DNA of 64,000 nucleotides from Gordius sp. MW1 (Eukaryota > Nematomorpha > Gordioida > Gordea > Gordiidae): assembly GCA_964036665.1 (NCBI GenBank), contig OZ038527.1, positions 6,386,001 to 6,450,000 of the forward strand, written 5' to 3'. Within the stretch, counting starts at the first letter, position 1; every line of letters starts with the position of its first letter. Both the position numbers and the translations under genes were made by a program. The notes beneath the pieces were generated by a model, which worked only from the letters and a program-made list of their open reading frames with translations, did no database searches and was not told where the DNA came from. This document shows, piece by piece, positions 1 through 64,000 of the stretch.

Positions 1-154
1 TAAGTGGACCAAGGGGATAGTTAGGAAAGCTGACAATAATTTCAAATATTGGGTAGAAGATAGCGACGGGAATGAAGTGGCGCGGCATATGAATCAGTTA
101 AAGAAAAGGAAAGTGTTCGGGGAAGTAGGGATGCAGTTAATGGGCAGATGTTAA
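1..154 (+). CDS. Ty3/gypsy-type integrase C-terminal end (partial, runs off window)
   Basis: The frame from base 2 to the TAA at 152-154 encodes 50 residues starting KWTKGIVRKADNNFKYWVED and containing RHMNQLKKRK. This is the small SH3-like/GPY domain at the end of gypsy integrases, normally written KW-x-G-x-I followed by a strand-rich stretch and H-x-x-QL. The second integrase at 36273-36509 has the same order (KWTKGTIVHT then WRHVDQLKVRK), which supports the call. The catalytic core lies outside the window. No break is visible, so this may be the 3' end of an otherwise complete element whose 3' LTR follows. Confidence 0.72.
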   Translation, partial: KWTKGIVRKADNNFKYWVEDSDGNEVARHMNQLKKRKVFGEVGMQLMGRC

Positions 155-556
155 TAGGACATGTTTGGACTGGCCTAAAGATGTTACTTAATATACCTTA
201 GTCGTTGTAAATATAACATGTCGACACTATCTATTACATCTATGTTACTTGATATTCCAAATGTATTATAATGATATTCCAGATATATTGTAATAATAAT
301 TATTGTATATGAAAAAAAATAAAATAAAAAAAAAAATAATAAAAAAAAAAAATAATAATAATAACGCAGAAATTATATGTCTCAGTGAAAACATTGTAAT
401 TTCGCAATAACTTTATGTATGGAATGTAGCGTGGAAATTGTGTGTCTCAGGCAGAACAATTGTAATTTCGCAATAACTTTATGTATGGAATGTAACGTAG
501 AAATTATGGCCTGATGTACTTACTCTCAAAAAAAAAAAAAAAAAAACGAGATGAAG
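155..556 (+). other. 3' untranslated part of the gypsy element with A-rich tract before the LTR
   Basis: Non-coding and AT-rich, with A-runs at 311-360 and 529-546. It holds a two-to-three copy direct repeat (365-507). The last 30 bases before 557 are purine-only apart from one C, as expected for a polypurine tract that primes plus-strand synthesis next to a 3' LTR. Confidence 0.4.
365..507. repeat. about 65-bp tandem repeat, just over two copies
   Basis: The block GTAATTTCGCAATAACTTTA followed by TGTATGGAATGTA is seen at about 391 and again at about 461. Each copy is preceded by a G-x-AGAAATT/GGAAATT-type word and CTCAG. Copies differ at a few positions. Confidence 0.7.
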
Positions 557-2050
557 TGATGTATTAATTTGATTGTGTATTTATGTTCTCATATTTTTAT
601 TGTATATTTATAGTCTTATATGTTTATTTTATTTTTAATATTGTATACATATCAAAATGGGATATGATATGTCAGAAGAAATTGTAGCTCATGTGTGTTT
701 TGGGAAATTGATCTGAAATTGTATGGTGTGTCGAGATTAATTGTGTATAGTTTGAAATTTGTATTGCATATATCGGATTTTTGGATATTTATATATTAAA
801 TGTTTTAAACCTTATATGTTTTAATAATATTTATCTTATTTGTATATTATGTTATAAGTGATTGTGTTTCACTTATATCTACGGATTTATAGTATATGTA
901 GTAGACGTTTTGTATGTACATTATCATTGATTGTATTGTATGACCAAGTTTGTTACCATGGGTATATCGAGATTATGTGTAATGTTTGATTTTGTGTTAT
1001 ATGTGTTACTGCTTTAACGGTTATATGTAATGTCATAGCGACATGGTGTAGACGAGTTTTGTATTGTTGGTAGTACAAGTGATAGACATGGGTTAGAAGT
1101 GATGTATTAATGGGGTGTATTAATTTAATTGTATATTGTTCGCATATGTTTCGTGTATATTTAGTTATATACGCCTATTTTTATTGTATATTTTTATGGT
1201 CTTAAATTTTGTATGTATATGTTCACGCTGTTCTTATAAATGTATCACATAATGCGTGTAACGTTAGGGAATATTGAGAGAATTTGTATAAAGATGCGTA
1301 ACGTCGAATGTGAAATAGCGCCGTTGTATGACTGTTAATTGCTATGCAATTTTTGTTGTAACGGAAAATATGAGTAGGAAATTATAAATATGGGATAATA
1401 ATGTATCTTTATATATCGCGCACGATAACGATACGGAAGATGTCAGCAAACGAAGGGGTGCGATCAAGGTCAGCCAAAGAAAAAGAAAGAAAAAAAGGAG
1501 GTGTCATATATGTATGACATATATGTGAAGACATATATGTGAAGAGTAGCTAGCATGGCAGGGGATATGTGACAGAGGTTGTACGATAGTAGGAGGTAGA
1601 CAAAGGAAATCGAAGAAGAGCAACGTAAGGGACGCGAGGGAGAAGAGCAACTGGCGTGGAGCCTAACACGTATATGTCAAGAATAGCAGTCATAGATACA
1701 AGGGGTGTTTACCAGATGCTAGACGATAGTAAGCGGGAGACAAAGGAAATCTAAGAAGAGTAACGTAAGGGGAGAAGAACAACTGGCGTTAAAACAAACA
1801 ACTGAAACAAGACACATAGAATGAGAGAGGGTCAGAAATAAAGGAGGAATACATTATTCATTAATTAATTTGCGCTTCTTAATGTAATTTAGTTATAAAC
1901 GTGAAATAAAAGCCGTGTATTTATCTAACGAAGCCATACATAATATTGAAATAAAAGTCGTGTATTTATCTAACGAAGTCATACATAATATTGAAATAAA
2001 AGTCATACATAATAATCATTTGTGTGCTTTCACTCTTATTTAGCTTATGT
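557..2050 (+). repeat. probable 3' LTR of the gypsy element (boundaries uncertain)
   Basis: Begins TGATGTATTAAT directly after a polypurine-like tract, as an LTR would, and contains no ORF. A related stretch recurs at 1097-1215, so the region has an internal duplication. Two about 120-bp copies with GACAAAGGAAATC lie at 1585-1660 and 1725-1800. Poly(A) signals (AATAAA) cluster at 1904-2000. The 5' LTR is outside the window, so the ends cannot be fixed by comparison. The assignment rests on position after the integrase end. Confidence 0.35.
1903..2013 (+). repeat. 45-bp tandem repeat carrying AATAAA poly(A) signals
   Basis: Units start at 1903 and 1948 with a shortened third at 1993. Each opens with GAAATAAAAG and ends near CATACATAATATT. 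Every unit therefore carries a canonical poly(A) hexamer. In an LTR this would give a set of alternative 3' ends. Confidence 0.8.
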
Positions 2051-2619
2051 CCCCTGATATTCTCGCATAGCACATATTTGGTTATAGATTGCTTTATCTA
2101 ACTTACCTTTTGCAACATATCTCTTATATAATGCATGTATGAAACTTCTTACTACCCAGCACATGCCATCATAAATCTAGAAAGTGAAGAAGGCTTGTTC
2201 GAAAAGGAGAGCTCATAATAAATTTTGACAGCAAGCATCCTAGGAACTTCATAGCTTTACTATTTGTGTGCTATTACTCTAATTTAGCTTATACCTCCTG
2301 ATATCATGTACCGCTCTAATGTGGTATACCAAATAGCTAGTATCGATTTTATTTCTTGCATTGCACATGTATAAGATCTCTTCTATTAAAACATTGATAC
2401 AGTTAACTAGCTTTACATTAATCAATAAATAGGAAAAGGAAATGCTTAATAAATTTATAAACTTAGAAGCAGTGTATGTCAGGTGCTCGCTTTTGACTTT
2501 GATACCCGATCTTTAACTTTCATTTTACATAGTAAACTAACACTAACCCCCCCCCCCCCCCTCCAAATCTTAACTAATAATATCAGTGGTTTACATAACT
2601 GGACAAAATATAAACAATC
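2051..2619. other. no gene recognised; C15 homopolymer at 2547-2561
   Basis: AT-rich sequence without an open frame of note. It may hold the 5' UTR of the non-LTR element that follows. TTAGCTTAT-x-YCCTGATAT occurs at both about 2040 and 2286, a diverged direct repeat. Confidence 0.5.
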
Positions 2620-5293
2620 ATGCGGATTAAGATCGCATCACTAAACATTAATACCTTAATGGTGGAAGGGAATCAACAATGTATGATAACATTCGCTAGG
2701 AAATATAAACTGGACGTTCTGTGTTTACAACAAACTCGGATCCCCCTCTCCAGAGTCGATAGCGCATATTCAGACTACACAATATACCATGCTGGTATCA
2801 GTGAGAACCCAACCACAGGAGTGTCCACAATATTAAATAAACGTCTCTCAATCTCGAGTATCGACTGGGTTAATGACAGAATCCTCATCCTCAATGTCAC
2901 ATTCGGGTCACGCACTCTTTCATTGATAAACGTCTATGTCCCCACATCGTCATATAAACTTCAAATATTGAAAGACTTTTTCACTCTCCTTTCAGGAAAG
3001 ATCAAAACTCTAAATCGCAGATCAGTGCCCGTTATCATTGACGACTTCAACTCTTCGGTTAAGTACACTGATCGTGATGACCCTGGCTTGGTTGGCCCTG
3101 ACTCTTTAGGCACAAACAATAGAAATGAAATTTTTCTGAAAAAATGGTGTAGAAGGTTGAAGTGGCGTATTGCCTCTACTTTTTCCGAACTCCCCACAGA
3201 TCAGCTGGCAACATTTAGAAAAAGGAATAGTTCTCAAACAAGCCAAATAGATCACCTGCTGTGCAGATCACGGCATTATAAAATTGTTAAAAACTTTCGT
3301 GTTATACAGGACACAATAATCGAAAAGGCGGACCACAGCGCCATAGCAGCTGAGCTGGTAGTGAAATCAGCCACCTTACGAATACCATCATTACGCAATA
3401 ATCCAACGATAAGGCCACAAGGTTTATCAGGTACAACCGAATTCAGGGAATATCTACGCAAATTTGGAAATACAAATTTTTCTGCTTTACCCATCAATGA
3501 GTTGAGTCTGAAAATATCAGCTATATTTGCTAATGCCCCCAAGTGCCAGAATCGAATGAAGACAAAAACTTGGTTCTCACAACAAACGATAGGGCTACTG
3601 AGGACAAGAAATCAACTTTTTTTTGATGATAAAAATTTCCCATACAAATCCTCTTGCCTGTCGGCCCTCAGCAAGCGCATCAAGTCAAGCATAAGCCAGG
3701 ATAAAATGGCTTATATTAATTCGTGAACTAGCGAGGCAGAGGCGGCGGCCCGCTCAAATAATACTCACCAACTATTCAACATAATAAAAAGCCTGAATCG
3801 TAGCTCCTTTTCAAAAAGGGCATACTACAACATAAAAACAGCAAGTGAGTCAAACGACTCCTTAATTCTCTGGTACTATGCTACATCTAATCTTTTGTAA
3901 AGTCTGGGCGAAAGAAGAAGCACCAGAATCTTGGGCACTAGGGCGGCTTATCAAGCTTTTTAAGAAAGGAGATCCATCTGATCCTAATGATTATAGGGGA
4001 ATCACAATTATAAATCTTGAGTCCAAAATATTTATTAAAATAATCTACAACAGAATATATAATGAGGTCGAGGGCATTCTCAAACAAAATCAAGCAGGGT
4101 TTAGGAAATGCCGGACTACAATAGAACACATCATTACACTGAGAAATATGATAGATGTGTCGCGTTTCAGTGGGGACTCTTTAGTTTTAGTCTTCCTAGA
4201 CATTTCGAAAGCGTTTGACTCCCTTTCCCTTCTTTACATATGGGAGTCGCTATGTCTATTGGGAATTCCCAAAAAATTGATTCTTATGATCTTCCTGATC
4301 TACAAAGACATGAAAGTAATAGTAACGCATCTACAACACAAATCAGACCCGATCCCAGTGACAGTGGGAGTTAGACAGGGCTGCCCACTGTCCCCTCTTC
4401 TTTTTATAATAGCGATGGACTTGATCGTATAGCGGTCTATACTTGGCTACGATGGCATTAATGTAAACGGAAGCAACATATCATCACTACTTTTTGCGGA
4501 TGATATATGCCTTATCGCTTCGTCTGTACCACAGGCTCAATCGATGGTTGATAGATTTGCTACTCAGGCGAAACAAGCAGGGTTGTTTATAAATGCTGGT
4601 AAGTGCTCTATGCTTGTAATAAATAATCAATCAGAGGAGGAGTTAATAATAGAAAATAACCCAATACAAGCATCCCACAGAGTAAGGTATTTAGGAGTAG
4701 AACTAACAGAAGATTTGTATGCTGACGAAGACTTAGAATTAAAGCTCCGGCGAACTCTTGTAAAATTTTACTCCTGCTCGGCAATCTGGCGCCCGCGCCA
4801 ACTGGTCCTTAACACCCGCCTGAGGATCTTTAAAGTTATGATTCTACCAACACTTCTTTATGGGTGTGAATCTTGGTCGTTGCGTGCCCCCGGCATAAAA
4901 AAACTCCAAATAAACATCAACAGAATGCTACGAATTGTATGTCGAATCATTTATCCGGCAACGATAACAAACGAAAATCTGTGGATGCGTTGCAAGATCC
5001 CTCCAGTTAAAAATATTATGTTAACAAGGAAGTGGAATTTTTTAGCACATCAGGCCCGGAGGAAGGGAACAAACTATTGCCTGTCTTCCCTGTTCTGGTG
5101 TCCTCCTTCATTAAGAGGCTTGAAGTGCAATGGCAGTTGGCTTCATAAGACTTTTCGTGAAATTCAACTATTAGGTCAGGACTGGGATTCAATGTTGACA
5201 ATAATGCAAGATAGGAAACTATGGATAGAGTTCTCAAAGAATCAACTATCTTGTCTTTCAACTACAAGGGCGCGTACATCTCATTCGTATTAA
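2620..5293 (+). pseudogene. APE-type non-LTR retrotransposon ORF2: endonuclease plus reverse transcriptase, broken
   Basis: Residues 1-240 of the 2620 frame form an endonuclease/exonuclease/phosphatase fold: LNINT (motif I), LQQTR where the family has LQET, IDDFN for GDFN, SQIDHLL, and ADHSAI for SDH. The metal-binding Glu is Gln, so nicking activity is doubtful. The reverse transcriptase follows from 3878 with DYRGIT, AGFRKCRTT, motif A FLDISKAFDS and GVRQGCPLSP. Motif C, LLFADD, lies at about 4487-4504. Thumb and a C-terminal region (LLYGCESW, HQARRKG) run to 5293. The YRGIT signature suggests an RTE/Proto-like clade, not settled. Breaks: TGA at 3724, a shift from frame 1 to frame 2 before 3878, and an in-frame TAG at 4430. 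The element is dead as it stands. Both key RT aspartate regions survive, so the decay is recent. Confidence 0.88.
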
Positions 5294-5535
5294 TCGCTCT
5301 CCCAGAATGTTCTTTTTAATTCTTATAGATTTGAGTATTACAAATAAACATGCCATAATTACACTGCATATTAATCAAATTTGTTACAGGAACATTACAC
5401 ACGTTGTCACCAACGTGGCCTTATGCGCCATTTGGCGTGAGAAGGGGCCCAACCTTAGATTGCACTTACTAAGCTCTTGGGCGTCTTCGCGGCAATCATA
5501 CATACATACATCTCTCTCTCTCGTTATCGATTTTA
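5294..5535 (+). mobile_element. 3' UTR and tail of the non-LTR element
   Basis: Contains GCGCCATTTGGCG, a short palindrome at about 5426-5438, then ends in CATACATACATA and TCTCTCTCTC at about 5500-5521. A simple-repeat tail instead of poly(A) is common in RTE-like elements. The element ends close to 5521-5535. Confidence 0.6.
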
Positions 5536-5551
5536 ATTGTTTTTAATTAAA

Positions 5552-5627
5552 ATGAGATACGTGCGGGAATCGAACCTAGTATCTATTGAACCTAAGTCAG
5601 ACGTTTAATCCACTGAGCTATGAGACC
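5552..5627 (-). repeat. tRNA-derived SINE head or decayed tRNA
   Basis: Read on the minus strand it has an A-box TAGCTCAGTGG, an anticodon-arm-like GTCTGACTTAGG and a B-box GGTTCGATTCC at tRNA spacing, about 75 nt in all. The T stem is broken (CTAGG against CCCGC pairs poorly) and the acceptor arms do not pair cleanly. A tRNA-derived SINE or pseudogene fits better than a working tRNA. The arm resembles tRNA-Lys types but the anticodon is not readable. Confidence 0.55.
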
Positions 5628-5716
5628 TGAAAAATTTTTTGGGATAATATCACTTATATATTATAGCTATAACATTTTTTTTTTTTTAATATTTTGGGAA
5701 CTATTTGAAATAAATT

Positions 5717-6032
5717 AATTACTATGCAATTTATGGGCTCGTTTTTGTTGTCCGTTCGATAATGTCTGATGCTATCAAGTTATATTCACCAGCTTCCTGC
5801 CGTGGAGGTTCGTGTTCAATACCCGGAGAAGCCAAATTTTTTAATTAAATAGAAAAATTCCTTCCCACCTTTCTCGCCCATATTTTTTAATTAGATGTAA
5901 AATTTGTATAAACATTTTGCATATAATGCCCATAAATTGCATAGCAAATATGCTTCATTTATACGGAGTAGAGATCAGTCGTCCCCCCTTCCCTTCCACC
6001 CTCACCCTTCCCACGAGGGCCGAAGGCCCGAG
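5717..6032 (+). mobile_element. short HINE (non-autonomous Helentron/Helitron2-like) element, 316 bp
   Basis: Starts AATTACTATGCAATTTATGG and ends in the GC hairpin GGGCCGAAGGCCC then GAG. The inverted copy of the 5' end, CCCATAAATTGCATAGC, lies about 95 bp inside the 3' end. This asymmetric inverted repeat plus a 3' hairpin is the hallmark of Helentron-type elements, and the same ends bound the 1.7-kb copies below. Its interior is not the minisatellite of the long copies. It has a tRNA B-box-like stretch (GGTTCGTGTTCAATACC, about 5807-5823) also present in the truncated copy at 48779. Confidence 0.75.
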
Positions 6033-6234
6033 TTCTTATTCGATCCAAAAAATAACGAAGCGCCGATTTGTGTTTTTCGCATTTGGAAAAACACAAATCG
6101 TAAGAAATAAACAAAATTTTTTACTCACGTTTTCATATTGTGATTTCGGTCTCGCAAGGGCAGGTTTTGTAGGGTTAGGGTTAGGTCATTTTAGGTTGAA
6201 GATGCATTATTACTTTCTTTGGATCGAATAAGAA
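6033..6234. mobile_element. MITE with 17-bp TIRs, about 200 bp
   Basis: Perfect terminal inverted repeats TTCTTATTCGATCCAAA and TTTGGATCGAATAAGAA. Inside is a 15-bp perfect hairpin (6064-6078 with 6086-6100) and a telomere-like stretch GTAGGGTTAGGGTTAGG at about 6168-6184. Block B lacks it. The superfamily is not clear, and the left end abuts the HINE so no target duplication can be read. Confidence 0.7.
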
Positions 6235-6599
6235 AATGGAATGTCAGATCGCTTATACAGTACAAGAATTTGGATCGTGTAACATTGGCCCTTTTACTAC
6301 TACTACTACGCCTCTCACCCTCCCTCTCTACTATAGTAATAGCTCGTATTACGCCACTACTCTTGCACACACCACACATCATTAATCACTCACATGCACT
6401 AAGGGTATAGTGTTATATAAGCATATAAGCCAATTAGATAGAGGGAGGGAGGCTCAAAGGATGCCGCGAATTGGCATAGGGACTAATCGCATTTTTGATA
6501 TATATTAAAAAGTAATAGAAATTGGGGAAAAAATCATTTCTCAATGTACCCTAAGTTGGTTCTACCACTTTGAGGTTTAAAAAATTTGTTAGTTATTTA

Positions 6600-6771
6600 A
6601 TTTCGCCCTATAGAGCGTCAAAAAGGGCCAAACGGTCATTTCGCAACTTTGAATCTAATTATTTCAAAAACCTGACGTATAGGAAAAGAACTAAAAACAT
6701 TTGTATTCACCACAAATAACTCTATCAGAATATGTTGACCGTTTCCCGGTTGATATTTTTTGTAGACCTAT
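6600..6771. repeat. element end related to the 2-kb long-inverted-repeat element
   Basis: CTCTATCAGAATATGTTGAC and TTTTTTGTAGACCTATGCAA here match the terminal arm at about 25522-25575 (CTCTATCAGAATTATTGGTC, TTTTTTGTAGACCCGTGTAA). This is a relic or relative of that TIR family. It is also present in block B at about 53800-53965. Confidence 0.45.
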
Positions 6772-6799
6772 GCAATTAGCCTTTCATCCTGTCCGATTC

Positions 6800-7195
6800 C
6801 TTGTATTTTCTTTTCTAATGAATCGAGGAATATCTCTTCTCTGATTCCATACCATACACCCACCTTGGGGAGCATACGCGCACATAACGGTTAGGAGACC
6901 CCCTTGATCTGCAATCTTCACCCACATTTGCCTGTCGGAACAATGATTGACGTCCACCACCTTGTCCTTGAACGATTCGCTTAGAACGATACCACCGTTT
7001 CTACCATTTAATGACCCACTGTAGAATAGTTTGTAGGCTTCTCCTAGCTCCCGGGCTTTGGTTCAGTTCCACCTTGTCTCTTGTTGGCCGGCGATGTGTA
7101 CCTTTTTTTTAACATTTGTGCGACCTCGATGCTCTTCACCGTCAACGTCTCCACATTCCAGCACGTTAGTCGCATTCTTTCCACAACTAATTTCC
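6800..7195 (-). pseudogene. RTE/BovB-type endonuclease fragment (copy A)
   Basis: The minus strand reads RMRLTCWNVETLTVKS, then after a +1 slip VHIAGQQETRWN. A further frame gives TKARELGEAYKLFYSG, NGRNGG, SFKDKV, DRQMWVKI and CAYAPQGG. This is the N-terminal half of an RTE/BovB endonuclease: WNV motif, QETRW with the catalytic Glu present, and AYAPQ. It is truncated before the DFN and SDH motifs and no reverse transcriptase follows. Frameshifts lie near the poly-T at 7104-7111. The corresponding copy B at 53960-54371 is less broken. Sequence 5' of it (7260-7500) is conserved in both blocks and is probably the element's 5' UTR. Confidence 0.72.
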
Positions 7196-7259
7196 TTACC
7201 CGCCTTCGTTGTGAGTTGGACAGTAACCCTAGTGTGTTTTTCACATTGCACGGGCGGGG

Positions 7260-8379
7260 TATGCAGTGCGCGTGGTTTGTGGAGACGCCCTAGCTTTCTG
7301 TTGTGAAATTTTGTTTGAAACTATCATGATTATGGAGTTGGCTTTTATAGCCGGTTTCCGACCTGAGGACAACCTTCCACTTTTTGCGCACGGACTTAAG
7401 ACCGTCGTAGGTAGTGTTAGATATGTGCCATACAAAAATAAAATACAGAGATTTGAAAAGTGGACATATTTTCTTTGTGCAATTTTTCACAAAATAGTCC
7501 ATAATAACTTACGACAATAAATTTAAAGCAATTCTATGAATTTTTATATCTAACCTTATTTGACAAGAGAAATATCTTGTTTTCTTTATAATTGAAATGG
7601 TTTCCTCTTTAATTTTTATTAAAATCCTTTACAGCTTAAGGCATACGTAGATAAAATTTTATTTATTTTTGTTCATTTTATGCATATAATTATTTATGAT
7701 GATCTATTTATACATTAAAAAAGGATTGGATTGATTTTGGCTAAATTTAAAAAAAATAAGTAACATTTGAGACAATACGGCACATAATTATCTACTTTAT
7801 AAGCTTTCCTATTGTATATTTTAAAAAATAAATCATTTCAAACTACTAATTTAATTATTTTGTCTGTGCTAATCCCTTATCACTAAGATTAACATCCTTT
7901 TCTGTGTATCATACCCATTTTCAAGGTACTATTATCCTAACATGTAAGCGATGATATTATTAAATTATTATGGTATGATATTCATGTATAATTCTACAAA
8001 TTAAACCCTCTCTCAGCTTCAGCAATCATAGTATCATAATTCATGTTAACTGCTGATAAAAAAGATGTTTTATTCGATTAGGTCAGCTTTGTACTTCCGT
8101 TTTATAGGCAACGCCTGCAAATTATTATTTTTTAACTAATGGGGTACACACGAGCCAAAAAGATTCTATATATTAGAAAGCATTAGGCCAAAACCTATCA
8201 AATTTTCACCTAATCTAGTCCATGATAAAGTATACGGCTACTAAAAAGGTCAGATCCATTAGTCTAAAATTGCGTTTTATTTCGAATTTATAAGTAAAGT
8301 GGGGTATGAGGTCACAAATACTCTCGTGGGTTAAAGAATCACTCTGTTTATATACTTAAAAGTGCATTATATGCATATT
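7260..8379. other. duplicated host/relic sequence without a recognisable gene
   Basis: Matches 54430-54879 and 56608-57265 in block B. About 7690 is the empty site of the block-B HINE. I see no coding region beyond short chance frames. Confidence 0.6.
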
Positions 8380-10076
8380 AATTGCTAGGCAATTTATGGG
8401 CTCTTTTTTTGTTGTCCGTCCGTTGTATCCTCCCTATCTATTTGCATTGGGTATATTAGGTTATCGCTTTTTTAAATTAATGCATGAGAAAGAGGTGCCC
8501 CACCCCTCATCTCTATCTCCCTGCTGTGTTATTTTTTAAATTAATGCATAAGAGGTGCCCCACCCCTCATCTCTATCTCCCTCGGTGTGTTATATATAAG
8601 ATTTGTTAAATTATCTATTATATAATAAACATAAATAAAAGTTGTTTACTTTTAATTGCTATGCAATTTAATTAGTTTTTTAGTTAGAATCCCGGAGTTT
8701 TTTTTGACTCTTATGATTGTTCTTGTTACTATCATTGATAATAAGAATTTTTGGCCGTCCGCTGGCTCCTGACCGATGAAAAAAATGACCATTGGCCAAA
8801 ATGTGAATCGAAATTATTTTTTTCGTTTTTTTTGACTATTATGATTGTTCCTGTTCCTACCATTGCTATTATGACTTTTTGGCCGTCCGCTGGCTGCTGA
8901 CCAATGTTATATAATAAACATAAATAAAAGTTGTTTACTTTTAATTGCTATGCAATTTAACTAGTTTTTGGGTTAGAATCCCGGAGTTTTTTTGACTCTT
9001 ATGATTGTTCTTGTTACTATCATTGATAATAAGACTTTTTGGCCGTCCGTTGGCTGCTGACCAATGGAAAAATGACCATTGGCCAAAATGTGAATCCGAG
9101 TTTATTTTTTCGTTTTTTTTGACTATTATGATTGTTCCTGTTACTACCATTGCTATTATGACTTTTTGGCCGTCCGCTGGCTCCTGACCGATGGAAAAAA
9201 TGACCATTGGCCAAAATGTGAATCGAAATTATTTTTTTCGTTTTTTTTGACTATTATGATTGTTCCTGTTCCTACCATTGCTATTATGACTTTTTGGCCG
9301 TCCGCTGGCTGCTGACCAATGGAATAAAATGACCATTGGCCAAAATGTGATTCGAAAACTTTTTTTTTGTTTTTTTTGACTATTATGAATTTATATCCAC
9401 TTTTACCGTGTCCTGGCTGCTGACCAATGGAATAAAATGACCATTGGCCAAAATGTTATTCGAAAATTTTTTTTTCGTTTTTTTTCGACTATTATGAATT
9501 TATATCCACTTTTACCGTGTCCTGGCTGCTGACCAATGAAAAAAATGACCATTGGCCAAAATGTGATTCGAAAATTTTTTTTTCGTTTTTTCACTCTTAT
9601 GAATTTATATCCACTTTTACCGTGTGCTGGCTGCTGACCAATGGAAAAAAATGACCATTGGCCAAAGTGAGCATCAAAATTTTTTTTCCGTTTTTTGGCT
9701 ATCATTAACTTATAGAGTATCTGTTGGTACTGACCAATGGAGAAAAAATGACCATTGGCCAAATTTTTGATTTTTTTAATTAAAAATTGTTCAAATTCAA
9801 CAAAAAATTTCTCCCAACAATTCTGCAAATTCTTATTCTTGTTAATACCAGACTGTCTGCTATCCATTAGAAAATATCACCACTGGCCAAAGTGATGGAA
9901 AATTTGTATAAATAATTAATTAATCATTAGGCATTCTCGCCCCTTCCCACCTTTATCGCCCATAAATTGCATAGCAAATATGATACATTTATACGGAGTA
10001 TAGATGAGTCGTCCCCCCTTCCCTTCCCCTCCTCCCCTTCCCTTCTCCCCCTTCCCACGAGGGCCAAAGGCCCGAG
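8380..10076 (+). mobile_element. HINE array unit 1 (1.7 kb, Helentron-like non-autonomous element)
   Basis: 5' end AATTGCTAGGCAATTTATGG, 3' end GGGCCAAAGGCCCGAG, with the inverted 5'-end copy CCCATAAATTGCATAGC at about 9960. Body in order: a CCGTCCG-bearing lead; a doubled GAGGTGCCCCACCCCTCATC block (8493-8512 and 8550-8569); an AATTGCTATGCAATTTAACTAG block (8656, 8946); then about nine minisatellite monomers of 107-129 bp (8700-9750). The tail is pyrimidine-rich. No transposase gene. Long minus-strand frames over the monomers are translated repeat. It inserts in T-rich sequence, as Helentrons do (T|T). Confidence 0.82.
8700..9760. repeat. HINE minisatellite with paired CCAATGG/CCATTGG words
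   Basis: Monomers of about 107-129 bp each hold GGCTGCTGACCAATGG, a short A-rich gap, then GACCATTGGCCAAA, so each can fold into a CCAATGG/CCATTGG hairpin. The same array is in every long HINE (10430-11470, 12110-12940, 55310-56180, 62720-63710). Confidence 0.85.
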
Positions 10077-10082
10077 TTTATT

Positions 10083-11779
10083 AATTGCTATGCAATTTAT
10101 GGGCTCGTTTTTTGGTGTCCGTCCGTCCGTCCGTTGTATCCTCCCTATCTATTTGCATTGGGTATATTAGGTTATCGATTTTTTAAATTAAAGCATAAGA
10201 AAGAGGTGCCCCACCCCTCATCTCTATCTCCCTCGCTGTGTTATTTTTTAAATTAATGCATAAGAGGTGCCCCACCCCTCATCTCTATCTCCCTCGGTGT
10301 GTTATATATAAGATTTTTTAAATTAGCTATTATATAATAAACATAAATAAAAGTTGTTTACTTTTAATTGCTATGCAATTTAACTAGTTTTTTAGTTAGA
10401 ATCCCGGAGTTTTTTTTGACTCTTATGATTGTTCTTGTTACTATCATTGATAATAAGAATTTTTGGCCGTCCGCTGGCTCCTGACCGATGAAAAAAATGA
10501 CCATTGGCCAAAATGTGAATCGAAATTATTTTTTTCGTTTTTTTTGACTATTATGATTGTTCCTGTTCCTACCATTGCTATTATGACTTTTTGGCCGTCC
10601 GCTGGCTGCTGACCAATGTTATATAATAAACATAAATAAAAGTTGTTTACTTTTAAGTGCTATGCAATTTAACTAGTTTTTGGGTTAGAATCCCGGAGTT
10701 TTTTTGACTCTTATGATTGTTCTTGTTACTATCATTGATAATAAGACTTTTTGGCCGTCCGTTGGCTGCTGACCAATGGAAAAATGACCATTGGCCAAAA
10801 TGTGAATCCGAGTTTATTTTTTCGTTTTTTTTTGACTATTATGATTGTTCCTGTTACTACCATTGCTATTATGACTTTTTGGCCGTCCGCTGGCTCCTGA
10901 CCGATGGAAAAAATGACCATTGGCCAAAATGTGAATCGAAATTATTTTTTTCGTTTTTTTGACTATTATGATTGTTCCTGTTCCTACCATTGCTATTATG
11001 ACTTTTTGGCCGTCCGCTGGCTGCTGACCAATGGAATAAAATGACCATTGGCCAAAATGTGATTCGAAAACTTTTTTTTTGTTTTTTTTGACTATTATGA
11101 ATTTATATCCACTTTTACCGTGTCCTGGCTGCTGACCAATGGAATAAAATGACCATTGGCCAAAATGTTATTCGAAATTTTTTTTTTCGACTTTTATGAA
11201 TTTATATCCACTTTTACCGTGTCCTGGCTGCTGACCAATGAAAAAAAATGACCATTGGCCAAAATGTGATTCGAAAATTTTTTTTTCGTTTTTTCACTCT
11301 TATGAATTTATATCCACTTTTACCGTGTGCTGGCTGCTGACCAATGGAAAAAAATGACCATTGGCCAAAGTGAGCATCAAAATTTTTTTTCCGTTTTTTG
11401 GCTATCATTAACTTATAGAGTATCTGTTGGTACTGACCAATGGAGAAAAAATGACCATTGGCCAAATTTTTGATTTTTTTAATTAAAAATTGTTCAAATT
11501 CAACAAAAAATTTCTCCCAACAATTCTGCAAATTCTTATTCTTGTTAATACCAGACTGTCTGCTATCCATTAGAAAATATCACCACTGGCCAAAGTGATG
11601 GAAAATTTGTATAAATAATTAATTAATCATTAGGCATTCTCGCCCCTTCCTACCTTTATCGCCCATAAATTGCATAGCAAATATGATACATTTATACGGA
11701 GTATAGATGAGTCGTCCCCCCTTCCCTTCCCCTCCTCCCCTTCCCTTCTCCCCCTTCCCACGAGGGCCAAAGGCCCGAG
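10083..11779 (+). mobile_element. HINE array unit 2 (1.7 kb)
   Basis: Nearly identical to unit 1 in length and sequence. It is joined head to tail with only TTTATT between the GAG end of unit 1 and the AATTGC start of unit 2. Small differences are in homopolymer lengths and one shortened monomer near 11180. Confidence 0.85.
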
Positions 11780-11785
11780 TTTATT

Positions 11786-13363
11786 AATTGCTATGCAATT
11801 TATGGGCTCGTTTTTTGGTGTCCGTCCGTCCGTCCGTTGTATCCTCCCTATCTATTTGCATTGGGTATATTAGGTTATCGATTTTTTAAATTAAAGCAAA
11901 GAAAGAGGTGCCCCACCCCTCATCTCTATCTCCCTCGCTGTGTTATTTTTTAAATTGATGCATAAGAGGTGCCCCACCCCTCATCTCTATCTCCCTCGGT
12001 GTGTTATATATAAGATTTTTTAAATTAGCTATTATATAATAAACATAAATAAAAGTTGTTTACTTTTAATTGCTATGCAATTTAACTAGTTTTTTAGTTA
12101 GAATCCCGGAGTTTTTTTTGACTCTTATGATTGTTCTTGTTACTATCATTGATAATAAGAATTTTTGGCCGTCCGCTGGCTCCTGACCGATGAAAAAAAT
12201 GACCATTGGCCAAAATGTGAATCGAAATTATTTTTTTCGTTTTTTTTGACTATTATGATTGTTCCTGTTCCTACCATTGCTATTATGACTTTTTGGCCGT
12301 CCGCTGGCTGCTGACCAATGTTATATAATAAACATAAATAAAAGTTGTTTACTTTTAATTGCTATGCAATTTAACTAGTTTTTGGGTTAGAATCCCGGAG
12401 TTTTTTTGACTCTTGTGATTGTTCTTGTTACTACCATTGCTATTATGACTTTTTGGCCGTCCGCTGGCTCCTGACCGATGGAAAAAATGACAATTGGCCA
12501 AAATGTGAATCGAAATTATTTTTTTCGTTTTTTTGACTATTATGATTGTTCCTGTTCCTACCATTGCTATTATGACTTTTTGGCCCTCCGCTGGCTGCTG
12601 ACCAATGGAATAAAATGACCATTGGCCAAAATGTAATTCGAAATTTTTTTTTTCGTTTTTTTGACTATTATGAATTTACATCCACTTTTACCGTGTCCTG
12701 GCTGCTGACCAATGGAAAAAAATGACCATTGGCCAAAATGTGATTCGAATTTTTTTTTCCGTTTTTTTACTCTTATGAATTTATATCCATTTTTACCGTG
12801 TGCTGGCTGCTGACCAATGGAAAAAAATGACCATTGGCCAAAGTGAGCATCAAAATTTTTTTTCCGTTTTTTGGCTATCATTAACTTATAGAGTATCTGT
12901 TGGTACTGACCAATGGAGAAAAAATGACCATTCGCCAAATTTTTTATTTTTTTAATTAAAAATTGTTCAAATTCAACAAAAAATTTCTCCCAACAATTCT
13001 GCAAATTCTTAACATTGTGATGTTTTATAATATAATGTTTGTTAGACCCATAATCACTAAAGGCCATAAAAACAAATGTAATACGCAACTAGATGCAAAC
13101 ACTAAATCTAACCATAACCCTTGCCTATATTACATTTTGCCTATATTAAATTTTGCCTATAAATGGAAAATTTGTATAAATAATTAATTAATCATTAGGC
13201 ATTTAATACCCCCCTATAGGCATTCTCGCCCCTTCCCATTTCTCGCCCATAAATTGCATAGCAAATATGATACGTTTATACGGAGTATAGATGAGTCGTC
13301 CCCCCTTCCCTTCCCCTCCTCCCCTTCCATTCTCCCCCTTCCCACGAGGGCCGAAGGCCCGAG
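11786..13363 (+). mobile_element. HINE array unit 3 (1.58 kb)
   Basis: Same ends, joined head to tail to unit 2. Lacks about one monomer. Its 3' part (13010-13170) differs from units 1-2 and instead matches the block-B and right-edge HINEs. These share TTGTTAGACCCATAATCACT and a tract that reads CTAACCCTAACCC in B and CTAACCATAACCC here. The array is thus a mosaic of two subtypes. Confidence 0.83.
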
Positions 13364-14448
13364 TTTATTTATATTCCCTTTCTATAATCCATGTTACATC
13401 ATGTACTCGTCATTTAAAAATCTAATCATTTTTAAAATCAAAGACTGAGCCCAAAACGCTTGGCCGGCCTCATCTAGTTATGGTAATATGTCCCGTACGA
13501 CTAATCTTTAGCAAGGGTTCATAATAAATATCATCGATAAACCATGTAACTTATCGGTCAATTATAGAGTTTGTATAGTCAAAACTATATCACAAAACCT
13601 TTTTCAAATATAAAAAAATATATTTTTATTTAAGTGTTTGTACTGCTTGACAGCGTCAACGAGAGGGCAATTTTGTATTTTACCATGCAGGCGCCCAAGT
13701 TCCAGGGGTGGTCTGTTGGTGTGGCTTCAGGGAGGTGGAAAAAAATTTTCCCTGGTTTGAACACAAATTAATGTCCCTTTTCTTAACAGTCCATTGATTT
13801 GTTAGGGTCCCTAAGACCTCAAGCAATACAAGGTTAGTTATAATTTTTATTTTGTATCATTCCCTATTATTGTGAACAAATATCCCAAGATTTTTAATCT
13901 TATTTGTGAATGGGGACTATGCTGAGGTTTTAACAAGCTTACCCTCACTTGTCCCCAAAATTTCATAGCAAACAAACTGATTCTCTACAAAGTGTATGCC
14001 TAGGATTATGACTTAAAGGGGGTGTTTTAATTAATAAATATATTGTGACAAATATGTCCCTGCTTGAAACAGAAATTGTTAAACATGACATTAACTAAAT
14101 GAGAGAAATTGCTAATATTCAAGCAGTCAAAAAATTTCTAATTTGTAAGCCACACTGCAACACTTCCATTTATCAGGTTAAATAAACTTATTTACATTCA
14201 TCCCGTTTTCAATATATTTCATTTATTCCAAACTTTTTGTGACATTTGACATAGTGCTACAATAAGCAATTTTTATACTCAGAATCTTGACACAATAAAT
14301 GCACGGGTAAAAGTAAAATTTTGAAAGTGTCAATAAGAAGATTTAAAATTAATAATTGAACTAACATTTTTGATAAATGAATTATTTTTTTTTGAATTAA
14401 ATTGGAGAAATTGTAAACAATCAGACAAGGCTCTAAAATCCTGGTACA
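13364..14448. other. duplicated sequence with a Helitron 3' end at 13477; no gene recognised
   Basis: About 13437-13477 reads AAGACTGAGCCCAAAACGCT then TGGCCGGCCTCATCTAG|T, the same style of 3' end as the Helitrons ending at 16156 and 29341. It is also present in B ending at 57372. The rest (13480-14440) is conserved with 57375-58344. A minus-strand stretch (about 13640-13840) could be a 3' exon, but its frame is not kept between copies, so I leave it uncalled. Confidence 0.5.
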
Positions 14449-16156
14449 TCTATATATATAAAGTGAAGTGTATATATGTATGTAAGGGTTAATCTCTGAA
14501 ACTACCGGTCCGATTCGCGCGAAAATTTACCCCTAGGTTCCCAGGGCGGCCAGGGGTAAAATAGCTTTTTCAGATTTCTAAAATTCCTTTTAGTTTTCGA
14601 GATATTGGGTTTTATACGTTTTGACGTTCAATAAAATGTCAATCAAACGCACCTCCTCGCGTTCGTCGAAAATTTGAATATACAGACAGTTCTGTAGTAC
14701 TCACTTATAGTAGTTTGTAGTAAAACGTAATCTTTTCTTAACGGTGACAACATAAAATTTATGAATTAAATTTCTTAAACGTCATCTTTTCTTAACGGTG
14801 ACAATATAAAATTTATGAATTAAATTTCTTAAACGTCATCTTTTCTTAACGGTGACAAGACAACATAAAATTTATGAATTAAATTTCTTAAACGTCATCT
14901 TTTCTTAACGGTGACAATATAAAATTTATGAATTAAATTTCTTAAACGTCATCTTTTATTAACGGTGACAAGACAACATAAAATTTATGAATTAAATTTC
15001 TTAAACGTCATTTTTTCTTAACGGTGACAACATAAAATTTATGAATTAACCTAAAATAAATAAAATTATAGATTATCTGAGAAAATATATAGGTGAAGAA
15101 GATGAATTTTTCTCATTATCATTAAATGAGATATTTTAAATGAGAAAGATGAAAGTATATATAATTTAAAGGTAATATAAAATAGTCCAACGTTGATTAT
15201 TCTGAGTAAATGCTATTTATATATAATTTCTTAACGGTGACAACATAAAATTTATGAATTAAATTTCTCAAACGTCATCTTTTCTTAACGGTGACAAGAC
15301 AACATAAAATTTATAAATTAAATTTCTTAAACGTCATCTTTTCTTAACGTTGACAACATAAAATTTATGAATTAACCTGAAATAAATAAAATTATAGATT
15401 ATTTGAGAATATATACAGGTGAAGAAGATGAATTTTTCTCATTATCATTAAATGAGATATTTTAAATGAGGAAGATGAAAGTATATATAATTTAAATGTA
15501 ATATAAAAGGCCAGGTGTAAAATAGCGTTTTCAGATTCCTAAAATACCTTTTTGTTTTAAAAATATCTGACATTTCCCGTCCAGTTTCATTTATAGCAGC
15601 ATATACAATAATGACGTCATACATACAAAGCTGAAGTTTTCTCGAATTAGATATTTAAAAGTATAATAAAAATGTTACAGTATACGGTTAAAATTATTGG
15701 GGTTTAACAGACTATTTAAATTAAATAAATAAAATTTAAATTATGCAGTTTTTGTCATTATTATCACGTGGTCGATCATAGAATCATATTTTTAATAATT
15801 ATCCACCCTTCAATTAATTATTTTATTATATTAAAGTAAATTGTATTTCAAATAAATCAGCTAACTAGAAAAATAAAATAATGGTATTATTATATAATAA
15901 GTAACAGCATTAATAAGCAATTTTTTCAAAAACATTTAATTTTAGTCGGATTTGATGACTAAAACAGAATTTGCATTTGGTTTGTCTTATTATATAAATA
16001 TATACTAAAAATAGTGCGTTCATAAAATCATTCGGACCTTTCACATTATAAATTAATTCATATATGTCCCCATTTTAGATAAGTCTTATTAATAGCTTAT
16101 ACTTAATTAACCACTTAAGGACTGAGCCAAAGCAACGCTTGGCCGGGCACAGCTAG
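14449..16156 (+). mobile_element. non-autonomous Helitron, 1708 bp, with proven A|T empty site
   Basis: Starts TCTATATATATAAAGTG and ends AACGCTTGGCCGGGCACAGC then TAG, with an imperfect hairpin (CCAAAGC-AAC-GCTTGG, about 16129-16144) just before the CTAG end. The host dinucleotide is A on the left and T on the right. Block B at 58344/58345 reads GGTACA|TAAAAG without the element, exactly the pre-insertion site expected of a Helitron. It carries no Rep/helicase. The interior has tandem repeats and a duplicated 90-bp ATAAATAAAATTATAGATTA block (about 15053 and 15385). Confidence 0.9.
14722..15048. repeat. 55-62-bp tandem repeats inside the Helitron, about six copies
   Basis: Monomer CTTTTCTTAACGGTGACAA then CATAAAATTTATGAATTAAA then TTTCTTAAACGTCAT. 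Units alternate between versions with and without an extra GACAA. Further copies lie at 15228-15375. Confidence 0.85.
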
Positions 16157-16411
16157 TAAAAGAATAAAATTTAACATCCTTAACTTTCCTAAACATGTTA
16201 ATAAGAGGTCAAAAATATTTTAGTTGTTTAATAATATACTAAATTATGACACTACATCCAAAATCATTTCAGTTTAAGGCAATTATTACTAAAATTTGCT
16301 ATAATAAAACACATAGAGGCAAATTTTAATGTGCAGAAATGTGACATAAAAAATTTAAAAATATATACATTGTCTTAAAGGTGCATTACTAATGAAATAT
16401 TAATACTAAAA
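16157..16411. other. 3' flank of the NAA80-like gene
   Basis: AT-rich, shared with block B (58345-58624). It is the transcript-downstream side of the minus-strand gene. No ORF. Confidence 0.5.
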
Positions 16412-17034
16412 TTACATTGCACTTATAAGGGGTTTAAATAAGAGATCAAATATTCTTTTTAAGCCACTGCACTGATGAATCACATCTATAGAAGAATTTA
16501 AAGTTTTGCTTTCACTGCAATTAACTGAAATTTTTCTTGTAAATATATTAATTTTTTCAAGCAGATTTGTGTGAACCCCTAAATTAGTAATGGGTTCACA
16601 TTTTACATACCCCATTTTAAGATAAAAGTCAGTTTTATCCGTTGTTGAAAGAAATGACATTGAATAACCTAAATTTGATGAATATTCCTCAGCAGCATTT
16701 AATAGATATTTGCCATAGCCTTCACCACGAAAACTTTGAGAAATTATTAATGATTCGATGATACATGATCTAACACCATCCAGTGCTAAGCAAATACGTA
16801 TATGACCAATAACCTATATACATTAAAACTAAATTGTAAAAATTTTATCACTTTTGTATTTAGGGTCAATATCAGTGAACAGGGTAGTTTATCTACATTT
16901 AATGATTTTTCTAACGACGCTAAACGCGCATGATGACTTCTTTTCCATTCTGTATTCAGCAATTTAGCTGTTTCGTCAAGCAAATGTTTGGAATAACCCA
17001 AAGGTTTTACATTAAGATCACATGGTGATGGCAT
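16412..17034 (-). CDS. NAA80: NAA80-like actin N-terminal acetyltransferase (GNAT), two exons, copy A
   Basis: Exon 1 is 17034-16852 (61 codons), the intron 16851-16814 (38 nt, GTGATA...TATATAG), exon 2 16813-16412. The joined product is 194 residues. Exon 1 carries LLNTEWKRSHHARLASLEKS, close to the LLN-x-x-WPRS-x-x-x-RLHSL signature of NAA80/NAT6. Exon 2 continues VIGHIRICLALDGVRSCIIE, then the acetyl-CoA loop QSFRGEGYGKYLL (R-x-x-G-x-G) and DFYLKMGY, the GNAT beta-6/7 end. NAA80 acetylates the processed acidic N terminus of actin, usually with profilin. An in-frame TAG lies 15 codons upstream of the ATG with no splice acceptor between, so the start is well supported. It is shorter than vertebrate NAA80, lacking the Pro-rich extension. 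A second copy is at 58625-59217. Confidence 0.82.
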
Positions 17035-17423
17035 ACAAGTGGGAAGACAATTGAGTACGAATAATTTACCAATTTTAGACTAATATGCAATAAAATAAAA
17101 TAACTATAGGGGTTCCTAGACAAAATCCCCAAAACGCATAATCCCGAATTATATTGCTATACTCGGCGCCATTTAACACATTTTTAAAAAACATGCAATT
17201 ATATAATAAAGCTTTTACCGTATTTTTGGCTGAGAGAACAAATCAAGATAATAAAGAAAATTTAGGCAAAATTGTAATCAAAGTAACATAATATAGCTTT
17301 ATTTATAAAATTATACCTTCAAATGAATAACTAAATATTTCCAATGTTACAAATACTAAACTTGTTTAATGGGTCAACAAAGTAACATTTTATAAATTAT
17401 TCTTAATAATTGAATTTTTTTAG
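17035..17423. other. intergenic, probable NAA80 promoter side
   Basis: AT-rich and conserved in block B. It lies between the start of the minus-strand NAA80-like gene and the plus-strand exon at 17424. No motif I would name. Confidence 0.4.
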
Positions 17424-17544
17424 GTTAAGTAGAGTTAGTAATGAGAATTTATTAGTAGATGTTAATGAGAAGGCCCATGCACAGGGTGATCAACCAACCC
17501 CTGCACCAGCTGAAAATTCACAAAGTAAATTTGTTAAGTTTTAA
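17424..17544 (+). CDS. candidate C-terminal exon of an unknown gene (copy A)
   Basis: A TTTTTTTAG acceptor is followed by an open frame in phase 2: (R)LSRVSNENLLVDVNEKAHAQ, then GDQPTPAPAENSQSKFVKF and TAA. In block B (59607-59727) the frame and stop are the same, and the changes (KAHAQ to KTHTQ) keep the frame. I see no upstream exon between here and the divergent NAA80 gene. Either earlier exons lie further upstream or this is a relic. No family recognised. Confidence 0.35.
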
Positions 17545-17906
17545 TTGGTACAACCGTCAAATAATTTAGATAAAAAAATTTTGCCATCCCAAAAAGGAAA
17601 AACAATCTTGATGCTCAATGACTTATCGATATGTCGTTGACAAAACTACTCAGATCACAACCTACTATAGATGCAGATATCAAAATGCCCTTGCAGATTA
17701 ATATATTGTAAAAATATAGCTAAATAAGAGATAATTACAACCATAAACCTGAAACAAATGAGTATCAAAATTTAGTGATTGCATAAAAATAGACCAAAAA
17801 TTCCAAGAACTATTGAAGAGATAATATTGCCCCAAGACAGTCACTACCTGGAGAATGGAACTCCCTTTTTGTTAGAACATTAACAAAGAAATGAAATTAA
17901 GAATCA
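17545..17906. other. duplicated non-coding sequence up to the TIR element
   Basis: Matches 59728-60083. The AATCTTGATGCTCAATGACT stretch and what follows are conserved, but no frame is. Confidence 0.4.
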
Positions 17907-17984
17907 TGTTCAAAATAACGACAGTTCATAATACTGACAGCCTAACAAATTAGACATTAAATCTAAAATTAAAATTAGCAAAAA

Positions 17985-18258
17985 ATATATGAACATATGT
18001 TTAAACAAATAATTGTATATAATACTATATATAGAATTATATGTAAGCAATTACTACATATTTAATATAATATATTATAAACTAAATTATATAATTAATA
18101 AATACAAATTATTTGGTATAGGGTGGTATATAATTAAGTGTATATAATAAAATATATGTAATTATTTTAAAGCAATTCATACATACTTAATATATTAAAT
18201 ATTAAATTATATAATTAGAAAATACAACTTAGTTTGTTATAGGGTAGTATATAGTTAA
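17985..18258. repeat. about 120-bp AT-rich tandem repeats, left part
   Basis: Monomers share ATAGGGTGGTATATAATTAA, GTGTATATAATAAAATATAT, AAGCAATT-ATACATACTTAA and AAATTATATAATTA. The array is split by the LTR element and resumes at 19594. Confidence 0.75.
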
Positions 18259-18582
18259 TGTAATGGATTAGCATTCAAGGTTTCCTTCGCGGTCACAGAC
18301 ATCGTAGCCATTTGAATACACCTTAGTTTACACCGTACTTAGTATCTCTTATTTGATTACTACTTGTATATATGTCCTTTGCTATGTGTATATAAAGCCT
18401 TATCCACCTTATAAAATAGTCTTTGTCCATTGATTTAGTTTATGGTTTAGACTCGGGGTTTAGTGTATACGGGAGTTGAGTATACGGGAGGTTAGTGGTA
18501 TACCCCCGGCCACTTCGTTACAATTGGCCACGAGGAAAAACGTCTAAATCCAAAAGTATTTCACAATGAGGGCTGCTAGCCT

Positions 18583-18795
18583 TTGTTAATCAGAATGACC
18601 AAGAAGAAGCCAGATATGGATTCAAAATTCGAATCAAATTTCGGAAATTCTCTGGTGGATTTCAAATTCGAATCAAATTCCGGAAATTCTCTTGTGGATT
18701 CAAAATTCGAATCAAATTCCGGAAATTCTCTTGATAGGGTTAGAGATATTACACCATATGATTTAAAAAAAAATATTGAGGATATAAAATGTTGA
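18583..18795 (+). CDS. Gag-like fragment with 16-residue repeats
   Basis: 70 residues: MTKKKPDMD, then three imperfect copies of SKFESNSGNSLVD, then DRVRDITPYDLKKNIEDIKC. It lies directly downstream of the primer-binding site, where gag starts. The 16-residue repeat in DNA (48 bp) may be a recent expansion. No capsid domain can be recognised. Confidence 0.4.
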   Translation: MLIRMTKKKPDMDSKFESNFGNSLVDFKFESNSGNSLVDSKFESNSGNSLDRVRDITPYDLKKNIEDIKC

Positions 18796-18851
18796 ATTAA
18801 GAACTATATTTCTTGAACGATATTCCTAATCTTAGCACCTTTAGGAACAAC

Positions 18852-19179
18852 AAGAAAATAGTATGTTATAGGTGTAGTAAACCAAATCCCCTGGCTCGCG
18901 AGGTCAAATTTGCCGTCAAGAAATATAGCTAACTTGAAATACGATGATGCGGTAACGAAAGCTGAAATTGACGTTTTGATCAATGAGAGACCATACACGT
19001 TTCAATTCGATACGGGTGCCGCTTGCACAGTTATTGATGAACCAACGTGGCGTAGCATAGGAAAGCCACCACTAATACCGGGTTCGGAGATATATGGTTA
19101 TGGCAAAACCAAAATTCAAACTTTGGGGAAATGCAGTGCCAAGTTTTTAGTCAAAAAATTGGGTAAAAGGGGTTATTAG
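18852..19179 (+). pseudogene. decayed zinc knuckle and retropepsin-like protease
   Basis: One frame reads VCYRCSKPNPLAREVKF, a CCHC knuckle in which the His and last Cys have become Pro and Val. The overlapping frame from 18910 gives 89 residues with FQFDTGAACTVID, the DTG catalytic motif of a retroviral-type aspartic protease, then GYGKTKIQTLGKCSAKF. It ends at 19179 without the ILG helix motif. The knuckle-to-protease order is that of gypsy pol. The two frames show a shift near 18930. Confidence 0.7.
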
Positions 19180-19593
19180 AAAAATCTATCCAACTACAAC
19201 TCCAATGGGCAATACCCACGGTTAACATCAGGAAGAAATCCGGTGACGTCCGTATGAGTATCGGTGCCAACTGTCAGATACCCTCAAGGTTTCGCTTAAA
19301 GGGTGGAGTAGTGTAATGGATTAGCATTCAAGGTTTCCTTCGCGGTCACAGACATTTGATTATACGCGTAGCCATTTGAATACACCTTAGTTTACACCCT
19401 ACTTAGTATCTCTTATTTGATTACTACTTTTATATATGTCCTTTGCTATGTGTATATAAAGCCTTATCCACCTAATAAAATAGTCTTTTTCCATTGATTT
19501 TGTTTATGGTTTAGACTCGGGGTTTATTGAGTATACGGGAGTTGAGTATACGGGAGGTTAGTGGTATACCCCCGGCCACTTCGTTATAGTTAA

Positions 19594-19815
19594 CATAATA
19601 AACCATATGTAATTATATAAAAGCAATTTATACATACTTAATATATTCAATACTAGATTATATAATTAATAAATACAAGTTAGTCTGGTAAAGGGTGGTT
19701 TATAATTAAGTGTATATAATAAAATATATGTAATAATATAAAAGCAATTTATACATACTTAATATATTAAATACTAAATTATATAATTAACGAATACACG
19801 TAGTTTGGTATATAT
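19594..19815. repeat. about 120-bp AT-rich tandem repeats, right part
   Basis: Continuation of the array at 17985 after the LTR element: two units with AAGCAATTTATACATACTTA and TATATAATTAAYRAATACA. Confidence 0.75.
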
Positions 19816-20739
19816 AAAAAATTTAAGTATTATAGAGTGCTATCTCATGCCTCTAGATTCTTGTTTACAAGTTGATTAATGGAATATTTAGAATGATAAT
19901 TGATATAGTTATAGAGTATATATAATCTCAGCTTAAAAGTATAATAGATTTGCTAATGTTTTTTGTACTTTAATAGAGAACATATTAAATTTTAAACGGC
20001 CAATCTCTAGCCATTAGATTAAATAGAAATTATTCATACAATTTATGATGCTATATAATTTAAATTAGATCCCTAGAAATTGTAAAGATTATTAAATATG
20101 ATTAGTATCAAATGTGCATGTGATTAGTAAGCTTTTGTATTAATTTTTTCTATTATTTTATAGCAAATTTATTTATACTTAAATCAATAACTATATCTAC
20201 TTCTATTTTTTTATCTACCTCTATTAATGTTTACTTATTGATGTACTGTTATATTGATATATAAGATGATTGATGGATGAAACTCTTACCCCAATTTTTA
20301 CATTCAATGCTTACAAAAGAGCCTAGAAAAAAATGCTTTAAAATCTTGTTCTTGTTTTAAAAAGATATAATTAGAAAATGTTATAGCAGGTTGTGAAAAT
20401 CTGGTAGCTCTCAACTTTTTTAAGAATGTGAAAAATTTTATTATTTACCTAACTTAATTTCAAAAAATATCAATAAGTTTAGACTTTATAGCATTTCAAA
20501 CTTTAGACTCTTATCTCAGCTCAGTATTTTGCGCAATCTTTTGCCAGAGATTTTAAATTAAAAGTTTCACATTTAAAAAGTAGTACTTTTGCAAATCCTT
20601 TAAAACTTTCATATGTCTATGCTGACTATATTGCTACTTAACAACATACATTGTAGACTTTTATTTGGTATAACTATTGTCAGTATAATGACTTGACTTG
20701 TGTCTCGTTGATGTAAAATATTAGAAACACTAGGCAAAT
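19816..20739. other. AT-rich filler inside the TIR element
   Basis: No frame of interest. About 20480-20530 (TATAGCATTTCAAACTTTAG, then ATCTCAG) matches 46494-46530, so it holds a fragment of the hAT-like repeat there. Confidence 0.45.
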
Positions 20740-21689
20740 TTATAATAAGGTAATGATATGCCATTTAGACTCTGAAGCTGTTGAAGGGAAAGAGGCAGTA
20801 GGCCTCTTTTGACTTGTCATATATAGGTATGAGGAGTAATACAAGAGTAATACTCCTTTTTGGAACCTAGGATATTCTGGGCAAGACACTAGGTTAATAA
20901 ATATAATTTAGTTGAATCTTAGATAAAAATACATATTTTGTGAAAATGAATGAAATAAATAAAAATAACTAAGTAGTATAAATATCAAAAAATACCTCTG
21001 TCCATTTGATTGGTAACATCCATAATTTGTGGATTATCAGTAGGTATGAAATGGCTTATTTGTGCATTAGGAGTGGCCACACTTTTCTGGTCTAAAAAAA
21101 TATTACAAAAATTAAACAATACAATACTTTGTGGCTGTTCTTGCCTAACTAAAACTCTAGGCAGTATTCTCAGATAGTTGGTAAAAACACCTATTGACTA
21201 GCTTCTTTGTGTATTAGGAGTGGCCACACTTTGCTGGTCTAAAAGATTACAAAAAATTAAGCAATACAATACTTTGTGGCTGTTCTTGCCTAACTAAAAC
21301 TGTAGGCAGTATTCTCATATAGTTGGTAGAAACACCTATTGACTGGCTTCTTTGTGTATTAGGAGTGGCCACACTTTGCTGGTCTAAAAGATTAAAAAAA
21401 AATTAAGCAATACAATACTTTGTGGCTGTTCTTGCCTAACTAAAACTCTAGGCAGTATTCTCGGATAGTTGGTAGAAACACCTATTGACTGGCTTCTTTG
21501 TGTATCAGGAGTGGCCACACTTTGCTGGTCTAAAAGATTACAAAAAAATTAAGCAATACAATACTTTGTGGCTGTCCCTGCACAATTAAGGCTCGAAGCA
21601 GCAGTTGATTAGATGCAGAGATAGATGGGAGATTATTCTGGCCTAGATAATATAAATTTGAAAATAAATGAAATTGCACTTGTAGGCAT
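20740..21689 (-). CDS. unknown spliced gene with tandemly duplicated 111-nt exons and 34-37-nt introns
   Basis: Proposed exons (minus): 21689-21680 (ATGCCTACAA), 21642-21565, 21529-21419, 21383-21273, 21238-21128, 21091-20996, 20888-20740. The first five introns are 37, 35, 35, 34 and 36 nt, the last 107 nt; all are GT-AG and phase 1, so each internal exon is a multiple of three (78, 111, 111, 111, 96). Exons 3-5 are tandem copies encoding 37 residues (QQSVATPNTQRSQSIG, TNY, RILP, VLVRQEQPQ). Exon 6 begins with a diverged copy (QKSVATPNAQIS). Exon 7 is open to a TAA (CPEYPRFQKG, FPSTASESKW). Exon 5 has an in-frame TAG (AGC TAG TCA); leaving it out gives 184 residues. No known domain. The intron sizes match the NAA80-like gene. 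A transposon-carried gene, possibly a repeat-protein of the element. Confidence 0.5.
21092..21564. repeat. about 146-150-bp tandem repeat equal to exon-plus-intron cassette
   Basis: Three full units with CTTTGCTGGTCTAAAAGATT and GGCTGTTCTTGCCTAACTAA. The fourth, at the upstream edge, is diverged (GGCTGTCCCTGCACAATTAA). The repeat period equals one 111-nt exon plus one micro-intron. Confidence 0.92.
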
Positions 21690-21879
21690 GAATAATAATT
21701 GAAAATATTGCACTTTGTGATATGGTAAAATTTTAAAATAAACGGTAAAATGAACGTTATAATGATTGGTTGTTTACTTAAGATATATGACATATCCTAT
21801 AAATTTTAGTTGCAAAATTGTCTATGAATTTGATAGGTTGTCAGTATTATGAACTGTCGTTATTTTGGACAGAAGCGTT

Positions 21880-22430
21880 AATATGTCTATAGTTTTGAAA
21901 AATTTATAAGACTATATTTATATTGCTAAAGATCTTTTAAAAAATTTGATAATACTGCCTTGAATATATCATTAAATAAAATTTTTTAAAAAATATTAAG
22001 ATAAATTAACATAGAGCAATAATTAATACTGCATAATTGCAGCTATTCTTAAAAAATTTGATATAGACACTACCTTAAATATAGAATTAAATAAAATCTC
22101 TTAAGAAATAGTAAGTAAATTAACATAAAGCAATAATCATTACTACATTAATATCTTTGTAGATATTAAAAAATTTGAGATATGCACTTAAGACTTTATT
22201 TTCATTTACTTTTAATTAAAAATTTGTGTTTATTAATTGCAGAAATTTGAAATATATACTACCTTGAATATCTGAATAAAATGTCTTATAAAATATTAAG
22301 ATAAATTAACATAGAGCAATGAATAAGACTGCATTAATATGTTTGTAGATATAGAAATTTAATATCTGACATTAAGACTATATTTATGTTTGCTTGTAAT
22401 AATCTTAAACATTAGTGTGCTAAAAGGTTT
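21880..22430. repeat. diverged about 120-bp tandem repeats, AT-rich
   Basis: Recurring AAATTTGATAT, CCTTGAATAT, AATTAAATAAAAT, AAGATAAATTAACATAGAGC and AATA-x-TACTGCATTAATAT words, about four units. Also in block B (60170-60660). Confidence 0.7.
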
Positions 22431-23132
22431 ATTGTATAAATTAAACAAATTAAATGTGATTGATACATAAGTAAGTTTTGTGCTGCCCCAAATCCAGCTC
22501 TTGAATTAATGGATTCAAAATAAAATACAGAATTTTATTGAGGATGTGATAAAACTTTAAAACTGAAAAACATATGGAAATTTGAAAATCGTAGCAATAG
22601 CATTACCGTAGTTTCGGGATTTAGCCTATATCCCATTATAGGTACAATCAGTAGCGTAGGGCGTATCGGTGCATTCGACCAAAGTTTAACTGACCAAATA
22701 TCTATGAATGTCTATGAATATTTAACGAAAATGCTCCTTGAGAGGGGTTTACAGAGACGAAAATGTTAGGGTTAAGTCGGGGTTTTAGGTTAGGGTTTGG
22801 GTTAGGATTAGAAGCACACATTTTAATCGACAAATGCATTTTCGTAGACATTTATTTGTTATTTGCTTTTTTGCAACTGAATCAGCGTAGGGAAGAGGGG
22901 GGGGTTTCGGGTTAGAACCCTCCCGGTCCCATTGATAATTTTTTTAAATAGCACACAAAATTTATTGAAAATCATAATTATTAATAATTTCGCCAGCGTT
23001 AAGTATTGCGTTATATATTATTTATATTAAAAAATTAAGTCAATAAATTATAAATTTGTTCTAAATTTTTAATTTTTGAAAAAAAGCTGCCAATTCTGAA
23101 CTTATTTTTAAAATTAAGTTCTGCAGCTCAGT
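22431..23132. other. duplicated sequence without a recognised gene, apart from the MITE
   Basis: Matches 60680-61180. The conserved stretch near 22490 (GCCCCAAATCCAGCTCTTGA) is shared only because of the duplication. Confidence 0.45.
22662..22883. mobile_element. 222-bp MITE with 9-bp target duplication and telomere-like core
   Basis: Flanked by AGCGTAGGG at 22653-22661 and 22884-22892. Block B (about 60928-60942) shows the single uninterrupted site. The ends are weakly inverted (CGGTGCA... with ...TTGCAACTG). The core is TTAGGGTTAAGTCGGGG and TTTAGGTTAGGGTTTGGG. A 9-bp duplication fits Mutator-like elements. Confidence 0.8.
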
Positions 23133-23565
23133 ATGAAGCGATATTCCATTTATAATTACTTCCCTAAAAAGAGTAACATTTCTTAGTAGAAAATACAAAT
23201 AGTGCTAATTCTGTAAGAGAACCAGAAGAAGAAGATGATCAAACACTAGGAATGGTAAGTAATTGTTAGTTAGACAATTGCTTTATATGTAAGTAATTGT
23301 TAGTTAGACAATTGCTTTGTATTTTTATTTTATGATATGCTTTCTACATAAATTTGAATATGTTTCTATTATAGAAACCTATACTGTTAATTCTAATTAG
23401 AGAAAAATCCTGTAAAATTCCTAACATTCGGAATTGTATGGGTAAGATACCTTAAATTTATTATCCTATATTTATTTAAAAGGTGCGTGAAAAAGGTAAT
23501 TGATTTTATATCTGCTGCCAGAAATTAAATCTTTTTACCTCTACAAAGATGTCTTTGTCTGATAA

Positions 23566-25575
23566 CACAGCTCTACAAATATTGACCTTGTGATTGTATC
23601 CCACAATCCGACCAATAATTCTGATAGAGAATTTTGCGCTGAAAAATAATATGTTTTTAGTTTTTTTCTACGATTACCAGCTTTTAAGATATATGAGTTT
23701 GAAAGTGCCAAAAATGCCCTTTTTAAGCCTTTTTAAGGCTAAATTGCCATGGTATTTTTAATATTTAGCGAAAAATAGTAATATATTCATGTAGATTAAA
23801 GTTTCATCTATAGGTCCATTTTTTATTTTTTTATATCTCCCTTATACTCAAAATTTATACGCGTTTGCGTAAACCCCTCCTTGTCAAATTCGTCCCACTT
23901 TGTCTGGAAAAAAGAGTTCATTAGAGTTCATACAAGAGATCTGCATGGGCAGGCCCGGCCCGTACGGACGGGCAAATTTTAACGGGCCGGGCCCGGACGG
24001 GCTTAAAAATTAGTGGAACGGGCTCGGGCGGGCCTGAGATTTTTTTAACGGGCTTGAACGGGCCTGACGATTTATAAACGGACTTGAACGGGCCAGAGAT
24101 TATATAAACGGTCATGGAATTACAAAGGTCCTTAAAAGTCAGACAATTCTATAAATAGATTTTTTTATTGATAATATTTAGATTATTAATTGCTTAATTT
24201 TGAACCCCCTAATTTGTATATCCTGTAGCATTTATTCCTTTTTCAAGCGCTAAATTTGACTTTAAAACATTTTTATTCTATTTGTTATAGATTTATGTTT
24301 ACATAATTTAAAATTATAGCTTCGTATATATTCTTTTATAAGTAGGTTCAATTGCTTATTTACAATGCACCAAAATTTTTGTGTTTAATTTTATCACAAA
24401 TTTTACTGGTATATTATTAAGGCCATATAATTTAATAAATATTTTTGTTCTAATCTAAAACTTAGGTGTATTAACTGATATAAATTAAGCAAAATGTAAA
24501 CTACATATTTAAAGTTGAATATAATTTTATTAAAGTATTTTAATTTAATGGTAATAATCAAAAATCTTAGGTGTATTAACTTAAATTAATCAAATAAAAG
24601 TAAAGTGTTGAAAGTGGAATATTATCATGTAATTTTTTTTAGTAATTTAATGGTAGTAGGTACTATATTAAATTTTTTCCGGTGTATTAACTGCGGAAAT
24701 AATTGATGATTTATTATTTTTACATGATAGTTATTGATGTTTTTTATAAATATGTCAAAAAATAAAATAAAATTATGCAAAATTTTTCATGAATTGGGCC
24801 GGGAGTGGAGTTTTAAACAAATTTGAACGGGCTTGAGCGGGCCTGACGTTTTTCTAAACGGGTACGAACGGGCCTGAAAAATTTACGGACGGGCTCGGAC
24901 GGGCCTAAAAAATTTACGGACGGGCTTGGACGGGCCTGAAGTGTTGAAAAAAATTACAGGCGGGCTCGGACGGGCCTTGAAGTTTTGAAAACAAGTACGG
25001 GCGGGCCGACCTTCTTAAAACGGCCCGTTGCAGATCTCTAGTTCATAATACACACGCGCTGTTTACTAACACATATATCTCTCCCTTTACCTACTCTCCT
25101 CTCTTTCTCCTCCACTCCCGCCCCCTTCATGTGTGCTTGGATAGATATGGGGGCGAAAGTGGAAGAGATGGAAAAAGGGAGAGAGAATGCGTTAGTAAAC
25201 AGCGCGTGTGTAGTATGAATGAACTCTAATGAACTCCTTTTTCCAGACAAAGTGGGACGAATTTTGACAAGGAGAAGGGGTTTACGCAAACGCGTATAAA
25301 TTTGAGTATAAGGGAGATATAAAAAAATAAAAAAATGGACCTATAGATGAGACTTTAATCTACATGAATATATTACTATTTTCCGCTAAATATTAAAAAT
25401 ACCATGGTAGTTTAGCCTTAAAAAGGCTTAAAAAGGGCATTTTTGGCACTTTCAAACTCATATATCTTAAAAGCTGTAAATCGTAGAAAAAACTAAAAAC
25501 ATACTATTTTTCAGCGCAAAATTCTCTATCAGAATTATTGGTCAGATTGCGGGATATTTTTTTTGTAGACCCGTG
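23566..25575. mobile_element. 2-kb DNA element with about 350-bp terminal inverted repeats and TAA target duplication
   Basis: Left arm 23566-23933 and right arm about 25205-25575 are inverted copies (for example ATATGAGTTTGAAAGTGCCA, 23690 and 25463). The ends are CACAGCTCTACAAA and its near inverse. TAA flanks both sides (23563-23565, 25576-25578), and block B (61580-61582) has a single TAA, so the insertion is exact. A 3-bp TWA-type duplication points to PIF/Harbinger. No transposase. The right spacer holds another palindrome (GCGCTGTTTACTAAC with GTTAGTAAACAGCGC, about 25057 and 25190). Confidence 0.83.
23934..25040. mobile_element. hAT MITE with GGGC-rich subterminal repeats, nested in the 2-kb element
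   Basis: Ends AAGAGATCTGCATGGGC and GTTGCAGATCTCTA. Flanks are GTTCATAC and GTTCATAA, an 8-bp duplication with one mismatch. Within about 180 bp of each end the word CGGGC(T/C)TGAACGGGCCTGA is repeated, the likely transposase-binding array. The middle is plain AT-rich DNA. Confidence 0.8.
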
Positions 25576-26279
25576 TAATCCTAAATTCGTAAAAATCACT
25601 TTGTGTAACCAGATGGACACAGAAACATATTTCTGTTCAAAGATTTTATGAAGCGAAAGAAACCATATTTTCCACCTTAGAGCAGATTTGTGACTGGGAC
25701 GATCAAGAATCGTCATCCAATGCAACAATATTACTTTCATCATTAAGGATATGCCACTTTTGGTTGTCTTTGTACATGTTGAAGCAAGTTTTCTCTTACA
25801 CTATTAATCTAAGCAATTACTTGCAAATTATTAACATTCACCTTTCCCAAGCTATAAATGTGGCAGAAAATGCGTTCTTAGAAATTAAACATTTGCCGGA
25901 AAATTTCCAAGATGAGTTTACCACAATATACTACGATGTTTTGTCACTAGGAGAAATTTATGATATCCAAATAATAACTATCCCTAGGAGAGCTTCGCGA
26001 CACTTCCTTCGAACATTAAAACATCGTGTCCTGAAACTTATTACAGAGTTTCCTAGTATAATTCCTTTTTAGATGCGGTTTTGGTAGAACTTGATGACAC
26101 ATTTCTAAAAAATAAACAAATACTCTTGGGATATGATTCCCTTTCATTAAGTCCCTTTGATACTTTCAACTGAGATATTAAATAATTTTCAAAATTGGCT
26201 AATTTTTATGAGGAAGATCGTGAAGATTGTCAAGAACAGTACAAATCGGATATTAAATTATGATATCAGTTGTTCAGAG

Positions 26280-28943
26280 TAGAGGTGTGCACGGATCAAT
26301 CCGATCCGATCCGTCCAAACTCGGATCGGATCAACATTTTATTTTAATCGGATCGGTTCGGATTTTTAAATTTAAAATAAACAATAATAAGTTCTAATTA
26401 ATTAAATTAATAATTTTTAGTATACCTTTTCATAATTATCTTTGCATTCTTTTTTTACTTTACCATTTTTGATGCCCAATACCACCTCTCACCTTACATA
26501 CCCTAATATATTTATCAGTATTTCCCTAGCGTTTTTCCCTAGCTAGACTTTTTTGTTTGGCGAGAAAGGAGCTAGTGTAAATGATAAGCATCTTCCGTTT
26601 CCTTTTTAGCACACGCATCTCTTTCTATCTCAACGCAACTCCGAAAATCATCAATCCCAATCTCCCCTTTCCTTAAAGCACACGCGTAGCCCCTTTCCCT
26701 ATTGATTCCGGGTAATCATGAATGATGTAGCTTGCCTTCTTAAAAGCAATCCATGGTGCAGGGGTATTGTCGTTGACGAGATGGTGTGAGTCATACTGAC
26801 TTGAGGGGGAAAAATAATAGGGGGGGGGGGGGTGTTGGAAGGAATCATTGGGATTCGTAACAGTTAGATTGTTTATCATATTAAACCGTCATGAAAGAAA
26901 TAATAAGAAAATTTAAAAGAAATATGCTTCAACAAGTTAAAAAAGAAGACGGGAAAAAAGTCAAATTTGGAGTTACTTTGACCTTCTAAATGAAAATGAT
27001 ACATACACCGGTTATGTTATCTGCAAAAAATGCCATCATATCTACACATAAATATAATTCCATTCGAGGTAGTTCCCATCTTTTGCATCATTGTGTTTCA
27101 AAAACTTCAGCTAAAAATTTGTTACCAAACCTCTCGCTGAAATCACAAAATAAATTTTTTTTTGAAAAGCATCTAATTTATTTTACTTCGAAAGATATTC
27201 GACCGTTTTCAATCGTTAACGGGGAAGAATTTAGAGCAATGCCCCAAGAAGCTCTGAATATTGGTGCCATTCATGGTCATATAAACTTTGATGAATTACT
27301 TTTAGATAGGACTATTTTAAGTAAGAATACAGCAAAACTTGCAGATGTATGTAGAGAAGCATTAATATTAAAGTTACTCCCCAATTTAAAAGCAAAATCA
27401 TGTTCAGCCACTCTGGACAAATGACTTTGTGAAAATAAACTACTTAACATTTTCTTTATATTATATATCCCTCCGAATCCTACATAAGCATATTTTTTTC
27501 ACTTCAAAAATAGATGTTGAAAAAAACAGGGGAAAATATTTTTAGAGAAATATCTGTAAATTTTGAAAAACTTCACATCCCTACGGAATACATGAGATTG
27601 ATAACTTACGTTACCGATCAGGGCTCTAACATGGTCAAAGCCTTGCAAAATCATAAGCGAATGAATTGTAGGTCCCATTTGCTAAATACAGTACTACGAA
27701 ACGTATTCAATAAAAATGATTTTACATTCCATTACCCTCAGGTTAATTGATAGAAGCATGCAAAAAGCTAACGACATATATGAAGCAAAGTGGCAAAAAT
27801 AAATATTTAAATCATACATTGCATCAAGCAATAGAAACAAGATGGAGCTCCAGATTCGACATGTTTGAGAGCATATTGAAGGAGTATAAGGAAATGACCA
27901 CATATCTAACTTCTATAGATATGCCAGAGAAGATAGATGGGATTGATAAAAATTTGCTGACCAAACTAATAGAAGTCGTCCGGCTGTTTAAAACGGCTTC
28001 TTTAGTTCTGGAAACTGATCAACACCCAACCTTTCACAATATATTGATTCAATATTACCAATTACTCAATGATCTTTTACAATCAGACCACGAGCAAACT
28101 GATGATTTTGAAGAACATCACGAAATTAATGATCTTAAAAAGATATTTGTACCACCCTCAAGTTAAAATTTCCAATCACTCAACAACATAAAATTGCCTT
28201 ATTTTTATGCCCAACCTTCGAAATGAGGGAGTAGGCGTAATTAATGAAATAAGATCCACACTAGCGTCTAAGGATTTTTTGATAGATTCTGCAACTAATA
28301 TTGAAAATTATGCGGCAAGTAGTAGTGATAGTCAGCCTCAAAAAAAAGAAGTAATTAACATACATTTATATATGTATATATATTTTTTACATAAAATAAA
28401 TTATTTAATTTATATTTTAAAATAGTTAATCAATGGGAAGATGAGCAGGAAGAAGATAAAGCCCCCGATGAAATCTCAATTTACCTTTCGTTATAAAATG
28501 AAGATTGCAAATTTGATTCAAAAAAAGATTTGCTGAAATGGTGGGTTTCATATCAAACAGTCCTGCCAAGGCTTTATAAGCTGGCAAATAAAGTTTTAGC
28601 TACACCTGCTACCTCTACCACTTCGGAAAGAAATTTCTCGGTGGCTGGAAGAACATTAGAAGAAAGAAGAACGCGAATTAAACCAGAAAATTTAGATTCT
28701 TTATTATTTTTATATGATAATATGGAATTAAATAAAATTTTATATTTATTTCAGGTCTAATAAAATTGCTATACCTTATTTTTATGTATTTTGAATTTAA
28801 TCATCAATAAAAAGTTCTGTTCGTAAAATTAATTAAAAATTTCGGATCGGATTTAGATTTTTAAAAACTCGGATCCGATTAAAATTTTTCAAAAACACCT
28901 CGGATCGGATCGGATCAAAAAATTTGATCCGTGCACACCTCTA
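26280..28943. mobile_element. hAT transposon with BED-finger transposase (2.66 kb)
   Basis: Inverted ends TAGAGGTGTGCACGGATCAA and TTTGATCCGTGCACACCTCT then A, with repeated CGGATCGGATC words near both ends. The same left end in block B (62289) shows the insertion is older than the duplication. No matching 8-bp flanks: the left flank is the DUF4371 pseudogene and the right flank a Helitron relic, so a rearrangement has occurred at one side. Confidence 0.85.
26890..28759 (+). pseudogene. hAT transposase, BED zinc finger to dimerisation domain, broken by frameshifts
   Basis: Domains in order. BED finger about 26951-27090: WSYFDLLNENDTYTGYVICK, then CKKCHHIYTHKYNSIRG, HLLHHC. N-terminal hAT region to 27423: DIRPFSIVNGEEFRAMPQEA, LLLDRTILSKNTAKLAD, SATLDK, then a stop. 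RNase H-like core: YVTDQGSNMVKALQNHKRMN (27604-27663), RSHLLNTVLRNVF, then in another frame ETRWSSRFDMFE and KLIEVVRLFKTASLVLETDQ (27747-28166). C-terminal dimerisation block 28530-28759: LKWWVSYQTVLPRLYKLANK, PATSTTSERNFSVAGRTLEE, LDSLLFLYDN. At least four frame changes and stops. GTAATT at 28351 and a later TAG may be a real intron, but the other breaks cannot be spliced away. Not active as read. Confidence 0.88.
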
Positions 28944-29341
28944 ATTGGAATACACATTATTACAGGGGCCGAAACAAACAAGAAGATAAACTCGAAGGAT
29001 TTTTATGCATATCGTTTGATGATTAGACTCGGTCAAGACAACGTCATACTACGATGTCGTGAGCTTTGCCAACTGTCCTGTCCACCTCAAGGGAATGTTT
29101 GTGTGCCTTAGTACATTCATCCCAGATGATAACTTTACACCGTTTGAGTACAATCAACAGGTGCGGAAGAATACATTCACTTACGAGATGCTATTGCGAA
29201 CAACGCCGACACAGCCTAAATTGGTAACTCTATTATTCTACCATCATCATACTATAAATGCTGTACTCAAAAATTGTTTCTACATTGTTATTTAGCTAAT
29301 TAGGGACTAAGCCTAAGCAACGCTTGGCCGGATACAGCTAG
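28944..29341 (+). mobile_element. Helitron relic: Rep fragment and 3' terminus
   Basis: About 28974-29075 reads NKKINSKDFYAYRLMIRLGQ, DNVILRCRELCQ, the well-conserved stretch of Helitron Rep proteins just before the replication-initiator motifs. After a jump the sequence reaches a standard end, GCCTAAGCAACGCTTGGCCG then GATACAGCTAG|T at 29341. It is an internal-deletion relic related to the family ending at 16156. Confidence 0.75.
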
Positions 29342-29389
29342 TAGATTTATATAATTGTCTGTAAAGGAGCTTTGTAATTCCATGGCAGT

Positions 29390-29597
29390 TTATATAATCT
29401 CTGGCCCGTTTATAAAACGTCAGGCCCGTTCGAGTCCGTTAAAAAAATCTCAGGCCCGCCCGAGCCCGTTCCATTAATTGTTAAGCCCGTCCGAGCCCGG
29501 CCCGGTAAAATTTTTATGATACAAAGCCCGTCCTTACCCGCCCGCGAACCGGGCTTTTAGGCACGTCTGCGGGCCGGGCCTGTCCGTGCAGATCTTT
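29390..29597. mobile_element. truncated hAT MITE end, GGGC-word family
   Basis: Repeats of AGGCCCG(T/C)(C/T)CGAG(C/T)CCG and the terminal GGCCTGTCCGTGCAGATCTT T match the 23934-25040 family in inverse orientation. Only one end is present. Confidence 0.65.
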
Positions 29598-30679
29598 AAT
29601 CACGATACGAAAACATCTTAGTTGTTTATATCTCAAAAACAGGCGCGTAGCAGGATTTTCTCCGGGGGGGGGGGGGAAATTTCCAAAAAAAATTTATAAC
29701 ATTTTTATTTCAACATCAAAATTATAAAATCTGGTATAAAACATAAAGAAAGTCATTATAAAATAATTTCATATTTTCTTTTTCCCAGCGTCATCTGGAG
29801 TAGGAGCTAATTCCCCATGAATCGCTAATAAAAGTGTCAATCCATTTAATCTATTCAAACGTCATAAAGTTTTAATTGGAATGTTGTCAGAAATGGAAGA
29901 GAAACCAAATAAGGAGATATTGAAGCAAATGCTTACTTCTCTACGATAATCTGAATATATTATGCAAGCAATTGCAAAAAAGGGACCTAGATCTTCAGCA
30001 AATCGGACAGTTAGCAGAAACTTTAGTAATTGTAGTCAAACCTAAGGCTAAGTTGTATGATTTTTAACTTTAGAAACCTCGATATGCAAAGAAAATGAAC
30101 GTTTTTTGGATAAGAAACAAGTTTTGGCAAATTTGTAAATAATGTTTCCTCCTGATTCTTTGATTGTTTTGCCAGAAACGAGAATGAAAATAAATTATAG
30201 AAGGATTTCGTCCAAAGAATCTGCACGCCCTATCAGATTATAAAATATTGTAATCCCAACATCACAAATCTTCTTTACCTATTAGCTTTTATATAAGAAA
30301 TACTATGTCAAAAAATAGATTAAATGGATCGGCCCTTTTATATAGCATTTTGATTTCAACATTAAAATTAAAACAGGGAAGTTATAATAAAATAATAAAA
30401 TAATTTTTTGTTTTCTTTTTCCCTGCGATAATATCTCAAGAACTTCATCTGGAGTGGGAGCTAGTTCCAATAAATTGCATAGCAATTAATAAATGTCTTA
30501 CTTGGTCAGTTACGTTCCACAACTATAAAATATAAACTTTAGATCTAAAATAATTTTTTTCATAAAAAATGGGAGGGGGGGGGAATTTCTCGTTTCCCCC
30601 TTCCCGCATTACGCTGCCCAAAAATAAATATAAAAATATTCAAAAAGGTCCATCATATAATTTGTGTTATACTATACAT
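29598..30679. other. composite repeat sequence, G/C homopolymers, no gene
   Basis: G-runs at about 29665-29676 and 30572-30583 sit in similar contexts (GGGGAAATTTCC, GGGGAATTTCTCG), and weakly inverted words (GCGCGTAGCAGGA, TCCCGCATTACGC) lie beside them. A direct repeat CATCTGGAGTAGGAGCTA / CATCTGGAGTGGGAGCTA is at 29792 and 30449. Near 30471-30490 a HINE terminal word (AATAAATTGCATAGCAATTA) is present alone. These suggest an old TIR element of about 1 kb. Confidence 0.35.
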
Positions 30680-30827
30680 TATAATTAAAGCTTCCTTTAA
30701 ATTTCTCGCCATTGGATAATTTATCAATTCTATTAAATAACAAAGTCGTCATATAATACGTTACATAAAATTTCATGTTGCTGGTATTCTATCAACAATT
30801 ACTCAGTTAAAGTTTTTAAAGTAAAAA

Positions 30828-31274
30828 ATGAGTTGCATAATAAACTGTGATGCATGCTACATTTTGTCAAACTTCATTTTAAATCTGGTAAGAACTCAAC
30901 CAGCATCAATTCAGCAGCCAGCTACAGGGATTTTGGACGACAATACTTCCCCCGAAGCTGAGTCAAGTACTGACTCAGCCTCTGAGTCAAGCTCGAGTAC
31001 TGGCTCAGTGTCAGAAACTTACGAGCCCTCTGTTAATTCGGCCCCTGAGTCTGAGTCGTTATACAGCGATGAAGATGAAAGGAGTGTCAGAATTGATACG
31101 GCTCTCAAGCTCAACATCGCTTATTCCCCCGACGTCATTCGGAGGAACAAAAATTCATTTTTGACCCGCTTAAGCTCCAGGCTTATCAAAAAAAAGCCAA
31201 TTGATATTAATCCTAAGCCTCGCAAGTCCAGCCAAGCAAAAAAAAATTTTGCCAAGCTTTGCTGCTTTTGCTAG
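30828..31274 (+). CDS. Ser-rich acidic protein with Cys-rich ends, 148 residues
   Basis: Starts MSCIINCDACYILSNFILNL, a cysteine-rich and hydrophobic N terminus. Then comes a low-complexity acidic part (SSTDSASESSSSTGSVSE, SEDE-type YSDEDERSVRI), a basic part (RLSSRLIKKKPIDINPKPRK) and the end FAKLCCFC. The last four residues CCFC fit a CaaX box, and Cys-3 and the nearby cysteines could be lipidated, so membrane attachment at both ends is possible; this is inference. The N terminus is nearly identical in the copy at 45438-45773. The copy at 50560-50970 is broken. Not a family I recognise. Low-complexity bias means part of the frame could be chance. Confidence 0.5.
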   Translation: MSCIINCDACYILSNFILNLVRTQPASIQQPATGILDDNTSPEAESSTDSASESSSSTGSVSETYEPSVNSAPESESLYSDEDERSVRIDTALKLNIAYSPDVIRRNKNSFLTRLSSRLIKKKPIDINPKPRKSSQAKKNFAKLCCFC

Positions 31275-31424
31275 GTAAATATATACCCTAAAATTAAACC
31301 GCTTGGCATGCCCTATATTCAGATTTAATATAATTTTTTAATTTTACTATTTAAATCTATAAGTTATTATCTCAACCTTTTATTGCTTAACAGGCAATTA
31401 TTTGAAATTCCTTTCAGAACCTCA

Positions 31425-32165
31425 TAATGGGCTAAACAAACTGTTAATGGAATACCAATTACGTGCCATTAAATTGGGAAGCCATTGCAGGAAGTACAGT
31501 CTTTCATCAATTTAAATATAAACACAGTTTTTTGATACTCATCTATAAGCTATAATTATTTTTATTAAAATAACTAAATCATTGTAGAGTTTAGCCCTTA
31601 TCACCGCTCAATATCTAATAACTACGAGAGTATCACGAGAGAAGTCATTTAAGAAAAAAGCCGGGAATTGGTATCCTAATTGCATGCCATCGGCAATTAA
31701 AATACGAATTAACGGGCACGGGGTAACAATAATTTGTTATTTGATTAAAATTTTTGTTTTTTTATTTTGCTAAAATTACGTTAAACAATGCACACTTTAG
31801 ATTTCATGACCTCATAATGCAAACTGTCAATGGAATACCAATTGCGTGCCATTAAATTGGGAAGCCATTGCAGGAAGTACAATCTTTCATCAATTTAAAT
31901 ATAAACACAGTTTTTTGATCCTCATCTATAAGCTATAATTATTTTTATTAAAATAACTAAATCATTGTAGAGTTTAGCCCCACTGCTCAATATTTATTAC
32001 TATTCATTACGAGAGTATCACGATAGAAGTCCTTCACGAAATAAGCTTCTAATTGCATGGCATCGGCAATACGAATTAACGGGGTAACAAACATTGGCTA
32101 TTTGATTGACATTTTTTTTATTTTGCTAAAATTAAGTTAAACAATGCACACATTAGATTTCATGT
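31425..32165. repeat. about 370-bp direct tandem duplication
   Basis: GCGTGCCATTAAATTGGGAA, GCCATTGCAGGAAGTACA and TTTTTGATACTCATCTATAA occur at about 31460-31560 and again at about 31845-31930, in register up to the GTTAAACAATGCACAC word (31783, 32139). Copy 3 of the family has one unit only. Confidence 0.8.
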
Positions 32166-32760
32166 TGTAGACAAAGAATTTTCAATGGGTCAAGCCCTGC
32201 AATGAACCGTCATTTGCTGCTTCTTTGCTCGCCATCAGCATCTAGAAGCATCATTTTGACAGGGGTAATATTTATGCACATTATTATAAGTTCTGATTTT
32301 CTTTATACACGAATTTTACCTATGCTGTAACCTTGTTCGAATATTTGTCAGAAATATTTTTTAACTATGTAGACAAAATTAACTTGTATTGTTCAAAAAA
32401 GCATATTAAAATAAAGCATATTAAAATAAAGCATATTAAAATAAAGCCTTTAATTTGTTTGATCCCATATGCATAAATTTAATCATTTGATTTCATTTTT
32501 AGGATTCAATGGGTGAAGCCTGTAAGACCAAGCAAAGCACAAATTTTCAAGCTACCTTGTTTTCACGGTTATCTAGTCAATAATTCGTATTCATTAACAA
32601 AAAGAATTAGATTTACCAACACTTATTTAAGTAATGTTTTGATTAAATGCTATCAGAACCGAATGATAATCAAATTTGAAGTGTGTTATGCGGAGATAGA
32701 TTATTTATATGTATTAATAAATTATATAAATAAAGCGTATTTGATATTTTGATATATGGT

Positions 32761-33083
32761 TTTGTTTAGAGCGAGCATACCAAAATTTCAGTGCATTTAG
32801 AGTTGATTACAAATACTTTAAACACCATTAATAATGTTGAAATAAATTTTTAAAACGATTCCGGTATATATATATAAACCAAGCCAATGCAACAAGGTAA
32901 AGTGCAAAGAATGGTTTGATTAGGTTTTGCTAGAAAATTGGCAAAAATGATGTTCAACAACGCCCGTCCTTTTGTTTATCTATGATTTACTTCAGACTTC
33001 AGAGTATAGCTGTATTAGTAAAAACCCCTTATAATTGAGAATTATTTCAAAACGATTGACTCTGCTGATAATGAGGGTACGTG
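32761..33083. other. no feature recognised
   Basis: AT-rich, with a TATATATATA run at about 32866. No frame or repeat match seen. Confidence 0.5.
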
Positions 33084-33757
33084 TAGAGCCCTGCACAAGC
33101 CGCTCGAAGCCCGACCCGGCGCGATCAGGTTTCGGGGCGGGCTTGGGCAGAATTATATAATATAATCGGGCCTCGGGCTCGAATCTGGCCTGATGCGGCG
33201 ACCCGATTCGAGGCTCGCGCCCGGCCCGATTCGAACTAAAACAAATTAATCTTTTATAAAATAGGATTTAGATAAAAACTGGAGATTAAATAATTATTTT
33301 TCGCATAGCCTACATTATATAGCTTCCTTCAACTTTTTTCCCTTGTCTATTATAATATAACTGACCTGCAAATATTCTAGAATTAAAATAGATATATAGT
33401 AGCTGCTTTAGAAATAAGATGAATAAATATTTCAAAGGTTTTTTATTTTGTTTGAACTGTTAAAAATATATTTTATAAAGTTAAATTTTTAGCTCTAAAT
33501 GATTAATCGGGTGGATTGTAACGAGTGAAAATTTTTTTATCTAAATTTATCATAGTTGTAAATACGAGTAATAGCAATCTAATGCATTTAATATTAGAAG
33601 GTTAAATAATTTTTTTTCAAAAAATGTATTTTAAAAATCGGGTAGGGCTCGGGCTCGGGCCGAGCCAAAAATAAAAAAATCTTTCGGGCTCGGCCCGGGC
33701 AAAATAAAATTGAGAAGTCAGTCTCGGGCAGAAGAAATTTCATTTTGCAGGGCTCTA
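33084..33757. mobile_element. hAT MITE, 674 bp, perfect 8-bp target duplication
   Basis: Ends TAGAGCCCTGCACAAGC and TTTTGCAGGGCTCTA; flanks GGTACGTG at 33076-33083 and 33758-33765. Subterminal GGGCTCGGGC-type words at both ends. A decayed relative is at 45950-46560. Confidence 0.92.
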
Positions 33758-33765
33758 GGTACGTG

Positions 33766-34622
33766 GGGATATTTAATAGAGCTTGCCTATTAAAATCCCA
33801 AGTTAAAGAGATACCGTAGAATAAAATAAAATTTATGCGACCGCCATTTTTTTAAATATCTTTTTAAAGTCCAATGTTGTTTCCAATTAATTTTGACTAT
33901 ACAGATAGATGCATTTATTAACCTAGTTGTATTTAGATGTACATTTTAGATTTAGATATCGCTACCTGAGAATTAGACTGCTCAAACTGCATTTCTTGAA
34001 AATTTTAAGATAAAACTATTTAGTAGATTTTTATATATTCTATCATAAACTTTTAAAAAATGTGAAAACATTTTTTTGGCTTGGCTTTTAAGGTTTTTAT
34101 TTTGCTCTATGTGCATTACTCAATTCCAAGCTCCAGTGTCCTATTAGGGGGGGGGGACGAGAAATCCCCCCCTCTTGTTTTTTGATTAATAACTAAATTA
34201 AATGGGTTAAAGTATTATAGTTTAGTTACATCAAAGACTTTAAGACACCTATAAAAACCTAGAAACATAGTATATACATCTAGTTTTTTTGGTTTAATTT
34301 TTGACAAAATGCGTTGTAAAATTTCCGAATATGATTGTAAAAATAGCTATGAAAAAAAAATTCGTTGGAACATTTATTCCCCGTGAATACAAAAGACCCC
34401 CCTAGGAAGTAGATAACTAAGCGATTATTATAATGTTCCTCATTCTATATAATATTAATACTTTTATCTATCACATTTGTCTAAAATTTTCTGCTAGAAC
34501 CCATCACGGTTTGATAACTAAATTGCCTTCCAAGGCCAGCCAAAACCCCTTAATTGCCCAATTCACTAATGCTGTCCGAACAGCCGGGCCCAAAATGTTG
34601 GTTGCTTAATTTTTACTTTTAA
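33766..34622. other. no gene recognised; G9 run near 34147
   Basis: AT-rich. GGGGGGGGACGAGAAATCCC at about 34148 resembles the homopolymer contexts at 29665, 30575 and 42596, suggesting a shared old repeat. Confidence 0.4.
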
Positions 34623-34990
34623 TCTATATATATAAAAATCTAATTCCGTTTTTCTTCGGCCTCTAATAACACCTAAAGTTCTCGACCGATTGCCACCAAA
34701 TTTGGTCAGATCGTTGCCCTAGCATCCTAGATGGTTTATATACACTTTTTATCGACCTGCGACAGCCATTTTCCTGTTTTTTGGTAGTCTATACCGCCAT
34801 CTAGCGGGTTATTTATACTACGTTTTTTATACTTATTTATAGTTATGGTGCTACTAATTGCTTTGTCATTGTGTCTCAATTTTTTACTCAACTACGCCCG
34901 TTTTTTTACAATATATAAAGCTGTAACAAATAAATATTCTTGATCGATACCGTAAAACATCACCATTTACTTAAATAAATATAACGCGCG
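34623..34990 (+). mobile_element. Helitron 5' end
   Basis: Starts TCTATATATATAAAAATC after an A, and continues with GACCGATTGCCACCAAATTT and GATCGTTGCCCTAGCATCC, typical of animal Helitron 5' regions. No matching 3' end nearby. The Rep fragment at 40830 in the same orientation may belong to it, with the satellite arrays and the TIR element in between. Confidence 0.7.
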
Positions 34991-35029
34991 CTTTTAGAAA
35001 CATTCCCACGTTTCTGCTTTTTTGCTATT

Positions 35030-35610
35030 TTTACGAAGTGTTTTTTATATTACAACTACCAAATTACATATTTCTGCTATTCTTTGGAAGAAAGTAATAT
35101 TTGCATATGTTTTTCCATATTTAACACCAGCATATTTCTGCTATTCTTTGGAAGAAAGTAATATTTACATATGTTTTTTCATATTTAATACCAATATTTT
35201 GAATAAAAGCTAGCCAAATTTTGCAGTAATATTCTAGAGTATTAATATTACAACTACCAAATCATCCACATATTTCTGCAAATTTTGCAGTGATATTCTA
35301 GAGTAAATTTTGTTAACAGCTATTCGTTGGAAGAAAGTAATATTTGCATATGTTTTTTTCATATTATACCAATATATTGGATAAAAGCTAGCCAAACTTT
35401 GCAGTGATATTCTAGAGTATAGATATTACAACTACCAAATCATTAACATATTTCTGCTATTCGTTGGAAGAAAGTAATATTTGCATATGTTTTTTTCATA
35501 TTTAATACCAATATATTGGATAAAAGCTAGCCAAATTTTGAAGTGTACCCTAGAGTAAATTTTGTTAAGCTAATGAAAAAATGAAATCATTATATTTACT
35601 ATCTTATTTA
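35030..35610. repeat. satellite-like tandem array, left part
   Basis: Units share TTCTGCTATTCTTTGGAAGA, AAGTAATATTTGCATATGTT, TTGGATAAAAGCTAGCCAAA and GCAGTGATATTCTAGAGTA, with variable insertions. Interrupted at 35611 by the TIR element and resumed at 39150 in the same orientation. Confidence 0.9.
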
Positions 35611-35755
35611 AATTAAATAAACCAAAAATTATTAAATAGAATAGAATTAGAATATGATAGATAAATAGATGGTAATTTATTTATTAAGCGAGCGAATATA
35701 AAGTGCGAATTAGACGTTAGCGAAGCGAGCGTATTTTATAACGAGAATTAAAAGT

Positions 35756-36509
35756 GTGGGGGTTTTTAAAAAAGGGAGAGTTAGAAAATCCAGAGTCCAA
35801 ACTCAAGTTGTGTCTAAATCTAAAGAAAGCCTGGGGAACGCGTGCATGTGGATTTTTTTTGAATGGAAATCGAAATATTATTTTATTTTAGTGGATGCGT
35901 ATTCAAAGTGGATAGAATATGAAAAAGTGACGAGAATGTCGGGAAATGTGGTAGTAAGGTTATTAAAGGAATGGTGCGGCAAGTATGGTCTCCCCAACGT
36001 TATGGTGTCCGACGGGGGACCAGCGTTTAAGAGTAAACCAGTGAAAGACTTTTCTAAAGTGGAAGGAATTACCCATGAGATGATTGCGCCGTACCATCAG
36101 AGTAGTAATGGTCAGGCCGAAAGGATGGTGGGATTGGTGAAGAGCTGGTTGAATAAAGAGTTCAGCGGAGGAGGTGAGAGTAGGAAAATGAGGTTAATGT
36201 ACCTGAACGCGAGGAAAGGTAAAGGTTTATCCCCTGCAGAAAAGTTTTTTAGGCGCCCGAAGAAAAACATGGTTGGATTTTATGAAAAAATGTGATGAAG
36301 AAAAGGTTAAACACGATTGTAAGTTTAAGAAAGGACAGTTGGTTTGGATCAGAATGTTTGGGAAAGGTGTGAAATGGACTAAGGGAACTATAGTACACAC
36401 GGTAGGAGGATTTAAATGTAAAGTTAAAGAATTAGAAGGAAAGGAATGTTGGAGACACGTGGATCAGCTAAAGGTGAGAAAAGAGATGGAAAATGTGAAA
36501 GGGTTATAA
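35756..36509 (+). pseudogene. Ty3/gypsy-type integrase, N-terminally replaced, one frameshift
   Basis: The 35756 frame starts inside the left inverted arm (MGVFKKGRVRKSR...). It becomes integrase at about residue 33: YYFILVDAYSKWIEYEKV, LKEWCGKYGLPNVMVSDGGP (second catalytic Asp), then YHQSSNGQAERMVGLVKSW (catalytic Glu). The first catalytic Asp, expected in an HxDF-like strand before YYFIL, is replaced by WIFFEW. A shift at about 36273-36290 leads to the C-terminal part CKFKKGQLVWIRMFGKGVKW, then TKGTIV and CWRHVDQL. It lacks the zinc-binding N-terminal domain and the whole RT/RNase H, so it is a captured 3' fragment. Likely inactive. Confidence 0.85.
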
Positions 36510-36959
36510 ATTAATCCATATATTTTATACTTATATCTTTTGTCTATTAACTATTTTAAGATCCCCTTTAAACGTCTTAATTGGATGAACAACAGAACGT
36601 TGAAGTCTGAAAATATGACAAAGGAGCGAACGGTGGACTGGGTTAAATTACTTCACATTCTCCTATCCTACCAATCTACGACTTCTTATCCTACCTTACT
36701 TTAATATTTATTTGTAAACTATTTGCTATACCTTTTCTTCTATATTTATTTGTAAACTATCTTTAAAATTAATTTGTATTCATTCAAAAAAAAAATAATC
36801 GGTTAGCCTAGTAAAAGGGGCGAGCGATATAATAGCCGTCAATTAAAAGTCTTGTACCCACCCACCTCAAAATAATGTGTTCTCCCCCCCCCCCCCCTGT
36901 CAAAACGCGATTACATTTTGTCAAACCATAGGCGATAGCCGTCAATTATCTAATATGAA
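36510..36959. other. non-coding spacer within the TIR element; C-runs at about 36886
   Basis: AT-rich. ATTTATTTGTAAACTAT is repeated at about 36706 and 36744. The first C-run (36886-36897) begins the C-rich zone. Confidence 0.5.
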
Positions 36960-38100
36960 AGTCTTGTACCCACTTATCTCCATTTCATGTGTCCCCTATC
37001 CCCTACCCGAATATCCTATATGGAAGTCTGTTACCCACCTCCAAGCCATGTGATTCCCCCCCCCCCATCCTCCAAACCACGATCATATTTTATCAAACCA
37101 TGTAATTCTCCCCCCCCCCCTCCTCTAAACCGCGATTGTATGTTGTCCCTGGACGGCCTAAATATATGAAGAGTCGAAGCCCTGTGGTCTGCCCGCTACA
37201 GCCGAATGATCCCATATGGAAGTCTGTTACCCACCTCCAAGCCATGTGATTCCCCCCCCATCCTCCAAACCACGATCTTATTTTATCAAACTATGTAATT
37301 CCCCCCCCCCCCCTCCTCTAAACCGCGATTGTATGTTGTCCCTGGACGGCCTAAATATATAAAGAGTCGAAGCCCAGTGGTCTGCCCGCTACAGCCGAAT
37401 GATCATATATGGAAGTCTGTTACCCACCTCCAAGCCATGTGATTCCCCCCCCCCCATCCTCCAAACCACGTTCATATTTTATCAAACCATGTAATACCCA
37501 CCTCCAAGCCATGTGAACCCCCCCCCCCCCCATTCTCCAAACCACGATCATATTTTATCAAACCATGTAATCCCCCTCCTCCTCTAAACCGCGATTGTAT
37601 GTTGTCCCTGGACGGCCTAAATATATGAAGAGTCGAAGCCCTGTGGTCTGCCCGCTACAGCCGAATGATCCCATATGGAAGTCTGTAACCCACCTCCAAG
37701 CCATGTGATTCCCCCCCCCATCCTCCAAACCACGATCATATTTTATCAAACCATGCAATTCTCCCCCCCCCCTCCTCTAAACCGCGATTGTATGTTGTCC
37801 CTGGACGGCCTAAATATATGAAGAGTCGAAGCCCTGTGGTCTGCCCGCTACAGCCGATTGTCTGTGACCCATCTCAAAGCCATGGGATTTCCCCCCCCCC
37901 CCATCCTCCAAACCACGATCATATTTTGCCACCTGTCCGCCCCAAATATATGAAGTATTGAGACCATGTTGTTCCCTCCCCCCTCTCTCTTTCTCCTCCA
38001 AACCACTAGACTGTTGTAACCTGTTCGTCCCAAATATATGAAGGGTTAAAGCTTACTCATATCAAAACCATGTAATTCCCCCCTCTCTACCTAAGTTCAA
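36960..38100. repeat. about 200-bp C-run minisatellite, four to five units
   Basis: Monomer: ATATGGAAGTCTGTTACCCA, CCTCCAAGCCATGTGATTCC, C7-C13 run, ATCCTCCAAACCACGATC, ATTTTATCAAACCATGTAA, second C-run, TCCTCTAAACCGCGATTGTA, TGTTGTCCCTGGACGGCCTA, AGAGTCGAAGCCC-x-GTGGTCT. Units begin near 37018, 37214, 37409 and 37674; a shortened one lies at 37500. C-runs vary in length between units. The minus-strand frames here are translated repeat. Confidence 0.9.
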
Positions 38101-38694
38101 AAAACATTGAGCGTCCGTATGGGCGCAATCTTTATGTCGGCCAGGGAGAATTCCACCTATTATCTAGACCCCCTCCCCGTCGTAGTTATGATAAAAATGG
38201 GACATGTAGTATACTACTACTTCCTTTCCCAGGCCATGCCTTCCCTTAATTATTAAAATAAGCCGATTACGTTATGCCCTTTGTCTGCCGGCGAGCAGAT
38301 GGCATGATTCTCACTATACAACCATACCTTAATCTAAGACATCTGAATGATTAACGTCAACAACTTCCATGATTCCCACTATACAACCATACCTTACTCT
38401 GAGACATCTTATTGATTAACGTTAACAACTGTATTACTACTTCCCAGCCCATGCTTTCCCTTAATTATCAAAGGAAGCCGAAGACATCCTAATGACTGAC
38501 TGGATGATGGGCGCCGGCATCCCGTATTCTAGGACATTATAATGATTAGCGCAAACAAGTTAAAACTCCGGAAAACAGATGCAGAAAATTCTAAATACAC
38601 ACTAAGTTCATAAGCCCCCTCCCTTTTTCTCTCTCCCCTTCTTTTTACCCAGCCAGAAGTACATGAGGGCAGACAACGCCTGAAGAAAAGAATA
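38101..38694. other. non-coding interior of the TIR element
   Basis: Contains a direct repeat (CACTATACAACCATACCTTA at 38313 and 38377, each followed by GACATCT and GATTAACGT). No coding signal. Confidence 0.5.
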
Positions 38695-38802
38695 ATAGAT
38701 TTAGAAACAACTTGAGTTTGGACTCTGGATTCTTTTTTAAAAAACCCCTACATTTTTAATTCTCGTTATAAAATACGCTCGCTTCGCTAACGTCTAATTC
38801 GC

Positions 38803-39041
38803 GCTTCTGTTCACAATGCCAATCGTCCATAATGCCAATGCTTTAGACCGCCAATGGCTTAACCAATCAAAATTAAGGGGTAGGGTTAGGGTTAGTGTTA
38901 GGGCTAGGGAATATTATAAGTACAATTAGTACACATGGATATAATATAATCATTATAATAGAATTAACTGTATAATGAGCTATTACTTAAAAATAATACA
39001 GTCATTGGCATTGTGGATGATTGGCATTATGAATGGGATTC
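38803..39041. mobile_element. 239-bp MITE in the right inverted arm, 9-bp target duplication, telomere-like core
   Basis: Flanked by CTAATTCGC (38794-38802, 39042-39050), and the left arm of the host TIR element shows the uninterrupted site near 35700. Each end has a doubled CAATGCCAATC-x-TCCA-AATGCC motif in inverse orientation. The core is GGGTAGGGTTAGGGTTAGTG at 38879. Confidence 0.83.
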
Positions 39042-39149
39042 CTAATTCGCACTTTATATTCGCTCGCTGAATAAATAAATTACCATCGGTTTATCTATCA
39101 TATTTTAATTCTATTCTATTTAATAATTTTTGGTTTATTTAATTATTTA

Positions 39150-40560
39150 GTACACCTTTTTTCTGGAGAAATAGCTAATGAAAAAATGAAATCATTTTGT
39201 TACTATCTTATTTAGTACACATTTTTTTGAAAGAAAGTAATAATTGCATATGTTTTTTCATATTTAATACCAATATATTGGATAAAAGCTAGCCAAATTT
39301 TGCAGTGATATTCTAGAGTATTGATATTACAGCTACGAAATCATTCACATATTTCTGCTATTCGTTGGAAGAAAGTAATATTTGCATATGTTTTTTTCAT
39401 ATTTAATACCAATATATTGGATAAAAGCTAGCCAAATTTCGCAGTGATATTCTAAAGTAAATTTTGTTAAGCTAATGAAAAAATGCAATCATTATATTTA
39501 CTATCTTATTTAGTACACCTTTTTTTGGAAGAAATAGTTAATGAAAAAATGAAATCATCATATTTACTATCTTATTTAGTACACATTTTTTTGGAAGGAA
39601 GTAATAGGAAGAAAGTAATAATTGCAGATGTTTTTTCATATTTAATAACAATATATTGGATAAAAGCTAGCCAAATTTTGCAGAGATATTTTAAAGTAAA
39701 TTTTGTTAAGCTAATGAAAAAATGAGATCATTATATTTACTATCTTATTTAGTTCACCTTTTGAAAGTAATATTTGTATATGTTTTTTCATATTTAACTA
39801 GCCAAATTTTGCAGAGATATTCTAGAATAAATTTTGTTTAGCTATTAAAAAAATGAAAACATTATATTTACTATCTTATTTAGTCCTCCTTTTTTTTGTA
39901 AGAAAGTAATATTTGCATGTGCTTTTTTATCTAATACCAATATATTGGATAAAAACTAGCCAAATTTTGCAGAGATATTCTAGAGTAAATTTTGTTAAGC
40001 TAATGATAAAAAGAAATTATTATATTTACAATCTTATGTAGTACATCTTTTTTTTGCAAGAAAGTAATATCATATGTTTTTTCATATTTAATACTAATAT
40101 ATTGGATAAAAGCTAGCCAAATTTTGCAGAGATATTCTAGAGTAAATTTTGTTAAGCTAATGAAAAAATGAAATCATTATATTTACTATCTTATTTAGTA
40201 CACCTTTTTTTGGAAGAAAAGCTAATGAAAAAATGAAATCATTATATTTACTATCTTATTTAGTACACCTATTTTTTGGAAGAAAAAGTTAATGTAAAAA
40301 TGAAATATTATATTTACTATCTTATTTAGTACACATTTTTTTGGAAGAATGTAATATTTGTTTTTTCATATTTAATACCAATATATTGGATTAAAGCTAG
40401 CCAAATTTTGCAGAGATATTCTAGAGTAAATTTTGTTAAGCTAACGAAAAAATGAAATCATTATATTTACAATCTTATTTAGTACACCTTTTTGGAAGAA
40501 AGTAATATTTGCATATATTTTTTCATATTTAATACGAATATATTATCTTCGTGGATTGGA
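39150..40560. repeat. satellite-like tandem array, right part
   Basis: Seven or more units of the family at 35030 (GCTAGCCAAATTTTGCAG, GAGATATTCTAGAGTAAATT, TTGTTAAGCTAATGAAAAAA, ATTATATTTACTATCTTATT). Extra short units (TTTAGTACACC-TTTTTTTGGAAGAA) lie at 39520, 39575, 40200 and 40265. Confidence 0.9.
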
Positions 40561-40829
40561 ATAAGAGAGGAGCAATAATAATAAAGCTTAAATTTAAAAT
40601 AGATGTCTTTAGAATTTGACTTTTTAGGAAGATCAGTTATTAATATTGTAAGTACAAAAAATTAAATCAGTATCAAATTTGGTCAAATGTATAAATGCAT
40701 ATTTATATGATTTGTCTTTTTGAGCAGTCCGGTTATTATTATTACATGATATCTCCATAACATGTAAAGTTGATATATAGTAAATTTTATTTTTTTCCTA
40801 TAGACTTGCTATATTTATTTTAGACCTAC
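40561..40829. other. no gene recognised
   Basis: AT-rich spacer between satellite and Rep fragment; no motif called. Confidence 0.5.
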
Positions 40830-41430
40830 ATGCGTCGCAAGAGATCAACGATAGGGCGTCGTACACGAACTGCAAATAGAAATCATCAAGTACGTACTCT
40901 GAGACTTGATGAGTGCCCACTGCTTTCGTACTCGCATTCTTCTTTAATAATAGAGGCTTCTCAACCAACTGAACAAGCCAATCTACAAGATTCAGCGAGT
41001 TTGCTTGAGCCACCTACACCTAATCAACAATTACGCTCATTCAGCCGAGTTGCATTTTCATGCAACTCTTCTCATATTGAATTTGCGTCGCCATGTTCTA
41101 TTTTGGGGCATGAACGTTGTATGTCCTTACTGCATTATAAAATTTGCTGGAGAAAAGAGCGATATGTGTAGCGCCTTTGGAAAAGTTAGTGCCGTAAATA
41201 AAACAACATTCAGTTATGAAAGAATTTGCTTGCTGGTTATACTGCGGATTCTAAACATTTCTTATCTAACATGAGGAAATACATGCTTTCAAATGACGTC
41301 GTTTGTCGCAGATAATATTACAACTCAATTCATGCCAACCTTTAAAGTAAAAGGCTAAATTTACCACAAAGCGGGGTCCCTCCTTCCATTACCAGACAAC
41401 ATAAGTTCTTACAAATGTAATATAATTATG
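40830..41430 (+). pseudogene. Helitron Rep/helicase N-terminal region, frameshifted
   Basis: The 40830 frame gives MRRKRSTIGRRTRTANRNHQ, the basic start typical of Helitron proteins, and a Ser/Pro/Gln linker. A shift then leads to MNVVCPYCIIKFAGEKSDMC, SAFGKVSAV (41109-41200), the Cys-rich stretch MN-x-x-C-x-x-C-x-A-x-KF...C-x-x-GKV of Helitron Reps. Further on are SKHFLSN and, in another frame, FQMTSFVADN, FMPTFKVKG and IYHKAGSLLPLPDN (41287-41400), again in the family order. The rolling-circle HUH motifs and helicase are absent from this side. At least three shifts and a stop. It probably belongs to the Helitron starting at 34623. Confidence 0.83.
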
Positions 41431-42240
41431 TAATACCAATCTTTTAAAATTTTTAGAATTTATTTCCAATAATGGTAATTTTGGATTGATAAAATGAGAG
41501 GGTGGAAATAGATATTTTGCCCAGCAATCATGTCAATAAAAAAAAAAATAAAAAAAATTCAAGTGAGATGAATTCCAAATAAGGAGGTAAATTATAAATG
41601 AACGAATGACGAGGTAAAATTAAAAAGAGGAGGTAAATTGCAAATGAAGGACCTTCTTCTAAAATATTTGCTTCATGTTCGCAGCGCATTCTTTGCGAAT
41701 CCAACTCCAATCTGTTTTAAAAGCAGGATGGAGAATAGCCGCCGACAGATTTTCTTTGCTAAGAAGATCCAAAAATCTATTAATTAGCTAGACTAGACGT
41801 TATAAATAATATTAAACCTGTTATTAATGCCTTGAGTAATAGCATCTTTAAATGACTTATTTTTAATATTTATAAACTTACTATTACTAGGAATATGATA
41901 AAAATTAAAAACCAATTAAAGGAAATGAATTTTATATAAATTACCATAAATCGAAAAATTTATTTAACAAACACTACCGTATAAAAATACTAAATAATAT
42001 TTAAATTATAAATCAATTTAAAATTTTTTAATGCAAATTGAAATTGGAAAAAGAACTTAAAAGAAACTTGTAATTAGTTCCTTTTGCAATAAAATGAGAA
42101 AAAAATTAACTAATTCCAGTTTCAGTTCCTCATTTTAAAAAGGAACTTATTAGTTCCTTTTTTAAAAAAAAAAGGAACTAGTTCTAGGAACTAATTCCTT
42201 TAACAGCTCTAGGTAATATTAAATAAAAACTTTTGTGGAG
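41431..42240. other. no gene recognised; possible small hAT-like repeat
   Basis: AATATTAA occurs at 41807-41814 and again at about 42217-42224, just outside ACCTGTTATT and GCTCTAGGT. The right side has GGAACTAGTTCTAGGAACTA words. This could be a MITE with an 8-bp duplication, but in AT-rich DNA the match may be chance. Confidence 0.25.
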
Positions 42241-43895
42241 TTTCTCAACCCCCATAAGTACTCTCGAGGTTCAACTTTAAAATTCTAAATTAAAATCACA
42301 AGATTTATTATTTTGTCTATGCTTAAATCCTCACTTCATAAGGTTCTGTTGTAAATTTTCAAATGTTTTGATATTCTTAAGATATAAATTATCATATTTA
42401 TGAATACTTATAAATTAACATTTTATATATCTAAAAAAATCGAGCTTACAATTTAATTTGCGAAAATAATTTCTAATGTCCATTTGAATTTGATAGCAAA
42501 TGAAATAAATGAATGGCTACTCAAACACAACTATTAATCTCATAAATATCTAATTTCTACAAAATAATTTAAATTTATATGTAAATTTAATAAGGAGGGG
42601 GGGGGGGAGGCAAAACAAAAATTTTTTTAAATTTTAAGGGTGCTTGTATTAAAAAAATAATTTTTTGCCGTTTAAGAGGGGGGCGGCAGTCCCCCTGCCC
42701 CTTTCTCTGGCTACGCCCATGCATCTTTCATTCTCATTTAAGAGGAGAGAAGGGCGAGTTTGCGACCCAAAATTGTAGATGATATCATATTTATACATAA
42801 CTATGGTGCATTAAATGCCATATTTCGTGTATTGGTTGATCGAAGGTTATTAAGCTTGTCGGTTAACACGCATCCATATTGGATGGTATTTTACTTCGTT
42901 GTGCCAGTTTTAAAATGTTGTATCTGTAGTTAGTATGATAAGGTACCCGATTCCTTTTCCGAATTTTTGTTGTAAAAGTGAGTTTTGTTTCCGGTACTAA
43001 AAAGCTTTAATTTAATATTTGCTAATTTGCAAAAATATTAAAAACTTTTTCGACGCGCTTGACAATTATCACGTTTTAGTGTTTGTTAGATTGCCGATTC
43101 GGTTGAGCATTTTAGCAACCATTTTCTAGAAAGCAATAATTTTTGCGTTTCAAGATATACATTCTTTTTTATATAGATGTAAGGATATGAGACATTATTG
43201 AATTTAGAAGCAGTTAAGAGTATTTTGTTGCCGTGAAAAATTGTATCGAGGTCATCTGAAGTTTAATTTTATTAGGGGATACAAATGCATCTAGGTCACG
43301 TGCCAAATATATGAAATCACCCGAAATTTGTAAATATTATTGAGTCGCGTTCGAGTTAAAGTATGTAATTAAATTCAGTTGGATTGAAATAAATGTAGGA
43401 ATTATAATATTTATTAATCTAGTCTGATGGAAGTTTTGGTTAAATTACATTCAAGTCGTTAGAATTTAGATATTATAATGGTTGTCGGGTTTAAGTTGAA
43501 AAAATATGACCTTATAGAACCCAGTTAATCAAAAGAAAGTTTTGTGCTAATATCTAACAAAATGAGAAAATTTGATTATATAGGTTAAAAAATAATTAGG
43601 TCAGGTTTGTTTGGACCATAACGAATAATTGACATTTTTAAAACACGTTATTAGGAAAGTTAACATTATTTTATATACTAAATTATCTGCTTAAAATAAG
43701 ATTGTATAATAAAAAATCAATAAAAAAATAGCCTTGTTAACAATATTAATTCCATCAATTAACTCACATAATGTCATATTTTACAATTATCATTCAACAT
43801 AAAATATTTTATTTTAAAGAACATGTTTATATAATTGTCTTTATAAGAACATGAGCCTTAACGTCAACTCTAAATTCTATTTCCCATTCTATTAT
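42241..43895. other. no gene recognised; G12 run at about 42596
   Basis: AT-rich with a homopolymer island (GGAGGGGGGGGGGGAGG and GGGGGGCGGCAGTCCCCC, 42594-42700) in the context GGCTACGCCCATGC. No repeat partner or ORF of weight. Confidence 0.4.
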
Positions 43896-45172
43896 GACGT
43901 TCGACTTGCCACGTATCAAAATTTTCAAATTAGTGCATATAATTGTGATTTTATTTAGATACCATATATGGAAAACATTTAGTAAAGCAGACAATAATCA
44001 GCAACAGATTCTCAATATGAGTACTCTCAACCTTCCTTTTTTCAATACAATTTTCTATTCCAGACGGCTTTGCAGCATGTATATCAAGAATTGTTACGCT
44101 AGACAACCAAATTCACTCAGCACAGTATTTTATAGGTAATTATTATATTTTTTTCCATATCTCCTTAGAACTTCGAAATAAATCATTTTTATGACTAAAA
44201 AGCCTAACTAAACCTCAAACTTTTATGCCATTTGCCCTTTGAGTAAGAACACAGTCTAGTTTTGAAATTGCTCACGATATCAAAGGATTAATTGGACCTT
44301 TTTTATTTCTAAACAAGTATTTTCAACAATTAAAAGAAGGTAAATTTTAAATATTAAAACATTATTTGAAACTTTTTAATATCTATTCACATTGTAAACT
44401 TCCCGATAAGTTTTTTTTATCGGAATTGGTTTTACACTTATCATTTTACCGTGCGAATTTTAATTAAATATATATCTTAATTTAACTCTATTCCTTCTCA
44501 TACATTATTTTATATTAATGTTGCATATTCCTTTAAAAGATAAGAAATATTTATTTTAGCGAAGCATCGAAAATTCATTTAGATTTCAGCCATCTTAAAA
44601 AACATATGCATAGAGTCTTCATGTTGTCGAAAATTCGGCTGATTTCATAGTAAACCAAATGGTTATTTTGAAAGAAAATAACGCATGTATGATAATTTCT
44701 CAATAATGTCTTAAAATTAGATTAGTTTACAATTCAAAAACTGGGTTAAAACTAGTTGGCCTAAAGATTGGAAAGGAGCCAACCTTGTGAAAGTATCCAC
44801 ATCCTGGTTGATGGCCGTGTGGTCGAAAAACAAACATAGTTAAGATTAGAATATAAAATGTTAATGATCCAAGTTTTCTATCAAAATTAGACTAAGAAAA
44901 TATTTCAAAATTTTGTAGGGAAGTGACGTGATAATTTTGTTTCATTGAAGCCTGCCTATTTTATAGTTATGGCGTTGGTATTTTGGGGAATTCAAAGGGG
45001 GATATCTCCGATCTACTTTATGAAAGATTACATTATAAAGTTGGATACACGTTGAAAATTATGATTGAATCAATTATGGTGGTCCACAAATGAAATAAAC
45101 GGAGATAATTTATATGCCCTATGTTTAAAAAGATATTTATCATTGCTTTACATTGAATTTAAAAATGAAAAA
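43896..45172. other. no gene recognised; one weak exon-like stretch
   Basis: 44064-44135 is bounded by CTATTCCAG and GGTAATTA and is open in one phase (GFAACISRIVTLDNQIHSAQ), looking like an exon. I find no partner exon or family, and the boundary call is weak. Confidence 0.2.
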
Positions 45173-45437
45173 TTACAATTGGTAATTTCTTCGAGTAGAA
45201 ATATAAATCCATTTTGAGCTCTTATTAAAGTTAGTTTTATTACTTTGATATATAAATATATTAAATATATCGAATCTAAATAATTTAAAGGATGTTTTAT
45301 GCAACAATGTGGAAGTTTTAACGATCAATATAAGTAGCCCACTTAAATTCCAGATGACCTTAAATCGCCCATGGTTCATCCTACTCTAGCCATTTTATAA
45401 AAAAACGGGTGAAACTTTAAAATTGGATAGCCCGACC

Positions 45438-45773
45438 TTAGTCGGGTAAAAATGAATTGTTGTTCCCCCGACAGACGTCGGGGGAATAAGCGATGTTGCG
45501 AGCCATATAAATCCGGACACTCCTTTCATCTTCATCGCTGTATAACGAAGAATCAGGGGCCGAATTAACAGAGGGCTCGTAAGTTTCGGACACTGAGTCA
45601 GTACTCGAGCTCGACTCAGAGGCTGAGTCAGTACTTGACTCAGCCTTGGGGAAAGTATCGTCTTCCAAAATCCCTGTAGCTGGCTGCTGAATTGATGCTG
45701 GTTGAGTTCTTACCAGATTTAAAATGAAGTTTGACAAAATGTAGCATGCATCACAGTTTATTATGCAACTCAT
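45438..45773 (-). CDS. Ser-rich acidic protein, copy 2, C-terminally truncated
   Basis: 111 residues. Residues 1-35 equal copy 1 (MSCIINCDACYILSNFILNL...). The acidic Ser-rich part is close (AESSTDSASESSSSTDSVSE, SLYSDEDERSVRI), with small in-frame deletions. After SPDVCRGNNNSF the frame leaves the family and stops, so the basic part and the CCFC end are lost. The ATG and 60 bp upstream are also shared with copy 1. Frame keeping despite codon deletions hints at past selection. Confidence 0.45.
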   Translation of the reverse strand: MSCIINCDACYILSNFILNLVRTQPASIQQPATGILEDDTFPKAESSTDSASESSSSTDSVSETYEPSVNSAPDSSLYSDEDERSVRIYMARNIAYSPDVCRGNNNSFLPD

Positions 45774-45950
45774 TTTTTACTTTAAAAACTTTAACTGAGT
45801 AATTGTTGATAGCATACCAGCAACATGAACTTTTATGTGACGTATAAGATGACGACTTTGTATCTATTTAATAGAATTGATAAATTATCTAATCATTTGC
45901 GAGAAATTTAAATCAAGCTTTATTTATAACGCATAACACAAAATTTAATA
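45774..45950 (-). repeat. 5' flank of copy 2, shared with copy 1
   Basis: TTTAAAGTAAAAAATGAG context, TGTTGCTGG and AAGTCGTCAT words match 30690-30827 in inverse orientation. This shows the repeat unit includes promoter-side DNA. Confidence 0.65.
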
Positions 45951-46560
45951 AGGCTCGTCGGGCCTGATCAGGTAGCCCGACCCAATGCCCGAGCCCGGAC
46001 CGAATTGCCTGGAGCAATCTAATCTTTTATAAAATATGATTTAAACAAACTCAACTCGATATTAAATAATTATCTTCTTACCCCATACCTAATCTAGCTT
46101 TCAAGCTTAAGCCACTTTCCCCTGTCTACGCTTACATAGCCCCAATCTACTTAAAATTGTTTATAATAGTAAAAGAATTTGAGTTATAGGAGTAATATAG
46201 TCATAATAATAAATAACTAGCTTTATAATCTCATATTTATTTTATAATTTTAAGTTCATCATTTTATTTTTAATTCCTCCAAAATTATAAATTTGCAGTT
46301 AAAAATGCAGATAGAGCAAAGTAGCTAAATAAAATCGCATAAAATTTAGAACTTGCTTTATCTGAAATTAAAAAAATCCATTTTCTTATTGAAAAAAAAC
46401 ATAAAATCCAAATTTTTGGCTAAAATATTACACATGCTAATAGTCTACACTATCAAACTTAATTTCAAGTCATATGAATAAAAAGTTTAGATTTTATAGC
46501 ATTTCAAACTTTGAACTCAATTATCTCAGTTCGGAGTATTGTGCAGGATCGAGCACTCCA
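45951..46560. mobile_element. decayed hAT MITE of the GGGC-word group
   Basis: The left has GTCGGGCCTGATCAGGTAGC, CCCGACCCAATGCCCGAGCC; the right ends TTGTGCAGGATCGAGCACTC. The overall plan is as in 33084-33757, and internal TAGCATTTCAAACTTTGAAC is shared with 20490. No target duplication found. Confidence 0.5.
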
Positions 46561-47159
46561 ATTCTCAGGTAACGATTTTTTTTCTTATAGGACCTTTATA
46601 TTTTTTCTTACAAAATCTACTGAAAATTCCTTCTAGCTGAAAAAATGTTTTTGTTCATTTCTTGTCCAAAATTTTTAAAAGGTTTGGGTGATTATTACGA
46701 TATAAAGTTATGTGACAGTCGACTTTAATTTTGTGGCTATTTCTACCATCCGGATAATAACGCCAAAATTAATTGTAAACAAATAGAAAAGTAGTGGACT
46801 TGATTGTAATACAAAATTAATCTGTAATCAAATGCGCTTCTCGATCAAATTTTAAGTTCCTAGCTCACCTTGTTTTGTTCCATTTTTTTATCTCTCAACA
46901 ATATTAACAGATATCCTGTTTCAATGGTAGCAAGAAACTATTTTGTTCTATGAATTTTTTGTACTTTATCCATCCATAATAAATATTCCAGAAATCTAAT
47001 AAAGGTAATAAAAAAATACAACAACTCATTCTTACTAAGTATTTACAATTGTGTTATTAAGTTATAATTTTAGGGTTTCATATTATGTTCCTGTAAATGA
47101 CTTATTATATAATTCATCAATATTAAAGACATATTTTAGAAGATTTTTACCCTCATATT
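46561..47159. other. no gene recognised, probable Penelope-side flank
   Basis: AT-rich; downstream (on the minus strand) of the Penelope frame, not part of the inverted arms. Confidence 0.4.
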
Positions 47160-47323
47160 CAATATTTTTCAAGGATAGATTATCGGGATTTTTTGAGGGT
47201 GTTAAAAAAATGTTATAATTTATTATAATATTTCGTTTTAATAGAAAACATCTTCAGATAAGTAAAATAAAGTTAAATAAAATAGAATAAATATAAATAG
47301 AATGTAAACTAAATGGTATGTTC

Positions 47324-48778
47324 TTATGGTAGTGATAAATTTTTGTGTAACCAATGGTAGAGGGTGGGTACTCTTCCCATATCTTCATTAAGAGTGGGGT
47401 TAAGTCTTCTAATAAAGAAGGACTCTAACGTCTTCCTTTCAAAATATGATTTTGTAATAAGTAAAATGGATTGTTTAAGTTTAGACGTGTGATTTTCCTG
47501 CAAAATGTGGTTAGATACTCCTATTGGTACCACGTTAGGGCAATATAGAGAACTGCAAAGTCACTTTTTTTCAACCCGAACCCGACCCGACCCGAAATCA
47601 TTTTCAAATTTTCTACCCGGATCCGACCCGAAATCATTTTCAAATTTTCTACCCGGACCCGACCCGAAATCATTTTCAAATTTTCTACCCGAACCCGACC
47701 CGACCCGAAAGCATTTTAAAAACTTCAACCCGAACCCGACCCGACCCGAAAATTTTTTAAAACAAATTGCTTTTGAGCGAAATTGCTGTGTGTAAAATTA
47801 CATCGACAAATAAACGCCATGATGATTTGTATTCTTTAAAGGGGATGGTGAAAAAAACTCATATTTATTTATCTATATTTAGTTTCCTAATATCAAGTAA
47901 ACTGCTCATATGTTATAGACTAGAGACAACTATTTAACATCCATTTATTGTTATTATGAAACCATTATTATATAGCTGATTATGATCAATATAGTAAATA
48001 TGATTAAATTTAAGTGATTGTTTAAATGTTTTAAGTTTGAAGTGCAATTTAAGATAAATTCATTTGATATAAAACTTAAAAATAATTATGAGTTGTTATA
48101 AACAAAAATATTATATAATTATAAATTTGCAAATGAAACATATAAAATTATAACTTACTTTTAAGTTGGCTTTTGAATATGTATTAAATGTAATTTAAAT
48201 TAACGATGAGGATTAGCTAAAACTTCACGGTTAACACTAAAAAAATTTAAAATATAACTTTATTGAAATAATTTACCTTTTAAAAGTCAAATTAAAAACA
48301 GGAGTAATTTATGTAGTTGGATTTAGTGATGAGAATTAGCTAGCACTTTAGAGTTAAAAGTTTTAAAATTTAAAAAAAGAGGAAGAGAATTAAATGAAAG
48401 AATGATCCAAATTAGTTGTACATTTCGATATTTAAAAACACACTTGGCTTAACAATCAACATTAATTAAAAAAATAGGTCTCGCGTGTTTTTTACAATGT
48501 ATAAACCTTGGACCCGACTCTATAAATTTGACCCGACCCGACCCGAAAGCATTTTCAAATTTTCTCCGTGCAGTTCTCTAGGGCAATATAAGGCTGCCAA
48601 GTGTTCTTTGAGCCTAACTTTTAAGTCTCTTTTTGTTTTTCCAATGTAAAATTGGTTGCAATCACTACAGGTAATTTTATAGACAACACTATTTGTCTGT
48701 GAATCGGAATCATAGTTATTTTGTAAGATGATTAAGAGTGATTCATTAGGTTTTTGCGTGATGATTATGTTTTTAATT
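47324..48778 (-). pseudogene. Penelope-like element C-terminal GIY-YIG endonuclease, split by a hAT MITE
   Basis: Reading minus from 48776: LQNNYDSDSQTNSVVYKITC, then SDCNQFYIGKTKRDLKVRLK, EHLAALYC to 48581. Jumping the MITE (47546-48580), the frame continues at 47537: PNVVPIGVSNHILQENHT, SILLITKSYFERKTLESFFI, RRLNPTLN, HWLHKNLSLP, stop 47324. YIGKTKR, EH and ERKTLES-x-FI are the GIY-YIG core of Penelope-like reverse transcriptases. The reverse transcriptase itself is missing: a HINE 5' fragment begins at 48779. Apart from the insertion the frame is open. Confidence 0.85.
47546..48580. mobile_element. hAT MITE with GACCCGACCCGA words, 1035 bp, in the left Penelope arm
   Basis: Ends TAGAGAACTGCAAAG and CGTGCAGTTCTCTA; perfect 8-bp duplication GGGCAATA at 47538-47545 and 48581-48588. 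Subterminal arrays of CCCGACCCGAAA. The plus-strand frame 47505-47795 (DPKSFSNFLPGSDPKSFSNF) is only the translated array. Confidence 0.94.
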
Positions 48779-48935
48779 AATTGCTATGCAATTTATGGGC
48801 TCGTTTTTTGTTGTCCGTCCGTTGTCCGTTGTCCACCAAGTTATGGCGCCAGCTTTATGACCTGGAGGTCTTGAGTTCAAGCCAGAGAGAGGACGAATTG
48901 AATTTTTTTTTTATCTTTTTTTTAAATTAAATTAA
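48779..48935 (+). mobile_element. HINE 5' fragment in the palindrome spacer
   Basis: Starts AATTGCTATGCAATTTATGG and GGCTCGTTTTTTGTTGTCCG. It then has the same tRNA-B-box-like segment as the 316-bp HINE (CCAAGTTATGGCGCCAGC, TGACCTGGAGGTCTTGAGTT, CAAGCC). The 3' end with its hairpin is absent. Confidence 0.7.
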
Positions 48936-48977
48936 TATTTTGTTCTTGTCAATAACATTGATAATATGAATTTTTAA

Positions 48978-50306
48978 ATTGGAAAAACAAAAAGAGACTT
49001 AAAAGTTAGGCTCAAAGAACACTTGGCAGCCTTATATTGCCCTAGAGAACTGCACGGAGAAAATTTGAAAATGCTTTCGGGTCGGGTCAAATTTATAGAG
49101 TCGGGTCCAAGGTTTATACATTGTAAAAAACACGCGAGACCTATTTTTTTAATTAATGTTGATTGTTAAGCCAAGTGTGTTTTTAAATATCGAAATGTAC
49201 AACTAATTTGGATCATTCTTTCATTTAATTCTCTTCCTCTTTTTTTAAATTTTAAAACTTTTAACTCTAAAGTGCTAGCTAATTCTCATCACTAAATCCA
49301 ACTACATAAATTACTCCTGTTTTTAATTTGACTTTTAAAAGGTAAATTATTTCAATAAAGTTATATTTTAAATTTTTTTAGTGTTAACCGTGAAGTTTTA
49401 GCTAATCCTCATCGTTAATTTAAATTACATTTAATACATATTCAAAAGCCAACTTAAAAGTAAGTTATAATTTTATATGTTTCATTTGCAAATTTATAAT
49501 TATATAATATTTTTGTTTATAACAACTCATAATTATTTTTAAGTTTTATATCAAATGAATTTATCTTAAATTGCACTTCAAACTTAAAACATTTAAACAA
49601 TCACTTAAATTTAATCATATTTACTATATTGATCATAATCAGCTATATAATAATGGTTTCATAATAACAATAAATGGATGTTAAATAGTTGTCTCTAGTC
49701 TATAACATATGAGCAGTTTACTTGATATTAGGAAACTAAATATAGATAAATAAATATGAGTTTTTTTCACCATCCCCTTTAAAGAATACAAATCATCATG
49801 GCGTTTATTTGTCGATGTAATTTTACACACAGCAATTTCGCTCAAAAGCAATTTGTTTTAAAAAATTTTCGGGTCGGGTCGGGTTCGGGTTGAAGTTTTT
49901 AAAATGCTTTCGGGTCGGGTCGGGTTCGGGTAGAAAATTTGAAAATGATTTCGGGTCGGGTCGGGGTAGAAAATTTGAAAATGATTTCGGGTCGGATCCG
50001 GGTAGAAAATTTGAAAATGATTTCGGGTCGGGTCGGGTTCGGGTTGAAAAAAAGTGACTTTGCAGTCCTCTATATTGCCCTAACGTGGTACCAATAGGAG
50101 TATCTAACCACATTTTGCAGGAAAATCACACGTCTAAACTTAAACAATCCATTTTACTTATTACAAAATCATATTTTGAAAGGAAGACGTTAGAGTCCTT
50201 CTTTATTAGAAGACTTAACCCCACTCTAAATAAAGATATGGGAAGAGTACCCCTCTACCCTTGGTTACACAAAAATTTATCGCTACCAAAAAAACATACC
50301 ATTTAG
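48978..50306 (+). pseudogene. Penelope GIY-YIG fragment, inverted copy
   Basis: Plus-strand copy of the preceding frame: GKTKRDLKVRLKEHLAALYC from about 48983, MITE 49043-50072, then MVPIGVSNHILQENHT to KNLSLPKKHTI (stop 50304-50306). It has lost the YI of YIG and everything upstream. A 1-codon-scale change (RVPLYPW for RVPTLYHW) separates the arms. Confidence 0.83.
49043..50072. mobile_element. hAT MITE copy in the right arm
   Basis: Inverse copy of 47546-48580, with TATTGCCC at 49035-49042 and 50073-50080. The same duplication in both arms shows the MITE inserted before the inverted duplication. Confidence 0.94.
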
Positions 50307-50524
50307 TTTATATTCTATTTATATTTATTCTATTTTATTTAACTTTATTTTACTTATCTGAAGATGTTTTCTATGAAAACGATAATAATTATAATATTTT
50401 TTTAACAACCTCTAAAAATCCCGATAATCTATCCTTGAAAAATATTAAAGACATACATGGGCGTATTCGATTAAGTCACATAAAAGTTCTTGATGCTAGC
50501 TTACATTTAACAATTAATCAGGTA

Positions 50525-52080
50525 AAGTTTTTAGGGTGTAAAAGATGAGTTGAATTTTAAATTTTGATGCTTGATACATTTGCGCCTCAAATTTCTTCCT
50601 AAGTCTGTTAGCCTATGCACTGCTAACACCTATTCAGAAACCCTAGTCGGTAACATGTCCTTCCCATGGAGAGAGCACTGTTTCCGAAACTGAGTCTACC
50701 AATGATTCAGCTTCCGTAACATACGAATCCTCTTTAAATTAGGCCCCTGCTTCTGGCCCCGTTCCAGCGATGAGGACGAGGTAGTGTCCGGATTGAAACG
50801 ACTTTCAACCGCTCTTAATCCCCAGTCGCGAACCGGGGGAATAACCATTCAATTTTAACCCGCCTATGGTCACGGCTTAAACTTAAAAAACAATGGATAT
50901 AAACCTAAATCTCGTAAGCCTAACCGATCAGAAACGTTCTTTGCAAAGCTTTGCTGCATTGGCTAGGTAAATCTTTACCTTAACATTAAACCGCTTGGCT
51001 TACCCTATAATCCGATTTAAGTATTTAAACCGTTTAAAATTTATTATTCAAATCTGTAAGTTATCATCTAAACTTTTTATATCTTAACGAGCAAATAATT
51101 AAAATTTGCTTGGGTTGAAAAACTTTTAATGGTAAACCAATTGGGTGCCATCAACAATTCGGAGTGCCATTGCAGGGAGTACAATACGTTAACAATCGAA
51201 TGTAAGTACACTTCTTTGACACTCATCTATAAGCCTTAATTATTTTTATTTAAATAATTTAAAGCCCATTACGACCACTTAATATCACTTCAATAGTAGA
51301 AATGTCTGACAATAGAAATCCTTCATAGAATAAGCCGGGGATTGGTATTCTCATTGCACACCAACGGCAATTTAGAGTGGTAAATTAAAGGGGTATTTTT
51401 TAATGACCTTGACCACATATTTATTTGATTTGTTTGTTATTTTACTAAAATTAGGTTAAACAAAATCATTTATATGCAGTTGCTGACCTTATCACTAATG
51501 GACAAAAATTATCACATGAGGCAAGCCTTGAGATCCACCGTCATATACTTTGCCCGCCATAGCATTCAGGAGGACCACTTTGACTGGGGTAATATATATG
51601 CACGTTAGTATAAGATCTGAGACAGTCTTTTAATACGCAAAGTGAGCCATAACCTTTTTCGCATTTTTGTCAGAAAACCCGATTAACGTTCTTTCGAATA
51701 AAAATTGTAATTTTATAACTATGTAAGCATATTCAACTTGTATGTTTCAAAAATGAATATTAAAATAAAGCCTCAAACTTGTTTGATCTCATATGCTTTA
51801 GAAATGTGTATATAAATACATACATACATTTAATTGCATTTTTGGGATTCAATAGGTGAAGCATGGAAGATCAAGCCAAACACAAATTTTCAAGCTACCT
51901 TGTTTTCACGATTATCTAGTCAAGAATTCGCATTTATTAACATGAATGATCAGATTTAAGCTTAAACCAACTCTTATTTAGAAATAGTGTTTCTATTAAA
52001 TGCGATACGGACCGAATGAAAAGGAAATTTGAATTGAGATATATTAATTTTATGGCCTAATAAATTATAAAAACAAAACG
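50525..52080 (+). repeat. dispersed about 2-kb family, copy 3 (degenerate)
   Basis: AGGTAAAGTTTTTAGGGTG then an ATGAGTTGA start (Cys codon turned to a stop) at about 50546. Remnants of the Ser-rich part follow (GAAACTGAGTCTACC, AGCGATGAGGACGAGG), then the CTTTGCAAAGCTTTGCTGCA / TTGGCTAGGTAAATC end at about 50941-50972. Downstream blocks up to 52080 match copy 1. The coding part has several frame changes, so a pseudogene. Confidence 0.65.
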
Positions 52081-52179
52081 TATTTGAATTAAAATTTTGT
52101 AAAGCTCCAAACTTAAATATTCATCTTTTTATGTTAATTAAGAAAATTCAGCCCAAAACACCTGTGAGTGATTGATGAT
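52081..52179. other. junction of the 2-kb family and block B
   Basis: AT-rich; the block-B similarity begins in inverted sense just after (see findings). Confidence 0.4.
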
Positions 52180-52458
52180 GTGTGGTGTGTGTAAGAGTAG
52201 TGGCGTAATACGAGCTTTTACTACTACTACTACTACGCCTCTCACCCTCCCTCTCTACTATAGTAATAGCCAATTAGATAGAGGGAGGGAGGCTCAAAGG
52301 ATGCCGCGAATTGGCATAGGGACTAATCGCATTTTTGATATATATTAAAAAGTAATAAAAATTGGGGAAAAAATCATTTCTCAATGTTTTACCCTAAGTT
52401 GGTTCTACCACTTAGAGGTTTAAAAAATTCGTTACCTATTTAATTTAGCCCTATAGAG

Positions 52459-53793
52459 TACGCCTCTGGATTTCGAATCGAATCGACGGATTCGATTTCT
52501 TTTACTAAAAAATATTCGATTCGAGATTCGTCGAATATTAAAATAAAGATTCGGATTCGATTCGAAAAAAATTTAAAGATTCGAATTCGATTCGAATAGA
52601 AATAAAAAATTTTATATTAAAAAACAAATATAAAAAATTACTATGATTTTTAATGTGCATATATATTAAAAAATTTATTAAAACATATAGAGTACAGTAC
52701 ACAACACACAACGAAAATAAAAAAATTATACGCGAACAATTATGTAAATTTGTGTGATTAAAATAAAATCATGGGGCTTTTTTAAGCCAATTTTTGAGGC
52801 AAACTATCTTCCTAACAGTTTCTTCCTAACAGTTTCTTCCTTGAACGACTGCTTGTGCTTAGTCAATAGGTTTGTTCCAGTCGAAAAAATTTTTTCGCAT
52901 GGTGTCGAAAATCCAGCTATGGATAAAAAATTTTTGCTAGCTTTTGAATGGCTAGAAAACGAAGTTGATTTGAATTCCACCATTGCAAAGGCTCGACATT
53001 TGAGGGCACCCGCGGTTCGTGTAGATACGTTTCTAATGGAGATCTGACGTTCATGTCGGTTTTAAAAAGCCAATCGAGGGTCACCTCGCTATTTAATACA
53101 TTGTCGTGGTCGCTTCCTAGAGCAGTTTGAACGTCTTCTTTAATTTCTTCAGGACATATGCCATGTATTGGCGATAAGCACTCAAAATATTGTATTTTGA
53201 GCCTTGGGTCGACCACACTGGCGAATAAAGCTATCTTTTTATTAAATGCCATATATTCTTCAATTTTAAGTTTGGCCAATTTAATATTCTCATCTTCAAT
53301 CCCTTGTAAACTTTCTATGAGTTAGTAGTTGACTGGCAATATTAAATTAATCGTAGGATATTGCTCACCCGATATAATTGGTTGCACTAAAAAAAGAAAA
53401 AGTGTTAATTTGATCTTTTCGATTTCTCCCCATTCACGGCTGGATAACAAATCTTCCTTATAATAAGAATTGTCCTTTTTATACAAATTTTTTATTTTAA
53501 TTAACTGGTAATTAAAAGCCAGGTCATCCAATGCCTGCCTCCTCATTAATAGGGCCTTTTCTATCATTTCAAATTATATCAGGAAAAACAACTAAAATGC
53601 GATTAGAGAAAAACAGCTGATTTTTGCATCTCGTTCTCGTCTATTTAAATTAAATTTAATAAATCAAAATTTAATTTTTTTAAGGATTCGATTCGAATCT
53701 TATCTATGTACATATTCGATTCGAAAATACACATAAGGATTCGAATTCGATTCGAAATTACGAATCGAATCTCGAATATCTTCCAGAGGCGTA
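52459..53793. mobile_element. hAT transposon with TTCGAATCG words, 1335 bp, block B only
   Basis: Ends TACGCCTCTGGATTTCGAAT and its near inverse (CTTCCAGAGGCGTA); perfect 8-bp duplication CTATAGAG at 52451-52458 and 53794-53801. Block A (about 6606-6616) shows the empty site. Subterminal GATTCGAATTCGATTCGAA words at both ends. Confidence 0.93.
52801..53567 (-). pseudogene. hAT transposase C-terminal half, frameshifted
   Basis: Minus strand. 53567-53322 gives LMRRQALDDLAF, EDLLSSREWGEIEKIKLTLF, ISGEQYPTINLILP, matching the EW...YPT-x-N-x-x-LP stretch of hAT cores. 53279-52917 gives FASVVDPRLKIQYFE, then LETYLHEPRV and PLQWWNSNQLRFLAIQKLAK. In another frame IAGFSTPCEKIFSTGTNLLT (about 52917-52860) is the dimerisation motif (STPCER-x-FS). 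The N-terminal BED part is deleted. Two or more shifts; non-autonomous now. Confidence 0.87.
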
Positions 53794-53959
53794 CTATAGA
53801 GCGTCAAAAAGGGCCAAAAATGGTCTTTTCGCAACTTTGAATCTAATTATTTCAAAAACCTGACGTATAGGAAAAGAACTAAAAACATATTTGTGTTCAC
53901 CACAAGTAACTCTATCAGAATATGTTGACCGTTTCCCGGTTGATATTTTTTGTAGACCT

Positions 53960-54371
53960 ATGCAATTAGCCTTCCTTGTATTTTCGTTTCTAATGAATCG
54001 AGGAATATCTCTTCTCTGATTCCATACACCCACCTTGGGGAGCATACGCGCACTTAACGGTTAGGAGACCCCCTTGATCTGCAATCTTCACCCACATTTG
54101 CCTGTCGGAACAACGATTGACGTCCCCCACCTTGTCCTTGAACGATTCGCTTAGAACGAGACCGCCGTTTCTACCATTTAATGACCCACTGTAGAATAGT
54201 TTGTAGGCTTCTCCTAGCTCCCGGGCTTTGGTTCCGTTCCACCTTGTCTCTTGTTGGCTGGCGATGTGTACCTTTCTTTTTTTAGCATTTGTGCGACCTC
54301 GATGCTCTTCACCGTCAACATTCCCACATTCCAGCACGTTAGTCGCATTCTTTCCACAACTAATTTCCTTA
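53960..54371 (-). pseudogene. RTE/BovB-type endonuclease fragment (copy B)
   Basis: Better kept than copy A: RMRLTCWNVGMLTVKSIEVA, a shift, then one frame KKRKVHIASQQETRWNGTKA, RELGEAYKLFYSG, NGRNGGLVLSESFKDKVGDV, DRQMWVKIADQGG, KCAYAPQGGC. WNV, QETRW and AYAPQ are the family's motifs. Truncated before the DFN region, as in copy A. Confidence 0.75.
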
Positions 54372-54879
54372 CCCGCCTTCATTGTGAGTTGGGCAGTAAC
54401 CCTAGTGTGTTTTTCACATTGCACGGGCGGGGTATGCAGTGCGCGTGGTTTGTGAAGACGCCCTAGCTTTCTGTTGTGAAATTTTGTTTGAAACTATCAT
54501 GATTATGGAGTTGGCTTTTATAGCCGGTTTCCGACCTGAGGACAACCTTCCACTTTTTGAGCACGGACTTAAGACCGTCGTAGGTAGTGTTAGATATGTG
54601 CCATACAAAAATAAAATACAGATATTTGAAAAGTGGACATATTTTCTTTGTGCAATTTTTCACAAACTAGTCCATAATGACTTACGACAATAAATTTAAA
54701 GCAATTCTATGAATTTTTATATCTTACCTTATTTGACAAGAGAAATATGTTCTTTTTTTCTTTATAATTGAAATGGTTTCCTCTTTAATTTTTATTAAAA
54801 TCCTTTACAGCTTAGGGCATACTTAGATAAAATTTTATTTATTTTTGATCAATTTATGTACTTATGCTTTCATATAATT

Positions 54880-56601
54880 AATTGCTATGCAATTTATGGG
54901 CTCGTTTTTTGTTGTCCGTCCGTCCGTCCGTCCATCCCTATCTATTTGCATTGGGTATATTAGGTTATCGATTTTTTAAATTAATGCATGAGAAAGAGGT
55001 GCCCCACCCCTCATCTCTATCTCCCTCGCTGTGTTATTTTTTAAATTAATGCATAAGAGGTGCCCCACCCCTCATCTCTATCCCCTCGGTGTGTTATATA
55101 TAAGATTTGTTAAATTATCTATTATATAATAAACATAAATAAAAGTTGTTTACTTTTAATTGCTATGCAATTTAACTAGTTTTTGTTATATAATAAACAT
55201 AGATAAAAGTTGTTTACTTTTAATGCTATGCAATTTAACTAGTTATATAATAAACATAAATAAAAGTTGTTTACTTTTTAATTGCTATGCAATTTAACTA
55301 GTTTTGGGGTTAGAATCCCGGAGTTTTTTTGACTCTTATGATTGTTCTTGTTACTATCATTGATAATAAGAATTTTTGGCCGTCCGCTGGCTGCTGACCA
55401 ATGAAAAAAATGACCATTGGCCAAAATGTGAATCGAAATTATTTTTTTCGTTTTTTTTTTTGACTATTATGATTGTTCCTGTTTCTACCATTGCTATTAT
55501 GACTTTTTGGCCGTCCGCTGGCTGCTGACCAATGTTATATAATAAACATAAATAAAAGTTGTTTACTTTTAATTGCTATGCAATTTAACTAGTTTTTGGG
55601 TTAGAATCCCGGAGTTTTTTTGACTCTTATGATTGTTCTTGTTACTATCATTGATAATAAGACTTTTTGGCCGTCCGTTGGCTGCTGACCAATGAAAAAA
55701 TGACCATTGGCCAAAATGTGAATCCGAGTTTATTTTTTCGTTTTTTTTTGACTATTATGATTGTTCCTGTTACTACCATTGCTATTATGACTTTTTGGCC
55801 GTCCGCTGGCTCCTGACCGATTGAAAAAATGACCATTGGCCAAAATGTGAATCGAAATTATTTTTTTCGTTTTTTTTGACTATTATGATTGTTCCTGTTC
55901 CTACCATTGCTATTATGACTTTTTGGCCGTCCGCTGGCTGCTGACCAATGGAATAAAATGACCATTGGCCAAAATGTGATTCGAAACTTTTTTTTCGTTT
56001 TTTTACTCTTATGAATTTATATCCACTTTTACCGTGTGCTGGCTGCTGACCAATGGAAAAAAATGACCATTGGCCAAAGTGAGCATCAAAATTTTTTTTT
56101 CCGTTTTTTTGGCTATCATTGACTTATAGAGTATCTGTTGGTACTTACCAATAGAGAAAAAGTGACCATTGGCCAAATTTTTGATTTTTTTAATTAAAAA
56201 TTGTTCAAATTCAACAAAAAATTTCTCCCAACAATTCTGCAAATTCTTAACATTGTGTTGTTTTATAATATAATGTTTGTTAGACCCATAATCACTAAAG
56301 GCCATAAAAACTAATGTAATACGAAACTAGATGCAAACACTAAATCTAACCCTAACCCTTGCCTATATTACATTTTGCCTTTATTACATTTTGCCTATAA
56401 TGGAAAATTTGTATAAATAATTAAATAATCATTAGGCATTTAATACCCCCCTATAGGAATTCTCGCCCCTTCCCACCTTTTTCGCCCATAAATTGCATAG
56501 CAAATATGATACATTTATACGAAGTACAGATGAGTCGTCCCCCCTTCCCTTCCCCTCTTCCCTTCCCTTCTCCCCCTTCCCACGAGGGCCGAAGGCCCGA
56601 G
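54880..56601 (+). mobile_element. HINE, block B copy (1.72 kb)
   Basis: AATTGCTATGCAATTTATGG start, GGGCCGAAGGCCCGAG end. Contains a triplicated ATAATAAACATAAATAAAAG / TTGCTATGCAATTTAACTAG block at 55125-55300, where block A units have fewer copies, then the minisatellite and a CTAACCCTAACCC tract at 56348. The matching point in block A (about 7690) is uninterrupted. Confidence 0.87.
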
Positions 56602-56607
56602 TTTTTA

Positions 56608-58344
56608 TTTATAATGATCTATATTTATATTAAAAAAGGATTGGATTGATTTTGGCTAAATTTAAACAAAATTTAATAAATAATTTTTGAGACAATATGG
56701 CACATAGCATATCTACTTTATAAGCTTTCCTATTGTATATTTTAAAAATAAATCCTTTCATATATCGCTAAAATTAACATCCTTTTCTGTGTATCATACC
56801 CATTTTCAAGGTACTATCATCCTAACATGTAAGCGATGATATTATTAAATTATTATGGTATGATATTCATGTATAATTATACAAATTAAACCCTCTCTCA
56901 GCTTCAGCAATCATAGTATCATAATTCATGTTAACAGCTGATAAAAAATATGTTTTATTCGATTAGGTCAGCTTTGTACTTCCGTTTTATAGGCAAGGCC
57001 TGCAAATTGGTATTTTTTAACTAATGGGGTACACACGAGCCAAAAAGTTTCTATATATTAGAAAGTATTCGGCCAAAACCTATCAAATTTTCACCTAACC
57101 TAGTCCATGATAAAGTATACGGCTACTAAAAAGGTCAGATCCATTAGTCTAATTGCGTTTTATTTCGAATTTATAAGTAAAGTGTGGTATGAGGTCACAG
57201 ATACTCTCGTGGGTTAAAGAATCACTCTGTTTATATACTTAAAAGTGCATTAAATTTGCATATATATTTATATTTTCTTTCTATAATCCAAGTTACATCA
57301 TGTATTTGTCATTTATCTAATCCTTTTTAAAATCAAAGACTGAGCCCAAAACGCTTGGCCGGCCTCATCTAGTTATGGAATATGTTTTCGTACGACTAAT
57401 CTTTAGCAAGGGTTCATAATAAATATTATCGATAAACCATGTAACTTATCGGTCAATTATAGAGTTTTTATAGTCAAAACTATATCACAAAACCTTTTTC
57501 AAATATAAAAAAATATTTTTTTATTGTGTTTGTACTGCTTGACAGCGTCAACGAGAGGGCAATTTTATATTTTACCATGCAGAGGCCTGAGTTCCAGGGG
57601 TGGTCTGTTGGTGTTGGCTTCAGGGAGGTGGAATAAAATTTTCCCTGGTTTGAACACAAATTAATGTCCCCTTTCTTAACAGTCCATTGATTAGTTAGGG
57701 TCCCTATCCCTAAGACCTCAAGCAATACAAGGTTAGTTATCATTTTTATTTTGTATCATTCCCTATAATTGTGAACAAATATTCCCAAGATTTTTCATCT
57801 TATTTGTGAATGGTGAGGACTATGCTGAGGTTTAACAAGCTTACCCTCACTCGTCCCCAAAATTTCATAGCAAATAAACTGCTTCTCTACAAAGTGTATG
57901 CCTAGGATTATGACTTAAAGGGGGTGTTTTAATTAATAAATATATCGTGACAAATATGTCCCTGTTTGAAACAGAAATTGTTAAACATGACATTAACTAA
58001 ATGAGAGAAATTGCTAATATTCAAGCAGTCAAAAAATTTTTAATTTGTAAGCCACACTGCAACACTTCCTTATCAGGTTAAATAAACTATTTACATTTAT
58101 CCCGTTTTCAATATATTTCATTTATTCCAAACTTTTTGTGACATTTGACATAGTGCTACAATAAGCAATTTTTATACTCAGAATCTTAACACAATAAATG
58201 CACGGGTAAAAGTAAAATTTTGCAAGTGTCAAAAGAAGATTTATAATTAATAATTGAACTGACATTTTTGATAAGTGAATTATTTTTTTTAATTAAATTG
58301 GAGAAATTGTAAACAATCAGACAAGGCTCTAAAATCCTGGTACA
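56608..58344. other. duplicated sequence of block B, Helitron 3' end at 57372, no gene
   Basis: Counterpart of 7700-8379 and 13364-14448. At about 57265 it is the empty site of the A-block HINE array; at 58344/58345, of the Helitron. Confidence 0.55.
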
Positions 58345-58624
58345 TAAAAGAATAAAATTTAACATCCTTAACATGTTAATAAGAAGTCAAAAATATTTTA
58401 GTTGTTTAACAACATACTAAATTATGACACTAAATACAAAATCATTTCAGTTTAAGGCAATTATATACTAAAATTTGCTATAATAAATCACATAGAGGCA
58501 AATTTTAATGTGCAGAAATGTGACATAAAAAATTTAAAAATATAAACATTGTCTTAAAGGTGCATTACTAATGAAATATTAATACTAAAATTACATTGCA
58601 CTTACAAGGGGTTTAAATAAGAGA

Positions 58625-59217
58625 TCAAATATTCTTTTTAAGCCACTGCACTGATGAATCACACCTTTTAATAGAAGAATTTAAAGTTTTGCTTTCACTG
58701 CAATTAATTGAAATTTTTCTTGTAAATATATTAATTTTTTCAAGCAGATTTGTGTGAACCCCTAAATTAGTAACGGGTTCACATTTTACATACCCCATTT
58801 TAAGATAAAAGTCAGTTTTATCCGTTGTTGAAAGAAATGACATTGAATAACCTAAATTTGATGAATATTCCTCAGCAGCATTTAATAAATATTTGCCATA
58901 GCCTTCACCACGAAAACTTTGAGAAATTATTAATGATTCGATGATACATGATCTAACACCATCCAGTGCTAAGCAAATACGTATATGACCAATAACCTAT
59001 ATACATTAAAACTAAATTGTAAAAATTTTATCACTTTTGTATTTAGGGTCAATATCAGTGAACAGGGTAGTTTATCTACATTTAATGATTTTTCTAACGA
59101 CGCTAAACGCGCATGATGACTTCTTTTCCATTCTGTATTCAGCAATTTAGCTGTTTCGTCAAGCAAATTTTTGGAATAACCCAAAGGTTTTACATTAAGA
59201 TCACATGGTGATGGCAT
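58625..59217 (-). CDS. NAA80: NAA80-like N-acetyltransferase, copy B, altered C terminus
   Basis: Exon 1 59217-59035, intron 59034-58997 (38 nt), exon 2 58996-58625; 184 residues. The catalytic part is the same as in copy A with few changes (YSKNLLDE for YSKHLLDE, EPVTN for EPITN), and R-x-x-G-x-G is intact. Near 58664 a net 4-bp change (CACACCTTTTAATAG against CACATCTATAG) shifts the frame. The last residues are therefore KRCDSSVQWLKKNI instead of DVIHQCSGLKR and beyond. The change is after the GNAT fold, so the enzyme may still work. Confidence 0.75.
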
Positions 59218-59606
59218 ACAAGTGGGAAGACAATTGAGTACGAATAATTTACCAATTATAGACTAATATGCAATAAAATAAAATAACTATACGGGTTCCT
59301 AGGCACAATCCCAAAAACGCATAATCCCGAATTATAATGCTATACTCGGCGCCATTTAACACATTTTTAAAAAACATGCAATCATATAATAAAGCTTTTA
59401 CCGCATTTTTGGCTGAGAGAACAAATCAAGATAATAAAGAAAATTTAGGCAAAATTGTAATCAAAGTAACATAATATAGCTTTATTTATAAAATTATAGC
59501 TTCAAATGAATAACTAAATATTTCCAATGTAACAAATACTAAACTTGTTTAATGGGTCAACAAAGTAACATTTTATAAATTATTCTTAATAATTGAATTT
59601 TTTTAG
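59218..59606. other. intergenic between NAA80 copy B and the terminal exon
   Basis: Matches 17035-17423 with a few substitutions; no motif called. Confidence 0.4.
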
Positions 59607-59727
59607 GTTAAGTAGAGTTAGTAATGAGAATTTATTAGTAGATGTAAATGAGAAGACCCATACACAAGGTGATCAACCAACCCCTGCACCAGCTGAAAAT
59701 TCACAAAGTAAATTTGTTAAGTTTTAA
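59607..59727 (+). CDS. candidate C-terminal exon of an unknown gene (copy B)
   Basis: Same acceptor (TTTTTTTAG), frame and stop as 17424-17544: LSRVSNENLLVDVNEKTHTQ, GDQPTPAPAENSQSKFVKF. Differences between copies cause replacements but no shift, while flanking DNA has indels. This mildly supports coding. Confidence 0.35.
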
Positions 59728-61181
59728 TTGGTATAACCGTCAAATAATTTAGATAAAAATTTTTGCCAACCCAAAAAGGAAAAACAATCTTGATGCTCAA
59801 TGACTTATCTATATGTCGTTGACAAAACTACTCAGATCACAACCTACTATAGATGCAGATATCAAAATGCCCTTGCAGATTAATATATTGTAAAAATATA
59901 GCTAAATAATAGATAATTACAATACAACCATGAACCTGAAACAAATGAGTATCAAAATTTAGTGATTGCATAAAAATAGACCGAAAATTCCAAGAACTAT
60001 TGAAGAGATAATATTGCCCCAAGACTGCCACTATCTGGAGAATGGAACTCCCTTTTTATTAGAACATTAACAAAGAAATGAAACTTGTTTTGAATTTTTA
60101 GATGTCATTTGGAATTATTGTGAATCAATAATCTCTATTAAGACTGCATTAATATGTCTATAGTTTTGAAAAATTTATAAGACTATATTTATATTTGCTA
60201 AAGTTCTTTTAAAAAATTTGATAATACTGCCTTGAATATTATTAAATAAAATTTTTAAAAAATATTAAGATAAATTAACATAGAGCAATAATTAATACTG
60301 CATAATTGCAGCTATTCTTAAAAAATTTGATATAGACGCTACCTTAAATATATAATTAAATAAAATTTCTTAAGAAATATTAAGTAAATTAACATAAAGC
60401 AATAATCATTACTACATTAATATCTTTGTAGATATTAAAAAATTTGAGATATGCACTTACTTTATTTTCATTTACTTTTAATTAAAAATTTGTGTTTATT
60501 AATTGCAGAAATTTGAGATATATACTACCTTGAATATCTGAATAAAATGTCTTATAAAATATTAAGATAAATTAACATAGAGCAATGAATAAGACTGCAT
60601 TAATATGTTTGTAGATATAGAAATTTAATATCTCACATTAAGACTTTATTTATGTTTGCTTGTAATAATCTTAAACATTAGTGTGGTAAATGGTTTATTG
60701 TATAAATTTAACAAATTAAATGTGATTGATACATAAGTAAGTTTTGTGTTGCCCCAAATCCAGCTCTTGAATTAATAGATTGAAAATACAGAATTTTATT
60801 GAGTGTGATAAAACTTTAAAAATAAAAAATATATGGAAATTTGAAAATCGTATCAATAGCATTATCGTAGTTTTGGGATTCTGCGTTTTCGGGATTTAGC
60901 CTATATCCCACTATAGGTACAATCAGTAGCGTAGGGAAGAGGGGGTTTCGGGTTAGAACCCCTTTCAGTCCCATTGATAATTTTTTTTAAATAGCACACA
61001 AAATTTATTGAAAATCATAATTATTAATAATTTTGCTAGCTTAAGTATTGCGTTATATATTATTTATATTAAAAAATTAAGTCATCAAATTATAAATTTG
61101 TTCTAAATTTAGAATTTGAATTTTTGAAAAAAAGCTTCCGATTCTGATTTTTATTTAAAAAATTAATTTCGGCAGCTCAAT
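59728..61181. other. block B non-coding sequence; AT-rich tandem repeats 60170-60660
   Basis: Counterpart of 17545-17906 and 21880-23132 without the 4-kb TIR element and the 222-bp MITE. The junction at about 60083-60160 holds a short sequence absent from block A. Confidence 0.5.
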
Positions 61182-62288
61182 ATGAAGCGATATTCCATTT
61201 ATAATTACTTCCCTAAAAAGAGTAACATTTCTAGTAGAAAATACAAATAGTGCTAATTCTGTAAGAGAACCAGAAGAAGAAGATGATCAAACACTACGAA
61301 TGGTAAGTAATTGGTAGTTAGACAAATTGGTTTATATTTTTATTTTATGATATGCTTTCTACATAAATTTGAATAAGTTTCTAGAAATCTATACTGTTAA
61401 TTCTAAAATAGAGAAAAAATCCTGTAAAATTCCTAATATCCGGTATTGCATGGGTAAGATACCTTTTTTAAATTTATTATGCTATATTTATTTAAAAGGT
61501 GTTGTCAAAAAGGTAATTGATTTAATATCTGCTCCCAGAAGTTAAATCTTTTTACCTCTACAAAGATGTCTTTGTCTGATAATCCTAAATTCGTAAAAAT
61601 CACTTTGTGAAACCAGATGGACACAGAAACATATTTCTGTTCAAAGATTTTATGAAGCGTAAGAAACCAGATTTTCCACCTTAGAGCAGATTTGTGAATG
61701 GGACGATCAAGAATTGTCATCCAATGCAAAAATATTACTTTCATCATTAAGGATATGCCACTTTTGGTTGTCTTTGTAAATGTTGAAGCAAGTTTTCTCT
61801 TATACTATTAATCTAAGCAATTACATGCAAATATTAACATTCACCTTTCTCAAGCTATAAATGTGGCAGAAAATGCGTTCTTTGAAATTAAACATTTGCC
61901 GGAAAATTCCTAAGATGAGTTTACCACAATATACTACGATGTTTTGTCACTAGGAGAAATTTATGATATACAAATAATAACTATCCCTAGGAGAGCTTCG
62001 CGACAAACTCTTCCTTCGAACATTAAAACATCGTGTCCTGAAACTTATTACAGAGTTTCCTAGTATAATTCCTTTTTAGATGCGGTTTTTGTAGAACTGG
62101 ATGAAACATTTTTAAAAAATAAACAAATACTCTTGGGATATGATTCCCTTTCATTAAGTCCCCTTTGATACTTTCAACTGAGATATTAAATAATTTTAAA
62201 AAATTGGCTAATTTTTATGAGGAAGATCGTGAAGATTGTCAAGAACAGTACAAATCGGATATTAAATTATGGTATCAGTTGTTCAGAG
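61182..62288 (+). pseudogene. DUF4371/ZMYM1-like pseudogene, copy B
   Basis: MKRYSIYNYFPKKSNIS then, after a shift, NSVREPEEEDDQTLRM with a GTAAGT donor at about 61303. The core resumes from about 61594 in frames equivalent to copy A, uninterrupted by the 2-kb element. The 61867-62075 part has extra frame changes (for example ENS-stop at 61912, and a 3-bp insertion at about 62006). It ends in LANFYEEDREDCQEQYKSDI, KLWYQLFR, then the hAT end at 62289. A pseudogene before the duplication, since most breaks are shared. Confidence 0.66.
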
Positions 62289-62357
62289 TAGAGGTGTGCA
62301 CGGATCAATCCGATCCGACATCCGATCCGTCCGGACTTGGATCGGATCAACATTTTT
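62289..62357. mobile_element. 5' end of the shared hAT, cut by a HINE
   Basis: TAGAGGTGTGCACGGATCAA as at 26280, with an extra ACATCCGATC word, then directly AATTGCTATGC of the HINE. The rest of the hAT would lie beyond the window. Confidence 0.85.
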
Positions 62358-64000
62358 AATTGCTATGCAATTTATGGGCTCGTTTTTTGTTGTCCGTCCG
62401 TCCGTCCGTCCGTCCATCCCTATCTATTTGCATTGGGTATATTAGGTTATCGATTTTTTAAATTAATGCATGAGAAAGAGGTGCCCCACCCCTCATCTCT
62501 ATCTCCCTCGCTGTGTGATTTTTTAAATTAATGCATAAGAGGTGCCCCACCCCTCATCTCTATCCCCTCGGTGTGTTATATATAAGATTTGTTAAATTAT
62601 CTATTATATAATAAACATAAATAAAAGTTGTTTACTTTTAATTGCTATGCAATTTAACTAGTTATATAATAAACATAAATAAAAGTTGTTTACTTTTTAA
62701 TTGCTATGCAATTTAACTATTTTTGGGGTTAGAATCGGAGTTTTTTTGACTCTTATGATTGTTCTTGTTACTATCATTGATAATAAGAATTTTTGGCCGT
62801 CCGCTGGCTGCTGACCAATGAAAAAAATGACCATTGGCCAAAATGTGAATCGAAATTATTTTTTTCGTTTTTTTTTTTGACTATTATGATTGTTCCTGTT
62901 TCTACCATTGCTATTATGACTTTTTGGCCGTCCGCTGGCTGCTGACCAATGTTATATAATAAACATAAATAAAAGTTGTTTACTTTTAATTGCTATGCAA
63001 TTTAACTAGTTTTTGGGTTAGAATCCCGGAGTTTTTTTGACTCTTATGATTGTTCTTGTTACTATCATTGATAATAAGACTTTTTGGCCGTCCGTTGGCT
63101 GCTGACCAATGAAAAAAATGACCATTGGCCAAAATGTGAATCCGAGTTTATTTTTTCGTTTTTTTTGACTATTATGATTGTTCCTGTTACTACCATTGCT
63201 ATTATGACTTTTTGGCCGTCCGCTGGCTCCTGACCGATTGAAAAAATGACCATTGGCCAAAATGTGAATCGAAATTTTTTGTTTTTGTTTTTTTTTGACT
63301 ATTATGATTGTTCCTGTTCCTACCATTGCTATTATGACTTTTTGGCCGTCCGCTGGCTGCTGACCAATGGAATAAAATGACCATTGGCCAAAATGTGATT
63401 CGAAAACTTTTTTTTCGTTTTTTTTTTGACTATTATGAATTTATATCCACTTTTACCGTGTCCTGGCTGCTGACCAATGGAAAAAAATGACCATTGGCCA
63501 AAATGTGATGCGAAAATTTTTTTTTCGTTTTTTTTACTCTTATGAATTTATATCCACTTTTACCGTGTGCTGGCTGCTGACCAATGGAAAAAAATGACCA
63601 TTGGCCAAAGTGAGCATCAAAAATTTTTTTCCCGTTTTTTTTGGCTATCATTGACTTATAGAGTATCTGTTGGTACTGACCAATAGAGAAAAAGTGACCA
63701 TTGGCCAAATTTTTGATTTTTTTTAATTAAAAATTGTTCAAATTCAACAAAAAATTTCTCCCAACAATTCTGCAAATTCTTAACATTGTGTTGTTTTATA
63801 ATATAATGTTTGTTAGACCCATAATCACTAAAGGCCATAAAAACTAATGTAATACGAAACTAGATGCAAACACTAAATCTAACCCTAACCCTTGCCTATA
63901 TTACATTTTGCCTTTATTACATTTTGCCTATAATGGAAAATTTGTATAAATAATTAATTAATCATTAGGCATTTAATACCCCCCTATAGGCATTCTCGCC
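62358..64000 (+). mobile_element. HINE, right-edge copy (3' end outside window)
   Basis: Same start and body as 54880-56601, with CTAACCCTAACCC at 63881. It is cut at GGCATTCTCGCC, about 130 bp before its expected 3' hairpin. Confidence 0.85.

Follow-up and report, generated by a model that had tools for sequence, protein, structure and literature searches.

Predicted exon-plus-intron cassettes in variable number within a family of probably non-autonomous TIR DNA transposons

The window analysed here, a stretch of 64,000 nucleotides (G000:C1:6386001-6450000) from a genome of 211.8 Mb in 12 contigs, contains a tandem array at 21052-21575 to which Tandem Repeats Finder assigns a period of 146, 3.6 copies and 93% matches. 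The array coincides with a predicted minus-strand gene of seven exons (10, 78, 111, 111, 111, 96 and 149 nt), the introns of which (37, 35, 35, 34, 36 and 107 nt) all read GT...AG and are all of phase 1. Predicted exon 1 (21689-21680, 10 nt) provides the ATG and is separated by intron 1 (21643-21679, 37 nt, GT-AG, 18.9% GC) from exon 2 (21642-21565, 78 nt, 46.2% GC), which resembles the 3' two thirds of the cassette exon. Three cassettes follow, each consisting in the splice model of a short intron and an exon of 111 nt: cassette 1 at 21419-21564 (intron 35 nt, exon 21529-21419), cassette 2 at 21273-21418 (intron 35 nt, exon 21383-21273) and cassette 3 at 21128-21272 (intron 34 nt, exon 21238-21128). 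A 36-nt intron and the last array exon of 96 nt (together 20996-21127, exon 21091-20996), whose first 40 nt match the cassette exon, are succeeded by the 107-nt intron (20889-20995, 15.9% GC) and by the final exon of 149 nt, which runs to the TAA (20888-20740).

The predicted frame extends from the ATG at 21689 to the TAA at 20740 and comprises 221 codons ahead of the TAA, one TAG in cassette 3 (21200-21198) counted in; no other of the 132 units described below has this TAG at that place. An earlier, sequence-only reading of this DNA had proposed exon-plus-intron cassettes, with internal exons of 78, 111, 111, 111 and 96 nt and phase-1 symmetry, as well as a frame open from 21689 to 20740 except for one TAG, and the splice model agrees with it on both counts. 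The product of 184 residues that it gave is not what the model yields. Its tandem repeat of 146-150 bp is borne out by the period of 146, though the acceptors lie 145-147 apart and not up to 150, and its short GT-AG introns are found at 34-37 nt for the first five, the last being 107 nt long. Introns of about 35 nt are likely to be normal in ordinary genes of this genome, since adjacent exon matches in chaperonin genes lie 35, 38 and 37 bases apart at C8:7473879/7473915, C5:4363591/4363630 and C8:36319719/36319757, respectively; the other adjacent gaps among the chaperonin exon matches range from 13 to more than 1000 bases. Rfam and tRNA scans of the window returned nothing.

The gene is contained within a copy of a TIR transposon at 17901-21877 (minus strand), which measures 3977 bp with a nested insertion included, its ends being placed by TIR match and its length by script. 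The left terminal inverted repeat region lies at 21839-21877 (minus strand) and the right at 17901-17939 (plus strand, by TIR match); the two share, in inverted orientation, a motif of about 29 bp, CAAAATAACGACAGTTCATAATACTGACA, and differ in their outer 10 bp. A target site duplication (TSD) is not recognisable at this copy, where 4 of 8 positions agree. The nested insertion, of about 1.3 kb and missing from the sister copies, occupies 18265-19584 between subterminal AT-rich repeats, which make its borders approximate, and holds short repeats of the TTGAGTATACGGGAG type at 18460-18503 and 19527-19556. The right part of the element (17901-18262 and 19585-19810, and likewise in sister copies) has AT-rich subterminal repeats of about 120 bp in seemingly variable number between copies, and the element may thus contain two independent variable arrays. 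It adjoins another repeat, at 21875-22661 and 22884-23565, a second copy of which (60146-60936 and 60928-61582; 93.5% and 86.7% identity) is without the exon array; the element of the window probably sits in or beside this repeat. No ORF of 120 aa or more occurs in 17901-21877, and in encoding no transposase the element corresponds to a non-autonomous one.

Other repeats are present elsewhere in the window. Two CCCGA-rich arrays of period 36 (47568-47751 and 49856-50050), inverted and about 2.1 kb apart, look like an element with tandem-repeat inverted ends, and a nested tandem repeat complex with periods of about 60, 128, 107 and in part 287 occurs at five places (in 8468-13343, 54971-56581 and 62452-63932). 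Remains of a non-LTR-type retrotransposon lie at 2620-5293 (RVT_1 in 3878-4432), of a hAT element with a Hermes DNA-binding domain at 26990-28166 and of an integrase core (rve) at 35756-36295, and another hAT dimerisation region lies at 52917-53279.

The element belongs to a dispersed transposon family, of which at least 40 copies were read (the window copy and 39 others) and which gave at least 61 matches in its own genome, with 40 scored of 345 candidates. If up to two mismatches are allowed, the 29-mer of the TIR occurs in the genome 90 times in forward and 82 times in reverse orientation, and the reversed control not at all; exact searches gave 0 in genome_contigs and 0 in viral_contigs. 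Both ends were located in 14 of the 40 copies, 19 of the 40 loci having been fetched at about 3 kb only, so that their ends may fall outside. Perfect TSDs of 8 bp flank 12 of these 14, against a chance level of 101 in 20000 random position pairs at 7/8 or better; the exceptions are the window copy and L027, which, lacking a TSD, may have been rearranged. Inverted repeats, a TSD of fixed length and dispersal at unrelated sites are those of a Class II TIR DNA transposon, and the ends, the genome copies and the TSDs of the sister copies all accord with the earlier proposal that the array is carried inside a TIR element. Target site duplications of 8 bp suit several transposon superfamilies. Movement has been recent, L042 on C8 and L043 on C3 differing by 0.075% over 1330 columns. 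Eight further copies (L011, L019, L022, L025, L037, L045, L047 and L052) depart by 8-31% from the consensus, probably on account of nested insertions or of the limits of the sequence fetched; L026 holds an ORF which we take, by eye, to be a BEL/Pao-like polyprotein.

From the 40 copies we extracted 132 complete donor-to-donor units with a period of 146 or 145 bp, which fall into sub-family A (54 units at 16 loci, the window copy among them), sub-family B (76 units at 23 loci) and a type C of two units at the single locus L048. The number of units per copy, which the sequence-only reading had expected to change by duplication of cassettes, does vary, from one to eight: one unit in 3 copies, two in 12, three in 9, four in 11, six in 2, seven in 2 and eight in 1. 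The copies that score one cassette, L011, L025 and L047, have an adjoining longer gap where a unit is interrupted or a donor lost. Two copies, L036 with four cassettes and L051 with two, show a difference of 0.38% in the 1327 columns compared that lie downstream of their arrays. The cassette exon measures 111 nt in 46 of the 54 A units and in both C units, and 108 nt in 68 of the 76 B units; the introns measure 32-38 nt, with a consensus of 35 nt in A, 37 nt in B (73 of 76) and 36 nt in C. The same reading had held that units elsewhere which keep the period and lose frame or splice sites would speak against it. Among the 132 units, 109 exons combine an open frame with a length divisible by three, 14 have a length that is not so divisible and 9 carry a stop, while the donor GT is present in 129 units and the acceptor AG in 130. 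These losses, of 3 donors and 2 acceptors, compare with 4.7 expected for each at the intron substitution rate and are not a clear excess of conservation. At six loci, the lone type-C locus among them, locus-private variants are common to two cassettes of the same locus, as is expected if units duplicate or convert within the element.

The composition of the cassette exon points to the way in which the array arose. The last array exon is identical to the cassette exon at 39 of 40 positions over the latter's first 40 nt, and exon 2 aligns to the rest of the cassette exon, beyond the part that the last array exon matches. Each of the two alignments outscores all 2000 of its letter shuffles; when only the 5' half of exon 2 is set against the cassette, 17 of 2000 shuffles do as well. 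The cassette exon would then be a hybrid, with its first 36-40 nt drawn from the last array exon and the remainder from exon 2. At the join of the two parts lies a shared GCCA, which is located among the first bases of exon 2 and at nucleotides 37-40 of the last array exon. A single tandem duplication that spans the intron, with one end in exon 2 and the other in the last array exon, would leave such a hybrid exon with GCCA at the join, and the hybrid would be in frame because its two source exons start in the same phase. The array was therefore probably born by in-frame duplication across an intron. No copy without any cassette was found among those read.

Three other explanations of the exons and their array have been weighed. 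It is conceivable, if doubtful, that the exons are a fragment of a host gene captured by the transposon in a Pack-TYPE-like manner, with the cassette array formed either before or after capture. GC-rich and apparently intron-containing exons in an AT-rich element devoid of any ORF of 120 aa or more are what such a capture would leave. However, no parent gene was seen among the matches listed, and most of the own-genome matches compared by eye adjoin a listed TIR; at least six exon matches are without a close TIR among those listed (C2:25537, C7:15461609, C7:17866858, C7:19720096, C8:23238812 and C8:36723235). Nor is there a homologue among the proteins searched: in a single search of 5.8 billion proteins the product of L009 drew 1714 candidates, none of them at E <= 10, and the predicted product has no Pfam match above cut-off, the best being CCB2_CCB4 (E 0.00036, 20.3 bits, cut-off 26.3). 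The earlier statement that no described family has this peptide stands within these searches.

We regard it as unlikely that the array is a non-coding minisatellite in a MITE-like element, with an open frame and GT-AG borders that are coincidental and remain in phase only because whole units are duplicated. Some 30-45-nt GT-AG intron together with an open exon of a length divisible by three is found in 1127 of 3000 dinucleotide shuffles of one 146-nt unit, so that the frame alone is weak evidence of coding and the shuffles speak to that extent for a non-coding array. Substitutions within the cassettes speak for it too. In the A units the 47 single-locus variants comprise 8 synonymous, 34 non-synonymous and 5 stop changes (expected fractions 0.24, 0.70 and 0.06; p 0.31) and in the B units the 20 comprise 9, 9 and 2 (p 0.063), that is, no significant departure from neutral decay and no significant purifying selection. 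Outside the array, a comparison of the A and B consensus sequences gives 9 differences in 328 exon sites and 30 in 1010 non-coding sites, so that the exons are no better kept, and the exon changes are, by eye, mostly non-synonymous. Exon lengths differ between the two consensus sequences in four places: the differences of 3 nt in the cassette and 24 nt in the final exon preserve the frame, those of 1 nt in the last array exon and 2 nt where the final exon ends do not. Exon 1 was located by fuzzy search in 37 of the 40 copies, one of which, L039, is without the ATG start; translations of the remaining three (L012, L026 and L048) were out of phase and were dropped. The whole model is open in 4 of these 37 evaluable copies (L009, L015, L021 and L023, the stop of L015 falling beyond the 160 nt read) and broken in the other 33, which again favours a non-coding array.

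Against the non-coding explanation stands the base composition. GC content is 37.6-46.2% across the seven predicted exons, whereas the six introns lie at 13.9-20.6% and three further stretches of the element at 16.6-26.1%. The steps in GC fall at each predicted exon border, including those of the unique exon 2 and of the final exon, and only 5 of the 3000 shuffles also reach the observed contrast between exon and intron, a criterion chosen after the contrast had been seen. Furthermore, in sub-family A, lengths depart from the mode by other than a multiple of three in 19 of 54 introns versus 7 of 54 exons, which are three times longer; much of this intron variation sits in a T run. Sub-family B does not share this pattern, such shifts affecting 3 introns and 7 exons in 76 units, so that its introns are as constant as its exons. 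The contrast in length shifts thus holds within A and between the sub-families, not within B.

That these exons form the N-terminal portion of a transposase gene belonging to the family itself, each copy having been derived by internal deletion from a larger autonomous element, we hold to be quite improbable: non-autonomous TIR elements do commonly arise by such internal deletion, and the genome does have transposases of the P type (76 matches), MULE type (128) and hAT type (150 scored of 3413 candidates), but there is no KDZ match (in a search without a positive control) and no IS1595/Merlin-type match in the genome; among the 100 of 172 TIR places listed no P-, MULE- or hAT-type match was seen, by eye, inside a TIR pair except for MULE ORFs nested beside L017; and one long TIR pair, read in part, carries a gag/protease-like ORF. 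This last, the 10.3-kb pair at C8:34354327-34364583 (L059), had been a candidate for the autonomous element; with that ORF in its middle, judged by eye on the part read, it probably represents a non-autonomous copy that has an LTR-type element nested in it. A 21-kb TIR pair at C1:8832605-8854045 contained no family match among the matches listed, and the unpaired TIR at C8:626761 has a weak MULE match (27.5 bits) at a distance of 4.2 kb on its inward side. In L017 the left end is interrupted by a nested MULE, and two MULE-type ORFs of 407 aa each form an inverted pair beside this copy (G000:C7:6519378 and C7:6524241; L017:1246-2467, minus strand), at least one of them falling in the stretch that interrupts the left end.

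We therefore favour, as the probable explanation, a non-autonomous DNA transposon with 8-bp TSDs that carries a predicted spliced passenger gene with an array of exon-plus-intron cassettes. A transposase supplied from elsewhere probably moves the family. As an exon of 111 (or 108) nt between phase-1 introns is frame-safe to gain or lose, the addition or removal of whole cassettes by unequal exchange or slippage would keep the frame, and the array would act as a minisatellite that changes the product by 37 (or 36) residues per step. The gene would be a passenger, and its full product, if made, dispensable in cis for movement. Of the 23 B copies, 19, the youngest among them, no longer possess the acceptor normally used for the last array exon, and since such copies, differing by a mere 0.075%, are found on different chromosomes, the full gene is evidently not needed in cis for movement. 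Ten of these 19 copies stay open when the last array exon is skipped; such skipping is a prediction of the model that the symmetric exons would permit.

Several known systems resemble this family in part. The Pack-TYPE elements of plants (Pack-MULE and Pack-CACTA; PMC8903248) are, like the present family, transposase-less TIR elements that spread spliced, coding-like sequence; here, in contrast, no parent gene was found among the matches listed, the exons form a variable tandem array and the genome, to judge by its telomere and retroelement types, is apparently not that of a plant. In genes with tandem exon duplications (PMC9013439), an exon plus an intron is likewise duplicated head to tail, whereas in our case the duplication lies in a mobile element, reaches up to eight units in a number that varies between copies of one genome, and has a unit exon that appears to be a hybrid of its two flanking exons. 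Intron gain by tandem genomic duplication (PMC4974935) also draws new gene structure from tandem duplication, although the segment duplicated here already possesses an intron and would yield a new hybrid exon. The earlier likening to the micro-exon genes of schistosomes is not upheld. Flatworm micro-exon genes have in common with the present array runs of exons divisible by three and a repetitive protein, but PMC7653826 requires of a micro-exon gene seven exons or more, half of which are shorter than 70 nt, have lengths that are multiples of three and occur in runs of four or more, whereas the repeated exons here are of 78-111 nt, in a series of 10, 78, 111, 111, 111, 96 and 149 nt, and lie inside a transposon.

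The likeness once drawn to aphid effector genes survives in one respect, the phase of the exons, and in little else. TTAGGG-type telomere repeats stand at three of four contig starts and two of three contig ends read, and a TTAGGG telomere repeat does not fit an aphid. Together with the BEL/Pao-like ORF of L026, these repeats suggest an animal other than an arthropod. Bicycle genes carry two CYC motifs, and inspection of the in-phase translations of the family copies revealed no such pair, so that membership in that gene family is rejected. Nearly every internal exon of a bicycle gene begins at the second codon position, and many are small and similar (PMC9168663), as is the case here; that source does not present them as a transposon family, which the present genes, residing in TIR elements, would be. 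Searches of the open-licence literature, covered mostly through titles and the opening lines of abstracts, brought up no account of a TIR transposon that carries exon-plus-intron arrays differing in number. We class the element as a non-autonomous TIR transposon with a predicted spliced gene, probably a passenger, that includes an intron-bearing minisatellite.

Tentatively, and with less confidence than in the passenger gene itself, we propose that a mobile element here spreads a frame-safe exon array, that the hybrid exon came about by duplication across an intron and that the protein changes by 36-37 residues per step, so that transposition would bring to new loci the members of a young repeat-protein gene family, which hold as many as eight repeats and differ chiefly in cassette number. 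Should splicing proceed as predicted, these copies would present a single gene in a natural series, with the same intron-containing exon repeated up to eight times, in which the birth and growth of a repeat protein could be followed stepwise, and the spread of exon arrays by a transposon traced, in one genome. The tolerance for many near-identical introns of 35 nt in a row would, in the same event, be open to study.
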